Positions 1 to 64,000 of a stretch of 64,000 nt of DNA are shown in pieces. The DNA comes from Caballeronia sp. Lep1P3 (lineage in GTDB: Bacteria; Pseudomonadota; Gammaproteobacteria; Burkholderiales; Burkholderiaceae). The notes below the pieces were generated by a model. It worked only from the letters and a program-made list of their open reading frames with translations, was not told where the DNA came from and did no database searches. The stretch spans positions 558,001 to 622,000 of the forward strand of contig NZ_CP084267.1 of assembly GCF_022879595.1 (NCBI RefSeq), read 5' to 3'. The stretch's first letter is position 1. Each line of letters starts with the position of its first letter. A program made the position numbers and the translations under genes.

Positions 1-371
1 TCATCATCGCGTTGCCGTTCTCGATCATCGCCATCAGCAATTCGCTCTCGACGTTCGATACGGCGCTCGAAGACGCGGCGATGATCTGCGGTGCATCGCC
101 GCTGATGGTCAAGCTGCGCGTCACCTTGCCCGCGATTCATCACGGGCTGTTCGCGGCGGCGATCTTCTCCTTCCTCGCATCGTGGGACGAAGTCGTCGTG
201 TCCATCTTCATGTCCAGCCCGACGTTGCAGACCTTGCCGGTGCGTATCTGGTCGACGCTGCGCCAGGACCTGACGCCCGTCGTCGCCGCGGCTTCGTCGC
301 TGCTCGTCGCGCTGACGACGTTTTTGATGCTGGCAGCCGCCGTGCTGCGCCGTCCCCGTTCCGTGAATTGA
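1..371 (+). CDS. ABC transporter permease, spermidine/putrescine type (3' part)
   Basis: Inner-membrane permease subunit of a binding-protein-dependent importer, PotC/YdcV-like. Only the C-terminal 120 or so residues are inside the window and the gene enters from the left edge. The EAA loop that docks on the ATPase is visible as ALEDAAMICGAS followed by TLPAI, and two hydrophobic membrane segments follow (around AAAIFSFLASW and SLLVALTTFLMLAAAVL). The ATPase begins 10 bp downstream, so the two are one operon; the binding protein and the partner permease must lie upstream. Family assignment is firm; the transported compound (polyamine, GABA-like or other) cannot be read from this part. Confidence 0.85.
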   Translation, partial: IIALPFSIIAISNSLSTFDTALEDAAMICGASPLMVKLRVTLPAIHHGLFAAAIFSFLASWDEVVVSIFMSSPTLQTLPVRIWSTLRQDLTPVVAAASSLLVALTTFLMLAAAVLRRPRSVN

Positions 372-381
372 GGTAGCCGTC

Positions 382-1470
382 ATGACATCCGCATTCCTGC
401 AAATCCAGCGCCTGCGCAAGACCTACGATCAGGTCGTCGCCATCGACAATGTCTCGCTCGAAATCAAGCGAGGCGAGTTCATGACTTTTCTCGGGCCGTC
501 GGGTTCCGGGAAGAGCACCACGTTGTATATCGTCGCGGGCTTTCAGGAGCCGACCGAAGGACGCGTGCTACTCGACGGCAAGCCGCTGCTGTCCGTTGCG
601 CCCAACAAGCGCAACATCGGAATGGTGTTCCAGCGCTACACGCTGTTCCCGCATCTGACGGTGGGCGAAAACGTGGCGTTTCCGCTGCGTGTGCGTCGCA
701 GGCCGGAGGCCGAAGTCAGGCAGAAGGTCGAGAAGATGCTCGCGCTCGTGCATCTGTCGGAGTTTCGCGACCGCATGCCCGCGCAGATGTCCGGTGGACA
801 GCAGCAGCGCGTCGCGATCGCGCGCGCGCTCGCTTACGATCCACCGGTCTTGTTGATGGACGAACCGCTCTCCGCGCTCGACAAGAAGCTGCGCGAAGAG
901 ATTCAGCTCGAATTGCGCCGTATTCATCAGGAGACGGGCGTGACGATTCTCTATGTCACGCACGATCAGGAAGAGGCACTGCGGTTGTCGGATCGCATCG
1001 CGGTGTTCAACAAGGGGCGCATCGAACAATGCGGCACGGGCGAGGAGTTGTATGCGAATCCGGCATCGAAGTTCGTGGCGAATTTCATCGGCAATTCCAA
1101 CTTCCTTCCGGTTCGCGTGACGACGAGCAACGCCGGGCAATCGACCGGTGTGTTTCCGAATGGCCATGCCGTCGCCACTACCGGCAGCTCCGCGCTCTGT
1201 GCAGGCGATGACGGCGCCTTGATGGTGCGTCCGGAACAGATGCGCATCCGCCCGCTCGGTGTATCGAACGGATCGGCCGGATTGCCGGTTACGGTGCGCG
1301 ACATCACGTATCTCGGCGACGCGATGCACTATGCGGTCCAGACGCCGTGGCAGCAGGAGATTTCGATTCGCATGCCCGCGGGCGATCATCGCGACAGCGG
1401 GCTTGCGATCGGAACCGAGGCGCTGGTCGATTGGGATGCACGCGATGTCAGACTCTTTGCACAGGCCTGA
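382..1470 (+). CDS. ABC transporter ATP-binding protein, PotA-like
   Basis: ATPase subunit energising the importer encoded just upstream. 362 aa. It has Walker A GPSGSGKST near residues 38-46, a Q-loop (MVFQRYTLFPH), the signature MSGGQQQRVAIARAL, Walker B VLLMDEPLSALD and the switch histidine in YVTHDQEEAL. The C-terminal 110 residues are a TOBE-type regulatory domain, typical of the spermidine/putrescine and iron/thiamine ATPases. The stop is 3 bp before the GntR regulator gene, so regulator and transporter are probably co-transcribed. The proximity of a semialdehyde dehydrogenase suggests an amine or amino-acid substrate, which is an inference. Confidence 0.93.
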   Translation: MTSAFLQIQRLRKTYDQVVAIDNVSLEIKRGEFMTFLGPSGSGKSTTLYIVAGFQEPTEGRVLLDGKPLLSVAPNKRNIGMVFQRYTLFPHLTVGENVAFPLRVRRRPEAEVRQKVEKMLALVHLSEFRDRMPAQMSGGQQQRVAIARALAYDPPVLLMDEPLSALDKKLREEIQLELRRIHQETGVTILYVTHDQEEALRLSDRIAVFNKGRIEQCGTGEELYANPASKFVANFIGNSNFLPVRVTTSNAGQSTGVFPNGHAVATTGSSALCAGDDGALMVRPEQMRIRPLGVSNGSAGLPVTVRDITYLGDAMHYAVQTPWQQEISIRMPAGDHRDSGLAIGTEALVDWDARDVRLFAQA

Positions 1471-1473
1471 TGT

Positions 1474-2181
1474 ATGCGCGAGACGTTGCCTTCCCTGAAA
1501 GTCGAACGCCCGACCGTCACGCTGCGCGAGCTTGCACTGCAGAAGATGCGCACTGCGATCCTCGATGCGCGCTTCTTGCCCGGCGATCGTCTCGTCGAGC
1601 GCGCGCTCTGCGAAGAACTCGGCGTGAGCCGTACCGTCGTGCGTGAGGTGTTGCGTCATCTGGAAACGGAAGGGCTCATTCAGTCTCTGCCGAACCAGGG
1701 TCCGATCGTCGCGATCCTCGACATGGAATCCGCCGCCGAAATCTACGATATCCGTGCGCTCCTCGAAGGAGAAGCGGCGATGGCGTGCGCGCGGCTCGCC
1801 GATGAGAGTGTGGTCGCGGCGCTCGCCGAGTGCATCGAGCAGATTCAGACCGCTTTCGACGCACGCGATCACCACGAAGTGCGCGACCTCACCACGGCGT
1901 TCTATGAGCGCATGTTTCGGGGCGGACAACGATGTGTCGCGTGGGAAGTGGTTCAGTCGCTGACCGCGCGTATCAATCGCCTGAGAGCGTTGACGATCGC
2001 CTCCGACGATCGTGGCCGGCAAGCGGTCGAGGAGATGCGTCGAATTCTCGCCGCGATACGCGCGAAAGAACCTGTAGAGGCGCGCGATGCCGCTCGCGCG
2101 CATGTCGAACGCGTGGCGGAGATCGCGCAGAGACTGCTGGGCGAAGGACATGAGCACGCACTGCAAAAGCGCGCCGGATAA
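1474..2181 (+). CDS. GntR family transcriptional regulator (FadR/FCD subfamily)
   Basis: DNA-binding repressor or activator, 235 aa. The N-terminal winged helix-turn-helix is recognised from ILDARFLPGDRLVER and LGVSRTVVREVLRHLETEGL (about residues 25-75). The C-terminal all-helical FCD ligand domain starts near YDIRALLEGEAA; FCD domains usually bind small carboxylates, often through a metal. It sits immediately behind the ABC ATPase and ahead of the porin, so it probably controls the surrounding uptake and oxidation genes. The effector is unknown. Confidence 0.9.
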   Translation: MRETLPSLKVERPTVTLRELALQKMRTAILDARFLPGDRLVERALCEELGVSRTVVREVLRHLETEGLIQSLPNQGPIVAILDMESAAEIYDIRALLEGEAAMACARLADESVVAALAECIEQIQTAFDARDHHEVRDLTTAFYERMFRGGQRCVAWEVVQSLTARINRLRALTIASDDRGRQAVEEMRRILAAIRAKEPVEARDAARAHVERVAEIAQRLLGEGHEHALQKRAG

Positions 2182-2268
2182 AAATCTAGCCATTCCGAAG
2201 GCCGTTCCGTTTCAGAAGCGTTTTCCAATACCGAACCATAAACATCCAGCGGGTCTGGAGGAGAAAGC

Positions 2269-3429
2269 ATGGCTAAAGGTTTCGTCAAGGCACACGTCGC
2301 ATGCGCATTGATGGGCGGCGCATTGCTCGCGGCAAACGCACACGCGCAGTCGTCGGTGACGTTGTATGGCGTCATCGACGAAGGTATCGACTATGTGAAC
2401 AACAGCGGCGGGCACGCGCTCTGGCGCATGCGCGACGGCACGTATGACGGCGTGTACGGCAGCCGCTGGGGCCTGAAGGGAAGCGAGGACCTGGGCGGTG
2501 GATTGAGCGCGATCTTCAAGCTCGAAGCGGGCTTCAGCACGGAGAACGGACAAAGCCGGCAAGGTGGGCGCTTCTTCGGGCGACAGGCGTATGTGGGTCT
2601 TTCGGATGCGCGTTTCGGCACCGTTACGCTCGGCCGTCAATACGATTCCGTCGTCGATTATCTGCAGCCACTGACCGCGCCTGGACAACTCGCCGGGCCG
2701 CTGATTCATGCAGGCGATATCGACAATACCGACAACTCGTTTCGCGTCGACAATTCAGTGAAATACGCGAGCCCGAAAATCGGCGGCCTGACGTTTGGCG
2801 GACTGTATTCGTTCACCAATACAAATGCGACAGGACGCGGCACCACGGGCCTGTGGAGCGTCGGCGTGAACTATGCGTTCGGTCCGGTGAACGTCGCGGG
2901 CGCATACCTGTATGCGAAGAACCCGGCGCTCTTGCTGTCCGATGGAAACTATATCGGCAACACGACAGGCGCGGCCATCGGCGCGTCCGGACCGTTCAGC
3001 TATGTCGGCAATCCGGGCAACGAGCAGATCTTCGGCGCGGCCATCAACTATGCGCTCGGCAAGGCGACGCTCGGCATCGATTACACCGACACGAAGTTCA
3101 ACGACGCGAACGGCACCAACGGCACCGTGCGCTTCGACAACTACGAAGCGTGGGGACGCTACAACCTGACGCCAGCGTGGTATGTCGGCGCACAGTACGT
3201 CTACACGCACGGCAATATCGGCTATAGCCAGGCCATTCCGATCTATCACCAGGTCGGTCTCACCACGGCCTATGCGCTTTCGAAGCGCACGTCGCTCTAC
3301 GCGATGGGCGTCTGGCAAAAGGCGGCCGGCGCGGCCGCGAACGCCGACATATTCGATGGCGCGATCGCGTCTGCGTCGACCAATAACCATCAGCTCATGG
3401 GACGCGTCGGCATCTATCACCTCTTCTGA
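2269..3429 (+). CDS. Gram-negative outer-membrane porin
   Basis: Trimeric general or substrate-selective porin, 386 aa, of the OmpC-like Burkholderiales family. A signal peptide is clear: MAKGFVKAH, a hydrophobic stretch, then ANAHA with cleavage before QSSVTLYG. The mature chain shows alternating beta-strand patterns, a conserved WGLKGSEDLGGG segment and GRQAYVGL, and ends in HLF, the C-terminal aromatic signal for outer-membrane assembly. A strong GGAGGA ribosome site precedes the ATG. It lies in a block with an importer, a dehydrogenase and a carrier, so it probably serves the same substrate. Confidence 0.93.
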   Translation: MAKGFVKAHVACALMGGALLAANAHAQSSVTLYGVIDEGIDYVNNSGGHALWRMRDGTYDGVYGSRWGLKGSEDLGGGLSAIFKLEAGFSTENGQSRQGGRFFGRQAYVGLSDARFGTVTLGRQYDSVVDYLQPLTAPGQLAGPLIHAGDIDNTDNSFRVDNSVKYASPKIGGLTFGGLYSFTNTNATGRGTTGLWSVGVNYAFGPVNVAGAYLYAKNPALLLSDGNYIGNTTGAAIGASGPFSYVGNPGNEQIFGAAINYALGKATLGIDYTDTKFNDANGTNGTVRFDNYEAWGRYNLTPAWYVGAQYVYTHGNIGYSQAIPIYHQVGLTTAYALSKRTSLYAMGVWQKAAGAAANADIFDGAIASASTNNHQLMGRVGIYHLF

Positions 3430-3504
3430 TTCGCTTCGTCATACGCGCCGTGGCTCGCTTTCACAGCGGGCCTTCCGGCGCTTTCTCACAGTAAAGGAAT
3501 GATC

Positions 3505-4965
3505 GTGGAACTCAAATCCATGCTGAAGGACGCATCGCTGCTTCGCCACGAGGCTTTTATCGGCGGGCAGTGGTGTGCGGCTGATTCAGGCGCGAGCTTC
3601 GACGTGTTCGACCCGGCGACGGGCCGCTCGCTCGGCCACGTGCCGAAGATGGGCGAAGCCGAAACGCTGCGCGCCATCGACGCCGCCAACGCAGCGTGGC
3701 CCGCGTGGCGCGCGAAGACGGCCAAGGAGCGCGCGATCCTGCTGCGCCGCTGGTACGAGTTGATGCTCGAACATGCGGACGATCTCGCGTTGATCCTGAC
3801 GGCGGAGCAGGGCAAGCCCATCGCCGAAGCGAAGGGCGAGATTACGTATGCGGCGTCATTCATCGAATGGTTCGCGGAAGAAGGCAAGCGCGTCGCCGGC
3901 GATACGCTCGCCACGCCCGCCGCCGACAAGCGCATCGTCGTGGTGAAGGAACCGATCGGCGTGTGCGCCGCGATCACGCCGTGGAATTTCCCGGCCGCGA
4001 TGATCACGCGCAAGGTCGGCCCCGCGCTTGCCGCCGGTTGCCCGATCGTCGTGAAGCCGGCCGAATCCACGCCGTTTTCCGCGCTTGCGATGGCCGTGCT
4101 CGCCGAGCGCGCCGGCATTCCGGCAGGCGTGCTCAACGTCCTGACGGGCGATCCCAAGGCCATCGGCGGCGCGATCACCAGCAGCCCGATCGTTCGCAAG
4201 CTGTCGTTCACCGGATCGACGGGCGTGGGCCGCCTGCTCATGGCGCAGAGCGCGCCGACGGTCAAGAAAGTCACGCTGGAGTTGGGCGGCAATGCGCCGT
4301 TCATCGTGTTCGACGACGCCGATCTCGACGCTGCGGTCGAAGGCGCGATCGCATCGAAATATCGCAACAACGGGCAGACGTGCGTGTGCACGAATCGCTT
4401 CTATGTGCACGAACGCGTGTACGACGCATTCGCGCGCAAGCTGGCCGTTGCCGTCGGCAAGCTGAAGGTCGGGCATGGCACCGAGGCGGGCGTGACGCTC
4501 GGGCCGCTCATCGACGATGCCGCCGTGAGAAAGGTCGAAGCGCATATCGCGGATGCGGTGGGCAAGGGCGCCGGCGTGGTCGCGGGCGGCAAGCGTCACG
4601 CGCTGGGACACGGCTTCTTCGAGCCGACCGTGCTCGTGAACGCGACCGTCGATATGTGCGTCGCGAAAGAGGAGACGTTCGGCCCGCTCGCGCCGCTGTT
4701 CCGCTTCTCGAGCGATGAAGAAGTCGTGCGCCTCGCCAACGACACCGAGTTCGGTCTCGCCGCGTATTTCTATAGCCGCGATATCGGGCGCATCTGGCGC
4801 GTGGCCGAGCAACTGGAATACGGCATGGTCGGCATCAACACAGGCGCGATCTCGAACGAAGTCGCGCCGTTCGGCGGCGTGAAGCAGTCGGGGCTGGGAC
4901 GCGAAGGATCGCACTACGGCATCGACGACTATCTCGTCATCAAGTATCTCTGCATGGCTGTTTGA
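3505..4965 (+). CDS. NAD(P)-dependent succinate-semialdehyde-type aldehyde dehydrogenase
   Basis: Cytoplasmic aldehyde dehydrogenase, GabD-like, oxidising a semialdehyde to the dicarboxylate. The catalytic glutamate is in ELGGNAPFIVF and the catalytic cysteine in NNGQTCVCTNR; ITPWNFPAAMITRK belongs to the cofactor site. Start choice: an ATG at 3499 abuts AAGGA with no spacing, while the GTG at 3505 lies about 6 bp behind AAAGGA, so the GTG is preferred; either gives about 486-488 aa, normal for the family. A paralogue of the same subfamily lies at 32328. The MFS gene follows within 21 bp, so they are probably one operon. The true substrate is uncertain. Confidence 0.88.
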   Translation: MELKSMLKDASLLRHEAFIGGQWCAADSGASFDVFDPATGRSLGHVPKMGEAETLRAIDAANAAWPAWRAKTAKERAILLRRWYELMLEHADDLALILTAEQGKPIAEAKGEITYAASFIEWFAEEGKRVAGDTLATPAADKRIVVVKEPIGVCAAITPWNFPAAMITRKVGPALAAGCPIVVKPAESTPFSALAMAVLAERAGIPAGVLNVLTGDPKAIGGAITSSPIVRKLSFTGSTGVGRLLMAQSAPTVKKVTLELGGNAPFIVFDDADLDAAVEGAIASKYRNNGQTCVCTNRFYVHERVYDAFARKLAVAVGKLKVGHGTEAGVTLGPLIDDAAVRKVEAHIADAVGKGAGVVAGGKRHALGHGFFEPTVLVNATVDMCVAKEETFGPLAPLFRFSSDEEVVRLANDTEFGLAAYFYSRDIGRIWRVAEQLEYGMVGINTGAISNEVAPFGGVKQSGLGREGSHYGIDDYLVIKYLCMAV

Positions 4966-4985
4966 ATCGAGAAGAGAGGACCGAT

Positions 4986-6314
4986 ATGGACACGTCGTCG
5001 TTCAACACTGCCGAAGCTCGTGCGTCGATGGCGCGCTCGCGCATACCGTCACGGGTTACATTGCGCATCGTCGCGATTTGCCTTTTGATGATCTTCGCGG
5101 AAGGCTACGACGTGGCCATTTACGGCGCCGTGCTGCCGATGCTCACGCACGGCACCGACTGGTCGCTCTCGCCGCTGCAACTCGGCGCGATAGCGAGTTG
5201 TTCGCTCGCCGGCATGATGATCGGCGCGATGGGCGCGGGAACGATGAGCGACATCGTCGGCAGACGTTCGATGCTGCTCGGCAGCGCGAGCCTCTTCTCG
5301 CTGATGATGGCCGCCGCCGCGCTCGCCCCAACGCCGACATGGTTCGTCATCGCGCGCGTGATCGGCGGGCTCGGGCTTGGCGGCGTCGTGCCGACGGCGG
5401 CGGCATTGACCGTCGAATACTCGCCCGAGAACCGGCGTTCGTTCAACTACGCGCTGATCTACACCGGCTATTCGATCGGCGGCATCGCGGTTGCGCTGCT
5501 CGCGATCGCGTGGCTGCCTTCGCATGGATGGCGAGGGATGTTCTGGCTCGGCGCGATGCCGCTCGCCCTCATGCCGCTGGTCGCGCGCTACTTGCCGGAA
5601 TCGATCGATTTTCTCGTCGCGAAAGGACGTATCGATGAAGCTCGCTCGGTCGCGCGACGGCTCGGCATTCACTTGCCTTCGAACGCATGCGACGCGCGTG
5701 ACGTGCCGCGCGATGGACGCGCCGCGCCGGTTCGCGCGCTCTTCGATGCGTCGTCCATTCGCGCGACAGTCGCGTTCTGGATCGCCATGTTCATGGGTCT
5801 GCTATTGCTTTACGGCCTGAGCACGTGGCTGCCGCAATTGATGCGAAAGGCCGGCTTTCCGCTGGGATCGAGCCTGGCGCTGCTCGCCGTGCTGAACCTC
5901 ACGGCGGCGTTCGGATCGCTCGCCGGTGGCGCGATCGCGGACCGGTTCGGCTCGAAGCCGGTCGTCGGCACGCTGTACGTGCTGGCGGCGGCAAGCCTCT
6001 GCGCATTGCCGTTTACGCACGAACTCGCCGGAATCTACGTACTGGTCGGTATCGCGGGCGTCGGCACGATAGGCAACACGATGCTACTCGGCGCGTATAT
6101 CACGCGCTACTATCCGCCGGCGAGCCGGGCGACCGGAATCGGCTGGGCGCTCGGCGTGGGGCGCTTCGGCGCGATCGCCGGTCCGCTGATCGGCGGATTG
6201 ATGGTGCAGTTCGATGCGCCGTTGACATGGAACTTCTATGTCTTCGCGATTGCGGGTGTTCTGGCTGCGTGTGTGCTCGCGCTGGTGCCGAAGAGCGCCA
6301 GCGAGCCGCAGTGA
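4986..6314 (+). CDS. MFS transporter, aromatic acid:H+ symporter-like
   Basis: Twelve-helix inner-membrane carrier, about 442 aa. The first helix carries AEGYDVAIYG, close to the D-G-Y-D motif of the aromatic acid:H+ symporter group (PcaK/BenK/MhpT), and the loop between helices 2 and 3 has the MFS A-motif as MSDIVGRRS. The second half starts after a cytoplasmic loop near residue 235. The ATG at 4986 has GAGAGGA 5 bp upstream; a TTG at 4962 overlapping the previous gene is rejected. Coupled to the semialdehyde dehydrogenase gene. The substrate is probably an organic acid, not proven. Confidence 0.88.
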   Translation: MDTSSFNTAEARASMARSRIPSRVTLRIVAICLLMIFAEGYDVAIYGAVLPMLTHGTDWSLSPLQLGAIASCSLAGMMIGAMGAGTMSDIVGRRSMLLGSASLFSLMMAAAALAPTPTWFVIARVIGGLGLGGVVPTAAALTVEYSPENRRSFNYALIYTGYSIGGIAVALLAIAWLPSHGWRGMFWLGAMPLALMPLVARYLPESIDFLVAKGRIDEARSVARRLGIHLPSNACDARDVPRDGRAAPVRALFDASSIRATVAFWIAMFMGLLLLYGLSTWLPQLMRKAGFPLGSSLALLAVLNLTAAFGSLAGGAIADRFGSKPVVGTLYVLAAASLCALPFTHELAGIYVLVGIAGVGTIGNTMLLGAYITRYYPPASRATGIGWALGVGRFGAIAGPLIGGLMVQFDAPLTWNFYVFAIAGVLAACVLALVPKSASEPQ

Positions 6315-6323
6315 CGTAAGCCT

Positions 6324-7052
6324 TTACGAGCCGCGCAAAGCGGCGGACTCGACGAAGCGCGTGAGCAAGTCGCGCGCTTCCTGCGTGTCCCGCAAATTGC
6401 CGATCAATTCATCGACGTTCAACCCTTCTTCCGATAACGCGTCGGCGCGCCGGCGGATGCATGCCTCGGTGATGCCCGGCGTGAACTCTGGATGGAACTG
6501 CGTCGATACGGCGTTCGGCCCGTAACGCACGATCTGATACGCATCGTGGGCCGACGACGCGAGCACTTGCGCGTGAGGCGGCAGTTTCACGATCGATTGC
6601 TCGTGCATCAGGTGGGCTTCGAACGTCTGCGGGCTGCCGGCGAGTAGCGCGTCATTCGCGGCTTCGGATGAGAGACGTATCCGCTGGCATCCGACCTCTC
6701 GTCCTCGCGGATGGTAGTCGACACGTCCCCCGAGCGCATGAGCCATGAGTTGGTGGCCATAACATACGCCGAACATCGACACGCCGACTGTCATCGCCTC
6801 ACGAATCCATTGAGCCGTCGCTTCGCTCCACGCAAGTCTGTCCGTGACCATCGACCATGAGCCGGTGATCACAGCAATCTGATTCGACTGAGGCCGTGGC
6901 AATGCCTCGCCCTCGAAGACGCGAACGACCCGCATCGTTTCCGATTCACTACCCAGCACGCGCCTGAACCAAAGAGGAAAATCGCCGTGCGATGACCGGA
7001 TGTCTGCAGGCGGGGTGCCGGTTTGTATGAGCAGAAGGGAAGGCGAAGTCAT
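6324..7052 (-). CDS. Class I glutamine amidotransferase-like protein
   Basis: 242 aa protein of the GMP-synthase glutaminase-like family (GATase1). The nucleophile is Cys97 in GVCYGHQLMAHALGG, and the His-Glu pair of the triad is in TQFHPEFTPG. Stand-alone members hydrolyse gamma-glutamyl amides or supply ammonia to a partner; no synthetase partner is adjacent. It converges with the upstream MFS gene (9 bp apart) and is separated from the permease operon by the terminator at 7081-7109, so it is a separate transcription unit, although a role in nitrogen release from the same substrate is possible. Confidence 0.85.
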   Translation of the reverse strand: MTSPSLLLIQTGTPPADIRSSHGDFPLWFRRVLGSESETMRVVRVFEGEALPRPQSNQIAVITGSWSMVTDRLAWSEATAQWIREAMTVGVSMFGVCYGHQLMAHALGGRVDYHPRGREVGCQRIRLSSEAANDALLAGSPQTFEAHLMHEQSIVKLPPHAQVLASSAHDAYQIVRYGPNAVSTQFHPEFTPGITEACIRRRADALSEEGLNVDELIGNLRDTQEARDLLTRFVESAALRGS

Positions 7053-7080
7053 CGTTCAATGGAGTTGATAAAACGAAAAC

Positions 7081-7109
7081 GCGGTAGCCGTGCGATGCAC
7101 GGCTACCGC
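7081..7109 (-). terminator. Rho-independent terminator of the NCS1/monooxygenase operon
   Basis: A perfect 13-bp inverted repeat (GCGGTAGCCGTGC, loop GAT, then its complement) lies just past the permease stop on the minus strand. Read in that direction the hairpin is followed by GTTTTCGTTTT, the U-rich tail of an intrinsic terminator. It separates the 7132-13496 operon from the amidotransferase gene. Confidence 0.88.
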
Positions 7110-7131
7110 ATAGAGACGATCAGCTTGCCGC

Positions 7132-8544
7132 TTATTTCGTGACTTGAGCGCCTGCAGGCGCACTGTGATGCGAACGAAGATCGCGCTTTGTTGCGAACAC
7201 GTAGTAGACGAGCGCCGTGGTGACGAGGCCGATCATCCACGACACATCGGCGCCGCCCGCGATATGCGCGAGTGGCCCGTGAAAGAAACTCTCTTCCATG
7301 AACGGCACCTGAACGACGATGCCGACGACATAGATGAAAATCGCCTTCGCGTTGAACCGGCCATACGCGCCTCGCGTGCTGCCGATTATCTCCGACACCT
7401 GATAGTGCCGGTCATTGATCAGATAGAAGTCGACGAGATTGATCGCGATCCACGGCGCGAGCACGATACGCATCGCGAAGACGGCGGTGAGGAAGATCGA
7501 AAGGAAGTTGCTCGACGCCCACAGCGCGGTCATCGTCGATGCCAGTAACAGCACCGCCGATACGCCGATCCGCACGCCCCGGCCCGGCACCCACTTCGGA
7601 CGGAATGTCTGCGCGGCCGTAATGAACGAGAGCACCGCGCCGTAGAGGTTCATCCCGTTGTGGCCGATGATGTTCACGAGAAAGAGAAAAATCAGCACGT
7701 AGCCGAACATGCCTGTCTGGGTCTGAACCGCGTCCATCGCATCGGTGCCTTGACTCGTGCTGACGGCCAGCACGCCGAAGATAAACGCGAAAATGGTGCC
7801 GAGCGACGTGCCGAAGTACGTGAAGGCGAACGTCCTCGCGAAGCCGGTCGATTTCGGCAGATAGCGCGAATAATCGGACGTATAGGGTGCGAAGCTGATC
7901 TGCCAGACCGCGCACAGGCCGAACATCGCGAACCAGTTCGACAACTCGAAGTGTCCGCGCTGAAGCATCTGCGCGTCGAGCCCCGGCAGCATCAGTGCAA
8001 TGCCGATCATGAGCGCGATGCCCATGAACCACGCGCCCACCTTGTTGAAGCGGTGAATGAAGTTATAGCCGATCACGCCGATGAGCGTGGCGAGGATCGC
8101 GCCCAGAATGGTCCCGACCGAAGCGGGTATCGCGGGCGCTGCCGTATGAAGCGTCTTGCCCGCAAGAATGATGTTCGATACGAAGAAGCCGAGGTAAATG
8201 ACGGTCGTGAATCCGACGACGAGCAACGAGCCGTATCGACCGAACTGGGCACGGCTCTGGATCATCTGCGGCACGCCGACGAGCGGCCCTTGCGCGGACG
8301 TCAGCGCATGAAAGAGCGCGCCGAAGAACTGCCCGGCCAGGATCGCGAGAATCGCGCTCACGAAGTCGAGCTTGAAAACCAGCACCGACGTCGCGCCGGA
8401 AATCACCGCCAGCGGTGCGACGTTCGTGCAGAACCAGAGGGTAAATAGATCACTCGGCTTGCCATGCCGATGTTCGGCTCCGACGTACTCGATCGAATTG
8501 CTCTCGATCGCCAGAACGCTGTTGTCGTTTGCTGCATCCTTCAT
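7132..8544 (-). CDS. NCS1 family (CodB-like) permease
   Basis: Twelve-helix nucleobase:cation symporter-1 type permease, 470 aa, in the inner membrane. The N-terminal SDLFTLWFCTNVAPLAV and SAQGPLVGVPQMIQSRAQFG, and FAPYTSDYSRYLPK in the middle, are characteristic of the cytosine/purine/allantoin permeases. It is the last gene of the minus-strand operon, 99 bp after the aldehyde dehydrogenase. NCS1 substrates are N-heterocycles (pyrimidines, purines, hydantoins, thiamine-like compounds), the main clue that this operon handles an N-heterocycle. Confidence 0.92.
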   Translation of the reverse strand: MKDAANDNSVLAIESNSIEYVGAEHRHGKPSDLFTLWFCTNVAPLAVISGATSVLVFKLDFVSAILAILAGQFFGALFHALTSAQGPLVGVPQMIQSRAQFGRYGSLLVVGFTTVIYLGFFVSNIILAGKTLHTAAPAIPASVGTILGAILATLIGVIGYNFIHRFNKVGAWFMGIALMIGIALMLPGLDAQMLQRGHFELSNWFAMFGLCAVWQISFAPYTSDYSRYLPKSTGFARTFAFTYFGTSLGTIFAFIFGVLAVSTSQGTDAMDAVQTQTGMFGYVLIFLFLVNIIGHNGMNLYGAVLSFITAAQTFRPKWVPGRGVRIGVSAVLLLASTMTALWASSNFLSIFLTAVFAMRIVLAPWIAINLVDFYLINDRHYQVSEIIGSTRGAYGRFNAKAIFIYVVGIVVQVPFMEESFFHGPLAHIAGGADVSWMIGLVTTALVYYVFATKRDLRSHHSAPAGAQVTK

Positions 8545-8643
8545 GGTGTCTCCATCTCCAGCTTATGGGGCCGGCTACGCCATGTCACTGACGAGGCGCA
8601 GCCGGATCGGCGAGAAGCCGAATGGCCTTCGAATACGCTGCGG

Positions 8644-10113
8644 TCAACGCATCACGAACGGATCGCTGATCGGATCGTCCGAAGTGCGCAGCCACACTGT
8701 TCTGGTTGTCGTGTATTCGAGTGCCGCGCTCATTCCGCCTTCGCGTCCGTGTCCCGACAGGCCGAAGCCGCCGAACGGTGCGAGCGGCGAAACCACGCGA
8801 TACGTGTTGATCCAGACGATGCCGGATTTGATGCGCTTCGAGACGCGGTGTGCGCGCGTCAGATTGGTCGTGAAGATGCCCGCGGCGAGACCGAAAACCG
8901 TGCTGTTCGCCTTCGCGATGGCTTCCTCTTCCGACGTGAACGTATCGACCGACAGCACCGGCCCGAACAGTTCCTTCGTGATGCAGTCGGGACGATCGAC
9001 GCCCGTGCAGTCGAGAATCGTCGGCGCGTAATAGAAGCCGTCGCGCTCCAGCGTCTTCGCACCCGTGAGCGCCTTCGCGCCTTGCTGAAGCGACTTCTCG
9101 ACGATGGACTCGATGTTGCGTAGTTGGCGCTCGGTGCACAGCGGCCCGAATTCCGTCGCGATTTCGTTCGGTGCGCCTATCTGGATGCGCTCGACGCGCT
9201 CCACCAGCATCGCAAGGAAACGGTCCTTCACGGATTGCTCTATCAGCAGCCGCGAACCGGCCACGCAGCTTTGCCCGCTGGCCGCGAAGATGGCCGCGAC
9301 TTGCGCGTTCACCGCGCTTTCGATGTCGGTATCCGCAAACACGATGAACGGCGACTTGCCGCCCAGTTCGAGCGAGACCTTGGCGAGATTGTTCGCCGAG
9401 TTCGACACGATATGCCGCGCGGTTTCGGGGCCACCGGTGAACGCGATCTTCGACACTTTCGGATGGCCGCTCAGCACCGCGCCGCATTCCGGTCCGAAGC
9501 CGGTGATGACGTTGACCACGCCCGGCGGAAAACCGGCTTCGTGAACGAGCTTCGCGAATTCGAGCAGCGGGCCGGGGCCGTCTTCCGATGCCTTCAGCAC
9601 CACCGTGCAACCGGCGGCGAGCGCCGGACCGACCTTCACCGCGGACAGAAAAAGCTGGCTGTTCCACGGAACGATGGCCGCGACTACGCCAATGGGTTCG
9701 CGCTCCAGCCAGACCTGCATGTCCGGCTTGTCGACGGGAATGTGACTGCCTTCCAGCTTGTCGGCGATGCCCGCGTAGTACCGATAGTATTCGGCCACAT
9801 ACGCAATCTGGCTCGACGTCTCGCGGATGATCTTGCCTGTGTCGCTCGTTTCGATCCCGGCGAGACGCGGCGCGGCTTTCTCGACGAGTTCGGCAAGTTT
9901 GTAGAGCAGCTTGCCGCGCTTCGATGCGGTCAGGCCCGCCCACGCGGGATCGCTCAACGCGCGCTCGGCTGCATCGACTGCGCGATTGACCTGCTCGGTG
10001 CGTGCTTCGGGCATCTGCGCCCACACCTTGCCCGTCGCCGGATTCACGCTGCCGAAGGTGGCCGCGCCAGTTTCGAACTGTCCGTCGATATAAAGCTGAA
10101 ATTGATCGTTCAT
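8644..10113 (-). CDS. NAD-dependent aldehyde dehydrogenase
   Basis: 489 aa aldehyde dehydrogenase of the betaine-aldehyde/5-carboxymethyl-2-hydroxymuconate-semialdehyde type. The catalytic Glu is in LELGGKSPFIVF and the Cys in ASGQSCVAGSRLL; IVPWNSQLFLSAVKVGPAL is the cofactor-binding region. It lies 10 bp behind the LLM monooxygenase, so the aldehyde or semialdehyde it oxidises is probably made by ring opening by that enzyme and the hydrolase. Family is certain, substrate inferred. Confidence 0.92.
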   Translation of the reverse strand: MNDQFQLYIDGQFETGAATFGSVNPATGKVWAQMPEARTEQVNRAVDAAERALSDPAWAGLTASKRGKLLYKLAELVEKAAPRLAGIETSDTGKIIRETSSQIAYVAEYYRYYAGIADKLEGSHIPVDKPDMQVWLEREPIGVVAAIVPWNSQLFLSAVKVGPALAAGCTVVLKASEDGPGPLLEFAKLVHEAGFPPGVVNVITGFGPECGAVLSGHPKVSKIAFTGGPETARHIVSNSANNLAKVSLELGGKSPFIVFADTDIESAVNAQVAAIFAASGQSCVAGSRLLIEQSVKDRFLAMLVERVERIQIGAPNEIATEFGPLCTERQLRNIESIVEKSLQQGAKALTGAKTLERDGFYYAPTILDCTGVDRPDCITKELFGPVLSVDTFTSEEEAIAKANSTVFGLAAGIFTTNLTRAHRVSKRIKSGIVWINTYRVVSPLAPFGGFGLSGHGREGGMSAALEYTTTRTVWLRTSDDPISDPFVMR

Positions 10114-10123
10114 GGAGAGAACC

Positions 10124-11161
10124 TCACGCGAAGGCGGGCATCACGTCGTGGATCATGCGTTCGAGAGAAGCCTTCTTGCGCTCGAAGCTCATGCCGGTGT
10201 CGATCCAGAACGAGTATTCATCGAAGCCGAGTGCTTCGTAATTCTTCAGGCGCGCAATGACTTCTTCCGGCGTGCCGATGACGTTGTTCTTGCGCATCGC
10301 CTCGGGCGTATAGAACGGGTGCGCCGCGATCTCTTCCTGCGTCAGCGGCTTGATCATGCCCTGGCTCACAGGACGCTCGTTTTTGAACCACGCGCCGAAG
10401 TAGTTGTAGAACACGTTCACTTCGTCGGCGGCGACTTGCGCATCTTCTTCGTTGCTCGCCACATACGTATGGCGAAGCAGCATGATCTGCGGACGCGGCA
10501 CGTTGTCGAACTTGCGGCATGCGGCGTTGAAATGGCCGACGAGCTTTTCGACTTCTTCATCGCCAAAATGCAGCGGCGTAACTTGCACGTTGCAGCCGTT
10601 GGCCACCGCGAATTCGTGGCTGTTCGGATCGCGCGCGGCGACCCAGATCGGCGGATGCGGCTGTTGCAGCGGCAGCGGCGAAGACGTCGTCGACGGGAAC
10701 TGCCAGTATTCGCCCTCGTGCGCGTAATCGCCTTCCCAGAGCTTCTTGACCGCAGGAATGAGTTCGCGCATGCGCTGACCGGCGTTCCATGCATCGAGGC
10801 CGGGCAGCAGACGTTCGTATTCGAACGAGTACGCGCCGCGCGCGATGCCGAGTTCCAGCCGTCCGTCCGTGATGATGTCGGTCATCGCCGCTTCGCCCGC
10901 GAGCTTGATCGGATGCCAGAACGGTGCAATGACCGTGCCGGTGCCGAGCCTCACGTTCTTCGTCTTGTTCGCGAGATCGACGAGATTGATGAACGGGTTC
11001 GGCGCGATCGTGAAGTCCATCGCGTGATGCTCGCCGGTCCAGATGGCATGCATGCCGCCGCGATCGGCGATCTGGCACAGCTCGACCATCTCGTCGTAGA
11101 GCTGCTTCTGGCTGGTCTTGTCGGAGACGCGCTCCATGTGAACGAAAAGCGAAAAACGCAT
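10124..11161 (-). CDS. LLM-class flavin-dependent monooxygenase (LuxA-like)
   Basis: 345 aa TIM-barrel oxygenase of the bacterial-luciferase family, using reduced FMN and O2. Visible family features are WTGEHHAMDF, RLGTGTVIAPFWHP, RLELGIARGAYSFEY and PPIWVAARDP. Members open heterocyclic rings (RutA on uracil, PyrA-type enzymes on pyridines) or oxidise aldehydes and thioethers. It is encoded between its likely flavin reductase (11 bp upstream) and an aldehyde dehydrogenase, an arrangement expected of an oxygenase whose product is an aldehyde. The substrate is not deducible from sequence alone. Confidence 0.93.
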   Translation of the reverse strand: MRFSLFVHMERVSDKTSQKQLYDEMVELCQIADRGGMHAIWTGEHHAMDFTIAPNPFINLVDLANKTKNVRLGTGTVIAPFWHPIKLAGEAAMTDIITDGRLELGIARGAYSFEYERLLPGLDAWNAGQRMRELIPAVKKLWEGDYAHEGEYWQFPSTTSSPLPLQQPHPPIWVAARDPNSHEFAVANGCNVQVTPLHFGDEEVEKLVGHFNAACRKFDNVPRPQIMLLRHTYVASNEEDAQVAADEVNVFYNYFGAWFKNERPVSQGMIKPLTQEEIAAHPFYTPEAMRKNNVIGTPEEVIARLKNYEALGFDEYSFWIDTGMSFERKKASLERMIHDVMPAFA

Positions 11162-11172
11162 GATGTGACCTT

Positions 11173-12105
11173 TCAGGAATGAAGCGGGCGGACGGTGCCG
11201 CTGCTATGGTCGCCCAGATATAGGCCGAAGCTCTTCAACTGGCTTTCCTTGCGGTAGCGCTCGAGCATGCTGGCGAGTGCACTGTCCTCGAATGCGAGCG
11301 AATCGATATCGTCGAGATCGACGAACTCGCCCGCGGCGGCGGATTCATCCGGCGCGCTGCAGAGAAAAGTGATGTACTGGTGCTGGGTTTCGGTGTTGTT
11401 GTACGCCGAGTAGATGAAGCTCGCCGATGCGTCCGGCTGGTATCGGCGAAAGAGTGCGGCGAGCGCCTTGTCGGCGCCTTCCTGACCGATCTCGCGCGAG
11501 GGCAGTCCCCATTTGTCATCCGGCGTCTTCGCGAGCAGCACCTTGTCGTCCCGCGCGATGATCGCGCTCACGATCACCTTCGGCCCGGCGATCACTTCCG
11601 CCGACACCTTGGCCGGCGTGAAATAGCCGCCGCGGTAGTAGCCGAGGCCCGCATAGCCCGCCGAATGGAACGCTTCGATCTTGCCGATGATGAGCGCGTG
11701 ATCGCCCGCATCGACGATCTCGTGCGTCGTGCAGTCGAACCACGCGCTCACGCCGGAAAGCAGCGGGTTGTCGTGCGCGCTCATCTGCCAGTCGACGTGG
11801 GCGAAGCGGTCGTCGCTCGGACGCGCGAACGTGTTCGACAAGTCCTTCTGTCCTTCCGCGAGGACGTTGATCGCGAAGTGCCCGGTCGTCGAGAACGTCG
11901 TGAAGTTGCCGGACGTCTTCGCGATGCTCACGAGCAGGAGCGCCGGATCGAGCGACACGGACGAGAACGAGTTGGCGGTAAAGCCGAGCGGCTTGCCGTC
12001 GCTGGTCGCGGTCGTCACGATCGTCACGCCGGTCATGAAGGCGCCGAACGCGTCGCGCAACTCGCGGGTGTTGAGGGGAACTGCGGGAACGGTCTCCTGG
12101 CTCAC
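11173..12105 (-). CDS. Flavin reductase with C-terminal Nudix-like domain
   Basis: Supplies reduced flavin to the neighbouring monooxygenase. Residues 1-165 are an FMN-binding split barrel (FGAFMTGVTIVTT, GFTANSFSSVSLDP, HFAINVLAEGQ, AGDHALIIGKIE). Residues about 180-310 resemble a Nudix fold (PKVIVSAIIARDDKVLLAK, DDKWGLPSREIG) but the Nudix box is degenerate, so a sensing rather than hydrolytic role is likely. About 310 aa against about 165 for a simple reductase. The start is a GTG with GGAGG 6 bp upstream, 1 bp after the hydrolase stop; an ATG at 12135 would overlap the hydrolase by 29 bp and is less likely. Confidence 0.88.
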   Translation of the reverse strand: MSQETVPAVPLNTRELRDAFGAFMTGVTIVTTATSDGKPLGFTANSFSSVSLDPALLLVSIAKTSGNFTTFSTTGHFAINVLAEGQKDLSNTFARPSDDRFAHVDWQMSAHDNPLLSGVSAWFDCTTHEIVDAGDHALIIGKIEAFHSAGYAGLGYYRGGYFTPAKVSAEVIAGPKVIVSAIIARDDKVLLAKTPDDKWGLPSREIGQEGADKALAALFRRYQPDASASFIYSAYNNTETQHQYITFLCSAPDESAAAGEFVDLDDIDSLAFEDSALASMLERYRKESQLKSFGLYLGDHSSGTVRPLHS

Positions 12106-12106
12106 G

Positions 12107-12925
12107 TCAAACCTCCGACTTGATGATTGCTTCATGCGGCTCGAATTGCAGCCACGCGCGCAGGGCCCGATTGACCCGATCGGGCGCGGTCAGGTTCACC
12201 ATATGGCGTTCGTCTTCGATGACGACCGCCTTGCCGTGCTTCGCCGCCTCGGCCATCTGCCGCGCCATGGCGGGCGTCGAGTTCGGATCGTCGGAGCCGG
12301 TCAGCACGAGCGCCGGACACGCGATGTCGTGCCAGCCGTCAGCGTAGGTCTCGTCGCCCTTGGCGAAGGCCGTGTACGCGGTCGCGTAGCCATCCAGATC
12401 GACGGACCGCAGCCACGACTCGACGCGCACTGCGGCGATTTGCTGCGCTTCCTCGGCGTTGAACCAGCGGCGCAACGGCGTTTCCACGTCGATGGTTCCG
12501 GCGCGCAGTTCGGCCGCGCGCTGCAGCACCGCCTGCCGCGCTTCAGGCGTGCGCCGATAGACGCCGTTGAGCACCGCGACGCGCCGGACCAGATCGGGAC
12601 GCGTGACCGCGACGCCCGCCGCGATCAGCGAACCCATCGAGTGACCGGCCAGATTGACCGGTCCGGCGTCCAGCGCTTCGATGAATTCGGCGGCCCATTC
12701 CACGAACTGCGGCAAGCCGGCGCCTGCATCGAGCGATGCGCTTTTGCCGTGGCCGGGCATATCGACGGCAATCACGCGGAAATCGGCCGAGAGGTTCTCG
12801 ATCTGCGGATACCACGCGTTCGCCTGCATGCCGACGCCGTGGATGAAGACCAGCGGTTCACCGATCCCCCGCTCGAGATAGTGAACGGCGCGGTTATTTG
12901 ACAGCTGCAGGGTTCTTTGCGTCAT
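12107..12925 (-). CDS. Alpha/beta hydrolase
   Basis: About 272 aa hydrolase with an intact triad: Ser in AGHSMGS, Asp in TGSDDPN, His in EDERHMVN, and the oxyanion motif FIHGVG. RutD-like or carboxylester/amide hydrolases of this type act on products of flavin monooxygenases. The ATG at 12925 starts inside the preceding PF06684 gene (32-bp overlap), consistent with translational coupling. An upstream in-frame ATG at 12982 would deepen the overlap and is disfavoured. Confidence 0.88.
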   Translation of the reverse strand: MTQRTLQLSNNRAVHYLERGIGEPLVFIHGVGMQANAWYPQIENLSADFRVIAVDMPGHGKSASLDAGAGLPQFVEWAAEFIEALDAGPVNLAGHSMGSLIAAGVAVTRPDLVRRVAVLNGVYRRTPEARQAVLQRAAELRAGTIDVETPLRRWFNAEEAQQIAAVRVESWLRSVDLDGYATAYTAFAKGDETYADGWHDIACPALVLTGSDDPNSTPAMARQMAEAAKHGKAVVIEDERHMVNLTAPDRVNRALRAWLQFEPHEAIIKSEV

Positions 12926-13496
12926 GTCCGAGCTCTGCGAGATCCTTGTAACGATCGCCGATGCGGTGATGCGGGCGGCCACCGGTTGCGCCGCCGATCG
13001 CGATGACCAGTTCGTCGGCTGCGGGCGCGTCGGGAATGGCGAATTGCAGCGTGAGGTAGTGCGAGCGGCGGCCCTCGTCGTTCTTGTCCATCATCGGGAT
13101 TAGAAGCGGTGCATTCGCCGGGCCGCGCGTGTTGTTGAACGCGAGGTACGACTTCGCGCCGACCGCGCTGCGATAGATGTTGCCGAAGTGCAGGGTGTGG
13201 ATCAGCGCGGAGGCGTGCTCCAGTTCGCCGTTCACGCCGACGATCGCGCTCTTGCCGAAGGCTTCGACCGCTTCGCCCGAACCGGCCTCGTCGAGGATCA
13301 GCTTCGTCAGGTGCGCGCTCAACTGCGGACCCAGTTCGCGAATCTCGGGCGACAGGTCTTCGACGTAGCCCCGGCCGGCCCACGGATTCTTGATGACGGC
13401 CGCCGCGCCGATCATCTTGAGCGGCTTGCTCGCGTCTTTGTCGCCATCGACAAAAACGGTTTCGACATGCAGGACTGACTTTCGGATAAGGGTCAC
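12894..13496 (-). CDS. Amino acid synthesis family protein (PF06684/DUF1185)
   Basis: About 200 aa protein of the poorly characterised PF06684 family. Recognisable stretches are IRKSVLHVETVFVDG, VIKNPWAGRGYVEDL, GKSAIVGVNGELEHASA and AIGGATGGRPHHRIGD. First gene of the operon. The GTG at 13496 is chosen because GAGGA lies 7 bp upstream and gives the usual family length; an in-frame ATG at 13619 would add a 41-residue tail unlike the family. The biochemical role is not known to me; its position suggests hydrolysis, isomerisation or ring-opening next to the LLM oxygenase. Confidence 0.85.
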   Translation of the reverse strand: MTLIRKSVLHVETVFVDGDKDASKPLKMIGAAAVIKNPWAGRGYVEDLSPEIRELGPQLSAHLTKLILDEAGSGEAVEAFGKSAIVGVNGELEHASALIHTLHFGNIYRSAVGAKSYLAFNNTRGPANAPLLIPMMDKNDEGRRSHYLTLQFAIPDAPAADELVIAIGGATGGRPHHRIGDRYKDLAELGHDAKNPAAVK

Positions 13497-13873
13497 GGGA
13501 GCATCCTCGGGTACGTTGATGATGTGTCGTATTTTGGTATTCCATAGTACGGCATGCCATCGGCGTTTACCCGGTGCGTAGGGGTCTCCTATGGACGCAT
13601 CTTTTCTCCTCAAGATCAAAGCGCGCTCATCAGGGTTAACGCTATTTCAGTAAAAGCCATACCTGCCGATATGCACTAGTTCGCTGCCAAAGCGCGCGTA
13701 ATAAATTCCGAACGAAGCCTGAGCACAGAACTCAGCGTCAAACGTCAGCTCAAACGTCTTATTCAAGGCCAAACGTTTGCGTGATTCGGAAGCCGACGCG
13801 TCGTCGCGGCGAGCACTATCACAACCCATCGACCGCAAACGTCGGCTGGATGGAAAACTCGGGGGTCACAGGA
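13497..13873. other. Divergent intergenic region upstream of the LLM operon
   Basis: About 375 bp without a convincing gene; a 63-codon minus-strand frame at 13647-13838 has no recognisable content. It must hold the promoter of the minus-strand operon. A short TGG-TATT-CCA palindrome at 13535-13544 and GGCATGCC at 13551-13558 lie 39-62 bp upstream of the chosen GTG and could be operators; the first resembles FadR/GntR half-sites. This is tentative. Confidence 0.35.
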
Positions 13874-14101
13874 ATGAACAGAAAGTCGTTGGATGACGCG
13901 AAGGGCGACATTGGGACAATCGAAAAGGCGGTGCTCACACTTGTGAACCGTCCGCGACTGATCCGCCGCGAATACTGGAGATCGGAAGTCGAGCGTCTGC
14001 TGGGCGGCGCCGACATCACGATCCGCGACCGGCAACGGCTTCTGACGTTACACGACCTGCTTGGCGACGTCGTCGAGAACAACTGGGCCCATGCCAATTG
14101 A
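13874..14101 (+). CDS. Small hypothetical protein
   Basis: About 75 aa, hydrophilic, charged and probably cytoplasmic. It reads like a real protein (MNRKSLDDAKGD, VLTLVNRPRLIRREYW, a predicted helical middle and DLLGDVVENNW near the end) and contains no signal or membrane segment. Starts at 13850 or 13781 in the same frame are possible; none has a good ribosome site. I do not recognise the family. It ends just ahead of the EAL-domain gene and could be co-transcribed with it. Confidence 0.5.
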   Translation: MNRKSLDDAKGDIGTIEKAVLTLVNRPRLIRREYWRSEVERLLGGADITIRDRQRLLTLHDLLGDVVENNWAHAN

Positions 14102-14242
14102 CTTGTGAGCCTGGCCTCGAGCGTCGGCAAAGAAGAACCAGAAGATCATGGGCGAACACGTCTCGAGGCGCTGCTGGCGGATTCAAACGACACCGAAACG
14201 CGCCGCCCGCTGCGCTCCGTGCGAAGGCGACGGGTGACGGCC

Positions 14243-15790
14243 ATGCCTGATCGACTTCATCGAAGGTCAGCGCGGCTGTCGTTGCTTCTGTGCGTCGTTT
14301 GCGGCGGCGCGGTCATGCTCGGCGCGATGCTGTTCAGCGAGCACGAGGCGAAGGTACGCGTCGCCGACCATGAGCAACTGATCGGTGACGATCTCGTTCA
14401 GTCCGTCGACCGGATTCTGGACAGCGTGAGTTCGCGACATCGAAACGAACTTGCGGCGCTCGCCGGTCAGCCGTGCAGCCGGGTCGGGGCGACGCTGGCC
14501 GATCTCGAAACGTATCTGCGCTATGTCCGCGCGGTCGCGCTCGTAGCCGGCGACCGCCTTTACTGCTCCTCGGCGCTCGGCGCCATCGACGCGCCCTTGT
14601 CGGACTATCCGCTCTCGGCGGGCAGTGGCGACAGCATCGGCCTGCTTGCTCAGACGCGTTATCAGCCCGGCGTGCCGGTGCTCGTCATCTTCAACCGGAC
14701 GGCCGCCGGTACGGGCGTGCTGTCGATTGTCGAAGGCGATTATCTCGCCGATGCCCTCGCGCACGGTGTCCGATATGGCGCGCAGATCGCGTCGATATCG
14801 GTGGCGGATAGCGGGCGTATCAATGCCCGTGGGAGCTTCAGGACGGCGTCAGCGCCGCTCACGGCATACACGACGCGCGTGGCATCGCGTAAATGGCCGT
14901 TCTCCATTCTGGTGTCGTCCTCCGAGGGTTTCGTATCGGGCATGCACTGGAAGTACAGAATCGCGGGCCTCGCAGTCGGCCTGCTGCTCGACGGCCTCAT
15001 TGCAGCGGGCTACCTGCTCATGTTCGCCCCTCGGCGACTGCTGCTGAACGCGGTGCGTCAGGCGCTTCGGCGCAACGAGTTTCATGTGGTCTACCAGCCG
15101 ATCGTCGACACCGCCACTCGCGCACCGGTCGGCGTCGAGGCGTTGCTGAGGTGGGAACATCCGAAGTGGGGCGCGATAAATCCCGCCTCGTTCATGGGCG
15201 AAGTCGAATCGAGCGACATGCTCGGACCCGTCACGCAATTCGTGATGAGGACGGCAGTTGCGGAGATGGGCCTGCGGCCAGCCGCGATTCCGCTGCGCAT
15301 CGCAGTCAACGTTGCGCCTCGCGATCTTCAACGCAAGGGTTTCGTCGCGCAGGTCGAAGCGCTCACAGCGCAGTTGCCGGCCGGCGTCACGCTCGTTCTC
15401 GAACTGACCGAGCGGTTTTTGCTTGGCGAGAGCGCGCACACGTCGGCCATCTTCAGCGCGCTCAAGGCGAGGGGCGTCCGCTTTGCGATCGATGATTTCG
15501 GCACTCAGCACAGCAATCTCGATCTGCTCGGCCGCTTCCAGTTCGACTACGTGAAGATCGACCGGCAGTTCGTGGGTCAGGTCGACAACGGTGGCACCGA
15601 GCTTGTCCGGGGCATTGTTTCCGTCGCGAGGCACTACGGGTTGAAGGTGATCGCGGAAGGCGTCGAGACGGAATCGCAGCACGCCGCGTTGCTCGAAGCG
15701 CAAGTGCCGTTCGCGCAGGGCTATCTGTATCAGCGGCCGATGCCAGCCGAGCGGTTCGCGACGCTGCGTCGCACCGAAGAGATCAGCTAG
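14243..15790 (+). CDS. Cyclic-di-GMP phosphodiesterase, CSS-motif sensor plus EAL domain
   Basis: Membrane enzyme that degrades cyclic di-GMP. Order: one N-terminal membrane helix (LSLLLCVVCGGAVMLG), a periplasmic domain with the CSS cysteines (PCSRVGA and RLYCSSALG), a second helix (IAGLAVGLLLDGLIAAG), then a cytoplasmic EAL domain. Catalytic and metal residues look intact: EAL as VEALLRW, Asn in IAVNVAP, Glu in LELTE, Asp pair in IDDFGT, Lys in VKIDR, EGVE. In E. coli relatives DsbA/DsbB oxidation of the cysteines restrains activity. No GGDEF domain. The start at 14243 places the first helix about 10 residues in; a GTG at 14105 in frame is an alternative. Confidence 0.88.
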   Translation: MPDRLHRRSARLSLLLCVVCGGAVMLGAMLFSEHEAKVRVADHEQLIGDDLVQSVDRILDSVSSRHRNELAALAGQPCSRVGATLADLETYLRYVRAVALVAGDRLYCSSALGAIDAPLSDYPLSAGSGDSIGLLAQTRYQPGVPVLVIFNRTAAGTGVLSIVEGDYLADALAHGVRYGAQIASISVADSGRINARGSFRTASAPLTAYTTRVASRKWPFSILVSSSEGFVSGMHWKYRIAGLAVGLLLDGLIAAGYLLMFAPRRLLLNAVRQALRRNEFHVVYQPIVDTATRAPVGVEALLRWEHPKWGAINPASFMGEVESSDMLGPVTQFVMRTAVAEMGLRPAAIPLRIAVNVAPRDLQRKGFVAQVEALTAQLPAGVTLVLELTERFLLGESAHTSAIFSALKARGVRFAIDDFGTQHSNLDLLGRFQFDYVKIDRQFVGQVDNGGTELVRGIVSVARHYGLKVIAEGVETESQHAALLEAQVPFAQGYLYQRPMPAERFATLRRTEEIS

Positions 15791-16108
15791 TCGATCGCGG
15801 CTCGGTGCCTCGGCGCCTCGGTCGCTTGTGCGCTCGTGCCAGCTTGCCGGATGAAGCCGGTTTCGTTCTGATACGCGGCTCGGGCGCTTCGATCCCGCTC
15901 AGGGACTGATGCCGCTATGCATCGGCAACGGCGGGGACCGTTCCGGTCTCGTCGTGGCGTATCTAGCCTTGTCCGCGTTCGCCTTTCTCATGTCCGAGGC
16001 CGGGGCGCAAGCAGCTTCGTCGTGACGGCCAATCGACGCTCTGGCGGCGATGCCCTTCAAAGACTGCGAAGAAGGGCGTCGTCCCCGATGCACGACTGCG
16101 CGATGCCT
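15791..16108. other. Gene-free region between convergent genes
   Basis: About 318 bp between the ends of the EAL gene and the aminotransferase gene. I see no credible coding frame, hairpin with a T-tract or repeat, beyond small CG-rich repeats near 15800-15830. Confidence 0.4.
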
Positions 16109-17236
16109 CTACGACATGCTGTCCAGCGCTTTCGCGAATCTCGCCGCCGTGCCGTCGATGTCATGCAGCTTGTCCAGACCGAACAAGCCGATGCGAAACG
16201 TCTTGAAGTCTCCCGGCTCGTCGCATTGAAGCGCAACGCCGGCGGCGATCTGCACGCCCGCATCGGCGAATTTCTTGCCGGAGCGGATGTCATCGTCGTC
16301 CGTGTAGCAGACCACGACGCCCGGCGCTTCGAAACCGTCGGCGGCTACGCTTTTGAAGCCCTTGTCGGCGAGAAGCGAGCGAATGCGCTTGCCGAGTTCG
16401 AACTGTTCCGCCTTCACTTTCTCGAAGCCGTATGACTCGGTTTCCTTCATCACGTCGCGAAGTATCGCGAGGCTGTCCGTGGGCATCGTCGCGTGATAGG
16501 CGAAGCCGTTGTTCTCATAGGCCTCCATGATTTGCAGCCATTTGCGAAGGTCGCAGGCGAAACTGGAACTCGTCGTCGCGTCGATTCTTTCGCGGGCGAG
16601 AGGACTGAGCATGACGAGGCCGCAGCACGGCGATGCGCTCCATCCCTTTTGCGGCGCGCTGAGGAGCACATCGACGCCGCTCGCTTCCATGTCGACCCAG
16701 ATCGTGCCCGAAGCGATGCAATCCAGCACGAACATTCCGCCGACGTCATGAACCGCATCGGCCACCGCGCGCAAGTACGAATCGGGCAACAGTATCCCGG
16801 CTGCGGTCTCGACGTGCGGCGCGAACACGAGGTCCGGCTTCTGCTCCCTGATCGCCGCGACGACTTCTTCCACCGGAGGCGGGGCAAATGCGGCCTGCCT
16901 GCCTTCGGCGACGGGACGCGCCTTCAGCACGGTCGATTCGGAAGGAATGCCGCCCATGTCGAAAATCTGCGACCAGCGGAAACTGAACCAGCCGTTGCGG
17001 ATGACAAGACACTTCTTGTTCGTCGCGAACTGCCGGGCAACGGCTTCCATGCCGAAGGTTCCGCTGCCCGGTACGACTACGACAGACCTGGCGTTGTAGA
17101 CCTTCTTGAGCGAAGCGGAAATATCGCGCATGACGCCCTGAAAGCGCTGCGACATGTGGTTGAGCGATCGGTCGGTAAAGACGACCGAGTATTCGAGGAG
17201 TCCATCTCGGTCGACATCGGGGAGTAACGCTGGCAC
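16109..17236 (-). CDS. Class V PLP-dependent aminotransferase
   Basis: About 375 aa enzyme of the alanine-glyoxylate/serine-pyruvate/2-aminoethylphosphonate transaminase group. The PLP Lys is K197 in SAPQKGWS and the Asp pairing with the pyridine nitrogen is in VLDCIASG; GSGTFGMEAVARQF is the phosphate-cup region. Start: the GTG at 17236 has AGGAGG 5 bp upstream, whereas an in-frame ATG at 17332 adds 32 residues unlike the family. Single-gene unit on the minus strand. The actual amino donor is unknown; phosphonate genes are absent nearby. Confidence 0.87.
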   Translation of the reverse strand: MPALLPDVDRDGLLEYSVVFTDRSLNHMSQRFQGVMRDISASLKKVYNARSVVVVPGSGTFGMEAVARQFATNKKCLVIRNGWFSFRWSQIFDMGGIPSESTVLKARPVAEGRQAAFAPPPVEEVVAAIREQKPDLVFAPHVETAAGILLPDSYLRAVADAVHDVGGMFVLDCIASGTIWVDMEASGVDVLLSAPQKGWSASPCCGLVMLSPLARERIDATTSSSFACDLRKWLQIMEAYENNGFAYHATMPTDSLAILRDVMKETESYGFEKVKAEQFELGKRIRSLLADKGFKSVAADGFEAPGVVVCYTDDDDIRSGKKFADAGVQIAAGVALQCDEPGDFKTFRIGLFGLDKLHDIDGTAARFAKALDSMS

Positions 17237-17341
17237 GCTCGCCTCCTGTAACAGACTAATAAAGGAATGACTTCTGATTCTAACGATAACCGTGGCGAAG
17301 CCGCGCGCGCTGCAAGTCGGCTCTATACGCATCGGCGGTCG

Positions 17342-18649
17342 CTATTTTTTCCTGAGGTAACGATCGAGCAGGATGGTCGCCGTGCCGCCGTGCAGCAGCA
17401 CGGACAACACGATCGTCCCCAGAATGATCGGCGAAAGGGAACTGACCGTCGCGCTCCCGGCCCTTTCGAGCGAGAACAACAGGTAATAGAACGCGCCGAC
17501 GCCGCGCAACCCGAGCCACCCCGACAGAAACCGCTGATGGCGATCCAGCGACGAGCCGACGAGCGAAAGACTGCTGCCGAGCGGCCGTGCGATGAAAAAC
17601 AGGAACAGCGCGGGCCAGATGACGTCCCAGTGAAGCAGCGCTCGCCAGTGCGCCGACACCACGCTCCCGATGAGGACCATCAGGCCCAGCTCGATGAATC
17701 GCTCCATTTCGACGGAGAATCCCATCATCGTCTCGGCGATATAGGCGTGGGCGAGTTCCGGGTCCGTGGCCGCTTCCTTGCGCTCGCCACGTTCGACGGA
17801 TTCGAGCACTTCGTTCGGCGGCTTCTCTCCGGTCGCCTTCATCTCCTGCCGCCGCAGCGCGACGCCGGCGGCGAACACGGCGAGAAAGGCATAGCCGTCG
17901 ACGACGAGCGTCGCGCCGTAGGCGAGCGCCATGACGCCGAGCGCGAGGAATCCTTCGAGGCCGAGCGCGTGATCGTAGCGCGTGCGCAACCGGGTGACGA
18001 ACACGACGATAGCCGTGCCCAGCGCCCATCCGATGACGATCGAACTGCCCAGCCCCCACGCAATCGCAAGGCCGAACGTCCATGGATTGTCGCTGCCGAG
18101 GCTCGGAACGCCGCACAGCGCGAGCGCGATGTAGATCATCGGAGCGGCCGCGCCGTCATTGATTCCGCCTTCCGATGACAACGCGAATCGCAGCGGCTCG
18201 TCGTCGCCTGCTTCCTCCACGCGCAGTTCGTTTGCGAGCACGGGATCGGTGGGCGCGAGCGCCGAGGCGAGAAGCAGCGCCGGGCCTGCCGCGAGGCCCA
18301 GGCCCCAGTGCGCGGCGGCGTACATGATCGCGATGGTGATGAGCATCGCCGGACCGGCGAGGCGCAGCGTCAGTCTCCAGAGCGGATTCGACAGTTCGAT
18401 CCGAAGATACATGCCGATCGCGAACAGGGAGACGACGAGACCCGCTTCGGTCAGCGTGCGCAGCAGCCGGGCGTGGCCTTCGAGGTCGATGGTCAACAGG
18501 CCGGTGCACGCGGGGCCGAGCACGAAACCGACGACGAGGTAGACCATCGCGCCTGTCATCGGCAATCGCTCGACGATCTTTCTTCCGATCGCCATCAAAA
18601 CGAGCAGCGCCCCGACAATCAGGAACCAGACGCCTTCGATCGTCAACAC
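17342..18649 (-). CDS. Cation:proton antiporter (CPA/NhaP-like)
   Basis: 435 aa inner-membrane antiporter with roughly a dozen hydrophobic segments. The motif ALAPTDPVLANEL is the ion-binding Asp-containing signature of the Na+/H+ (NhaP/CPA1) family, and SEGGINDGAAAPM is the second conserved motif. There is no C-terminal TrkA-N regulatory domain. Likely role is Na+ or K+ export for pH or salt homeostasis. Separate from its neighbours. Confidence 0.87.
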   Translation of the reverse strand: MLTIEGVWFLIVGALLVLMAIGRKIVERLPMTGAMVYLVVGFVLGPACTGLLTIDLEGHARLLRTLTEAGLVVSLFAIGMYLRIELSNPLWRLTLRLAGPAMLITIAIMYAAAHWGLGLAAGPALLLASALAPTDPVLANELRVEEAGDDEPLRFALSSEGGINDGAAAPMIYIALALCGVPSLGSDNPWTFGLAIAWGLGSSIVIGWALGTAIVVFVTRLRTRYDHALGLEGFLALGVMALAYGATLVVDGYAFLAVFAAGVALRRQEMKATGEKPPNEVLESVERGERKEAATDPELAHAYIAETMMGFSVEMERFIELGLMVLIGSVVSAHWRALLHWDVIWPALFLFFIARPLGSSLSLVGSSLDRHQRFLSGWLGLRGVGAFYYLLFSLERAGSATVSSLSPIILGTIVLSVLLHGGTATILLDRYLRKK

Positions 18650-18703
18650 GGCCTCCTGTGGTCAGGGGCGCCGCATGCGCGTCCCTCTTTCGGACTCGCG
18701 CGG

Positions 18704-18997
18704 CTAAAAGGTCCCGTCAGCCGTTGATTCCGACGGCCTGGCGACGGCTGATTCCGAACAGGCTACGTTGCAAAGCATCGCTTCCAGCCGGGCGAGCGCC
18801 AAAAAGGGGCGTCGCAGCACGGCGAGCGAGCGCGCCACCGCAAGGTCGGTCTGTCGCGCGAGATCCAGGCGGCAGAACGGCTCGGCCACGTCACACAGTT
18901 CCAGAATCCGGTCTCTGTCTACATTATGTGAACCGGGTTCCAGTTCCTCTCTGCAGTGGCGCAGGCTGCTTATGAGATCGAATACGCTGGCTTGCAT
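18704..18997 (-). CDS. Small hypothetical protein
   Basis: 97 aa, no family recognised. Residues 1-75 look like a genuine helical protein (VFDLISSLRHCREELEPG, RDRILELCDVAEPFCRLDLA, RRPFLALARLEAMLCNVA) with three to four cysteines. It is upstream of, and divergent from, the molybdenum oxidoreductase operon. The last 20 residues look low-complexity. The opposite strand frame is weaker. Confidence 0.5.
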   Translation of the reverse strand: MQASVFDLISSLRHCREELEPGSHNVDRDRILELCDVAEPFCRLDLARQTDLAVARSLAVLRRPFLALARLEAMLCNVACSESAVARPSESTADGTF

Positions 18998-19148
18998 GGC
19001 ACTCCCCGACGGTTTCGCGCGTGCTACCCGTCATCGGGCAAGCGGCTATGGATGTCTCACCAGCAATAAGACGGCCCGCCATGCCGCGTGGACCTTGCTC
19101 GCAAGGCACGCGGCATGCTCGGAACCGGGATTCCCGTATGGAGATCCC

Positions 19149-19706
19149 ATGAATACCCCAACGACCGCGACGGCGCTGGACGTAGACGCGCCGCACGCGC
19201 AGCACGTCGCCTGCACGCTGAGAATCAATGGCGAAGCACGTACTTTCGACATCGAGCCGTGGACGACACTGCTCGACCTTTTGCGCGAGCACTGCCAGCT
19301 CACCGGCACGAAGAAGGGCTGCGACCACGGACAATGCGGCGCGTGCACCGCGCTTGTCGATGGCCAGCGCATCAATACATGTCTCGCGCTTGCCGTTTCG
19401 TACGACGGCGCGGCCATCACGACCATCGAAGGACTCGCGAGCGGCGACACGCTGCATCCGATGCAGCAGGCGTTCATCGACTGCGACGCGTTCCAGTGCG
19501 GCTACTGTACGCCGGGGCAAATCTGCTCGGCCGTCGGCATGCTCTCGGAAGGCCATGCCCGCGACGCCGCCGAGGTGCGCGAGGCGATGAGCGGCAACGT
19601 CTGTCGCTGCGGCGCGTATCCGAACATCGTGCGGGCGATTCTGCATGCGTCTCGCGCGGACGGCGCCGGTGAGACCGCCGTCGAGAACGCGGAGGCGCGC
19701 CCATGA
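19149..19706 (+). CDS. Aldehyde oxidoreductase iron-sulfur subunit, PaoA/YagT-like
   Basis: About 185 aa small subunit of a xanthine-oxidase-family molybdoenzyme. It binds two [2Fe-2S] clusters: the plant-type cluster at [16 protein letters not shown] (with a later Cys in INTCLAL) and the helical cluster at QCGYCTPGQ plus GNVCRCGAY. The ATG at 19149 gives the family length; longer readings upstream are not protein-like. E. coli PaoA has a Tat leader, which is not evident here, suggesting a cytoplasmic complex. Overlaps the next gene by 4 bp. Confidence 0.92.
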
Positions 19707-20713
19707 ACCGGTTCTCCTACACGCGCGCGAACGATGTGTCCGCGGCGCTCGAAGCGCACCGCGCGCCATCGGCGGCGTTCCTCGCGGGCGGCACCAATCT
19801 CGTCGATCTCATCAAGGAAGGCGTTGCGCGCCCCGATACGCTCGTCGACATTCGCCGCCTGCCGATGACCGGCATTACGCCGACCGCCGACGGCGGCATC
19901 GAAATCGGCGCGCTCGCCACGAATAGCGCCGTGGCCTACGACGAACGCATTCAGTCGCGCTATCCGCTGTTGTCGAAGGCGATACTGGCGGGCGCATCGG
20001 CGCAGATTCGCAATGTCGCGACCGTGGGCGGCAACATGCTGCAACGCACGCGCTGTCACTATTTCTACGACACCGCGACGCCCTGCAACAAGCGCCAGCC
20101 CGGCAGCGGCTGCGGCGCGATGGATGGCGTGAACCGCATCCATGCCATCCTCGGCGCGAGCGAGCATTGCATCGCCGTTCATCCGTCGGACATGTGCGTG
20201 GCGCTCGCGGCGCTCGACGCGTCCGTGCGCGTGAGAGGCGACGAAGGCGAGCGCGTCGTGCCTTTCGACGCGTTTCACCGGCTTCCCGGCGATACGCCGC
20301 ACATCGACACGAACCTGCGCGACGACGAGATGATCGTCGCGGTCACGTTGCCCGCCGATGGCTTCGCGGACCATCACGCCTACGTGAAAGTGCGCGACCG
20401 GGCGTCGTATGCGTTCGCGCTGGTGTCGGTGGCGCTCGCGCTCGAGCTCGATGGCCGGCGCATCGAAGAGGTGCGCTGCGCGCTCGGCGGCGTGGCGCAC
20501 AAACCGTGGCGCAACCGCGACGCCGAAGCCGCGTTGCGCGGCAAGACACTCGATGCCGCGACGGTGCGCGATTTCGCGAGCGCGATGGTGCGCGACGCAC
20601 GCGGGCTGCCCGGCAACGCATTCAAGATCGAACTGACCGCGCGCGCCATCGAGCGCGCTTTCGAGCAGGCATCGGGCATCAGCCTCGCCGCCAGAGAGGA
20701 CGACGCATCATGA
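19703..20713 (+). CDS. Aldehyde oxidoreductase FAD subunit, PaoB/YagS-like
   Basis: 336 aa FAD-binding subunit of the molybdoenzyme, passing electrons from the iron-sulfur subunit. The FAD motif is [12 protein letters not shown] and later [14 protein letters not shown] cysteine insert ([20 protein letters not shown], then C) matches the extra [4Fe-4S] site known in PaoB. It overlaps both neighbours by ATGA, typical of a stoichiometric complex. Confidence 0.93.
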
Positions 20714-22974
20714 ATTTTCCGAACGAGCTGGAACGCATCGCGCAGCAGGGCGCGCCGTTCAGCGGCAAGCCCGTCAACCGCGTCGACGGCAGAAAGAAGG
20801 TGACGGGCGAGGCGCGCTATGCAGGCGAATTCTTCGCGGATGCGATGAGCTACGGCTTCGTGCTTCCGAGCCGCATCGCGAGCGGGCGCATCGTGTCGAT
20901 CGAATCGCGGCGCGCGCTCGAATTGCCGGGCGTGCTCATGGTGCTCACGCACGAGAACCGGCCCGAGCTGCCGCTGCAGGACGCCGCGTGGAAAGACCAG
21001 TCCGCGCCGGGCGGCATGCCGTTTCGTCCGCTGTGGGACGACCGCATCTGGTACAGCGGCCAGCCGGTCGCGCTCGTTGTCGCGGAAAGTCATGAACTGG
21101 CGCGTCATGCCGCATCGCTGATCGAAGTCACCTACGAGCGCACGAGCCACCGCACGGATTTGCGCGAGGCGGAGCCCGACAGTTATCCGCCGTCGACCGA
21201 AAAGGGCGGCTTCGAGCCACCGCCCCCGCCGCGCGGTGATGCCGACGGCGCGCTTGCCGCAGCCGCCGTGAAGATCGACTGCCGCTATTCGACGCCGGCC
21301 GAGTATCACAACCCGATCGAGTTGCACGGCTGCACGGTCATTCCCGAGCCGTCCGGCAAGTTCACCGTCTATGAAAAGACGCAGGGCGTGCTCAACACCA
21401 AGGCGTATCTGACGAAACTCTTCGGCTTCGACGACGACACGCTCGAAGTGATCTCGCCGTTCGTCGGCGGCGCGTTCGGCTCCGGGCTGCGTCCGCAATA
21501 CCATCTGCCGCTTGCGGTCATGGCCGCGCGCGATCTGAAGCGGCCCGTGCGCGTGGTGTTGACGCGGCAGCAGATGTTCACCTTCGCGCATCGGCCGATG
21601 AGTCTGCAACGCGTCGCGCTTGCCGCGAACCGCGATGGCAGGCTCGAAGCGGTCATCCACGAGGCAGTGTCCGAGACATCGCAATACGAGGACTACTGCG
21701 ACGTCATGGTGAACTGGGCCGGACAGCTTTACGCGTGCGACAACGTGCGGATGGACTACAAGGTGAGCAAGCTCGATGTGCCGACGCCCGCGGACATGCG
21801 CGCGCCGGGCGCGGCGCAGGGGCTTTTTCCGCTGGAAATGGCGATGGACGAACTCGCCGAGGCGCTCGGCATGGACCCGCTGAAGCTGCGCCTCGTCAAC
21901 TACGCGGAGCGCGACGGGAACAAGAACCTGCCGTTTTCGAGCAAGGCGCTGCGGCAGTGCTTCGAAGAGGGCGCCGCGCGCTTCGGCTGGGACAAGCGCC
22001 CGCTCGCGCCGCGTTCGATGCGCGATGGCAACGAGCTGGTCGGCTGGGGCATGGCGACGGGCATCTGGGACGCGATGCAGAACGAGGCGTCCGCGCTCGC
22101 GGAAATCGGGGCGGACGGACGTGTCGTCGTGGCGAGCGCCACGGCGGACATCGGCACCGGCACCTACACGGTGATGACGCAGCTTGCCGCCGATGCGCTC
22201 GGCGTGCCGCTCGAGAACGTCGATTTTCGTCTGGGCGATAGCCGTCTGCCGAAGGCGCCGCTCGAAGGCGGATCGTGGACGGTGTCGTCGGTCGGCAGCG
22301 CGGTGCATGCGGCGTGTACGCGCTTGCGCGGGAAGCTCGCGACGCTCGCGATCGAACACGGCGGCGATGCGTTCGCCCGCGCGCAGCCGGACGCGGTGCG
22401 GCTCGATGGCGAATACGTCGCATGCGGGGAAGGCAACGCGCCACGCTTGCCGCTGCGGGAACTGTTGACGCGCGCGGGCCTCGACACGCTCGATGCGCAG
22501 ATTACCGTGACGCCGCACGACAAGCAGCAGTCGTATTCGATCGGCACGCACTCGGCGGTGTTCGTCGAAGCGCGCGTCGATGCCGCGCTCGGGACCGTGC
22601 GTGTCACGCGTGTGGTCAGCGCGGTGGCGGCAGGGCGTATCGTCAATCCGAAGACGGCGGCGAGTCAGGTATCGGGCGGCGTGGTGTGGGGCATCAGCAT
22701 GGCGCTGCACGAACACGGACAGTTCGATCACGAGCTCGGCCGGCAGATGAATCACAACCTGTCGGAGTATCACGTTCCGGTGAACGCGGACATACACGAC
22801 ATCGACGTGCTCTTCGTCGACGAGCATGACGACATCGTCAATCCGCTTGGCGCGAAGGGCGTCGGAGAGATCGGCGTGGTCGGCGTGGCGGCGGCTGTCG
22901 CCAACGCGATCTGGCACGCGACGGGCAAGCGCGTGCGGGATTTGCCGATCACGCTCGACACACTGTTCGCGTGA
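20710..22974 (+). CDS. Aldehyde oxidoreductase molybdopterin subunit, PaoC/YagR-like
   Basis: 754 aa catalytic subunit binding the molybdenum cofactor (cytosine dinucleotide form in PaoC). It oxidises aromatic or aliphatic aldehydes to acids. Recognisable regions are [32 protein letters not shown] and [10 protein letters not shown], with the catalytic Glu in GVGEIGVVG near the C-terminus. Length is close to PaoC (732 aa). The cofactor-insertion chaperone (PaoD/XdhC type) that normally follows is not in the window. Confidence 0.93.
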
Positions 22975-23051
22975 GGGCGCTGTATGTTTTCGCGGGGGCG
23001 TCGTGCTCGCGCCGCCTCCATCAGTAGCAGCCAGCCCGCAGGGAGCGTTCG

Positions 23052-23891
23052 ATGAAGCCGATTTGTAAGGCGTGCGGCACGCAATATCCCGAGGGCGAAC
23101 CGCCGCGCGCCTGCGTGATTTGCGATGACGTCCGTCAGTACGTGCCGCCCTCGGGGCAGCAGTGGACGACGCTCGATACGCTTCAAGGAGGCCATACGAA
23201 CGGCTGGCGCGCATTGAAAGACGATCTGTTCGAGATTCGCACGGAGCCGGCGGTCGGCATCGGACAGCGGGCGCTCCTCGCGCGCACGCCGCATGGCAAC
23301 GTGCTATGGGACTGCATCACCTTGCTGGATGACGCGACGCGGGAAATCATCCGCGCGCTCGGCGGGTTGAAGGCGATCGCGATCTCGCATCCGCATTACT
23401 ACTCGACGATGACCGAGTGGGCGCGCGCGTTCGGTTGTCCAGTATGGATTCACGAGGCTGACAGGCAGTGGATCGTGTCCCCCGGCGATGCGGTGCAACT
23501 CTGGTCGGGGGATACGTTGCCGCTCACGGATGACATGACCCTCGTGCGGCTCGGCGGTCATTTCGCCGGCGGCGCCGTGCTGCACTGGGGATCGGGGGCC
23601 GGCACGCTCCTTTCCGGCGACATCCTCCAGGTGACGCCCGACCGGTCGCACGTGTCGTTCATGTTCAGCTATCCGAATTACCTGCCGCTGTCGGCATCGA
23701 AGGTCCGGGCGATGGCCGCGCTTCTGGAACCTTTCGAGTACGAGAGCGTATACGGCAGCTTCCGCCATGCGCAGATCGAAGCCGATGGCAAAGCCGCCGT
23801 GGCTGCGTCGGTGGATCGTTATATCGAACTGCTGGAAGACCGGTTCCCGGACCCGGCGCGCGCGGACGGAGGCGAGCCGGCCCGCAGTTGA
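23052..23891 (+). CDS. MBL-fold metallo-hydrolase with N-terminal zinc-ribbon
   Basis: 279 aa. The first 30 residues carry two CxxC pairs (ICKACGTQYPEG and ACVICDD), a rubredoxin/zinc-ribbon-like knuckle. The remainder is a metallo-beta-lactamase fold (NVLWDCITLLD, LGGHFAGGAVLHW, TLLSGDILQV). The first metal motif reads SHPHYYS where HxHxDH is usual, so one metal site lacks its Asp and His. It lies 77 bp after the molybdoenzyme operon and may be co-transcribed. The function is unknown; possibly a mononuclear enzyme or a binding protein. Confidence 0.82.
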   Translation: MKPICKACGTQYPEGEPPRACVICDDVRQYVPPSGQQWTTLDTLQGGHTNGWRALKDDLFEIRTEPAVGIGQRALLARTPHGNVLWDCITLLDDATREIIRALGGLKAIAISHPHYYSTMTEWARAFGCPVWIHEADRQWIVSPGDAVQLWSGDTLPLTDDMTLVRLGGHFAGGAVLHWGSGAGTLLSGDILQVTPDRSHVSFMFSYPNYLPLSASKVRAMAALLEPFEYESVYGSFRHAQIEADGKAAVAASVDRYIELLEDRFPDPARADGGEPARS

Positions 23892-23901
23892 CGGCGATGC
23901 C

Positions 23902-25818
<1,917 letters not shown>

Positions 25819-26046
25819 CGTTTTTCCAGCGGCAGAAGTGTAGAGCGATTGTCCGGTTCTCCCGCAAGATCGGTTCCTCGTGCATCGCGATGCCGATAGA
25901 ACATCATCGCGATTCGCCCGTGATGAAAAGCACCCGGTCCGGCTCGCCGTCAGGCATCTCGCAGCGAGGCGTGCGTTCCGGGACGCGGCGCGGCACGAGC
26001 CATGCTGCGCGCTAAATTCCGTGGGAACCGCATAGACAGTGGCGAC

Positions 26047-27237
26047 ATGCGCAACAAACCTTCGTCCGCAAGAGCAAAGCAGGATTTCATCGGCCTCGGT
26101 GATTACATCCGTGCCGAAGTCGACAGCATCGTCGATGAGTTCGCCGAATTCGCGCAGACTCACATCGAGAGCGCGAAACGGCTTCCCGCGGAGGAGTTGC
26201 GCGATACAGCGGCCTCCTTGCTGAACAACATTGCCGACGACATGGAGTCGTCCCAGAGCGACTCCGATCGATCGGAAAAAAGCCGCGGAGATACGCCGAA
26301 CAATTCGCCCGCGCTGGTCGAGGACGCGAAAAGTCACGCGCGGGACCGTCTCGGCTCCAGCTTCTCGTTGATGGAAATGGTGTCCGAGTATCGGGCGCTT
26401 CGGGCGAACGTGGTCCGACGCTGGCGAGACGCCGCCGTGGGCGACCCCGCAACGGCGATCGAAGATGTGATCCGCTTTGACGAAGCCATCGACCAGGCGC
26501 TCATGGAATCCATTCAGTGGTACGCGTCTCGCACGGATCGCGCCCGTGAACTGATGGCCGGCATGATCGCGCACGATCTGCGAAACCCGCTCGGCGCGAT
26601 CATGATGTCGGCCAATTATCTGCTGCGCAGCGAATCCATCGGCGGACCGGAGATGAAGGCCGCCGCGAGAGTGCTGGGCAGCGCATCGGCGATGGAGAAG
26701 ATGGTCGCCGACCTCCTCGATTTCGCGCAGGTCCGCATGGGAGGACATCTGTCGATCTCGCGCGCGAAGACGTCCATGCGCAAAACGTGTAACGACGCCG
26801 TCGGCGAACTGCGCGCATATCACCCGGACAGGGCGATCGAACTCAATGTCAGCGACGAGCTCGAAGGCGACTGGGACGGCGATCGCGTGAGACAGGTCAT
26901 ATCGAATCTCGTGGCAAACGCGCTGAAACATGGCGCGGCGGATTCTCCGGTCGCCGTCAGCGCTTCGGAAGACGGTCTTAACGTAAGACTCGACGTGCAC
27001 AACCTGGGCGAACCGATCGCCGCCGATCACCTGAAGGATATTTTCGACCCGCTCAAACGCTTCCCGAAGAACGCGCAGAACAGGCAGTCCAATCATGGGA
27101 TCGGCCTCGGGCTTTTCATCGTCAAGGAGATTGCCGAGGCTCACCACGGCTCGGTGGATGTGTCGTCCACGCGAGAGGCCGGCACGACTTTCAGCGTGAA
27201 GTTACCGATCGCCCAGCCCGGCAGCCGGAAGAAATAG
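26047..27237 (+). CDS. Soluble sensor histidine kinase, RsbRD-like N-terminus
   Basis: 396 aa. Residues about 15-165 are helical with an RsbRD-type sensor pattern (DYIRAEVDSIVDEF, VSEYRALRANVVRRW, FDEAIDQALMES). HisKA follows with H in MIAHDLRNPLGA, then a HATPase domain (SNLVANALKHG, GIGLGLFIVKEIAE). No membrane segment and no receiver. Divergent from the hybrid kinase with about 230 bp between them, so the two may act in one phosphorelay. An earlier ATG at 26002 is possible; neither has a strong ribosome site. Confidence 0.88.
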   Translation: MRNKPSSARAKQDFIGLGDYIRAEVDSIVDEFAEFAQTHIESAKRLPAEELRDTAASLLNNIADDMESSQSDSDRSEKSRGDTPNNSPALVEDAKSHARDRLGSSFSLMEMVSEYRALRANVVRRWRDAAVGDPATAIEDVIRFDEAIDQALMESIQWYASRTDRARELMAGMIAHDLRNPLGAIMMSANYLLRSESIGGPEMKAAARVLGSASAMEKMVADLLDFAQVRMGGHLSISRAKTSMRKTCNDAVGELRAYHPDRAIELNVSDELEGDWDGDRVRQVISNLVANALKHGAADSPVAVSASEDGLNVRLDVHNLGEPIAADHLKDIFDPLKRFPKNAQNRQSNHGIGLGLFIVKEIAEAHHGSVDVSSTREAGTTFSVKLPIAQPGSRKK

Positions 27238-27324
27238 CACGGCGGCAGGGCATCGAGTGCGTGGGCGATCGCCTGGAATCGCCCAAAATCACGCAGAATT
27301 CACGCTTTGCATCCGGATCGCCCC

Positions 27325-27906
27325 ATGACTCAATTCCTTCCCGTCGCGCTCGAACACGCGAGCCGGCTCATCAATCACGGCCCGACCGTGCTCGTCACGA
27401 GCGCGCATGGCGAGCGCCGCAACGTGATGGCCGCTGCATGGTCGATGCCCGTCGAGTTCACGCCGCCGCGCATCGCGGTCGTCATCGACAAGAACACGTA
27501 CACGCGCGAGCTGGTCGCCGCGAGCGGGCGGCTCGGCATCTGCGTGCCGGGCGCGGCGCTGGTCGACCTGACTTACGCGGTCGGCACGACGAGCGGCCGC
27601 GACACCGACAAATTCGACGCTTTCGGGATTCAATCGCTGCAAGGCCCGGTGCTCGGCGTGCCGCTCATCGAAGCGGGCTGCGCGGCGTGGCTCGAGTGCC
27701 GGCTCATCAGCGAGCCGCACACCGAAGACGCCTACGACACCTGCTTCGCCGAGGTCGTCGCGGCGGCTGCCGATCCGCGCGTGTTCGCGGACGGACACTG
27801 GAACGTGGATGCGTCGAACGTCGACTTGCACACGATTCATCATCTCGGCGCGGGCAAGTTCGTGCGCGCGTCGGGGATGCAGCAGGCGAAAGCCATCGGC
27901 CAGTAA
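27325..27906 (+). CDS. Flavin reductase family protein
   Basis: 193 aa FMN-binding split-barrel protein. Features: VTSAHGERRNVMAAAW, TPPRIAVVIDKNTYT, RLGICVPGAALVDL and the C-terminal VDLHTIHHLGAGKFV. Probably an NAD(P)H:flavin reductase or flavoredoxin-like protein; no oxygenase is next to it. The ATG at 27325 fits the family; an earlier TTG at 27307 is rejected. Single-gene unit. Confidence 0.87.
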   Translation: MTQFLPVALEHASRLINHGPTVLVTSAHGERRNVMAAAWSMPVEFTPPRIAVVIDKNTYTRELVAASGRLGICVPGAALVDLTYAVGTTSGRDTDKFDAFGIQSLQGPVLGVPLIEAGCAAWLECRLISEPHTEDAYDTCFAEVVAAAADPRVFADGHWNVDASNVDLHTIHHLGAGKFVRASGMQQAKAIGQ

Positions 27907-28033
27907 GAACGGCGGCCGCGCGCGATTATCCACGAATCGTGCAGAATCGCTTAACCTGAACGCTGTCGCCGACGCGCATTCGGGTCTATAGAATGGCTCG
28001 CGTCAACGCTCACAGGACAGGAGACACCTTGCA

Positions 28034-29098
28034 ATGACGAAGACCTATCGCATCGCCGTGATTCCCGGTGACGGCATCGGCGTGGAAGTGATGCCGGAAG
28101 GCTTGCGCGCCCTCGATGCAGTCGCCAAACGCTTCGATCTCTCGCTCGAATACGACCATATCGAATGGGCGAGTTGCGACTACTATCTCGCGCACGGCCA
28201 GATGATGCCGGACGACTGGAAGAGCCGTCTCGAACGTTGCGACGCCATTCTGTTCGGCGCGGTGGGATGGCCCGCCAAAGTGCCCGACCATATCTCGCTG
28301 TGGGGCTCGCTGCTGAAGTTCCGCCGCGAGTTCGACCAATACATCAACCTTCGGCCCGCGCGTCTTTTCGACGGCGTGCCTTCGCCGCTCGCGAACCGCA
28401 AGGCGGGCGACATCGACTTCATGATCGTGCGCGAAAACACCGAAGGCGAGTATTCGTCGGTCGGCGGCGTATCGTTCGAAGGCACCGAGCGCGAGTTCGT
28501 CTCGCAGACCTCCATCTTCACGCGCAAGGGCGCGGAGCGCGTGCTCAAGTTCGCGTTCGATCTCGCCCAGCGGCGCGAGAAAAAGCTGACGGTCGCGACC
28601 AAGAGCAACGGCATCTCGATCAGCATGCCGTGGTGGGACGCCCGCGCCGCGGAAATCGCCGGGCAGTATCCGGACGTGACGTGGGACAAGCAGCACATCG
28701 ATATCTTGTCCGCGCGTTTCGTGCTGAGCCCGGACCGCTTCGATGTAGTCGTCGCGACCAATCTCTTCGGCGACATTCTTTCGGACCTCGGCCCGGCGTG
28801 CACGGGCACGATCGGCATCGCGCCATCGGCCAACATGAATCCCGAGCGCGATTTTCCGTCGCTCTTCGAGCCGGTGCACGGCTCCGCGCCGGATATCGCG
28901 GGCAAGGGCATTGCCAATCCGGTCGCGATGATCTGGTCCGCCGCGATGATGCTGGAGTTCCTCGGCGAGCGCGAGGCGCACGACGCGATCCTCTCCGCCG
29001 TTACCGAAGTGCTGAAGGACGGGCCGCATACCGGCGATCTCGGCGGCAAGGCGAGCACGCAGGAAGTGGGCGAAGCGGTGGCAGCGCGCATCGGCTAA
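28034..29098 (+). CDS. Tartrate/D-malate dehydrogenase (decarboxylating), isocitrate-dehydrogenase family
   Basis: 354 aa NAD- and metal-dependent beta-decarboxylating dehydrogenase. Motifs: VIPGDGIGVEVMPEGL, FMIVRENTEGEYS (substrate arginine region), the metal-binding Asp segment LFGDILSDLGPA and FEPVHGSAPDIAGKG. The pattern matches tartrate dehydrogenase / DmlA rather than isopropylmalate dehydrogenase. Substrate range usually includes L-tartrate, D-malate and related 2-hydroxy acids. It is the first gene of a probable two-gene operon with the enoyl-CoA hydratase. Confidence 0.9.
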   Translation: MTKTYRIAVIPGDGIGVEVMPEGLRALDAVAKRFDLSLEYDHIEWASCDYYLAHGQMMPDDWKSRLERCDAILFGAVGWPAKVPDHISLWGSLLKFRREFDQYINLRPARLFDGVPSPLANRKAGDIDFMIVRENTEGEYSSVGGVSFEGTEREFVSQTSIFTRKGAERVLKFAFDLAQRREKKLTVATKSNGISISMPWWDARAAEIAGQYPDVTWDKQHIDILSARFVLSPDRFDVVVATNLFGDILSDLGPACTGTIGIAPSANMNPERDFPSLFEPVHGSAPDIAGKGIANPVAMIWSAAMMLEFLGEREAHDAILSAVTEVLKDGPHTGDLGGKASTQEVGEAVAARIG

Positions 29099-29132
29099 AG
29101 CCGCAAAAGAGACGGCATCAACGGGAGGAGCA

Positions 29133-29942
29133 ATGAGTCAGCAAGACGGCAGCACGCAGCAACAAGGCAAGAGCGGCGAAGTGCGTTTGACGATCGAAGG
29201 CGCGGCGGCGCATATCGTGTTCGATCGCGCGGACGCGCATAACGCGATGACGTGGCACATGTACGAGCAACTCGAAGCCGTTTGCGAGCGTCTTTCGCGC
29301 GAACGCGACGTGCGCGTGGCGACGTTTCGCGGCGCGGGCGGCAAGGCGTTCGTCGCGGGCACGGACATCCAGCAGTTCAGCGCGTTTCAAAGCGCGGAGG
29401 ACGGCGTCGAGTACGAGCATCGCATCGAGCGGGTGCTCGGCAAGCTCGACGGCCTGCCGATGCCGACGCTCGCCATCGTCGATGGATGGTGCGTCGGCGG
29501 CGGGCTTGCCATCGCCGCGTGCTGCGATCTTCGCATCGCCGCGCCGGGCGCGAAGTTCGGCGTGCCGATCGCGCGCACGCTCGGCAACTGCCTTGCCATC
29601 GGCAACACGGCGCGGCTCGTCGCGGAATTCGGCGTCGGGCGCGCGAAGCGCATGCTGGTGCTCGGCGACATGCTGAATGTCGACGAGGCCATCGCTGCCG
29701 GCTTCGTCATCGAAAGCGTGGAGCCGGACCAGCTCGACGCGCGCGCCGCCGCGCTCGTCGACCGGCTTTCGCGCAATGCGCCCATCACCATGCGCGTGAC
29801 GAAGCAATCGGTCTCCCGCATGCTCGCCGCGCTGCCGCTTTCCGGCGACGACCTCGTGCGCCAGTGCTACGGCAGCGAGGATTTCCGCGAGGGCGTCGCG
29901 GCGTTCACGGAGAAGCGCCCGCCGCTCTGGAAGGGCGTCTGA
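29133..29942 (+). CDS. Enoyl-CoA hydratase/isomerase family protein
   Basis: 269 aa crotonase-fold enzyme. The oxyanion-hole segment GGKAFVAGTDIQQFS and the second conserved helix start VDGWCVGGGLAIAACCDLRIA are clear. At the catalytic positions VPIARTLGNCLA replaces the paired Glu residues of typical hydratases, so an isomerase, hydrolase or decarboxylase reaction is equally possible. It lies 34 bp after the tartrate-type dehydrogenase with GGAGGA upstream, so it is likely co-transcribed. Confidence 0.88.
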   Translation: MSQQDGSTQQQGKSGEVRLTIEGAAAHIVFDRADAHNAMTWHMYEQLEAVCERLSRERDVRVATFRGAGGKAFVAGTDIQQFSAFQSAEDGVEYEHRIERVLGKLDGLPMPTLAIVDGWCVGGGLAIAACCDLRIAAPGAKFGVPIARTLGNCLAIGNTARLVAEFGVGRAKRMLVLGDMLNVDEAIAAGFVIESVEPDQLDARAAALVDRLSRNAPITMRVTKQSVSRMLAALPLSGDDLVRQCYGSEDFREGVAAFTEKRPPLWKGV

Positions 29943-30022
29943 CGCGGGCGGCCCGCGCGCCGCATTTCTTCAAATCGCGTGAACGCGAAGGCTTGCCGAG
30001 CGTCGCGAAACGCCGTGGCCTT

Positions 30023-30862
30023 CTACTCCCCGCGCTGACGCTTCAGGGCGCCGCGCGGCCCGCGTCCGATGACGGCGTCGAGCTTCGCGCGCGCGAGACG
30101 TTGCGCCGTGGCGGCGCTGTCGCCGCTCCAGAAACTGCGGTCTGCATGCTGGATGCGCGTGGCCGTGCGCTGCATGTGCGCATACGCTGCGTTGCGCGCG
30201 GCTGCGGGGTCGCGCGCCTCGATCGCGGCGGCGATCGTTTCGTGTTCCGCGCGCACGTCGGCGGTGAGATCGGCGCGGCGCGATTCGTTCTGACGCGTGA
30301 TGCGAATGGCGTCCTGCAATGCGTTCGTCAGAAGCGACAGCAATTCGGTGAAGTAGGGATTGCCCGCCGCGCGCGAAATCGCCAGATGGAATTCGAGGTC
30401 CGCTTCGACGCCGTCGCCGCCCTCCGAAACCGAGCGGTCGATGGCTTTCAGCGCGCGGCGTATCAGCGTCATCTGCGCGGCGGTGCGGCGTTCGGCGGCG
30501 AGCGCGGCCATCTCGGCCTCGATGCCGCGCCGCAATTCGATGATGCGGACCACGCCCGCAGCCGGATTCTGTTCGTCGCGCGAAAGCCGGAAGACTTGCG
30601 ACGCTTTCGGATCGAGCACCACGGTGCCGCTGCCCTGACGCGTATCGACGAGACCTTCGGACTTGAGCCGCGAGATGGCCTCGCGCACCACCGTGCGGCT
30701 CACCCCGTACTGTTCGGTCATGAACTTCTCGGTGGGAAGGCGGGCGTTGACCGGGTAATAGCCGCTTCTTATCTGGTCGACGAGAACCCGCGTGACGCGG
30801 TCGGCGAGCGTGAATTCCTCGGGACTTGCGGCGATGTCGCGCTTCAGCTTGGCGTCTTGCAT
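30023..30862 (-). CDS. GntR family regulator (FadR/FCD subfamily)
   Basis: 279 aa. The winged HTH is at about residues 20-85 (ARLPTEKFMTEQYGVSRTVV, SRLKSEGLVDTRQGSGTVVL) and the FCD domain follows (IIELRRGIEAEMAALAAE, DLEFHLAISRAAGNPYF with the His metal ligand, and HETIAAAIEARD). It is divergent from the hydroxyisobutyrate-type dehydrogenase gene and probably represses it through the repeats at 30919-30949, and itself as well. Confidence 0.9.
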   Translation of the reverse strand: MQDAKLKRDIAASPEEFTLADRVTRVLVDQIRSGYYPVNARLPTEKFMTEQYGVSRTVVREAISRLKSEGLVDTRQGSGTVVLDPKASQVFRLSRDEQNPAAGVVRIIELRRGIEAEMAALAAERRTAAQMTLIRRALKAIDRSVSEGGDGVEADLEFHLAISRAAGNPYFTELLSLLTNALQDAIRITRQNESRRADLTADVRAEHETIAAAIEARDPAAARNAAYAHMQRTATRIQHADRSFWSGDSAATAQRLARAKLDAVIGRGPRGALKRQRGE

Positions 30863-30918
30863 GGCGGTTCGGCGGTGGATTCTGGCAGGGCGATGATAGC
30901 ATCGCACTGTAAATTTGC

Positions 30919-30949
30919 TTGACAAATGTGTACTATAAATTTGTACTAT
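30919..30949. promoter_or_regulatory. Putative divergent promoter and FadR-type operator
   Basis: TTGACA (30919-30924) and TACTAT (30944-30949) form a plausible though long-spaced (19 bp) sigma-70 promoter for the 31033 gene. Overlapping it are an inverted repeat ACAAAT (30922-30927) / ATTTGT (30939-30944) and a direct repeat GTACTAT at 30930 and 30943. The stretch is AT-rich against very GC-rich surroundings, and it lies between the divergent GntR and dehydrogenase genes. Confidence 0.5.
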
Positions 30950-31032
30950 GACCCGATGCGCGACGGCTGCTGGGCAAGGCATCGGACCGGCCGGAAGCGC
31001 CTTGGAACATCGAACGAAGAACAGGAGACGAC

Positions 31033-31935
31033 ATGAAGCGGATCGGAGTGATCGGGGTGGGCATGATGGGTCACGGCATCGCCACGAACATCGCGAAACA
31101 CGGCTACGAACTCGCGCTGCTCGAACACGCGGGCAATCAGCCGCTCGATGCGCTGCGCGCGGCCGGCGCGACCAGCACGCCCGACGCGGCGGCGCTCGCG
31201 GCATCGGTGGATGTGCTGCTGCTTTGCGTCACCGGCACGCCGCAGGTCGAAGAGGTGCTGTTCAAGAACGGCGTGCTCGATGCCTTGCGCCCCGGCACGG
31301 TCATCATCGACTGTTCGACGGCGATTCCCGCCTCGACGCTGCGCATCGCCGAGGCCGTGAAGCACGCGGGCGGCCGCTTCCTCGATGCGCCGATGACGCG
31401 CACGCCGAAAGAAGCCGCCGAAGGCCGCATCAACCTGATCGTGGGCGGCGAGCGCGCGCTCTTCGACGAATGCCTGCCGCTCCTGCAGAGCTTCGCGGAG
31501 AACATCGTCTATGCGGGCGAGGCGTCGTCGGGGCATCGCCTCAAGCTGCTGCACAACTTCGTATCGCTCGGATTTTCGGCGGTGCTTGCCGAAGCCGCCG
31601 CGTGCGCGAACCGCGCGGGCGTCGATCCGAACGTGCTGGTGAGCGTGCTCGCGGCGGGCGGCGGCGATGGCGTCGTGTTCAAGCGCCTGCGGCCGTTCAT
31701 CGAATCGGCGGACAGTTCGGGCTTCCGTTTCTCGATGTCCAACGCGCTCAAGGACATGGGCTATTACGTCGAGATGACGGACGAAGTGGGCGCGTCCAAC
31801 GCCGCCGCCAGTGCAGTGCGCGAAGTCTACGAGCGCGCGGTCGCCGAAGGCGGCCCGAACACGCCGGTTCCGGAACTGATCGCGCTGCTCGAAGGCGAGG
31901 CCGGAAAAAACGGGCAAGCGGCGCGGGCGGCATGA
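31033..31935 (+). CDS. NAD(P)-dependent beta-hydroxyacid dehydrogenase (HIBADH/GarR-like)
   Basis: 300 aa, beta-hydroxyacid dehydrogenase family. The Rossmann motif is VIGVGMMGHGIATNIAKHG; the substrate segment FLDAPMTRTPKEAAEG and the catalytic Lys in GHRLKLLHNF are present. It would reduce or oxidise 3-hydroxyisobutyrate-, tartronate-semialdehyde- or related compounds. With the semialdehyde dehydrogenase downstream it suggests stepwise oxidation of a hydroxyacid to a dicarboxylate. ATG with AGGAGA upstream. Confidence 0.9.
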   Translation: MKRIGVIGVGMMGHGIATNIAKHGYELALLEHAGNQPLDALRAAGATSTPDAAALAASVDVLLLCVTGTPQVEEVLFKNGVLDALRPGTVIIDCSTAIPASTLRIAEAVKHAGGRFLDAPMTRTPKEAAEGRINLIVGGERALFDECLPLLQSFAENIVYAGEASSGHRLKLLHNFVSLGFSAVLAEAAACANRAGVDPNVLVSVLAAGGGDGVVFKRLRPFIESADSSGFRFSMSNALKDMGYYVEMTDEVGASNAAASAVREVYERAVAEGGPNTPVPELIALLEGEAGKNGQAARAA

Positions 31936-31938
31936 GCG

Positions 31939-32287
31939 TTGAGCCCGCGCGCGCGTCGTCGAACGGATCGGCTTCGCGACGAACTCGTGCGCCTTTTGAC
32001 CGAGCGGCTCGTCACGCGCACGACGGGCGAATGGGTCCGCGCGTTCGACGAAGCCGGTCTGCCCGCCGGTCCCGTGCTGGACGTGGCGCAGGCGCGCGGC
32101 ATGGTTGTCGAGTCGCATCATCCGCTCGCGGGCGACGTGAAGGGCATCCCTGCCGATCCGCTTCTCGGGCCGCGCCGCGCCGCTGCTCGGACAGCACACG
32201 CGCGAAGTGCCGAGCGAGATCGGCTATGCGGACGCGCGGATCGACCAGATGCACGAAAGCGGCACCGTCTACGCACGCGCCGGCTAA
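31939..32287 (+). pseudogene. Remnant of a CaiB/BaiF (family III) CoA-transferase gene
   Basis: Only the last 115 or so residues of a roughly 400-residue enzyme remain. Frame 1 reads RDELVRLLTERL, TTGEWVRAFDEAGLPAGPVL and MVVESHHPLAGDVKG; near 32141-32150 the frame shifts by one and the expected ending continues as LPIRFSGRAAPLLGQHTREV and EIGYADARID to a TAA at 32285-32287. The usual segment between PVLDVAQA and ARGMVVE also looks shortened. With the N-terminus and active-site Asp gone it cannot be functional. It sits between two enzyme genes of the same operon. Confidence 0.85.
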
Positions 32288-32327
32288 GCCTTATTCAATC
32301 CCGTCTCACCCGAACAAGGACCATCGC

Positions 32328-33800
32328 ATGTTTCTCGAACTGACGCGGCCCGAACTGGTCCGCACGCAAAATCTGATCGACGGCAAATGGACCGATGCCG
32401 CAGAAGGCGCGCGCTATCCCGTCGCGAATCCCGCGAACGGCGAGCGCTTCGTCGATGCAGCCAACAGCACGTCCGCCGATGCGCGCGCCGCCACCGATGC
32501 CGCCGCGCGCGCGCTGCCCGGCTGGCGCGCGACGCTGCCGCGCGAGCGCGCGGCCATTCTGCGCCGCTGGCACGCGCTCATCCTCGCGAATCTGGAAGAC
32601 CTCGCGCGCATCATGTCGACGGAGCAGGGCAAGCCGCTCGTCGAAAGCCGGGGCGAAGTGCGCTATGGCGCGTCGTATGTCGAATGGTTCGCGGAGGAAG
32701 GCCCGCGCGTGTACGGCGACATCATCCCGCAGCAGCAACGCGGCAAGCGCATGATCGCGGTGAAGGAGCCGATCGGCATCGTCGCGGCTATCACGCCGTG
32801 GAACTTTCCGCTCGCGATGATCGCGCGCAAGATCGCGCCGGCGCTCGCCGTCGGCTGCACGGTCGTCGCGAAGCCCGCGGAAGACACGCCGCTCACCGCG
32901 CTCGCCCTCGCGCTGCTCGCGCAGGAAGCCGGCTTGCCCGATGGCGTGCTCAACATGATTTCCGCGTCGCGCGATGCGGGCGTCGCGGCAGTGGCCGACT
33001 GGCTCGCCGACGCGCGCGTGCGCAAGATCACGTTCACCGGCTCGACGCCCGTCGGCAAGCATCTCGCGCGCGAATCGGCGGGCACGCTCAAGAAGCTCTC
33101 GCTCGAACTCGGCGGCAACGCGCCGTTCATCGTGTTCGACGACGCCGACATCGACGCGGCCATCGCCGGTCTCATGGCATCGAAGTTCCGCAACGGCGGG
33201 CAGACGTGCGTGTGCCCGAATCGCGTGTACGTGCAGTCGGGCGTCTACGATGCGTTCGCGCGGCGGCTCGCCGAGCGCGTGTCGTCGCTGAAGGTCGGCC
33301 CCGCCACGGACGACAGCGTGCTGATCGGCCCGATGATCAACGCGCGCGCCGTCGACAAGATCGCGCGCCACGTCGACGACGCGCTCTCGCACGGCGCGCG
33401 CGTGCTGACGGGCGGGCGCAGGCTCACGGAACTCGGACCGAACTTCTATGCGCCGACCGTGCTCGTCGACGCGAGCGAGAAGATGGTCGTGTGCTGCGAG
33501 GAAACCTTCGGGCCGGTCGTGCCGCTCTTTCGCTTCGAGCGCGAGGAAGACGCGATCCGCGCCGCGAACGACACGCCGTTTGGTCTCGCCGCCTACTTCT
33601 ATACGCGCGATGCGCGGCGCATCCATCGCGTGTCGTCGCAACTGGAAGCCGGCGTCATCGGCGCAAACGAGGGCGCGGTGGCGAGCGAGGCCGCGCCTTT
33701 CGGCGGCGTGAAGGAATCGGGCTATGGCCGCGAAGGATCGCGCTACGGACTCGACGACTATCTCTCGGTCAAGTACGTTTGCGAAGGCGGTCTCGATTGA
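32328..33800 (+). CDS. NAD(P)-dependent succinate-semialdehyde-type aldehyde dehydrogenase
   Basis: 490 aa, same subfamily as the enzyme at 3505. Catalytic Glu in LELGGNAPFIVF and Cys in NGGQTCVCPNR; ITPWNFPLAMIARK in the cofactor site. The ATG at 32328 is preceded by AAGGA; much longer upstream readings run through the CoA-transferase remnant and are not real. It follows the beta-hydroxyacid dehydrogenase and precedes a LysR regulator. Confidence 0.9.
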   Translation: MFLELTRPELVRTQNLIDGKWTDAAEGARYPVANPANGERFVDAANSTSADARAATDAAARALPGWRATLPRERAAILRRWHALILANLEDLARIMSTEQGKPLVESRGEVRYGASYVEWFAEEGPRVYGDIIPQQQRGKRMIAVKEPIGIVAAITPWNFPLAMIARKIAPALAVGCTVVAKPAEDTPLTALALALLAQEAGLPDGVLNMISASRDAGVAAVADWLADARVRKITFTGSTPVGKHLARESAGTLKKLSLELGGNAPFIVFDDADIDAAIAGLMASKFRNGGQTCVCPNRVYVQSGVYDAFARRLAERVSSLKVGPATDDSVLIGPMINARAVDKIARHVDDALSHGARVLTGGRRLTELGPNFYAPTVLVDASEKMVVCCEETFGPVVPLFRFEREEDAIRAANDTPFGLAAYFYTRDARRIHRVSSQLEAGVIGANEGAVASEAAPFGGVKESGYGREGSRYGLDDYLSVKYVCEGGLD

Positions 33801-33822
33801 GCCGCGCCGGACGGAGCAGGCG

Positions 33823-34782
33823 ATGAATCCTCGTATCGACCTCAACGATCTGCGCGTGTTTCATGTCGTCGCGCAAAAGGCGAGCTTCTCCGCCGCCGCC
33901 GATGCGCTTTCGGTGTCGGCGGCGTATGTCAGCAAGCGCATCCGGCTGCTCGAAACGGCGCTGGATGCGCCGCTCCTGTACCGCTCGACGCGCCGCGTCG
34001 CGATGACGGAAGCGGGCGAGCGGCTTTATCGCTGGGCGGAGAAAGTGCTCGACGACATGGACCAGCTCGTCGACGACGTCTCCGGCGTGAAGCGCGCGCC
34101 GCGCGGCACGCTGCGCATTTCGAGCAGCTTCGGCTTCGGGCGGCATGTCGTCGCGCCGGTGCTTGCGCGCTTCGTCGAAGCGCATCCGCAGCTCGACGTT
34201 CGGCTCGATCTCTTCGATCGCCTCGTCGATATCGCCGCCGAAGGCTACGACCTCGATATCCGCATCGGCGACGAGATCGCGCCGCATCTCATCGCGCGGC
34301 GGCTCGCGACGAACCACCGCATTCTGTGCGCGTCGCCGGACTATCTGCGCGCGCGGGGCGTGCCGCAGCGCGTCGCGGACTTGCAGGCGCACGAATGCCT
34401 GTGCATCAAGGAGCGCGATCATCCGTTCGGCGTATGGCGCTTTGTGGACGATGGCGACGATGTGCGCGTGAAGGTGCGTGGATCGCTCGCGTCGAACGAC
34501 GGCGAAGTGGCCGTGCAATGGGCGCTCGCTGGACGCGGCGTGATTCTGCGTTCGATCTGGAACGTGCGCCCTTATCTCGACGACGGCCGCCTCGTGCAGA
34601 TTCTGCCGCACGCGACGCAGCCCGCCGATGTGTGGGCCGTGTATCCGTCGCGGCTCGCCACCTCCGCGCGCATCAAGGCGTGCGTGGAGTTTCTCGCCGC
34701 CGAGTTCGCGCAGGCCGGATGGGCGCGCGCGGCGCAATCCGCACCCGGCGATGCGCGCCGGAGGCTCGCGCGCGTGCGTTGA
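33823..34782 (+). CDS. LysR family transcriptional regulator
   Basis: 319 aa. The N-terminal HTH is IDLNDLRVFHVVAQKASFSA, LSVSAAYVSKRIRLLE and LYRSTRRVAMTEAGE, followed by a periplasmic-binding-protein-like effector domain (RGTLRISSSFGFGRHVV). The pattern resembles the DsdC/TtdR-like group that regulates hydroxyacid use. It is on the same strand as, and 22 bp after, the aldehyde dehydrogenase, which is unusual for LysR genes. Its target is probably the 28034-33800 genes. Confidence 0.9.
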   Translation: MNPRIDLNDLRVFHVVAQKASFSAAADALSVSAAYVSKRIRLLETALDAPLLYRSTRRVAMTEAGERLYRWAEKVLDDMDQLVDDVSGVKRAPRGTLRISSSFGFGRHVVAPVLARFVEAHPQLDVRLDLFDRLVDIAAEGYDLDIRIGDEIAPHLIARRLATNHRILCASPDYLRARGVPQRVADLQAHECLCIKERDHPFGVWRFVDDGDDVRVKVRGSLASNDGEVAVQWALAGRGVILRSIWNVRPYLDDGRLVQILPHATQPADVWAVYPSRLATSARIKACVEFLAAEFAQAGWARAAQSAPGDARRRLARVR

Positions 34783-35088
34783 TCTGCGTGCGCGCTCGCG
34801 TCGCAGTGGCTCCGGACGAGAGCCCCGCTGCTTCGCATGAATTCGCGCCATCTGCTGCTTTTTCGGTCAGTCGCGCCCGCGCATGATGGGCGTAGCGTGA
34901 TGATCCGCCGCAGCGATGGCAGGCGCGCGCCAGTCGGAATGCGGCCGCGGCGGACGTCGTCGGCGAGTTCGTCGGCCAGGGCTTTCGGAGCGTCTCATGA
35001 GGCGCGTGGGCGGCTAGGGATGATTGCGCTGTGGCGGGCTTGCCGATCCTGGCGTGCGCCCGAACCAATGGGCGCATCGCGTTGCATT
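34783..35088. other. Gene-free stretch between two LysR genes
   Basis: About 306 bp between convergent ends of two LysR genes. No credible coding frame and no clear hairpin with a T-tract seen. Confidence 0.4.
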
Positions 35089-35997
35089 TCATCGATCCGT
35101 CGATGAAACATCGATCAACGTCCGAAGCCGGGCCAACAGCCACTTCTTGAAGACCTTGAGCTTCGGATTGAGGTCGCCCTTGCTGTGGACGAGGTGGTAT
35201 CCATGGTGAATGCGGACCGTGTGCGGAATGGCCTGCACGAGCCGCCCGTCGTTAAAGTCCTCCTGGAACAGGAACAGGGGCACTAGTCCAAAGCCGAGGC
35301 CCGACATGGCAGCTTCGCGCATCATCAGCATCTGCAGGAAACGCGGCGACTTGCCCAAGCTCGGCATTTGCAGCCCGTAGTGCTCGAAATAATTCTTCCA
35401 CGGCTCCTCGCGAGCGCCGGCCACGCTCAGCAAGGGCGCCGTGAGCAGGTCGGCGGGTTCGTGCACGTTGGCCTGCTGCTTCAGGCGCGGCGAGCACACC
35501 ACGCCTGCCAGCGTGGTGTCGAACAGGCTGACCGAATCGAAGCCCGGCCAGGGCGGCGAGCCGTAGCGGATGCGCGCATCGACGGGCGCGTCGCGGTCGA
35601 GTTCCTTCAGTTCCTCCGCCAGCACGTCCACCTGTATGTCGGGATACCGGACTCGGAAGTCGCCGATGTTGCGCACCAGCCAGAGCGTGAAACCGACATT
35701 CACCGAGAGGACCAGCGTCGACTGCGCCGCGCTTTCCTTGAGCCGGCTGCCGGCCTCGGCGATCAGGTTCAGCCCCGCCGTGATCTGCTCGTGATACGTC
35801 CTGCCGGCGGGCGTCAGTGTGATCCAGCGGCCGTTGCGCTCGAACAGGCGAACCTCGAGCTGTTCCTCGAGCGTCTGAATCATGCGACTGACCGCCCCCT
35901 GCGTCACATGGAGCTCGGTGGCAGCCGCGGTGAAGCTCTCCAGACGGGCTGCAACCTCGAAATATCTGACGGCGGTCAGGGAAGGAAGGCGCTTCAT
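35089..35997 (-). CDS. LysR family regulator, GcvA-like
   Basis: 302 aa regulator divergent from the aromatic hydroxylase operon, so very probably its activator. HTH: RLPSLTAVRYFEVAARLESF, TELHVTQGAVSRMIQTLEEQ and LFERNGRWITLTPAGRTY. The effector domain starts near LVLSVNVGFTLWLVRNI. The GcvA-like group often senses amino acids or aromatic acids. A palindrome at 36012-36026 lies 14 bp upstream of its start. Confidence 0.92.
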   Translation of the reverse strand: MKRLPSLTAVRYFEVAARLESFTAAATELHVTQGAVSRMIQTLEEQLEVRLFERNGRWITLTPAGRTYHEQITAGLNLIAEAGSRLKESAAQSTLVLSVNVGFTLWLVRNIGDFRVRYPDIQVDVLAEELKELDRDAPVDARIRYGSPPWPGFDSVSLFDTTLAGVVCSPRLKQQANVHEPADLLTAPLLSVAGAREEPWKNYFEHYGLQMPSLGKSPRFLQMLMMREAAMSGLGFGLVPLFLFQEDFNDGRLVQAIPHTVRIHHGYHLVHSKGDLNPKLKVFKKWLLARLRTLIDVSSTDR

Positions 35998-36011
35998 TTC
36001 AACGATCTTGC

Positions 36012-36026
36012 ATGAGTTGAACTCAT
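36012..36026. promoter_or_regulatory. Palindrome in LysR-hydroxylase intergenic region
   Basis: ATGAGT-TGA-ACTCAT, a perfect 6-bp inverted repeat with a 3-bp centre, between the LysR start (35997) and the hydroxylase start (36111). Its position is right for an autoregulated activator site; it does not contain the classical T-N11-A core in an obvious form. Confidence 0.45.
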
Positions 36027-36110
36027 TCTAACGCAGAAGGAATCGCTTTAGATCGGGCAACTGCGCCACCTAAACTGTGTTCACTCGAACTACGCCAAAA
36101 GAGACACGAC

Positions 36111-37358
36111 ATGGACGCAGTGATTGAAACCCGACCCTTCACGGTCACCGAAGGCGAAGTCTACCGCCAGCGCGCGCTGGAAGCGGGCCAGGCATTCCTC
36201 AAGGCCATCGATGCGATCGCGCCAGTGCTGCGCGCCGGCCGTGAGCAGTCCGAGCGCGACTGCCGCGTGCCGGACGCGAGCGTGGAGGCCATGCTCGAAG
36301 CCGGTGTGTTCCGCGCCTTCACGCCGTTGCAGTACGGCGGGCTGGAGCTGTCCCCGGCGGACTTCTACGACGGCCTGATGCGCATCGCGCAATGCGACAG
36401 TTCCGCCGCGTGGATCGCCGGTCAGATCGTCTGTCACAACCTCGAAATCGCCGCGATGCACCCGCAGATGCACGAGGATTTCTGGGGCGTCTACGGTCCG
36501 GATGCACGCGCGTCCAGTTCCTACGCGCCGCTCGGCAAGACCGAGCCGGTCGAGGGCGGCTACATGCTCGACGGCCGCTGGACCTTCTCCAGCGGCGTCG
36601 ACTTCGCGCACTACGTGGTGCTCGGCGGCGGCGAGCGCAATTTCCTCGTGCCGATCACCGATCTGGTGATCGACCACGACAGCTGGGACGTGCAGGGCAT
36701 GCGCGGCACCGGCAGCAAGGCGGTCACGGCGAACAAGGTGTTCGTGCCGAATCACCGCATTCACGTGATGGCCGATGTCGTCAACGACATCAACCCCGGC
36801 TATGAGAGCATCACCACGCCGCTGTATCGCGGCGTGTCGTGGATGACCGTGTTCTACGCAACGGCTGCGAATACCGTGATCGGCACCGCCATGGAAGCCG
36901 TCAACGTGTTCTTCGAGCAGTCCCGCAACCGCTACACGAAGATGGGAACCGGCGCGCGACTGGCCGAAAATCCCTTCCTCAATCTCAAGATCGCGGATGC
37001 CAAAACGCGCATGAACGACATCCGCATGCGCACGCTGAACAACTGGCGCCATATCTTCGATCAGGCTTGCAAGGGCGAGCCCATCTCGCATCAGGAACGC
37101 CTGCGCGTGCGTTTCGAATCGGCCGATTCGTTCGCTGCCTGCTTCGATGTCGTGCACGACATCTGGCCGATGGTCGGCGCGGTGGCTTCGCAGACCTCCA
37201 ATCCGATGCAACTGATCTACCGCAACCTGATGGCGTCGCGAGTGCACGGCACGGGCGGCAAGGAATTCGCGGCCATCGCGTATTCGCGTTCGCTGCTGGG
37301 CCTGCCGGCGCCGGAATTCAAGGTCGTCGATTTTGGCGCCGCGGCCTACTGGCGCTAA
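36111..37358 (+). CDS. Flavin-dependent aromatic hydroxylase, oxygenase component (acyl-CoA-dehydrogenase fold, HsaA/TesA2-like)
   Basis: 415 aa two-component monooxygenase of the acyl-CoA dehydrogenase superfamily, using reduced flavin from the next gene. Visible: the helical N-terminus (LKAIDAIAPVLRAGREQSER), flavin and substrate region (QCDSSAAWIAGQIVCHN, GRWTFSSGVDFAHYVVLGGG), and C-terminal helices ending YSRSLLGLPAPEFKVVDFGA. Related enzymes hydroxylate phenols ortho to the OH (3-HSA in steroid breakdown, 4-hydroxyphenylacetate). First gene of the meta-cleavage cluster. The substrate is not identified. Confidence 0.88.
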   Translation: MDAVIETRPFTVTEGEVYRQRALEAGQAFLKAIDAIAPVLRAGREQSERDCRVPDASVEAMLEAGVFRAFTPLQYGGLELSPADFYDGLMRIAQCDSSAAWIAGQIVCHNLEIAAMHPQMHEDFWGVYGPDARASSSYAPLGKTEPVEGGYMLDGRWTFSSGVDFAHYVVLGGGERNFLVPITDLVIDHDSWDVQGMRGTGSKAVTANKVFVPNHRIHVMADVVNDINPGYESITTPLYRGVSWMTVFYATAANTVIGTAMEAVNVFFEQSRNRYTKMGTGARLAENPFLNLKIADAKTRMNDIRMRTLNNWRHIFDQACKGEPISHQERLRVRFESADSFAACFDVVHDIWPMVGAVASQTSNPMQLIYRNLMASRVHGTGGKEFAAIAYSRSLLGLPAPEFKVVDFGAAAYWR

Positions 37359-37384
37359 GCACCCGAACCTCACGGAGGCGAAAA

Positions 37385-37951
37385 ATGTTGATGGAAGAAC
37401 AAGTTGCCGTCGGCCAGGGACAGGCGTCCCTGCTCGAGCGTGGCCGCCCGCTGGATGACAGCCGCGCATTCCGGCGCTGCCTCGGCCAGTATCCGACCGG
37501 CGTGGCGGTCATCACCGCCAGCCACGACAGCGGACTGGTCGGCATGACGGTGAATTCGTTTGCTTCGGTCTCGCTCGATCCGCCGCTGATCCTGTGGTCG
37601 ATCCGGCGCGAGTCGCGAAGTGTCGAGGCCTTCCAGAGTGCGGAGCACTTCGTGGTGAACGTGCTCGCGCACGATCAGATCGAGGTGTCGAATTGGTTCT
37701 GCAAGGGCCACCCGGAAAAGTTCGAGCAGGTGGCGTGGGAAGCGGGGCTCGGCGGCGCACCGCTGATCCACGGAGCGGTGGCGCACCTGGAATGCCAGCG
37801 CGTTTCGATTCAGGAAGCCGGCGATCATCTGATCCTGATCGGCGAGGTGAAGCAGTACGCGCATTTCGACGGCAAGCCGCTGACGTTCAGCAACGGCGAA
37901 TATGCGATGACGCAGGTGCTTCCGCGCGAGCCGGCCTGCCAGCCCAATTGA
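37385..37951 (+). CDS. Flavin reductase component of the hydroxylase (HsaB/TesA1-like)
   Basis: 188 aa split-barrel NAD(P)H:flavin reductase. Features: FRRCLGQYPTGVAVITA, GMTVNSFASVSLDPPLILWS, HFVVNVLAHDQIEVS and the C-terminal GEYAMTQVLPREP. It delivers reduced flavin to the 36111 oxygenase; 26 bp separate the genes. Start ATG 37385 follows GGAGGCGAAAA. Third flavin reductase in the window. Confidence 0.9.
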   Translation: MLMEEQVAVGQGQASLLERGRPLDDSRAFRRCLGQYPTGVAVITASHDSGLVGMTVNSFASVSLDPPLILWSIRRESRSVEAFQSAEHFVVNVLAHDQIEVSNWFCKGHPEKFEQVAWEAGLGGAPLIHGAVAHLECQRVSIQEAGDHLILIGEVKQYAHFDGKPLTFSNGEYAMTQVLPREPACQPN

Positions 37952-38666
37952 CGAGGGACTCAAATTGAAAATCGAAGAAATCGGATATCTGGGCATCGAC
38001 GCCACGCACATGGAAGAGTGGCGCGATTTCGCGGCGAATTACGTCGGATTCGAAGTCCGTCAGCTCGATCACGGGCAACTGGGACTGCGCATGGACGACT
38101 TTGCCTGGCGGATGCTCGTGCGTCCCGCCGAGCGCAATGGCGTCGGTTTTCTCGGGATGAAGATCGACAGCCCGGAAGCGCTCGAGACCGTGCGCAGCGA
38201 ATTGACCGCGGCAAGTTTCGAAGTGCACGAGGGCAGCGCTGAAGAGCGTGCCGAGCGCAGCGTGCAGCAACTGCTGTGGGTTGCGGACCCGGATGGCAAT
38301 CGCGTCGAGTTCTTTGTCGGACGCAGCGCCGACAATGCGTCCTTCCGGCCGGGCCGTCCGATCGGTGGCTTCCGCACGGGGCCGCTCGGCTTCGGCCACG
38401 TGGTGATCGGCACGCCGCTGCTGGAAGAGATGGAGCACTTCTATATGAAGCTGCTGGGCTTCGGCCTGAGCGACTACATCGACAAGGACATCAAGGTTCG
38501 CTTCATGCATGCGAACGCGCGGCATCATTCGCTCGCGCTGGTCAAGACGCCCGCCAAATTCCTGCATCACGTGATGGTCGAATACAACTTCATGGACGAT
38601 GTCGGCCGGCTCTACGACAAGGCGTTGACCATCCCCGGCATGATCCAGACGAGCCTCGGCCGGCAC

Positions 38667-38673
38667 GACAACG
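38667..38673. repeat. Target-site duplication, left copy
   Basis: GACAACG, matching 40350-40356. Deleting one copy plus the IS restores GRHDNDHML, the residues expected in extradiol dioxygenases. Confidence 0.75.
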
Positions 38674-38685
38674 GAAATTTTCAAG

Positions 38686-38699
38686 CTAGTTGTCGCCTC
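38686..38699. repeat. IS terminal inverted repeat, left
   Basis: CTAGTTGTCGCCTC, exact inverted match to 40323-40336. Confidence 0.8.
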
Positions 38700-38710
38700 A
38701 ACGAATAATT

Positions 38711-39790
38711 TCAGGCTGCCTTTCTCTCCTGGTTAGGGCGTCGTGGGGTACCGCCCTGGTTATCGATTCGATCCGGGTTCAGGTGCACAGCATCGACGCG
38801 TTGCCAGTTGCGCGTTGGGCCTTTCCACCGAAGCGGATTGCGTTGCCGGGCGTACTCGTAGAGCGCCGCGCGTCGATCCAGAATGTCCTGATCGAGGTTG
38901 GCATGACGCTGCGCCGGCGTGACGAACCGGATCGCGCTGTGACGATGCTCCTCGTTGTACCAGCGCACCAGTGCGCCCACCCACGTGCGCGCGGCAAACA
39001 GGGTATCGAATGCCTTGAGCGGATAAGCAGGTCGATACTTTAGGGTCTTGAACAACGACTCGGAGTAAGGGTTGTCGTTGCTCACGCCCGGGCGACTCAG
39101 CGACGGCATGACGCCCAGCGCCTGAAGGGTGGCAAGCATCGTCGCGCCTTTCATCGGGCCGCCGTTGTCCGAATGCAAAATCACCTGGGCGGGCTGTATC
39201 GCTTCGCGCGCGCAGAGGTCCTTGAGGACTTCGCTGGCCAGCACGCTGCTTTCCTCGGCATACACCTGCCAGCCGACAATTTTGCGACTGAACACGTCGA
39301 GAAACAGATACAAGTAGAAGTACTGCCCACGAACCGTGGTCGGCAGATACGTGATGTCCCAGCTATACAATTGGTTCGGTGCATCGGCGCAAACCGAACG
39401 GGGTTTGCTGCGTGCCTGTGCCGGCCGTTCGCTGCGCCGGTGTGCGAGTTGCTTCTCGGCCTTCAGGACCCGGTAGAACGTCGATTCGGAGGCGATATAG
39501 CGTTGCTGGTCTGCCAGTCGAGGCACGATCTGGCTTGGCGGCAGATGACCGAATTCGGGCGAGTTCGCGATCGCCAGAAGCTCGGCGCGTTCGTCGGCAG
39601 AGAGCTTGTGACGCGGCGCGTGATGCCGTAACGAGCGCCCGTCCACCGCGTCAGGTTCGCCGCGCTGCCAGCGCTGAACCGTTCGAGCACTGAGCCCTAG
39701 AATGCTGCACGCACGCGCCTGGCGAGCCCCGGCCAGGGTCGCCTCGCTGATCAGGTCGATCAATGCCTTGCGCTCTTCAGGGACCGTCAT
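38711..39790 (-). CDS. IS3-family transposase OrfB (DDE catalytic subunit)
   Basis: 359 aa. N-terminal HTH-like region (ACSILGLSARTVQRW), then an rve integrase core with the acidic triad Asp in LYSWDITYLP, Asp in LHSDNGGPMKG and Glu in PYSESLFKTLKYRPAYP; the D-E distance is the 35 or so residues of IS3 enzymes. Its ATG overlaps the OrfA stop as ATGA (39787-39790), so it would be translated by coupling; no slippery heptamer was seen. It looks intact, so the element may still be mobile. Confidence 0.93.
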   Translation of the reverse strand: MTVPEERKALIDLISEATLAGARQARACSILGLSARTVQRWQRGEPDAVDGRSLRHHAPRHKLSADERAELLAIANSPEFGHLPPSQIVPRLADQQRYIASESTFYRVLKAEKQLAHRRSERPAQARSKPRSVCADAPNQLYSWDITYLPTTVRGQYFYLYLFLDVFSRKIVGWQVYAEESSVLASEVLKDLCAREAIQPAQVILHSDNGGPMKGATMLATLQALGVMPSLSRPGVSNDNPYSESLFKTLKYRPAYPLKAFDTLFAARTWVGALVRWYNEEHRHSAIRFVTPAQRHANLDQDILDRRAALYEYARQRNPLRWKGPTRNWQRVDAVHLNPDRIDNQGGTPRRPNQERKAA

Positions 39791-40287
39791 TCGGCCTCGC
39801 CCCCGAACAGCGCACGGTGCTTTTTTTGCAGCACCAACAGCGCCGCAGCTTCAGCCAGCGCCTTCTCCTTGCGTTTGAGTTCGCGCTGCAGCTCGAAATT
39901 GGCCTGCTTCAGATCCCGGACTTCCGTGGCGCTCTCGCGCCGACTACCGGTTCCACCGACCGTGCAAAAATCCGCTCGCCACTGCGCGAGATGATGTGCG
40001 AACAGGCCGCGCTCGCGACACCAGCTGTTCAACGCTTCGTCGACCAACCCGTGGCTCTCCTGCAAGGCCATCAGCCGTTCTTCCAGCGACCAGTCTTCCG
40101 GACGTCTTGCGTGTTCGGAGCCCGAGCTCCGCTTCGCGGCGGCGGCGCCTCTCATCCACTTCCTTAACGTCAGTACGTTCACGTTCAATTCGTCGGCCAC
40201 TGCTCCAACCGTTCGGGGGCCGCGCTGCAGGACCTTCGACAGCGCCTGTTCCTTAAATTCAACAGAATACGTTTGTTTCGCCTTCAC
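39787..40287 (-). CDS. IS3-family OrfA (helix-turn-helix transposase subunit)
   Basis: About 166 aa DNA-binding partner. HTH: YSVEFKEQALSKVLQRGPR, VGAVADELNVNVLTLRKWM. A C-terminal coiled coil with leucine heptads (DLKQANFELQRELKRKEKAL) mediates multimerisation. The GTG at 40287 has GAGG 6 bp upstream; an in-frame ATG at 40332 lies inside the terminal inverted repeat and is less likely. Confidence 0.88.
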   Translation of the reverse strand: MKAKQTYSVEFKEQALSKVLQRGPRTVGAVADELNVNVLTLRKWMRGAAAAKRSSGSEHARRPEDWSLEERLMALQESHGLVDEALNSWCRERGLFAHHLAQWRADFCTVGGTGSRRESATEVRDLKQANFELQRELKRKEKALAEAAALLVLQKKHRALFGGEAE

Positions 40288-40322
40288 CCTGTACCTCTGA
40301 CTCTTCTCGATAAGAAAGTTCA

Positions 40323-40336
40323 GAGGCGACAACTAG
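40323..40336. repeat. IS terminal inverted repeat, right
   Basis: GAGGCGACAACTAG, exact inverted match to 38686-38699. Confidence 0.8.
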
Positions 40337-40349
40337 TCTGACGCCGGGG

Positions 40350-40619
40350 GACAACGACCACATGCTGTCCTTCTATTCGAAGACGCCGGGCGGCTTTCTC
40401 ATCGAAACGGGCTGGGGCGGCCGGCTGATCGACCGCGAAAGCTGGGAACCCGTCGAACTCTGGTGCATGAGCCTGTGGGGGCATGAACGCAGCTGGGAAA
40501 CGCCTGACAACCAGGTCAAGCAGCGCGCCCAGAAAGAACGCGCGGCCACCGAGGGCCGGCTCACGCCGGTGGAAACCAATGAGGCGGGTGGCTTCGTGAC
40601 TCGCGGGGCCGCGATCTGA
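40350..40619 (+). pseudogene. Extradiol dioxygenase, 3' part after the IS
   Basis: Starts with the second GACAACG repeat (40350-40356) and continues in the dioxygenase frame: DHMLSFYSKTPGGF, then LIETGWGG, whose Glu is the expected third Fe(II) ligand, and ends at TGA 40617-40619 after a C-terminal tail. It has no start or ribosome site of its own, so no functional product is expected. Confidence 0.88.
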
Positions 40620-40802
40620 CCCATGGCCGCGAGGGCGCGCACGCGCCTACCCGGTGCGACGTCCACGGCGCGGCGCGGTCGCCAGTATGGTCATGAAGGC
40701 GCTTGCATGATGTGAGGTCATGTAGGCGTCGAAAATGTTGCTTTGTCAGAGAGTTATCGACCCATATCCTTACCAGACAGACCTATAAACAGGAGACTCA
40801 GC

Positions 40803-41339
40803 ATGTCACAGGCGCTCAAGGCCAGCTTCAAGCACGTCGGTATTCACGTGATGGACGTCGACACGATGGTGGACTTCTATACGGACTGGTTCGGTCTGGT
40901 CAAGACGGATGAAGGCAATGGCCCGGTCGGCAAGGGCGTATTCCTGAGCGGAGACCCGAGCGAGCATCATCAAATCGTGTTCGTGGCCGGCCGCGAACCC
41001 GGCACCAAGTCCATCATCAATCAGCTCTCTTTCCAGGTTGACGATCTCGCGACGGTGCGGGCTTATCACAAGCGCGCGCAGGACGAAGGCCGCACGATCA
41101 CGCAGATCAAGAGCCACGGCAATTCATTCAGCATCTACGTGCTGGACCCCGAAGGCAACCAGATGGAAATCTATTGCGACACGCCCTGGTACGTCAGCCA
41201 GCCGGTCAGCCTGCCGCTGGATCTGAGCCAGTCCGACGAAGACATTCTGGCGCAGGTGGAAAAGGCAGTGCGCGCCAATCCGACCTTCATGATGCAGGAC
41301 GAATGGGTGAAAAAGGCCGAGCAACTGATGGCGAACTGA
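40803..41339 (+). CDS. VOC-family single-domain metalloprotein, putative dioxygenase
   Basis: 178 aa, one vicinal-oxygen-chelate domain of two babbab modules. Likely metal ligands: His in KHVGIHVMD, His in SEHHQIVFV and Glu in GNQMEIYCD, the facial triad of extradiol dioxygenases. A helical tail (SQSDEDILAQVEKAVRAN) follows. ATG preceded by CAGGAGAC. Immediately after the broken dioxygenase, so it may assist or replace it; glyoxalase or dehalogenase-like alternatives cannot be excluded. Confidence 0.82.
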   Translation: MSQALKASFKHVGIHVMDVDTMVDFYTDWFGLVKTDEGNGPVGKGVFLSGDPSEHHQIVFVAGREPGTKSIINQLSFQVDDLATVRAYHKRAQDEGRTITQIKSHGNSFSIYVLDPEGNQMEIYCDTPWYVSQPVSLPLDLSQSDEDILAQVEKAVRANPTFMMQDEWVKKAEQLMAN

Positions 41340-41531
41340 GCCGGAACAGACACCTCTCGCAATGCCCGTGATATCGGGCAAGCCTCTGCCGCAACGGGCG
41401 ATTCCATTAAAAATTTCGCGATGACGAACCGCATCATGCATGCGTTCGGACGCCGCAGCTCGTGCCGGCATCGTAGTGCGATCGACATTCTAAAAAACAA
41501 ATTGCCGTTCAACGGCAATTCGGAGACAAAG

Positions 41532-42662
41532 ATGAAGAAGGGAGTCCTGCTCGCTGCAGTCGCCGCGACGTTCGCGGGCGCTGCACACGCGCAAAGCAGC
41601 GTCACGCTGTATGGCGTCGTCGATCACGGCCTGAGCTACATCAGCAACGCCGGCGGTCACAGCAACTTCAAGATGGACAGTGGCGTGATCTATTCGGACC
41701 GCTGGGGTCTGACCGGCAAGGAAGACATCGGCAACGGCCTGCAAGCCGTGTTCACGCTGGAAAATGGCTTCGATGTGAATTCCGGCGCCGCAGCGCAGGG
41801 CGGCGCGCTGTTTGGACGGCGCGCATTCGTCGGCTTGTCCAGCAACCGGTTGGGAACACTGATCCTCGGTAACGACTACGACTTCATCTACGACTATGTG
41901 ACGTTCTACTCGAACACCGGGCAGTTCGGTGGCGTGTACTCGTTCCACCTCGGTTACGACATCGACCGGCTGGCGGGCGAACAGGTGCACAACGTGGTGC
42001 GCTACGAGACGCCCACGGTCGGCGGCTTCAACGCGGGCGTCATGTATGGCTTCAGCAACGTGGCGGGCGGGTTCGGCGGCACGTCGACCGTACCGCGCGC
42101 GATGAGCGTCGGACTCAAGTACAGCCCGACGGGCACCTTCAATGCGCCGTATTCGTTCGGCGCCGCGTTCACCAAGCTCGATGGCGGCAATGCCGCACCC
42201 GGCGCGGGCTCCATCGCCCAGGTCGCGCTGGGCGCGAAGTCGATCTATACGGCAGCCCTCGGCGCGCTCGTGAAGTTCGGCAATTTCTCCGTCAACGGCG
42301 TGTACACCTACACGAACGCGTCGGATACCCCGCAAGGCACCGTGACCGTGAACGCCTACGAGGGCGGCCTGAGCTGGCGCCCCGCGCCGGACATTCTGGC
42401 TGGCGCAGGCTTCGCTTATATCGATGAACGCAAGCGCGGCAAATACGACATCGCGACGCTCGGCTTCGACTACCTCCTGTCGAAGCGCACCGATGTGTTC
42501 GCGGTCGGCACGTTCCAGCACGCACTCGGCGGAGCGCATGTCGCGGGCAATTTCTACGCGGTAACGCCGTATTCGCAGTCGCCCACGTTGCCCAACGGCG
42601 CGGGCGCGTCGTCGACAGCGAATCAGGCGGTCGCGCAGATCGGCATCCGTCACAAGTTCTGA
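41532..42662 (+). CDS. Gram-negative outer-membrane porin
   Basis: 376 aa, same family as the 2269 porin. Signal peptide MKKGVLLAAVAATFAGAAHA with cleavage before QSSVTLYG; loop 3 region (YDYVTFYSNTGQ) and the terminal motif ending RHKF. It lies inside the meta-cleavage cluster and probably lets the aromatic substrate enter the periplasm. An ATG at 41421 adds a non-signal-like tail and is rejected. Confidence 0.93.
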   Translation: MKKGVLLAAVAATFAGAAHAQSSVTLYGVVDHGLSYISNAGGHSNFKMDSGVIYSDRWGLTGKEDIGNGLQAVFTLENGFDVNSGAAAQGGALFGRRAFVGLSSNRLGTLILGNDYDFIYDYVTFYSNTGQFGGVYSFHLGYDIDRLAGEQVHNVVRYETPTVGGFNAGVMYGFSNVAGGFGGTSTVPRAMSVGLKYSPTGTFNAPYSFGAAFTKLDGGNAAPGAGSIAQVALGAKSIYTAALGALVKFGNFSVNGVYTYTNASDTPQGTVTVNAYEGGLSWRPAPDILAGAGFAYIDERKRGKYDIATLGFDYLLSKRTDVFAVGTFQHALGGAHVAGNFYAVTPYSQSPTLPNGAGASSTANQAVAQIGIRHKF

Positions 42663-42675
42663 GAAGGAGAGCGTC

Positions 42676-43953
42676 ATGAGCAGTCCTTTGAGCACGAAGA
42701 TGATGCCCGGCTCGCTTGAGGCCTCGTCGAAAGTCAGTCAATCCGCGAGCTTCTGGATTGTTTGCGGCGCCGCCATCGGCTTGATGTTCGGCTTCGGCCC
42801 CCTGTTTTTCAGCGTCGCCGGCGTCTTTCTGAAACCGATGGCCGCGACGTTCGGCTGGGGCCGCTCCGCCGTCGCCATGCTGCCGATGTTTTCGCTGATC
42901 GGAACGACATTAGGCGGGCCTGCCGTCGGCTATCTCGCGGACCGGCTCGGATGGAGCAAGGTCCTGGCGGGTTCGATCGTGCTGCTCGCGGTCTCGCTCG
43001 CGGCGCTTGCCGTTGCGCCGGCCAGTCATGCCTACATTGCCGCAATCGGCTTCCTGATCGGCTTTCTCGGGGCAGGAACGACGCCGGCGGGCTATCTCGG
43101 CGTGCTGCCGCGCGTCTTCGACAAGCGGCTCGGCATGGCGCTCGGATTCGCGATGATCGGCACCGGTATCGGCGGGCTGGTTGCGCCGATCGCCGCGAAC
43201 CGGCTCAGCGCGACGATGGACTGGCGCCACTGGTTCGGCGTGTGCGCGGTGATCGCGCTTGTGCTCGGCCTCGTTGCGCATCGGTTGATGTTCCGGAATC
43301 TGCCGGCTCAGAAGTACTTCGCCGCCGATGTGCAGGCGGCTGCGTCCGTCGAGGCAGGCTACACGCTCGGCGAAGCGGTGCACAGCTTCCGCTTCTGGCT
43401 GCTCGCGGTCGTCGTGTTCTTGATCTCGGGCGCGATCATCGGCGGCTTCGTTCATCTCGCGCCGTTCGCGAGCGACCGGGGCCTTGGACGCGATGTCGGC
43501 GCACAAGCGGCAGGCGTCGTCGGCGCCGGTCTCGCGATTGCGCGAGTGGGGCTGGGTGTGGTGCTCGATCGCGTGTTCGCGCCGCTCGTGGCCTGCACTG
43601 CCTTCTTTGTCGGCGCAGTCGGTTTCGCGATCTTCCTGACCGATGCGTCGCATGTCCCGTCGATGGTCATTCTGGCTGCGCTGCTGCTCGGCATTTCGAC
43701 AGGCTCAGAAGGCGATCTGATTCCGTTTCTGGCACGCCGATATTTCGGCAAGCGTTCGTTCGGCTCGATCTACGGTTGCCTGTTCGGGGCCGCGACGCTG
43801 GGTGGCGGGGCAGGCCCGTTCCTGTACGGCCTCGCTTTTGACCGCCTCGGCTCCTATACCCTCGTGCATGCGGTGTCGCTGGCCGCATGTCTCGTCGGCG
43901 CGTTCGCAGTCCTCTTGCTCGGGCGTTATCCGGCAGAGACCACGGATCAGTAA
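42676..43953 (+). CDS. MFS transporter
   Basis: 425 aa carrier with about twelve helices. Features: FGFGPLFFSVAGVFLKPM, the A-motif-like AVGYLADRLGW, and PAGYLGVLPRVFDKRLGMAL with a repeated half after residue 215. It resembles the monocarboxylate/oxalate-formate branch rather than the aromatic acid:H+ symporters. Starts 14 bp after the porin with AGGAGA upstream. Likely inner-membrane step of substrate uptake. Confidence 0.88.
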   Translation: MSSPLSTKMMPGSLEASSKVSQSASFWIVCGAAIGLMFGFGPLFFSVAGVFLKPMAATFGWGRSAVAMLPMFSLIGTTLGGPAVGYLADRLGWSKVLAGSIVLLAVSLAALAVAPASHAYIAAIGFLIGFLGAGTTPAGYLGVLPRVFDKRLGMALGFAMIGTGIGGLVAPIAANRLSATMDWRHWFGVCAVIALVLGLVAHRLMFRNLPAQKYFAADVQAAASVEAGYTLGEAVHSFRFWLLAVVVFLISGAIIGGFVHLAPFASDRGLGRDVGAQAAGVVGAGLAIARVGLGVVLDRVFAPLVACTAFFVGAVGFAIFLTDASHVPSMVILAALLLGISTGSEGDLIPFLARRYFGKRSFGSIYGCLFGAATLGGGAGPFLYGLAFDRLGSYTLVHAVSLAACLVGAFAVLLLGRYPAETTDQ

Positions 43954-43972
43954 CGATCAGGATGGCAGATCA

Positions 43973-44830
43973 ATGAAGCTCACAAGAGACAACACCTCGA
44001 AATTCGTGCAGGCCGGCGCCGTCAAGGTGCATTACCACGAGGCCGGCACCGGCCCGGTCCTGCTGTGCATCCACGGCGGCGCGCCAGGCGCGTTCGGCTG
44101 GGGCAACTTCGGCCGCAATCTGGAGGCGCTGTCGCGCAACTTCCGGACGATCATCGTCGATCTGCCGGGTTACGGGCGCTCCGGCAAACCTCGAATCGAA
44201 GGGCCGCGCACGAGCTTCTATGCGCGTACCTTCCGCGACATGCTGGATGCACTGGATATCGGCCGCGCGCATGTGATGGGGCTTGCAACGGGCGGTTCCG
44301 TCGCGCTCAAGATGGCGCTCGACTTTCCCGAGCGCGTCGATCGGCTGGTGGTCATCAGTTCGCCCGGCGGCCTCTCGCTTTTCCAGCCTATGCCGCCGAA
44401 GCCCGACACGCACAGCTATTACAGCGGCGAAGGCCCGAGCATGGAACGCATGCGCGCAAATCTGGAGCGGCTCGTCTATGACCCGACGATCCTGACCGAG
44501 GAAGTGATCCGCGAACGCTACGAAGCCAGCATCGAGCCGGAGTTCATGAATCAGGCACCGGAAGGGCATGGCGGCAAGCCGGGGCAAACGCTGGAGCCGC
44601 TGTGGCAGGACCTGCACCGGATTCAGGCGGAGACACTGGTCATTTGGGGCCGCAATAACCAGACGATCAACTACGACCACGCTCTGTTCATGCTGACCCG
44701 GATTCCGAAGGCGCGCGTTCATATCCACGGCAACTGCGGCCTGTGGGTGCCTTACGAGAAGATGCACGAGTTCAATAGCAACGTCACCGGCTTTCTGTCG
44801 GTGGACCTGACGGCGAGGCCCGCACAATGA
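43973..44830 (+). CDS. Alpha/beta hydrolase homologue lacking the catalytic triad
   Basis: 285 aa, closely MhpC/HsaD-like in fold (LLCIHGGAPGAFGWGNF, IIVDLPGYGRSG). All three catalytic positions are changed: nucleophile elbow GLATGG (Ala instead of Ser in GxSxG), acid motif WGRNNQT (Asn instead of Asp) and GNCGLWVPYEKM (Leu in place of the His of GHW). The frame is open and coding quality is normal. A non-hydrolytic role, for example a substrate-binding or regulatory partner or a lyase, seems likely. It overlaps the next, intact hydrolase by 4 bp. Confidence 0.87.
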   Translation: MKLTRDNTSKFVQAGAVKVHYHEAGTGPVLLCIHGGAPGAFGWGNFGRNLEALSRNFRTIIVDLPGYGRSGKPRIEGPRTSFYARTFRDMLDALDIGRAHVMGLATGGSVALKMALDFPERVDRLVVISSPGGLSLFQPMPPKPDTHSYYSGEGPSMERMRANLERLVYDPTILTEEVIRERYEASIEPEFMNQAPEGHGGKPGQTLEPLWQDLHRIQAETLVIWGRNNQTINYDHALFMLTRIPKARVHIHGNCGLWVPYEKMHEFNSNVTGFLSVDLTARPAQ

Positions 44831-45690
44831 TGAAGCACACGAGTATCTGGCAGCACCTCTTCAAGACGCCTCACAAGCTCGCGTGGATCGATGCAGGCGG
44901 CGTCAACACGCGCTATCTGGAAGCGGGACCGGCCGATGCACCGGTGGTCATCCTGCTGCATGGCACTGCGGGCAGTCTGGAGAATTTCAGCGCGAATTAC
45001 GCGGCCTACGCCGAGCACTTTCGCGTCATTGGCCTCGACATGCTCGGTTGCGGCTGGACCGACAAGCCGGATTACGACTACCTGATCAATCACTACGCCG
45101 AACACGTGCGCAGCTTCATGGATGCGCTCGGCATCGACAAGGCCGCCGTGGTGGGCGTGTCACTGGGCGCGTGGGTTGGCGCCGCGCTGGCGCAGGCACA
45201 CCCGGAACGCGTCGACAGGCTGGTTCTCGTGTCGCCGGCGGGCATCATCACCGATCCGGAGGAAGAGCAACGCTTCGCCGAAAAGCTGCGCAAGAGTCGT
45301 TCGACCGCCGCAGCCGAGCCGACCTGGGAAACCGTGTCCGCCGCGCTGAAAGCCCTGATTCTGGACCCGGAAACGCTGTCCGATGAAATCGTCGCCGTTC
45401 GCCTCGCAATCTATCAGGACCCGCGCATGAAGGCTGCCATGCCGCGTTTGCTCGCTTTCTCGAAGGGCGGTCAGGCGCTCAGCGCCGAACAATGGCGTAG
45501 CCTCGCGCTGCCGATGCAGGTCATTGCCGCCGTGGACGCGCCCAATATGTTTCTCAGCAACGCCTATGCGATCGCCGAGATTGCGCCGGATGCGCGCATC
45601 GTGGAAATGACGGGTTGCGATCACTGGGCCCAGTATGAACAGCCGGACGCCTTCAATCAGCAAAGCATCGCTTTTCTGCTCGAAGCCTGA
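44827..45690 (+). CDS. Alpha/beta hydrolase, putative meta-cleavage product (C-C) hydrolase
   Basis: 287 aa. Triad intact: Ser in VGVSLGAWVG, Asp in IAAVDAPNM, His in GCDHWAQYEQP, and HGTAGSLENF at the oxyanion hole. It would split the ring-fission product into 2-hydroxypenta-2,4-dienoate plus a side-chain acid. Its ATG overlaps the stop of the triad-less homologue, implying equal synthesis of the two. Homologous to, but distinct from, mhpC at 56595. Confidence 0.88.
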   Translation: MMKHTSIWQHLFKTPHKLAWIDAGGVNTRYLEAGPADAPVVILLHGTAGSLENFSANYAAYAEHFRVIGLDMLGCGWTDKPDYDYLINHYAEHVRSFMDALGIDKAAVVGVSLGAWVGAALAQAHPERVDRLVLVSPAGIITDPEEEQRFAEKLRKSRSTAAAEPTWETVSAALKALILDPETLSDEIVAVRLAIYQDPRMKAAMPRLLAFSKGGQALSAEQWRSLALPMQVIAAVDAPNMFLSNAYAIAEIAPDARIVEMTGCDHWAQYEQPDAFNQQSIAFLLEA

Positions 45691-45803
45691 CCACGCAGGT
45701 TGATATTCACCAGACGCTTCGTCGCAGAGGCACGCACAATAGTTCGGTATCCGTATCGATCGTGGCTTGCGGTGACGAAGCCATAACAGACAAAAGGTAA
45801 TCG

Positions 45804-46589
45804 ATGGCAAACGCCACCCTTATCGACGCGCTCGCGGATCGCCTGCGCAAGGCGGAACTCGCGTGCGACGCGATCGAGCCGGTTCGCGGCGAGATTGCGC
45901 TGGACGACCTGGCGATGGCGTATGCCGTGCAGCAGGCCAACGTCGATGCACGCGTGGCGGCGGGCGAGCGCATCGTCGGCCGCAAGATCGGTCTGACTTC
46001 GCTCGCCGTGCAGAAGCAACTCGGCGTGGATCAGTCGGACTTCGGCGCGCTGTTCGACAGCATGTCCTACGGCGACAATCAGCCGATCCCGCTCGGCCTG
46101 TTCATTCAGCCCAAGGTCGAAGCCGAGATCGCGCTGGTTCTCAAGCGCGACCTCACGCGCAAGAAGCACACTTACGCCGACATCATCAACGCCACGGACT
46201 ACGCGCTGGCCGCGATCGAAATCGTCGATAGCCGCATCCGTGGCTGGGATATCCGGTTCGTCGACACGGTGGCCGACAACGCTTCGAGCGCGGCCTTCGT
46301 GGTCGGCAGCCGTCCGGTCGCGCTGGCCGATATCGACCTGTTCAACGCCGGCATGACGCTGGAACGCGATGGCGAAGTGCTGTCGGGCGGCGGCGGCGCG
46401 AACTGCCTTGGCAATCCGCTCAACGCCGCGATGTGGCTGGCCGACCGCATGTCCCAGCTCGGCACACCGTTGCGTGCCGGCGACGTGGTGTTGACCGGCG
46501 CGCTCGGCCCGATGGTCACGGTGACGCAACCGGGCACCTATACCGCGCATATCGAAGGGCTCGGCAGCGTGCGGGCAACCTTCGCGTAG
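45804..46589 (+). CDS. mhpD: 2-keto-4-pentenoate hydratase (first copy)
   Basis: 261 aa, MhpD/TesE/HsaE family, hydrating 2-hydroxypenta-2,4-dienoate to 4-hydroxy-2-oxovalerate. Metal and substrate residues lie in [16 protein letters not shown] (Glu pair) and VADNASSAAFVVG. Roughly 70 percent identical to the copy at 52485 by eye. Start ATG with AAAAGG upstream. Belongs to the first cluster. Confidence 0.9.
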   Translation: MANATLIDALADRLRKAELACDAIEPVRGEIALDDLAMAYAVQQANVDARVAAGERIVGRKIGLTSLAVQKQLGVDQSDFGALFDSMSYGDNQPIPLGLFIQPKVEAEIALVLKRDLTRKKHTYADIINATDYALAAIEIVDSRIRGWDIRFVDTVADNASSAAFVVGSRPVALADIDLFNAGMTLERDGEVLSGGGGANCLGNPLNAAMWLADRMSQLGTPLRAGDVVLTGALGPMVTVTQPGTYTAHIEGLGSVRATFA

Positions 46590-46631
46590 CCGATTGCTGG
46601 CCGGCAACTCAACACACTCTCAGGAAACGAA

Positions 46632-47582
46632 ATGGCTTCGGCAAAACTCAAGGCCGCGATCATCGGGTCGGGCAATATCGGCACCGACCTGATGATCAAG
46701 ATCATGCGGCACGGCAAGTATCTGGAAATGGGCGCGATGGTCGGCATCGACGCGAACTCGGACGGTCTCGCGCGCGCCGCGCGTCTGGGTGTGGCGACGA
46801 CGCACGAAGGCGTTCGAGGTCTCGTGAACCTGCCGGTTTTCGCGGACATCGACGTGGTGTTCGACGCGACCTCGGCCGGCGCGCACATCAAGAACGACGC
46901 GTTTCTCCGTGAACGCAAGCCCGGCATCCGCGTGATCGACTTGACGCCTGCGGCGATCGGTCCGTACTGCGTGCCGGTGGTCAATCTCGACACTCACCTC
47001 GATGCGCTCAACGTGAACATGGTCACGTGCGGCGGTCAGGCCACGATCCCGATGGTGGCGGCGGTCTCGCGCGTCGCCAAGGTGCATTACGCGGAAATCG
47101 TCGCGTCGATCAGCAGCAAGTCGGCGGGTCCGGGCACGCGCGCGAATATCGACGAGTTCACGGAAACGACGTCGCGGGCGATCGAAGTAGTCGGCGGCGC
47201 ATCGAAGGGCAAGGCGATCATCGTGCTGAACCCAGCCGAGCCGCCCATGATGATGCGCGACACGGTGTACACGCTGTCCGCGCTGGCCGATCAGGAGAAG
47301 ATCGAGAAATCGATCGAAGAAACGGTCGCCGCCGTGAACGCCTACGTGCCGGGCTACCGCCTGAAACAGAAGGTACAGTTCGACGCGATTCCCGAGAACG
47401 CGCCGCTCAATATTCCGGGCCTCGGCAAGTTCAGCGGCCTCAAAACGTCGGTGTTCCTCGAAGTCGAAGGCGCCGCTCACTATCTGCCGGCCTACGCCGG
47501 CAATCTCGACATCATGACATCCGCCGGCCTCGCGACTGCGGAGCGCATGGCTCAGTCGATGCTTCAGGGAGTGCTCGCATGA
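46632..47582 (+). CDS. mhpF: Acetaldehyde dehydrogenase, acylating (first copy)
   Basis: 316 aa CoA-acylating aldehyde dehydrogenase, channelling the aldehyde from MhpE to acyl-CoA. Rossmann motif [15 protein letters not shown]; catalytic Cys in [13 protein letters not shown]; conserved [20 protein letters not shown]. Overlaps mhpE by 4 bp, as expected for the physical complex. Long identical tracts with the 53290 copy. Confidence 0.93.
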
Positions 47583-48613
47583 ACGCGAACAATACCGGCA
47601 AGAAACTCTATGTCTCCGACGTGACCCTGCGCGACGGCATGCACGCGATCCGTCATCAATACTCGATCGACGATGTGCAGGCGATCGCCCGCGCGCTCGA
47701 CAAGGCGAAGGTGGACAGCATCGAAGTCGCACACGGCGACGGCCTGCAGGGTTCGAGCTTCAACTATGGCTTCGGCGCGCACAGCGATCTCGAATGGATC
47801 GAGGCCGTCGCGGACGTAGTCCAGCACGCGAAGGTCGCGACGCTGCTCTTGCCGGGCATCGGCACGATCCACGATCTGAAAGCCGCTTACGACGCTGGCG
47901 CGCGCGTCGTGCGCGTCGCGACGCACTGCACCGAAGCGGACGTGTCAAAGCAGCATATCGAGTACGCCCGCGAACTCGGCATGGACACAGTCGGCTTCCT
48001 GATGATGAGCCACATGACGACGCCGGAGAATCTCGTCGTCGAGGCGAAGAAGATGGAAAGCTACGGCGCGACCTGCATCTATGTAGTCGATTCCGGCGGC
48101 GCGCTCAACATGAACGATGTGCGCGATCGCTTCCGCGCGCTGAAGGGCGCATTGAGGCCGGAGACGCACACCGGCATGCACGCGCATCACAACCTGTCGC
48201 TCGGCGTCGCGAACTCGATCGTCGCGGTGGAAGAGGGCTGCGATCGCGTCGATGCATCGCTCGCGGGCATGGGCGCGGGCGCGGGCAACGCGCCGCTCGA
48301 AGTGTTCATCGCGGCAGCCGAGCGCATGGGATGGAACCACGGCACCGATCTCTACACGCTGATGGACGCAGCCGACGACATCGTGCGTCCGTTGCAGGAT
48401 CGTCCGGTTCGCGTGGATCGCGAGACGCTGGCGCTCGGTTATGCGGGCGTGTATTCGAGCTTCCTGCGGCATTCGGAAGCCGCCGCGCGTAAATACGACC
48501 TGAAGGCCGTCGATATCCTCGTCGAGCTGGGCAAGCGCCGCATGGTCGGCGGCCAGGAAGACATGATCGTCGACGTGGCGCTCGACCTCAAGAAGCGCGC
48601 CGCGCACGCCTGA
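47579..48613 (+). CDS. mhpE: 4-hydroxy-2-oxovalerate aldolase (first copy)
   Basis: 344 aa HMGL-like TIM-barrel aldolase yielding pyruvate and an aldehyde. The metal and Arg/Asp motif is [13 protein letters not shown]; metal histidines in [16 protein letters not shown]-terminal dimer region binds MhpF. Differs from the 54244 copy at only a handful of residues beyond the first eight. It ends the first cluster. Confidence 0.94.
47600..48613 (+). repeat. Direct repeat covering mhpE, first copy
   Basis: Aligned without gaps to 54262-55275 (constant offset 6,662 bp) with only scattered single-base differences, mostly synonymous. It includes nearly the whole mhpE frame. Flanking mhpF is a mosaic of identical and divergent patches; mhpD is much less alike. 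Confidence 0.85.
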
Positions 48614-48629
48614 GAGCGGCGCATTCCCT

Positions 48630-48662
48630 GACCGAGGCTCCCGAACAGGGCGAGCCTCGGTC
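48630..48662. terminator. Hairpin between convergent mhpE and mhpR
   Basis: An 11-bp perfect inverted repeat, GACCGAGGCTC and GAGCCTCGGTC, around an 11-base loop. No T-tract on either side, so it is a weak or Rho-assisted terminator serving both strands. Confidence 0.55.
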
Positions 48663-48687
48663 CTGCCGCGCCGCTTGGGCAGCGGCG

Positions 48688-49473
48688 CTACTTTCCTTCC
48701 AGTGCGGCGACCACTTCCGCCGCCGCCTCCTGCAGGGGCGGCACATAGCGGCGCACGGCTTCCGCGAGCGTCACCGCGCGCGACAGGAACACCACGTTCA
48801 GACTCGCGAGAACGCGATCCTTGTCCTTGATGGCGACCGCCACCGCGCCGATCTTCGCCTGTGCGGTCCAGTCGCCGAAATTCGTCCCGAAGCCGTCTTC
48901 GCGCACGCGCCGGATCAGGCTCGACACGAGACTGTCGTTGCGCGCGATGGTCTGCTGCTCTTCGCCGCCCGAACCCGATCGCAGCAGTTCCAGGATGTCT
49001 TCGCGCTGCTCGTCGGGACACGTCGCGAAATAGGCGCGACCCGCCGCGGTCAACAGCATCGGCAGACGGCGTCCGACCATCGCGCGATGAAACGACAACT
49101 GGCTGAAGCGATGCGTCGTCTCGCGGATGATCATCGCATCGCCATCGGGCGTCGTGAGATCGGACGGCCACGCGACGCGCTGCAGCAGTTGTCCCATGAT
49201 CGGCGGTGCGACGGTGGCGACGCGCTCCGTATCCGTGAAGCCTTCGCTCAGCGAACGCACCGCGAGCGTGAGACGAAAGCTGTCGTCCGACGCGCTTCTG
49301 CGCACGAATCCTTCTTCCATCAGCGTTTCCAGCAGGCGGCGCGCCGTCGTGCGATGCAGGCCCGTCAATTCCGCGATCTGCTGGCTCGTCGCGCGTCCGC
49401 CTTCCATCGCGTTCAGGGCGCGCAGCACGTCGAGGCCGCGCGCGAGGCCACGCACATTGGTATAGGTTGCCAC
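48688..49473 (-). CDS. mhpR: IclR family regulator of the mhp operon
   Basis: About 261 aa. N-terminal winged HTH: RGLARGLDVLRALNAME, TSQQIAELTGLHRTTARRLL; C-terminal effector domain with RVREDGFGTNFGDWT and VAVAIKDKDRVLASLN. E. coli MhpR activates the mhp genes with 3-(3-hydroxyphenyl)propionate. It is divergent from mhpA. The GTG at 49473 has AAGGAG 8 bp upstream; an in-frame ATG at 49500 would add 9 residues and abut the operator palindrome. Confidence 0.9.
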   Translation of the reverse strand: MATYTNVRGLARGLDVLRALNAMEGGRATSQQIAELTGLHRTTARRLLETLMEEGFVRRSASDDSFRLTLAVRSLSEGFTDTERVATVAPPIMGQLLQRVAWPSDLTTPDGDAMIIRETTHRFSQLSFHRAMVGRRLPMLLTAAGRAYFATCPDEQREDILELLRSGSGGEEQQTIARNDSLVSSLIRRVREDGFGTNFGDWTAQAKIGAVAVAIKDKDRVLASLNVVFLSRAVTLAEAVRRYVPPLQEAAAEVVAALEGK

Positions 49474-49500
49474 CGCGAAATCTCCTTCTGAATCAGGCAT

Positions 49501-49515
49501 GTGCATTCTATGCAC
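49501..49515. promoter_or_regulatory. Putative MhpR operator
   Basis: A perfect palindrome, GTGCAT-TCT-ATGCAC, of the 15-bp size used by IclR proteins, between mhpR and mhpA. It lies upstream of the putative mhpA promoter at 49531-49559, as an activator site should. Confidence 0.55.
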
Positions 49516-49530
49516 AAATTCGAGATTTTG

Positions 49531-49559
49531 TTGAGCGCGTTGGTGGCCGCCCATAGACT
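49531..49559 (+). promoter_or_regulatory. Putative sigma-70 promoter of mhpA
   Basis: TTGAGC (49531-49536), 17 bp, then TAGACT (49554-49559), about 80 bp ahead of the mhpA ATG and 15 bp downstream of the palindrome. Moderate match to consensus. Confidence 0.4.
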
Positions 49560-49637
49560 GCACACATCATCTAATAAAGACACCTCGCTTCCGCCGCGTC
49601 TCGCCGGGCGGTCGACAAATACATTCAGGAGACAAGC

Positions 49638-51482
49638 ATGCGCCCCGCCTTCGATCCGGCGGCCGGCAACGGCCGCGCTCATCCTTCAAAAACCTCGCAG
49701 CAGACGATTCACGCCGATGTCGCCATCATCGGAGCCGGTCCCGTCGGGCTGATGATCGCGAACATTCTCGGCTTGCAGGGCGTGCGCGTCGTGCTCGTGG
49801 AGAAGCTCCCGCAGATCATCGATTATCCGCGCGCCATTGGTCTGGATGACGAAGCATTGCGCGTCTTCCAGTCGATCGGCCTTGCCGACGACCTGCTGCC
49901 GCACACGACGCCGAATCACTGGATGCGCTTCACGCTGAAGGGCAAGTGCTTCGCGTCGATCGAACCGCGCACCGACGAATTCGGCTGGCCGCGCCGCAAC
50001 GCCTTCCTTCAGCCGCTCGCGGATGAACTGCTGTACCGCGGCCTTGCGCGTTTCGCGCATGTCGAGACCTTGCTCGGCCATACGGTCGAGAGTGTCGCTC
50101 AGGACCAAGACGGCGTGATCGTCGACGTGACGGACGCCAGTGGCGCGCGCAAGACCGTGCGCGCGGCCTATCTGGTCGGCGCGGACGGCGGCAACAGCTT
50201 CGTGCGCCGCACGCTCGACGTGCCGTTCGAAGGCCGCACGAAGCCGAATCAGTGGATCGTGATCGACGTGCGCCATGATCCTATCGGCTCGCCGCACATC
50301 TATCTTCATTGCGATGCAAAGCGTCCCTATGTCTCCGCCGCGCTGCCGCACGGCATTCGCCGCTTCGAGTTCATGGTGATGCCGGGCGAGACCGAAGAGG
50401 AGCTTTCGAAGCCGGAGAACATGGCGGCGCTCGTGAAAAACGTCGTGGCCGACCCGCACAAGGTGGATTACATCCGTCAGCGCGTCTATACGCACAACGC
50501 GCGGCTCGCGAGCACGTTTCGCGTGAAGCGCATCCTGCTCGCCGGCGACGCCGCGCACATCATGCCCGTGTGGCAGGGCCAGGGCTACAACAGCGGCATC
50601 CGCGACGCCAGCAATCTCGGCTGGAAGCTCGCGATGGTCGTGAAGGGCGTCGCGGGCGACGCGCTGCTCGACAGCTACACGATGGAACGCCGCGCCCATG
50701 CGCGCTCGATGATCCATCTCTCCGAAGTGGCCGGCGACATCTTCGCGCCGACGAGCTTCTTCGGCTCGAAGGTGCGCGATGCCTTCGTGCGCAGTTTCAA
50801 CGTGCTCCCTACCATGAAGCGCTATTTCGTGGAGATGCGCTTCAAGCCGATGCCGCGCTACGAGGAAGGCGCCGTGCTGCTGGAGCCGCGCGAGCGGCGC
50901 GACGGTGTGCTTGCCCGCATGATCGCGAAGGGCGGTCATTCGGCGCTCGGCCGCCTGCTCGGACTCATGAGCGAGAAGCGCGAATCGTGGATCGGGCGCG
51001 TGGTGCACGGCCGCGATCCGCACGCGCATACGCCGGTGGGCCGCATGTTCATTCAGCCGCGCGTGCGTCTCGCGGATGGCGCGATCGCGCGCTTCGACGA
51101 TGCCATCGGCAATCGCTTCGCGATGATCGGCTGGGGCGCGGACCCGACGTTCTGCCTCACGCCCGAAGCGCGGCGCATCTGGACGTCGCTGGGCGGCGTG
51201 TTCGTCATCGCGAAGCCGGACACGCAACTCGCGTTTCATGACGACGTGCCCGAAGGCGTGATCGCGCTCGGCGATATCGACGCGCGTCTGAAGGACTGGT
51301 TCGCGCGCCTGCCCGAATCGGTCGTGCTGTTGCGCCCTGACCGCTTCGTGGCGTCGATGTGCTCGCCCCAGTGCGCCTCCGATCACGTCATGCAACTCGC
51401 GCAAAAGCTCGCGTTCGTACCGGCGGCTGAAACGCCGGCGGAACGCACGCGTTCCCGCGACATCGTCACCGAAGGAGCCTGA
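49638..51482 (+). CDS. mhpA: 3-(3-hydroxyphenyl)propionate/3-hydroxycinnamate 2-hydroxylase
   Basis: 614 aa single-component FAD monooxygenase (PHBH/PheA class) starting the mhp pathway. FAD motif [18 protein letters not shown] motif [11 protein letters not shown] and GD motif [20 protein letters not shown] are intact. The C-terminal thioredoxin-like domain follows near residue 450. E. coli MhpA is 554 aa; here the N-terminus has a 20-residue hydrophilic lead. AGGAGACAAGC ribosome site. Confidence 0.93.
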
Positions 51483-51483
51483 C

Positions 51484-52470
51484 ATGACGATCCATCTCGA
51501 ATGCATGTCGCATACGCCGCTCTCCGGCTACTACGACCCCGCGCCGGAAGTCGTCGCGGAAGTCGAACGGATGCAACAGGCGGCACGCGAGCGCGTGCGC
51601 CGGTTCGATCCCGAACTCGTGATCGTGTTCGCGCCCGATCACTACAACGGCTTCTTTTACGACGTGATGCCGCAGTTCTGCATCGGCGTGAACGCGACGG
51701 CCATCGGCGACTTCGGCAGCGCGGCCGGGCCGCTTCGCGTCCCGCAGGAAGCCGCGCTCGCGCTCGCCGATGCCGTGCTCGCGAGCGATATCGACGTCGC
51801 CGTGTCGTATCGCATGCAGGTCGATCACGGTTGCGCGCAGGCGCTCGACATCCTGACGGGCGGTCTCGATCGCTATCCGGTCGTGCCGGTGTTCATCAAT
51901 TCGGTCGCGCCGCCGATGGCTTCGTGCCGCCGCGCGCGGCTGCTCGGCGAGGCCATCGGCCGCTTCGTCGCGGGTTCCCAGCGGCGCGTGTTGCTGATCG
52001 GTTCGGGCGGCATTTCGCATGAGCCGCCGGTTCCGGAGATTCACGGCGCGGATGACGTCGTGGCCGAACGTCTGATCGCGGGACGCAATCCATCGCCCGA
52101 ATCGCGCGAGGCGCGTCAGTCGCGCACGGTCGCGGCGGCGAAAGCGTTCGCCTCGGGCGACAGCCGTCTGCATCCGCTGAATCCGGCGTGGGACTGGGCT
52201 TTTCTGGACCTGCTGGCGCGCGGTGACGTCGCCGCCGCCGACGGTTTCACCAACGACGCGATCACGGGCGATGCCGGCAAATCGGCGCACGAAGTCCGCA
52301 CATGGATCGCGGCGTTCGGCGCGCTCGCGGCGTGCGGGCCTTACGAAGCGTCGATCGACTATTACCGCGCGATTCCCGAATGGATCGCGGGCTTCGGCGC
52401 GATGCACGCGCACTCGGCCGAACGCGCGCCGTTGCGTATCGCTGCCGCCACTGACAACGAACGCGCATGA
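51484..52470 (+). CDS. mhpB: 2,3-dihydroxyphenylpropionate 1,2-dioxygenase
   Basis: 328 aa class III extradiol dioxygenase (LigB fold, Fe(II)), unrelated to the VOC enzymes of the first cluster. Family segments: LECMSHTPLSGY, VIVFAPDHYNGFFYD, YRMQVDHGCAQAL, VPVFINSVAPPM and GSGGISHEPPVPEI. It opens the catechol ring from mhpA. Translated directly after mhpA (1 bp gap), with GAAGGAGC before the ATG. Confidence 0.94.
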   Translation: MTIHLECMSHTPLSGYYDPAPEVVAEVERMQQAARERVRRFDPELVIVFAPDHYNGFFYDVMPQFCIGVNATAIGDFGSAAGPLRVPQEAALALADAVLASDIDVAVSYRMQVDHGCAQALDILTGGLDRYPVVPVFINSVAPPMASCRRARLLGEAIGRFVAGSQRRVLLIGSGGISHEPPVPEIHGADDVVAERLIAGRNPSPESREARQSRTVAAAKAFASGDSRLHPLNPAWDWAFLDLLARGDVAAADGFTNDAITGDAGKSAHEVRTWIAAFGALAACGPYEASIDYYRAIPEWIAGFGAMHAHSAERAPLRIAAATDNERA

Positions 52471-52484
52471 AAGGAGACAAGCAA

Positions 52485-53264
52485 ATGCCGGACATTCAAT
52501 CGATCGCTGCGCGCCTGCGCGACGCGCAAGCATCGCGCGAGGCGATCGCGCCCGTGCGCGATGAAGCGCAAGCAGGCGACGTGGCGAGCGCCTATGCCAT
52601 TCAAAAGATCAACGCCGATCTGCGCGTGGAGCAGGGCGAGCGCATCGTCGGCAGGAAGATCGGGCTTACGTCGGCAGCGGTGCAGCAACAGCTCGGCGTC
52701 GATCAGCCGGACTTCGGCACGCTCTTCGCGTCGATGGCCTACGGCGACAACCAGCCGATGCCGCTCGCATCGCTGATTCAGCCGAAGGTCGAAGCCGAGA
52801 TCGCGCTCGTGCTCGACCGCGATCTCACCGCCGACAAGCACACCTTCGCCGATCTGATGCGTGCCACCGCCTACGCCGTCGCCGCGATCGAAGTGGTGGA
52901 CAGCCGCATCCGCGACTGGAACATCCGCTTTTTCGACACCGTCGCCGACAACGCGTCGAGCGGGCTCTTCGTGCTCGGCAGCCGTCCGGTGCTGCTGCGC
53001 GACATCGATCTGACGGCATGCGCCATGACGCTTTCCCGCGACGGCGAAGTGCTGTCGCGCGGCAACGGCGCGGCGTGCCTCGGCAATCCGCTCAACGCCG
53101 CCGCGTGGCTCGCGGACCGCATGGTGCAGCTCGGCACGCCCCTGCGCGCGGGCGACGTCGTGCTGACCGGCGCGCTCGGCGCGATGGTCGCGGTGAAAGG
53201 ACCCGGTTCATACCTGACGGAGATCGAAGGTCTCGGCAGCGTGCGCGCCACCTTCGGCGAATGA
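52485..53264 (+). CDS. mhpD: 2-keto-4-pentenoate hydratase (second copy)
   Basis: About 259 aa hydratase. Metal-site Glu pair in [16 protein letters not shown], and [17 protein letters not shown]. The ATG at 52485 is preferred, with AAGGAG 8 bp upstream, over an in-frame ATG at 52467 that overlaps mhpB as ATGA. The least conserved member of the duplicated block. Confidence 0.92.
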
Positions 53265-53289
53265 TTCACGAAACATACGGAGACACTCG

Positions 53290-54243
53290 ATGGCAACTGA
53301 CAATCCCAAACGCAAGGCCGCGATCATCGGCTCGGGCAACATCGGCACGGATCTGATGATCAAGATCATGCGCCGCAGCGAGCACCTCGAAGTCGCGGCG
53401 ATGGTCGGCATCGATCCGGCGTCGGACGGGCTGGCGCGCGCGGCGCGGCTCGGCGTGGCGACCACGCACGAAGGCGTCGAAGGCTTGACGCGCCTGCCCG
53501 TATTCGACGAGATCGACTTCGTGTTCGATGCGACGTCTGCCGGTGCGCACGTGAAGAACGACGCGTTCCTGCGCCGGCTCAAGCCCGGCATCCGCATGAT
53601 CGACCTGACGCCGGCGGCCATCGGCCCCTACTGCGTGCCGGTGGTCAACCTCGACGCGCATCTCGATGCGCTCAACGTCAACATGGTCACCTGCGGCGGG
53701 CAGGCGACCATTCCGATGGTGGCCGCCGTGTCGCGCGTCGCGAAGACGCATTACGCGGAAATCGTCGCGTCGATCAGCAGCAAGTCGGCGGGTCCGGGCA
53801 CGCGCGCGAATATCGACGAGTTCACCGAGACCACGTCGAAGGCGATCGAAGCGGTAGGCGGGGCGGCCAAAGGCAAGGCGATCATCGTGCTGAACCCGGC
53901 CGAGCCGCCGCTCATGATGCGCGACACGGTGTATGTGCTGTCCGAAGCCGCCGATCAAACCGAGGTCGAGGTATCCGTCGAAGAGATGGCCAAGGCCGTG
54001 AACGCGTATGTGCCGGGCTATCGCCTGAAGCAGAAGGTCCAGTTCGACGTGATTCCCGAGAACGCGCCGCTCAATATTCCGGGCCTCGGCAAGTTCAGCG
54101 GCCTCAAAACATCGATCTTCATCGAAGTCGAAGGCGCGGCGCATTACCTGCCCGCGTATGCCGGCAATCTCGACATCATGACGTCCGCCGCGCTCGCCAC
54201 CGCCGAGCGCATGGCCGCGACGCTCGTGGACACAGCAGCCTAA
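53290..54243 (+). CDS. mhpF: Acetaldehyde dehydrogenase, acylating (second copy)
   Basis: 317 aa. [16 protein letters not shown], catalytic Cys in [12 protein letters not shown] and [19 protein letters not shown]. Nearly 90 percent like the first copy by eye, with blocks of identical DNA around 53754-53820 and 54049-54110. Gene order D-F-E matches the first cluster. Confidence 0.93.
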
Positions 54244-55275
54244 ATGGACGGCAACATGGACAAGAAACTCTATATCTCCGACGTGACCCTGCGCGACGGC
54301 ATGCACGCGATCCGTCATCAATACTCGATCGACGATGTGCAGGCGATCGCCCGCGCGCTCGACAAGGCGAAGGTGGACAGCATCGAAGTCGCACACGGCG
54401 ACGGCTTGCAAGGTTCGAGCTTCAACTATGGCTTCGGCGCGCACAGCGATCTCGAATGGATCGAGGCCGTCGCGGACGTGGTCCGGCACGCGAAGGTCGC
54501 GACGCTGCTCTTGCCGGGCATCGGCACGATCCACGACCTCAAAGCCGCTTACGACGCCGGTGCGCGCGTCGTGCGCGTCGCGACGCACTGCACCGAGGCG
54601 GACGTGTCGAAGCAGCATATCGAGTACGCCCGCGAACTCGGCATGGACACCGTCGGCTTTCTGATGATGAGCCACATGACGACGCCGGAGAACCTCGTCG
54701 TCGAGGCGAAGAAGATGGAAAGCTACGGCGCGACCTGCATCTATGTGGTCGATTCGGGCGGCGCGCTGAACATGAACGATGTACGCGATCGCTTCCGCGC
54801 GCTGAAGGGCGCATTGAAGCCGGAGACGCAGACCGGCATGCACGCGCATCACAACCTGTCGCTCGGCGTCGCGAACTCGATCGTCGCGGTGGAAGAGCGC
54901 TGCGATCGCGTCGACGCGAGTCTCGCGGGCATGGGCGCGGGCGCGGGCAACGCGCCGCTGGAAGTGTTCATCGCGGCAGCCGAGCGCATGGGATGGAACC
55001 ACGGCACCGATCTGTACACGCTGATGGACGCAGCCGATGACATCGTGCGCCCGCTGCAGGATCGTCCGGTTCGCGTGGACCGCGAGACGCTCGCGCTCGG
55101 TTATGCAGGCGTGTATTCGAGCTTCCTGCGGCATTCGGAAGCCGCCGCGCGCAAATACGACCTGAAGGCTGTGGACATCCTCGTCGAGCTGGGCAAGCGC
55201 CGCATGGTCGGCGGCCAGGAAGACATGATCGTCGACGTGGCGCTCGATCTCAAGAAGCGCGCCGCGCACGCCTGA
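54244..55275 (+). CDS. mhpE: 4-hydroxy-2-oxovalerate aldolase (second copy)
   Basis: 343 aa aldolase, same motifs as the first copy ([24 protein letters not shown]). Differences seen between copies are few (for example VRHAKV against [14 protein letters not shown] against LRPETHTG). The ATG at 54244 directly follows the mhpF stop; a second ATG at 54256 is the alternative. Confidence 0.94.
54262..55275 (+). repeat. Direct repeat covering mhpE, second copy
   Basis: Partner of 47600-48613, same orientation, offset 6,662 bp, no gaps seen. Recombination between the two would delete mhpR, mhpA, mhpB, mhpD and mhpF of the second set. Confidence 0.85.
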
Positions 55276-55335
55276 GCAACCCGAATCAGCGAAGCGCCAT
55301 GAAGAGCGCCGCATGTCAAAACCGGAGACTTCTCG

Positions 55336-56577
55336 ATGAAACCTTCTACGACCGCGCCCGGGCGTTCCGGCGGCGCACTCACGATCGGCCTGTGCCTCGT
55401 GGTCGCGCTGCTGGAAGGGCTCGACCTGCAATCGACGGGCGTCGCCGCGCCCCGCATGGCGGCCGAGTTCCATCTCGCCGTCGCGCAACTCGGCTGGGCT
55501 TTCGGTATCGGCGCGCTCGGGCTCTTGCCGGGCGCGGCAATCGGCGGACGTCTCGCCGACGGCATCGGACGCAAGCGCGTGCTGATGTTGTCGGTGACGC
55601 TCTTCGGCGTCTTTTCCATCGCGACGACACAGGTGTGGAACCTGCAAAGCCTGCTCGCGATGCGCTTCCTGACCGGTCTCGGCCTCGGCGCCGCGATGCC
55701 GAACCTGATCGCGCTATGCGCCGAAGCCGCTCCGCCCGAGCGTCGCGGCGTCGCCGTCGGCGCGATGTACTGCGGCATGCCGTTCGGCGCGGCGCTGGCG
55801 GCGGTCATCGGCATCGTGAGTCCGGGCGAGGAAGGCTGGCGGCATATTTTCTATGTCGGCGGTCTCGGGCCGCTCCTGACCTTGCCGCTGCTCGCGCTGT
55901 TCCTCAAGGAATCGACGCACTTCGTCGCGGCGAGCCGTCAGGCGCCCGGCGGCGTCGTGCAGGCGCTCTGGAAGGAAGGGCGCGCGGGCACGACCATCGC
56001 GCTGTGGACGAGCTATCTCGGCACGCTGATCGTGCTGTACTTCCTGATGAACTGGCTGCCGTCGATGGTCGTGAGCCGCGGCCTGACGCGCGTGCAGGCG
56101 GGCGTCGTGCAGATGATGTTCAACATCGGCGGCGGCATCGGCGCGATCGTCATTGCGGCGCTGATGGACCGTATCGGCAAGCGGCCGGTCGTCGTCGGCA
56201 TGTATGTCGGCATCGCGGCGGCGCTGCTTGCGCTGGCGGGCGCCACCGGCAGCGTATCGATGGCCTGCGGCGGACTGCTGGCAGGACTGTTTCTGGTGGG
56301 CGGGCAATCGGTCCTCTATGCACTCGCGGGCGCTGCCTATCCGACGCAGGTGCGAGGAACGGGCGTCGGCGCGGCGGTGGCCGTCGGGCGCGTCGGCTCG
56401 ATGGTCGGGCCGCTGATCGCCGGGCAGTTGCTCGCGCTGGGCCAGAGCGCATCGATGCTCGTGCTGTCGAGCATTCCGCTGATCGTGATCGCGGCAGTCG
56501 GCGCGCTCACCGTGGCGGCCAATCTGACGCGCGAAACGCCCGACGTTGCGCGCGCACTTCGAACCGAATCTATCTGA
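55336..56577 (+). CDS. mhpT: 3-hydroxyphenylpropionate MFS transporter
   Basis: 413 aa aromatic acid:H+ symporter. The first helix carries [17 protein letters not shown] and the A-motif is [14 protein letters not shown], as in E. coli MhpT. It imports 3-(3-hydroxyphenyl)propionate across the inner membrane. It sits inside the operon between mhpE and mhpC. Confidence 0.92.
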
Positions 56578-56594
56578 ATCGATCTCTGAGGAAC

Positions 56595-57473
56595 ATGAAC
56601 ATGAACATGACGACCAACGAAACCTGGACGGAAGCCGCCACGAGCAAGTTCGTGAGCGTGATGGAAGGCGATACGGAACTGCGCATCCACTACAACGACA
56701 CCGGCGCGGGCCGCGAAACGCTCGTGCTGCTGCACGGTTCCGGCCCCGGCGCGAGCGGCTGGGCGAACTATCACCGCAACGTCGATGCGTTCGCCGATGC
56801 GGGCTATCGCGTGCTGCTCATCGACTGCCCGGGCTGGGGCAAGAGCGATTCGATCGTCTGCACGAGTTCGCGCTCCGATCTGAACGCGCGCGTCGTCAAG
56901 GGCGTGCTCGATACGCTCGGCATCGACCGCGTGCACTTCGTCGGCAATTCGATGGGCGGCCACAGCGCGGTGGCGTTCGCGCTGTCATATCCGGACCGCG
57001 TCGGCAAGCTGGTGCTGATGGGCGGCGGCACCGGCGGCCCGAGCCAGTTCGTGCCGATGCCGACCGAAGGCATCAAGCTCTTGCAGGCGGTCTATCGCGA
57101 TCCGTCGATCGAGAACATCAAGCGCATGCTCAACGTGTTCGTGTACGACGCGAGCACGATGACCGAGGAATTGCTGGAGGCGCGTCTGCAAAACATGCTG
57201 GCGCGGCGCGATCATCTGGAAAACTTCGTCAAGAGTCTCGCCGCGAACCCGAAGCAGTTTCCCGATTACGGGCATCGGCTGAACGAAATCAAGGTGCCTG
57301 CGCTCGTCATCTGGGGACGCGACGACCGCTTCGTGCCGATGGACGTCGGCTTGCGTCTCGTCTGGGGCATGCCGAATGCCGACCTGCTCGTGTTCGGCCG
57401 CTGCGGGCATTGGGCGCAGTGGGAGCATGCCGAGCGATTCAACGAGACCGTGCTGGCGTTCCTCGCGCGGTAA
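56595..57473 (+). CDS. mhpC: 2-hydroxy-6-oxonona-2,4-dienedioate hydrolase
   Basis: About 292 aa C-C bond hydrolase, triad intact: Ser in [10 protein letters not shown], Asp in [12 protein letters not shown], His in [13 protein letters not shown]. It splits the MhpB product to succinate or fumarate and 2-hydroxypentadienoate. Three in-frame ATGs (56595, 56601, 56607) follow TGAGGA; the first or second is likely used. It ends the operon. Confidence 0.94.
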
Positions 57474-57498
57474 AGGCAGGCCGTGCGGCGGATGTCGA

Positions 57499-57527
57499 AC
57501 CGGGTATCGCCGCATGCGATACCCGGT
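57499..57527. terminator. Terminator between convergent mhpC and prpF
   Basis: A perfect 12-bp stem, ACCGGGTATCGC with loop CGCAT, lies between two convergent stops. GC-rich hairpin without a long T-tract; it probably serves both directions. Confidence 0.65.
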
Positions 57528-57542
57528 CGGCGTTCGACCGCA

Positions 57543-58730
57543 TCAGGCCGGATCGGGAACCCTGACGAATCCCTCCATCAGCACTCTCGCGCTTCGGCTC
57601 ATCAGGGCCTTCTCGACGCGCCATTCGCCGCCGGACTGCACGGCCTGAGCGCCCACGCGCAACGTGCCGGACGGATGGCCGAACCGCACGGACCGGCGCT
57701 CGCCGCCGCCCGCCGCGAGATTGACGAGCGTGCCCGGAATCGCCGCGGCCGTGCCGATCGCGACGGCCGCCGTGCCCATCATCGCGTGATGCAGCTTGCC
57801 CATCGATAGCGCGCGCACGAGCACATCGACATCGTCCGCGCCGATGCGCTTGCCGCTCGATGCGACATACGCCGCCGGCGGCGCGACGAACGCGATCTTC
57901 GGCGTGTGCTGACGCTTCGCGATTTCATCGAGGCTGCCGATCAGCCCCATGCGCAGCGCACCGTAGGCGCGAATGGTCTCGAAGCGCGTGAGCGCCGCGT
58001 CGTCGCCGTTGATCGCGTCCTGCAGTTCCATACCGGTGTAGCCGATGGCGTCCGCGTTCACGAAGATCGTCGGAATGCCGGCGTTGATCATCGTCGCCTT
58101 GAAGGTGCCGATGCCGGGCACGTCGAGATCGTCGACGACGTTGCCCGTCGGGAACATCGCGCCTTGCGCGCCTTCTTCCTCCGCAGCAGGATCGAGAAAT
58201 TCGAGTTGCACTTCGGCGGCCGGAAACGTCACGCCGTCCAGTTCGAAGTCGCCGGTTTCCTGCACGGCGCCGCTCGTCATCGGCACATGCGCGATGATCG
58301 TCTTGCCGATATTCGCCTGCCAGATGCGCACGATCGCGATGCCGTTGTCCGGCACGCGCTCGGGATCGACGAGGCCGCTCGCGATCGCGAACGGGCCGAC
58401 CGCCGCCGAGAGATTGCCGCAATTGCCGCTCCAGTCGACGAACGGCTTGTCGATCGACACCTGGCCGAAGAGGTAATCGACGTCATGTCCGGGCCGCGTG
58501 CTTTTCGAAACGATGACCGTCTTGCTCGTGCTGGACGTGGCGCCGCCCATGCCGTCGATCTGCTTGCCATACGGGTCCGGGCTGCCGATCACGCGCAGGA
58601 ACAACGCATCGCGCGCGGCTCCAGGCACGCGCGCCGCTTCGGGCAAGTCGTTCAGGCGAAAGAAGACGCCCTTGCTGGTGCCGCCGCGCATGTTGGTCGC
58701 GGGAATCCTGATCTGAGGTCTGTGTGTCAT
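57543..58730 (-). CDS. prpF: 2-methylaconitate cis-trans isomerase PrpF
   Basis: 395 aa, diaminopimelate-epimerase-like fold. PrpF isomerises the methylaconitate made by AcnD so aconitase can finish the step. Recognised from IPATNMRGGTSKGVFFRL, GNCGNLSAAVGPFAI and AAIPGTLVNLAAGGGERR; the two-domain beta-barrel pattern fits. It is 22 bp after acnD on the minus strand. Confidence 0.94.
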   Translation of the reverse strand: MTHRPQIRIPATNMRGGTSKGVFFRLNDLPEAARVPGAARDALFLRVIGSPDPYGKQIDGMGGATSSTSKTVIVSKSTRPGHDVDYLFGQVSIDKPFVDWSGNCGNLSAAVGPFAIASGLVDPERVPDNGIAIVRIWQANIGKTIIAHVPMTSGAVQETGDFELDGVTFPAAEVQLEFLDPAAEEEGAQGAMFPTGNVVDDLDVPGIGTFKATMINAGIPTIFVNADAIGYTGMELQDAINGDDAALTRFETIRAYGALRMGLIGSLDEIAKRQHTPKIAFVAPPAAYVASSGKRIGADDVDVLVRALSMGKLHHAMMGTAAVAIGTAAAIPGTLVNLAAGGGERRSVRFGHPSGTLRVGAQAVQSGGEWRVEKALMSRSARVLMEGFVRVPDPA

Positions 58731-58752
58731 GTCGTTCGAATCCTTTGTGATG

Positions 58753-61350
58753 TCAGGCCGCCGCCTTCGACGACTCGAGAAAGTCCTGCGCGAAACGTTG
58801 CAGCACGCCGCCGGCTTCGTAGATCGACACTTCTTCGGCCGTGTCGAGCCGGCACGTCACCGGAATCTCGACGCGCTCGCCGTTTCTGCGATGCATCACG
58901 AGCGTGAGATCGGCGCGCGGCTTGCGTTCGCCGATCACGTCATACGTCTCGGTGCCGTCGATGCCGAACGTCTCGCGATTCGAACCCGGCTTGAATTCGA
59001 GCGGCAGCACGCCCATGCCGATGAGGTTCGTGCGATGAATGCGTTCGAACCCTTCCGCGACGATCGCCTCCACGCCCGCGAGCCGCACGCCTTTCGCGGC
59101 CCAGTCGCGCGACGAGCCTTGTCCGTAATCCGCACCCGCGACGATGATGAGCGGCTGCTTGCGTTCCATGTAGGTTTCGATCGCTTCCCACATGCGCGTG
59201 ACGCGGCCTTCCGGTTCGATGCGCGCGAGCGAGCCTTTCTTCAACTCGCCATCGACGATCGCCATTTCGTTGACGAGCGTCGGATTCGCGAACGTCGCGC
59301 GCTGCGCGGTCAGATGGTCGCCGCGATGCGTCGCGTATGAATTGAAGTCTTCCTCGGGCAAGCCCATCTTCGCGAGATATTCGCCCGCCGCGCTGTTCGC
59401 GAGAATCGCGTTGGACGGCGAAAGGTGGTCGGTCGTGATGTTGTCGCCGAGCACCGCGAGCGGACGCATGCCCTTGAGCGTGCGTTCGCCCGCGAGCGCG
59501 CCTTCCCAGTACGGCGGGCGGCGAATATAGGTGCTTTGCGCGCGCCAGTCGTAGAGCGGGCTGATAGCCTCGCCGCTTTGCGCGGTCAGCGCGAACATCG
59601 GTTCATAGACGCGCCGGAACTGTTCGGGCTTCACGCTCTGTCTGACGATGGCGTCGATCTCTTCGTCGCTCGGCCAGATGTCTTTCAGATACACGGGCTG
59701 GCCGTCCTTGCCGACGCCCAGCGCATCGCGTTCGATGTCGAAGCGGATCGTGCCCGCGATCGCATACGCGACGACGAGCGGCGGCGACGCGAGAAACGCC
59801 TGCTTCGCATACGGATGAATGCGGCCGTCGAAGTTGCGGTTTCCCGAGAGCACGGCGGTCGAATACAGATCGCGATCGATGATTTCCTGCTGGATGGCGG
59901 GGTCGAGCGCGCCGGACATGCCGTTGCACGTCGTGCACGCGAACGCGACGATGCCGAAGCCGAGCCGCTCCAGATCGGTCAGCAAACCGGCTTCCTGCAA
60001 ATACAGCTCGACCGCCTTCGAGCCCGGCGCGAGCGACGACTTCACCCACGGCTTGCGCGTGAGGCCCTGTGCATTCGCATTGCGCGCGAGCAGGGCGGCT
60101 GCAATCACGTTGCGCGGATTGCTCGTGTTCGTGCAGCTCGTGATCGCGGCAATGACGACCGCGCCGTCGGGCATCTGCCCGGGCGTCTCTTCCCATTTCC
60201 CGGCGATGCCGCGCGCCGCCAGTTCGGAAACCGGCAGGCGCTTGTGCGGGTTCGACGGTCCCGCCATGTTGCGCACGACCGTCGAGAGATCGAAGCGCAG
60301 TACGCGTTCATACTCCGCGTGTTTGAGCGAATCGGCCCACAGGCCGGCAGTTTTTGCATAACGCTCGACGAGGCTCACTTGCACATCGTCGCGGCCGGTG
60401 AGACGCAGATAATCGATCGTCTGCTCGTCGATATAGAACATCGCGGCGGTCGCGCCGTACTCGGGCGCCATGTTCGAGATCGTCGCGCGGTCGCCGAGCG
60501 TGAGGCTCGATGCGCCTTCGCCGTGGAACTCGAGATACGCGCCGACGACTTTCTCCTTGCGCAGAAATTCGGTGAGCGCGAGCACGATATCGGTGGCCGT
60601 GATGCCCGGCTGCCGCTTGCCGCTCAATTCGACGCCGACGATATCCGGCAGCCGCATCCACGACGCGCGGCCGAGCATCACGTTCTCGGCTTCGAGGCCG
60701 CCGACGCCGATTGCGATCACGCCGAGCGCATCGACGTGCGGCGTGTGGCTGTCGGTGCCGACGAGCGTATCCGGATACGCGATGCCATCGACTGCGTGAA
60801 TCACCGGCGACATGCGTTCCAGGTTGATCTGATGCATGATGCCGTTGCCCGGCGGAATCACATCGACGTTCCTGAACGCTTTCTTCGTCCAGTTGATGAA
60901 GTCGAAGCGATCCTCATTGCGCCGGTCTTCGATCGCGCGATTCTTCGCGAAGGCATCCGGATCGAATCCGCCGCATTCCACCGCGAGCGAATGATCGACG
61001 ATGAGCTGCACCGGCACCACCGGATTCACTTGCGCGGGATCGCCGCCCTGATCGGCGATTGCATCGCGCAGTCCGGCGAGATCCACGAGCGCCGTCTGGC
61101 CGAGGATGTCGTGACAGACGACGCGCGCCGGGAACCACGGAAAATCGCGCTCGCGCTTTCTTTCGACGAGCTGCATCAGCGAGGCTTCGAGGATCGCCGG
61201 ATCGCAGCGGCGCACGAGGTTTTCGGCGAGCACGCGAGAGGTGTAGGGCAGCTTGTCGTACTCGCCGGGCGCGAGCGCTTCGACGGCTGCGCGTGCGTCG
61301 AAGTAATCGAGCGAGGAGCCGGGCAGGGGTTTGCGGTGTGCAGTATTCAT
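58753..61350 (-). CDS. acnD: Fe/S-dependent 2-methylcitrate dehydratase
   Basis: 865 aa aconitase-family enzyme that dehydrates 2-methylcitrate in the AcnD/PrpF version of the pathway. The [4Fe-4S] cysteines are in ITSCTNTSNP and ACTTCNGMSG; VGTDSHTPHVDALGVIAIG and GADYGQGSSRDWAAKG are also aconitase hallmarks. The swivelling domain is C-terminal. Directly followed by prpF. Confidence 0.95.
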   Translation of the reverse strand: MNTAHRKPLPGSSLDYFDARAAVEALAPGEYDKLPYTSRVLAENLVRRCDPAILEASLMQLVERKRERDFPWFPARVVCHDILGQTALVDLAGLRDAIADQGGDPAQVNPVVPVQLIVDHSLAVECGGFDPDAFAKNRAIEDRRNEDRFDFINWTKKAFRNVDVIPPGNGIMHQINLERMSPVIHAVDGIAYPDTLVGTDSHTPHVDALGVIAIGVGGLEAENVMLGRASWMRLPDIVGVELSGKRQPGITATDIVLALTEFLRKEKVVGAYLEFHGEGASSLTLGDRATISNMAPEYGATAAMFYIDEQTIDYLRLTGRDDVQVSLVERYAKTAGLWADSLKHAEYERVLRFDLSTVVRNMAGPSNPHKRLPVSELAARGIAGKWEETPGQMPDGAVVIAAITSCTNTSNPRNVIAAALLARNANAQGLTRKPWVKSSLAPGSKAVELYLQEAGLLTDLERLGFGIVAFACTTCNGMSGALDPAIQQEIIDRDLYSTAVLSGNRNFDGRIHPYAKQAFLASPPLVVAYAIAGTIRFDIERDALGVGKDGQPVYLKDIWPSDEEIDAIVRQSVKPEQFRRVYEPMFALTAQSGEAISPLYDWRAQSTYIRRPPYWEGALAGERTLKGMRPLAVLGDNITTDHLSPSNAILANSAAGEYLAKMGLPEEDFNSYATHRGDHLTAQRATFANPTLVNEMAIVDGELKKGSLARIEPEGRVTRMWEAIETYMERKQPLIIVAGADYGQGSSRDWAAKGVRLAGVEAIVAEGFERIHRTNLIGMGVLPLEFKPGSNRETFGIDGTETYDVIGERKPRADLTLVMHRRNGERVEIPVTCRLDTAEEVSIYEAGGVLQRFAQDFLESSKAAA

Positions 61351-61465
61351 TGCCGTGTTTCGGTCATGGCATGGCGATCACACGCCATGCGTGAAGAGTA
61401 TTGTCGGGAAAACACCGTCACCCGGAACGCGGCGTCGTTGCGCGCCGCCGAGTGATTCGGATGTC

Positions 61466-62635
61466 TCAGGCACGCTTCTCGAGCGGGACGAACTTCAAAT
61501 TCTCGGGACCGGTGTAATTCGCGCTCGGCCGGATGATCTTGTTGTCGATGCGCTGCTCGATGATGTGCGCCGCCCAGCCCGACGTGCGCGAGATCACGAA
61601 AAGCGGCGTGAACATCGCGGTCGGCACGCCCATCATGTGATACGAGACCGCGCTGAACCAGTCGAGGTTCGGGAACATCTTCTTCGCGTCCCACATCACG
61701 GATTCGAGGCGTTCGGCAATATCGAAGAGCTTCGTGTCGCCCGCTTCTTTCGACAACGACTTCGCGACTTCCTTGATGACCTTGTTGCGCGGGTCCGAGA
61801 TCGTGTACACCGGATGCCCGAAGCCGATCACGACTTCCTTGCTTTCGACGCGGCGGCGAATGTCGGCTTCGGCTTCGTCGGGCGTTTGATAGCGCGATTG
61901 AATCTCGAACGCGACTTCGTTCGCGCCGCCGTGCTTCGGGCCGCGCAGCGCGCCGATTGCGCCGGTGATCGCGGAGTACATGTCCGATCCCGTTCCCGCG
62001 ATCACGCGGCTCGTGAACGTCGATGCATTGAACTCATGTTCGGCGTAGAGATTCAGCGAGACGTGCATCGCCTGAACCCACGATTGCGAAGGCTCGACGC
62101 CATGCAGCAGATGCAGGAAGTGGCCGCCGATGGAATCGTCGTCGGTCTCGACTTCGATGCGCTTGCCGTTGTGCGAATAGTGGTACCAGTAAAGCAGCAT
62201 CGAACCGAGCGACGCCATCAGCTTGTCAGCAATGTCCTTCGCGCCCGGAACGTTGTGATCGTCCTTCTCCGGCAGGATGGTGCCGAGCACGGAGACGCCG
62301 GTGCGCATGACGTCCATCGGATGCGCCGACGCGGGAATCCATTCGAGCGCCGCCTTCAGGTTCGCGGGCAGGCCGCGCAATGCCTTGAGCTTCGTCTTGT
62401 ACGCCTTCAGTTCCGCGACGTTCGGCAGCTTGCCATGCACGAGCAGATGCGCGATTTCCTCGAATTCACTCGTGGTCGCAACGTCGAGAATGTCGTAGCC
62501 GCGATAGTGCAGGTCGTTGCCGGTCTTGCCGACGGTACACAGCGCGGTGTTGCCCGCCGTCACGCCTGACAGCGCGACGGACTTCTTCGGCTTGAATGCG
62601 CCGACGGATGCGGTGCTGTTGTCTGCTTCGCTCAT
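61466..62635 (-). CDS. prpC: 2-methylcitrate synthase
   Basis: 389 aa citrate-synthase family enzyme condensing propionyl-CoA with oxaloacetate. Motifs: [10 protein letters not shown], catalytic His region [31 protein letters not shown] and [15 protein letters not shown] (His and Asp catalytic pattern). ATG at 62635. Gap of about 23 bp to prpB and 115 bp to acnD. Confidence 0.95.
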
Positions 62636-62658
62636 TGAATTCGTCTCCAGAACCTGAG

Positions 62659-63555
62659 TTATTTCTTCGCCGCGAAGAGCTGATCCAGCTTGTCTTCGTA
62701 GGCGTGATAGCCGAGATACGCGTAGAGATCGGCGCGGGTCTGCATCGTTTCGACGGCGGCCTTTTGCGTGCCGTCGCGCTTCACGGTCTCGTAGAAGTTC
62801 AGCGCTGCCGCGTTCATTGCGCGATACGCGCCGCAGCAATACAGCGCGATATCCACGTTCGCGCCCTTCAACTCTTCGACGGTGAACATGGGCGTCGAGC
62901 CGAACTCGGTCAGATTCGCGAGGATCGGCACGCGCACGGCAGCCTTGAAGCGGCGATAGTCGTCGAGCGTCTTCATCGCTTCGGGGAAGATCATATCCGC
63001 GCCCGCTTCGACATACGCGAGCGCGCGTTCGATCGCCGCGTCGATGCCTTCGGAGGCGGCTGCGTCGGTTCGCGCCATGATAACGAACGACTCGTCCGTG
63101 CGCGCATCGACGGCGGCCTTCACGCGATCGACCATCTCGCTCGTGGACACGACTTCCTTGCCCGGCCGATGCCCGCAACGCTTCTGTCCGACCTGATCCT
63201 CCAGATGCACGGCCGCGACGCCCGCCTTGATGAACGAACGGATCGTGCGCGCGATGTTGAAGGCGCCGCCCCAGCCGGTGTCGATATCGACCATCAGCGG
63301 CAATGAGGATGCATCGGTGATGCGGCGCGCGTCGATCAGCACGTCTTCCATCGTGCTGATGCCGAGGTCGGGCATGCCGAGCGAATTCGCCGCGACGCCG
63401 CCGCCGGAGAGATAGAGCGCCTTGAAGCCGACGGCCTCGGCCATTTTCGCGGCATAAGCGGTGATCGCGCCGACGACCTGCAACGGCGATTCCTCGCGGA
63501 CGGCGTGGCGAAAGCGCGCGCCGGCAGTCTGTACGGTCTGGATTTGGGAATTCAC
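62659..63555 (-). CDS. prpB: 2-methylisocitrate lyase
   Basis: 298 aa PEP-mutase/isocitrate-lyase superfamily enzyme, cleaving 2-methylisocitrate to pyruvate and succinate. Motifs: [23 protein letters not shown] (Mg2+), VGQKRCGH (catalytic Cys) and [14 protein letters not shown]. The GTG at 63555 has AGGAGG 5 bp upstream and gives the normal length. First gene of the prp operon. Confidence 0.95.
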
Positions 63556-63585
63556 AATTGCCTCCTGAAAAGATGCGCGGTGACG

Positions 63586-63601
63586 TGCAAGTAGCTTGCC
63601 A
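63586..63601 (-). promoter_or_regulatory. Sigma-54 promoter of the prp operon
   Basis: On the minus strand TGGCAAG-CTAC-TTGCA matches the -24/-12 consensus TGGCACG-N4-TTGCW with one change; the GG and GC pairs are exactly 10 bp apart. It lies 31-46 bp upstream of the prpB start, and PrpR is a sigma-54 activator. Confidence 0.85.
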
Positions 63602-63665
63602 AGATGGATCGTGCGCGCAAGTACGTGATTCTTCAGCAAAAGCCACTCTACGTTTGCGACCCGCA

Positions 63666-63700
63666 TTTCGAAACTGAAATCGCGCCTTTCGAATCTGAAA
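63666..63700. promoter_or_regulatory. Tandem palindromes, putative PrpR enhancer
   Basis: TTTCGAAACTGAAA (63666-63679) and TTTCGAATCTGAAA (63687-63700), two near-identical 14-bp TTTC-N6-GAAA elements spaced 21 bp, that is two helical turns. They lie 65-115 bp upstream of the sigma-54 promoter, between prpB and prpR. Confidence 0.7.
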
Positions 63701-63750
63701 CGCATGCCGCATACTCCCTGCATTGCGCCGTCACTCCACATGGACGCTTC

Positions 63751-64000
63751 ATGCAAACCGAAACCGCGCCTCGCCCGCGCATCTGGGCCGTCGGCATAAG
63801 CCGGCTCAGACAACTGTTCATCGATATCGCCGGCGCGTATGCCGGGCGCGCCGAACTCGATGTCGTGCCGCTCGGCTTCGAAGACGCGGCCAGCAGCATC
63901 GAAGCCGCGGGCGCGGGGCGGCCGGACGTCGTCGTCGCGGGCGGCTCCAACGGCGCTTATCTCAAGGGCCGCGTGTCGGTGCCGGTCGTCATCATCAGTC
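63751..64000 (+). CDS. prpR: Propionate catabolism activator PrpR (5' end only)
   Basis: First 83 residues of a sigma-54-dependent activator cut by the window edge. The start [16 protein letters not shown] and [19 protein letters not shown], then [15 protein letters not shown], match the PrpR N-terminal sensory domain, which binds 2-methylcitrate. Divergent from prpB. The central AAA+ and HTH domains are outside the window. Confidence 0.9.

Follow-up and report, generated by a model that had tools for sequence, protein, structure and literature searches.

A probable trigonelline (tgn) catabolic cluster in Caballeronia sp. Lep1P3 and the Nudix-like extra domain of its TgnA

Trigonelline (N-methylnicotinate) is a common plant compound, and a cluster for its catabolism (tgn) was reportedly described in the soil bacterium Acinetobacter baylyi by Perchat et al. 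in 2018 in PNAS. In that pathway, oxidation by TgnC is said to precede hydrolysis by TgnD, the last step reportedly being the oxidation of succinate semialdehyde by TgnE. According to a passage of PMC8269262, TgnA and TgnB open the trigonelline ring. A passage of PMC7913881 states that TgnF, the PF06684-type protein of the ADP1 pathway, stimulates TgnE, and that the PF06684 protein of the 7HK4 coumarin cluster was without such a stimulating effect in the authors' hands; solved members of the PF06684 family are 2QTP and 3BYQ. Here we compare with these systems a 64,000-nucleotide stretch of the Caballeronia sp. Lep1P3 genome (contig NZ_CP084267.1, positions 558,001–622,000; hereafter the window).

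Layout of the cluster and its Acinetobacter counterpart

The minus strand of the window is filled between positions 7132 and 13496 by six intact open reading frames, with a terminator-like hairpin behind the last of them, as a sequence-only reading of the window had described. The assignments made in that reading (PF06684 protein, alpha/beta hydrolase, flavin reductase, LLM monooxygenase, aldehyde dehydrogenase and NCS1 permease) are borne out by Pfam matches with E values of 2e-26 to 3e-158. In the list, percentages refer to A. baylyi DSM 14961, the type strain, which was used in place of ADP1.

12894–13496, minus strand: tgnF homologue, GTG start at 13496 (PF06684, E 5e-66; 82% over 200 aa)
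12107–12925, minus strand: tgnD homologue, alpha/beta hydrolase, ATG start at 12925 (PF00561, E 2e-26; 65%)
11173–12135, minus strand: tgnA homologue, flavin reductase with a Nudix-like C-terminal domain (PF01613, E 1e-40, residues 31–173; 64%)
10124–11161, minus strand: tgnB homologue, LLM flavin-dependent ring-opening oxygenase (PF00296, E 5e-57; 82%)
8644–10113, minus strand: tgnC homologue, lactone/aldehyde dehydrogenase (PF00171, E 3e-158; 77%)
7132–8544, minus strand: NCS1-family permease, probably for trigonelline uptake (PF02133, E 6e-44; 59% to the NCS1 protein in the same place)
7079–7111, minus strand: terminator-like hairpin after the NCS1 gene, 15-pair stem with 10 G-C pairs, then a T-rich tail, TTTCGTTTTA

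The hairpin at 7111–7079 lies at a gene end and has the longest stem among the terminator-like sites listed. Since the 6200–14200 region has 12 such sites where shuffled sequences average 6.7 (sd 2.8), the weak ones mean little; the scan for promoter-like sites gave one site for 2.1 expected, so that no promoter is claimed. Searches of the genome for a second copy of the PF06684 gene (E up to 0.001) and of TgnB (E up to 1e-40) each returned a single match.

The trigonelline locus of A. baylyi matches all six genes with the same order and strand (tgnF-D-A-B-C-NCS1), each gene of the window having one clear partner, with an identity of 59–82%, the NCS1 value being the lowest of the six. The identical order is found in two Acinetobacter loci, L058 (A. 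baylyi) and L009. A plasmid locus of Acinetobacter PK01 with this order has its tgnA, tgnB and tgnC genes named; the TgnB of the window is 83% identical to the TgnB annotated there, and the PK01 TgnC orthologue is annotated as (Z)-2-((N-methylformamido)methylene)-5-hydroxybutyrolactone dehydrogenase, although these names seem to have been transferred to PK01 by annotation. In a quick tree search, the TgnB of the window falls in one supported clade with the Acinetobacter TgnB (53 rows, SH-aLRT 98). Orthologues of TgnA and TgnB, of TgnC and TgnD, and of TgnE (see below) and TgnF were all found, with the matching gene order. Altogether, we put the probability that this is a trigonelline catabolic cluster at about 0.92, so it can now be annotated as tgn and taken off lists of unknown pathways. 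The cluster itself is an ordinary one of a known pathway, with one enzyme, TgnA, that carries an extra domain.

Flanking genes and conservation among relatives

The genes on the far side of the terminator are the following.

6324–7052, minus strand: class I glutamine amidotransferase (PF00117; NF006562 above its cut-off)
4962–6314, plus strand: MFS transporter, a possible second carrier (PF07690)
3499–4965, plus strand: succinate-semialdehyde dehydrogenase, tgnE homologue (PF00171; 62% to the succinate-semialdehyde dehydrogenase of the A. baylyi tgn locus versus 34% to A. baylyi TgnC)
2269–3429, plus strand: outer-membrane porin (PF13609; 86% to the porin at the corresponding position of Paraburkholderia sprentiae L010)
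1474–2181, plus strand: GntR/FCD regulator (PF00392 and PF07729; 44% to the A. baylyi GntR whose gene diverges from tgnF)
382–1470, plus strand: ABC transporter ATPase (PF00005 and PF08402)

A second reductase–hydrolase pair (TgnA2–TgnD2) is encoded just left of the window; the permeases and binding protein of the ABC transporter, along with a second GntR, are also found to its left or across its edge. This second GntR is as close to the A. baylyi regulator (43%) as the one in the window, so that either may be its counterpart.

Besides the six genes with their order and orientation, the window thus shares with the A. baylyi locus a TgnE homologue and a GntR regulator. Their places differ, however: tgnE is convergent with the cluster, on the other strand, with the MFS and amidotransferase genes in between, and the GntR gene stands at the far end, whereas that of A. 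baylyi is divergent from tgnF. Neither intervening gene has a counterpart in the A. baylyi locus; the amidotransferase gene has one (71%) after NCS1 in Caballeronia sp. L036, and an MFS gene adjoins the succinate-semialdehyde dehydrogenase gene in P. sprentiae L010 and some others. The porin of the window is not homologous to the outer-membrane-like gene found in the Acinetobacter loci, which is of another family: the L058 gene has no Pfam match and a non-significant similarity to the porin (E 0.21), and the L009 gene matches Porin_O_P. The four FolD and sarcosine-oxidase-like neighbours of the A. baylyi locus found no match in the window or in the 12 kb to its left (E 1e-3); for the sarcosine-oxidase-alpha-like protein, the only one of them searched genome-wide, the best match (37%) lies on another contig. 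These searches give no link between the cluster and methylamine disposal in this genome.

Of the 80 closest loci, 74 have the F-D-A-B-C order on one strand, so the arrangement is not due to chance, and in 43 an NCS1 gene comes directly after tgnC. Alphaproteobacterial tgn-type clusters, such as that on pSymA of Sinorhizobium meliloti (L013), have the F-D-A-B-C order in common with the window (30 of 31 loci), but an NCS1 gene of at least 45% identity directly follows tgnC in none of the 31; in L012 and L013, which are annotated, this place is taken by a NIPSNAP gene together with an ABC transporter.

Putative route and competing readings

The gene content would predict the following route. Trigonelline would be taken up by the NCS1 carrier, the MFS and ABC carriers being alternatives. 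TgnA would reduce flavin with NADH, and with this reduced flavin and O2, TgnB would cleave the pyridinium ring to yield N-methylformamido-methylene hydroxybutyrolactone, which TgnC would oxidise to N-methylformamido-methylene succinate. Hydrolysis of the latter by TgnD would release succinate semialdehyde along with methylamine, formate and CO2, and TgnE (3499–4965) would convert the semialdehyde to succinate with the help of TgnF. Gene content, order, orthology and conservation are observations, whereas the substrate, its uptake and its conversion in this organism are predicted from sequence. The earlier proposal of a flavin-dependent opening of an N-heterocycle by a two-component LLM enzyme, with oxidation, hydrolysis and NCS1 transport, agrees with this route except for the order of steps: it placed hydrolysis before oxidation, whereas oxidation by TgnC reportedly comes first.

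As for TgnF, its gene overlaps tgnD by 32 nt in the window and by 26–35 nt in 82 of 86 F–D pairs, although the overlap is absent from the S. meliloti locus; the ATG at 12925 is the tgnD start common to relatives. Because of this recurrent overlap, TgnF most likely acts on the TgnD product, for instance by speeding the decarboxylation or tautomerisation of a carboxylated semialdehyde ahead of TgnE.

In a cluster of this type, the same chemistry could also have been retuned to another N-alkylated pyridinium acid (homarine, for example, or a derivative of N-methylnicotinate). The TgnA2–TgnD2 pair, with its neighbouring ABC transporter and GntR, and the extra carriers would be compatible with a second substrate of a related kind, and a second complete set (F2-D2-A2-B2-C2; 61–67% for F, B and C) exists in Caballeronia L022–L024. 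We nevertheless regard such retuning as improbable here, since TgnB and TgnF of the window are both 82% identical to those of A. baylyi and its TgnB belongs to the main clade of the tree, apart from the divergent TgnB2; for homarine, a passage of PMC8269262 argues that TgnA and TgnB are unlikely to act on it.

Ring opening of a pyrimidine by a Rut-like pathway or of a pyridine by a Pyr-like one, taken as the reference in the sequence-only reading, is highly improbable. The LLM oxygenase, flavin reductase, alpha/beta hydrolase and permease are indeed common to Rut and the window, but by class only, and the gene-by-gene match is to tgn. To our knowledge, Rut has no PF06684 gene. The Rut-like variant is ruled out by scores far below the curated cut-offs (85.6 of 254.75 bits for the RutF model, 63.2 of 238.5 bits for RutD), and the RutA model is absent among the 25 of 28 families listed for the LLM enzyme. 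The nearest known system is tgn, which does have a PF06684 gene, tgnF (according to the passage in PMC7913881), so that this gene loses the distinguishing value it had been given. Finally, the proposal of an undescribed N-heterocycle pathway, understandable in that the PF06684 protein matches no NCBIfam family and reading the sequence alone would miss tgnF, is ruled out, provided that the substrate is the same, by synteny and 59–82% gene-by-gene identity with the A. baylyi tgn locus, a homologous cluster already assigned to a known pathway, and further opposed by the naming of tgnA, tgnB and tgnC in PK01 and by what the passages of PMC7913881 and PMC8269262 say of tgn.

The TgnA extra domain and the TgnA2–TgnD2 pair

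TgnA comprises a flavin reductase domain (residues ~24–172) and a Nudix-like C-terminal domain (residues ~175–320). Over its full length it matches the solved structure 3RH7 (E 1e-77), which is the TgnA of an S. meliloti tgn cluster; this structure, given as of unknown function in a 2026 paper, now has a pathway assignment. The reductase C1 of p-hydroxyphenylacetate 3-hydroxylase (5ZC2) also combines a flavin reductase domain with an extra C-terminal domain, but the match is limited to residues 24–172 of TgnA, whose own C-terminal domain is Nudix-like. More specifically, a profile of this domain matches the Nudix hydrolase 3CNG (E 1e-8), while no Pfam domain was found for the TgnA C-terminus of the window, even at E 1. 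The Nudix box of catalytic Nudix hydrolases, with its glutamates, reads GX5EX7REUXEEXGU; an alignment of 18 domains, judged by eye, displays no conserved REXXEE segment. The structure model of TgnA has a mean pLDDT of 82.5 and a pTM of 0.64. Foldseek ranked 3RH7 first, with a TM score of 0.44 and an rmsd of 16 over both domains, so the model cannot be relied on for how the two domains are placed; the remaining matches of the 50 listed are of reductase-domain length, and the fold search by itself therefore does not confirm the Nudix fold. Note that a PDB search with TgnC gave no match at E 1e-130, a threshold that was too strict.

Among openly licensed papers, no title in the matches listed dealt with a Burkholderiaceae tgn cluster, with TgnA2 or with the domain in its free-standing form, which implies no claim on the wider literature, and a search on Burkholderia, pyridine and NCS1 returned nothing relevant.

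Two questions are framed by these results: which signal the Nudix-like domain of TgnA may sense, and which function the PF06684 protein TgnF has, given the overlap of its gene with tgnD. It is conceivable, though we hold it doubtful, that the Nudix-like domain is a substrate sensor that turns on flavin reduction upon binding trigonelline or a related compound and that can work alone, and that TgnA2–TgnD2 is an interchangeable reductase–hydrolase module with its own ABC carrier, through which the one TgnB could handle another pyridinium substrate or answer to a second regulatory input. This would explain why tgnA, and in two cases tgnD, could be dispensed with in the presence of TgnA2. A tgnA deletion is seen in five loci from four assemblies, TgnA2 being in the same assembly each time. 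In L041, tgnD is reduced to a 32-residue remnant. In five other loci of Burkholderia and Paraburkholderia, TgnA2 lacks the reductase part and keeps the Nudix-like domain, which is under purifying selection (dN/dS 0.12–0.24).

The six-gene operon and its tgn counterparts

The cluster is a new member of the known trigonelline (tgn) pathway:

7132–13496, minus strand: tgnF (PF06684 family), tgnD (alpha/beta hydrolase), tgnA (flavin reductase), tgnB (LLM monooxygenase), tgnC (aldehyde dehydrogenase) and an NCS1 permease gene
7111–7079: terminator-like hairpin downstream of the NCS1 gene, with a stem of 15 pairs followed by T-rich sequence

The six reading frames are intact and belong to the Pfam families named by the sequence-only reading, which had also placed a terminator behind them. 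Its proposal of an undescribed pathway does not hold, as the six genes pair, in the same order and on the same strand, with those of the tgn locus of Acinetobacter baylyi DSM 14961 (L058), at 59–82% identity. Our scan of genome contigs confirmed 555 relatives; the best 80 were kept, this type strain being one of them. Eight of 11 window proteins have one clear partner among the L058 ORFs (blastp; tblastn gave similar results), while the porin, the MFS carrier and the amidotransferase have none at E 1e-5. The last of these, of class I glutamine type (6324–7052), lies directly behind the operon's terminator; in another relative, L036, it also follows the NCS1 gene.

Identity of window proteins to their L058 partners (blastp)
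TgnF: 82%
TgnD: 65%
TgnA: 64%
TgnB: 82%
TgnC: 77%
NCS1 permease: 59%
SSADH (succinate-semialdehyde dehydrogenase, TgnE homologue; 3499–4965, plus strand): 62%
GntR regulator: 44%

Against plasmid records, the window's LLM protein gave 420 matches at E 1e-20, one of which (83% identity; Acinetobacter sp. PK01, L009) is annotated as tgnB, flavin-dependent trigonelline monooxygenase oxygenase component. The gene order there is GntR (divergent), amino acid synthesis family protein, alpha/beta hydrolase, tgnA, tgnB, tgnC, cytosine permease (NCS1), hypothetical protein and succinate-semialdehyde dehydrogenase.

Conservation across relatives

The order tgnF-tgnD-tgnA-tgnB-tgnC on one strand is found in 74 of the 80 loci, which were chosen as closest by TgnB, so that the counts are not representative of the whole family. 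Of the six exceptions, five lack tgnA and the sixth is a contig beginning inside tgnD.

Conservation by group (Burkholderiaceae, n = 32; gamma, n = 17: Acinetobacter, one Xanthomonas and one MAG titled Wohlfahrtiimonas; others, n = 31: alphaproteobacterial going by titles)
tgnF-tgnD-tgnA-tgnB-tgnC order: 27/32; 17/17; 30/31
NCS1 gene after tgnC: 26/32; 17/17; 0/31
SSADH (at least 55% identity) within the locus, many loci being cut at their ends: 16/32; 17/17; 11/31

Within the window's class, TgnB was detected at E up to 1e-40 in only 7 of 274 genomes (own included), down to 39% identity, and its neighbours in the short loci retrieved from this class are incomplete or different. A quick tree of 94 rows groups the window's TgnB with Acinetobacter TgnB in a clade of 53 rows (SH-aLRT 98), its nearest relative being from Caballeronia (94% identity); the divergent TgnB2 copies described below lie outside this clade. 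By this placement, the source of the window probably belongs to Caballeronia.

Predicted route, TgnF and the second domain of TgnA

Following the described pathway, TgnA would supply reduced flavin for ring opening by TgnB, TgnC would oxidize hydroxybutyrolactone (the substrate in the enzyme name of the L009 annotation), TgnD would carry out the hydrolysis step and TgnE, helped by TgnF, would yield succinate. Perchat et al. 2018 reportedly describe the intermediates and products of the trigonelline route. PMC8269262 attributes opening of the trigonelline ring to TgnA/TgnB and describes less growth of Ruegeria pomeroyi on homarine than on trigonelline. According to PMC7913881, the PF06684-homologous TgnF of the A. 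baylyi ADP1 trigonelline pathway stimulates TgnE, and no stimulation of this type was seen for HcdD, those authors' own PF06684 protein. In the window, tgnF (GTG start at 13496, minus strand) overlaps tgnD (ATG at 12925, minus strand) by 32 nt. With starts picked by script as nearest to the window's, an overlap of 26–35 nt is present in 82 of 86 tgnF–tgnD pairs with full ORFs, the window's copy included; the other four stand at −4, −4, +18 and +35 nt. Because of this recurrent overlap, we hypothesize that TgnF acts on the TgnD product.

TgnA residues about 175–320 match no Pfam family. A profile of 18 such C-terminal domains finds its best match (E 5e-30) in the C-terminal part of 3RH7, and it also matches the Nudix hydrolases 3CNG (E 1e-8) and 4HFQ (E 3e-5); judged by eye, the alignment of the 18 domains contains no conserved Nudix box. 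3RH7 is SMa0793 of Sinorhizobium meliloti 1021, placed among proteins of unknown function in a 2026 paper (PMC13327496). Since its sequence and that of TgnA in the pSymA tgn cluster (L013:7066–8004) are nearly identical across 312 residues, 3RH7 can now be given its pathway. Another flavin reductase-like stretch of the window (37457–37906, plus strand) is 36% identical to the TgnA reductase domain.

The wider locus, TgnA2 and loss of tgnA

The strand opposite to the tgn genes carries, at 382–6314, genes for an ABC ATPase, GntR regulator, porin, SSADH and MFS carrier; Paraburkholderia sprentiae (L010) has a comparable block (MFS, gabD, porin, GntR) facing its own tgn operon. Elsewhere in the window, 18768–20713 encodes the [2Fe-2S] and FAD subunits of a molybdenum hydroxylase (xanthine dehydrogenase-like), near a class V aminotransferase (16109–17332) and a Na+/H+ exchanger (17342–18649). 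The own-genome DNA directly left of the window (L100) carries a second GntR regulator, hydrolase (TgnD2) and two-domain reductase (TgnA2, 42% identical to TgnA), with an ABC binding protein and permeases; the ATPase of this transporter is the gene opening the window. The second copies, in the own genome and in three Caballeronia species, are placed as follows:

L100:6466–9204 (G000:C3:552466–555204), left of the window, together with window 382–2181: second GntR, TgnD2 and TgnA2, adjoining the ABC transporter, whose ATPase gene lies inside the window
L022:3185–8108, likewise in L023 and L024 (three Caballeronia species): complete second set F2-D2-A2-B2-C2, divergent from the first, TgnB2 about 63%

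The own genome holds no second TgnB at E up to 1e-40; the second set of L022–L024 possibly serves another substrate. Sixteen of the 32 Burkholderiaceae loci, as well as plasmid locus L011, have a full-length TgnA2 (aligned over at least 312 residues, 71–77% identity to the own-genome copy); TgnD2 (at least 50%) is present in 11 of the 32, once at a locus edge.

The five loci from which tgnA is deleted (L014, L022, L023, L024 and L041; four assemblies) include two, L024 and L041, that have also lost tgnD; deletion remnants are clear in four, the tgnA remnant of L024 being weak (E 0.06). TgnA2 accompanies every one of these tgnA losses: in four cases it lies within the locus itself, and for L014 it is on a different contig (L024) of the same Caballeronia arvi assembly. 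This suggests that TgnA2 can replace TgnA, although 5/5 is weak statistics when half of the 32 loci carry TgnA2. In addition to the 16 loci with full-length TgnA2, five of the 32 (L027, L028, L029, L033 and L060) match TgnA2 by its C-terminal, Nudix-like domain only, at about 5.4–6.3 kb in the loci, in an open frame of 169–189 codons from stop to stop; besides their ordinary tgnA, these loci gave no significant match to the TgnA2 reductase domain. A 21-residue match to the very start of TgnA2 in L027 (E 0.59) and L028 (E 5.7) fits an internal in-frame deletion without proving it. Among the five free-standing domains, from related species, dN/dS is 0.12–0.24 (ten pairwise comparisons, simple counting method).
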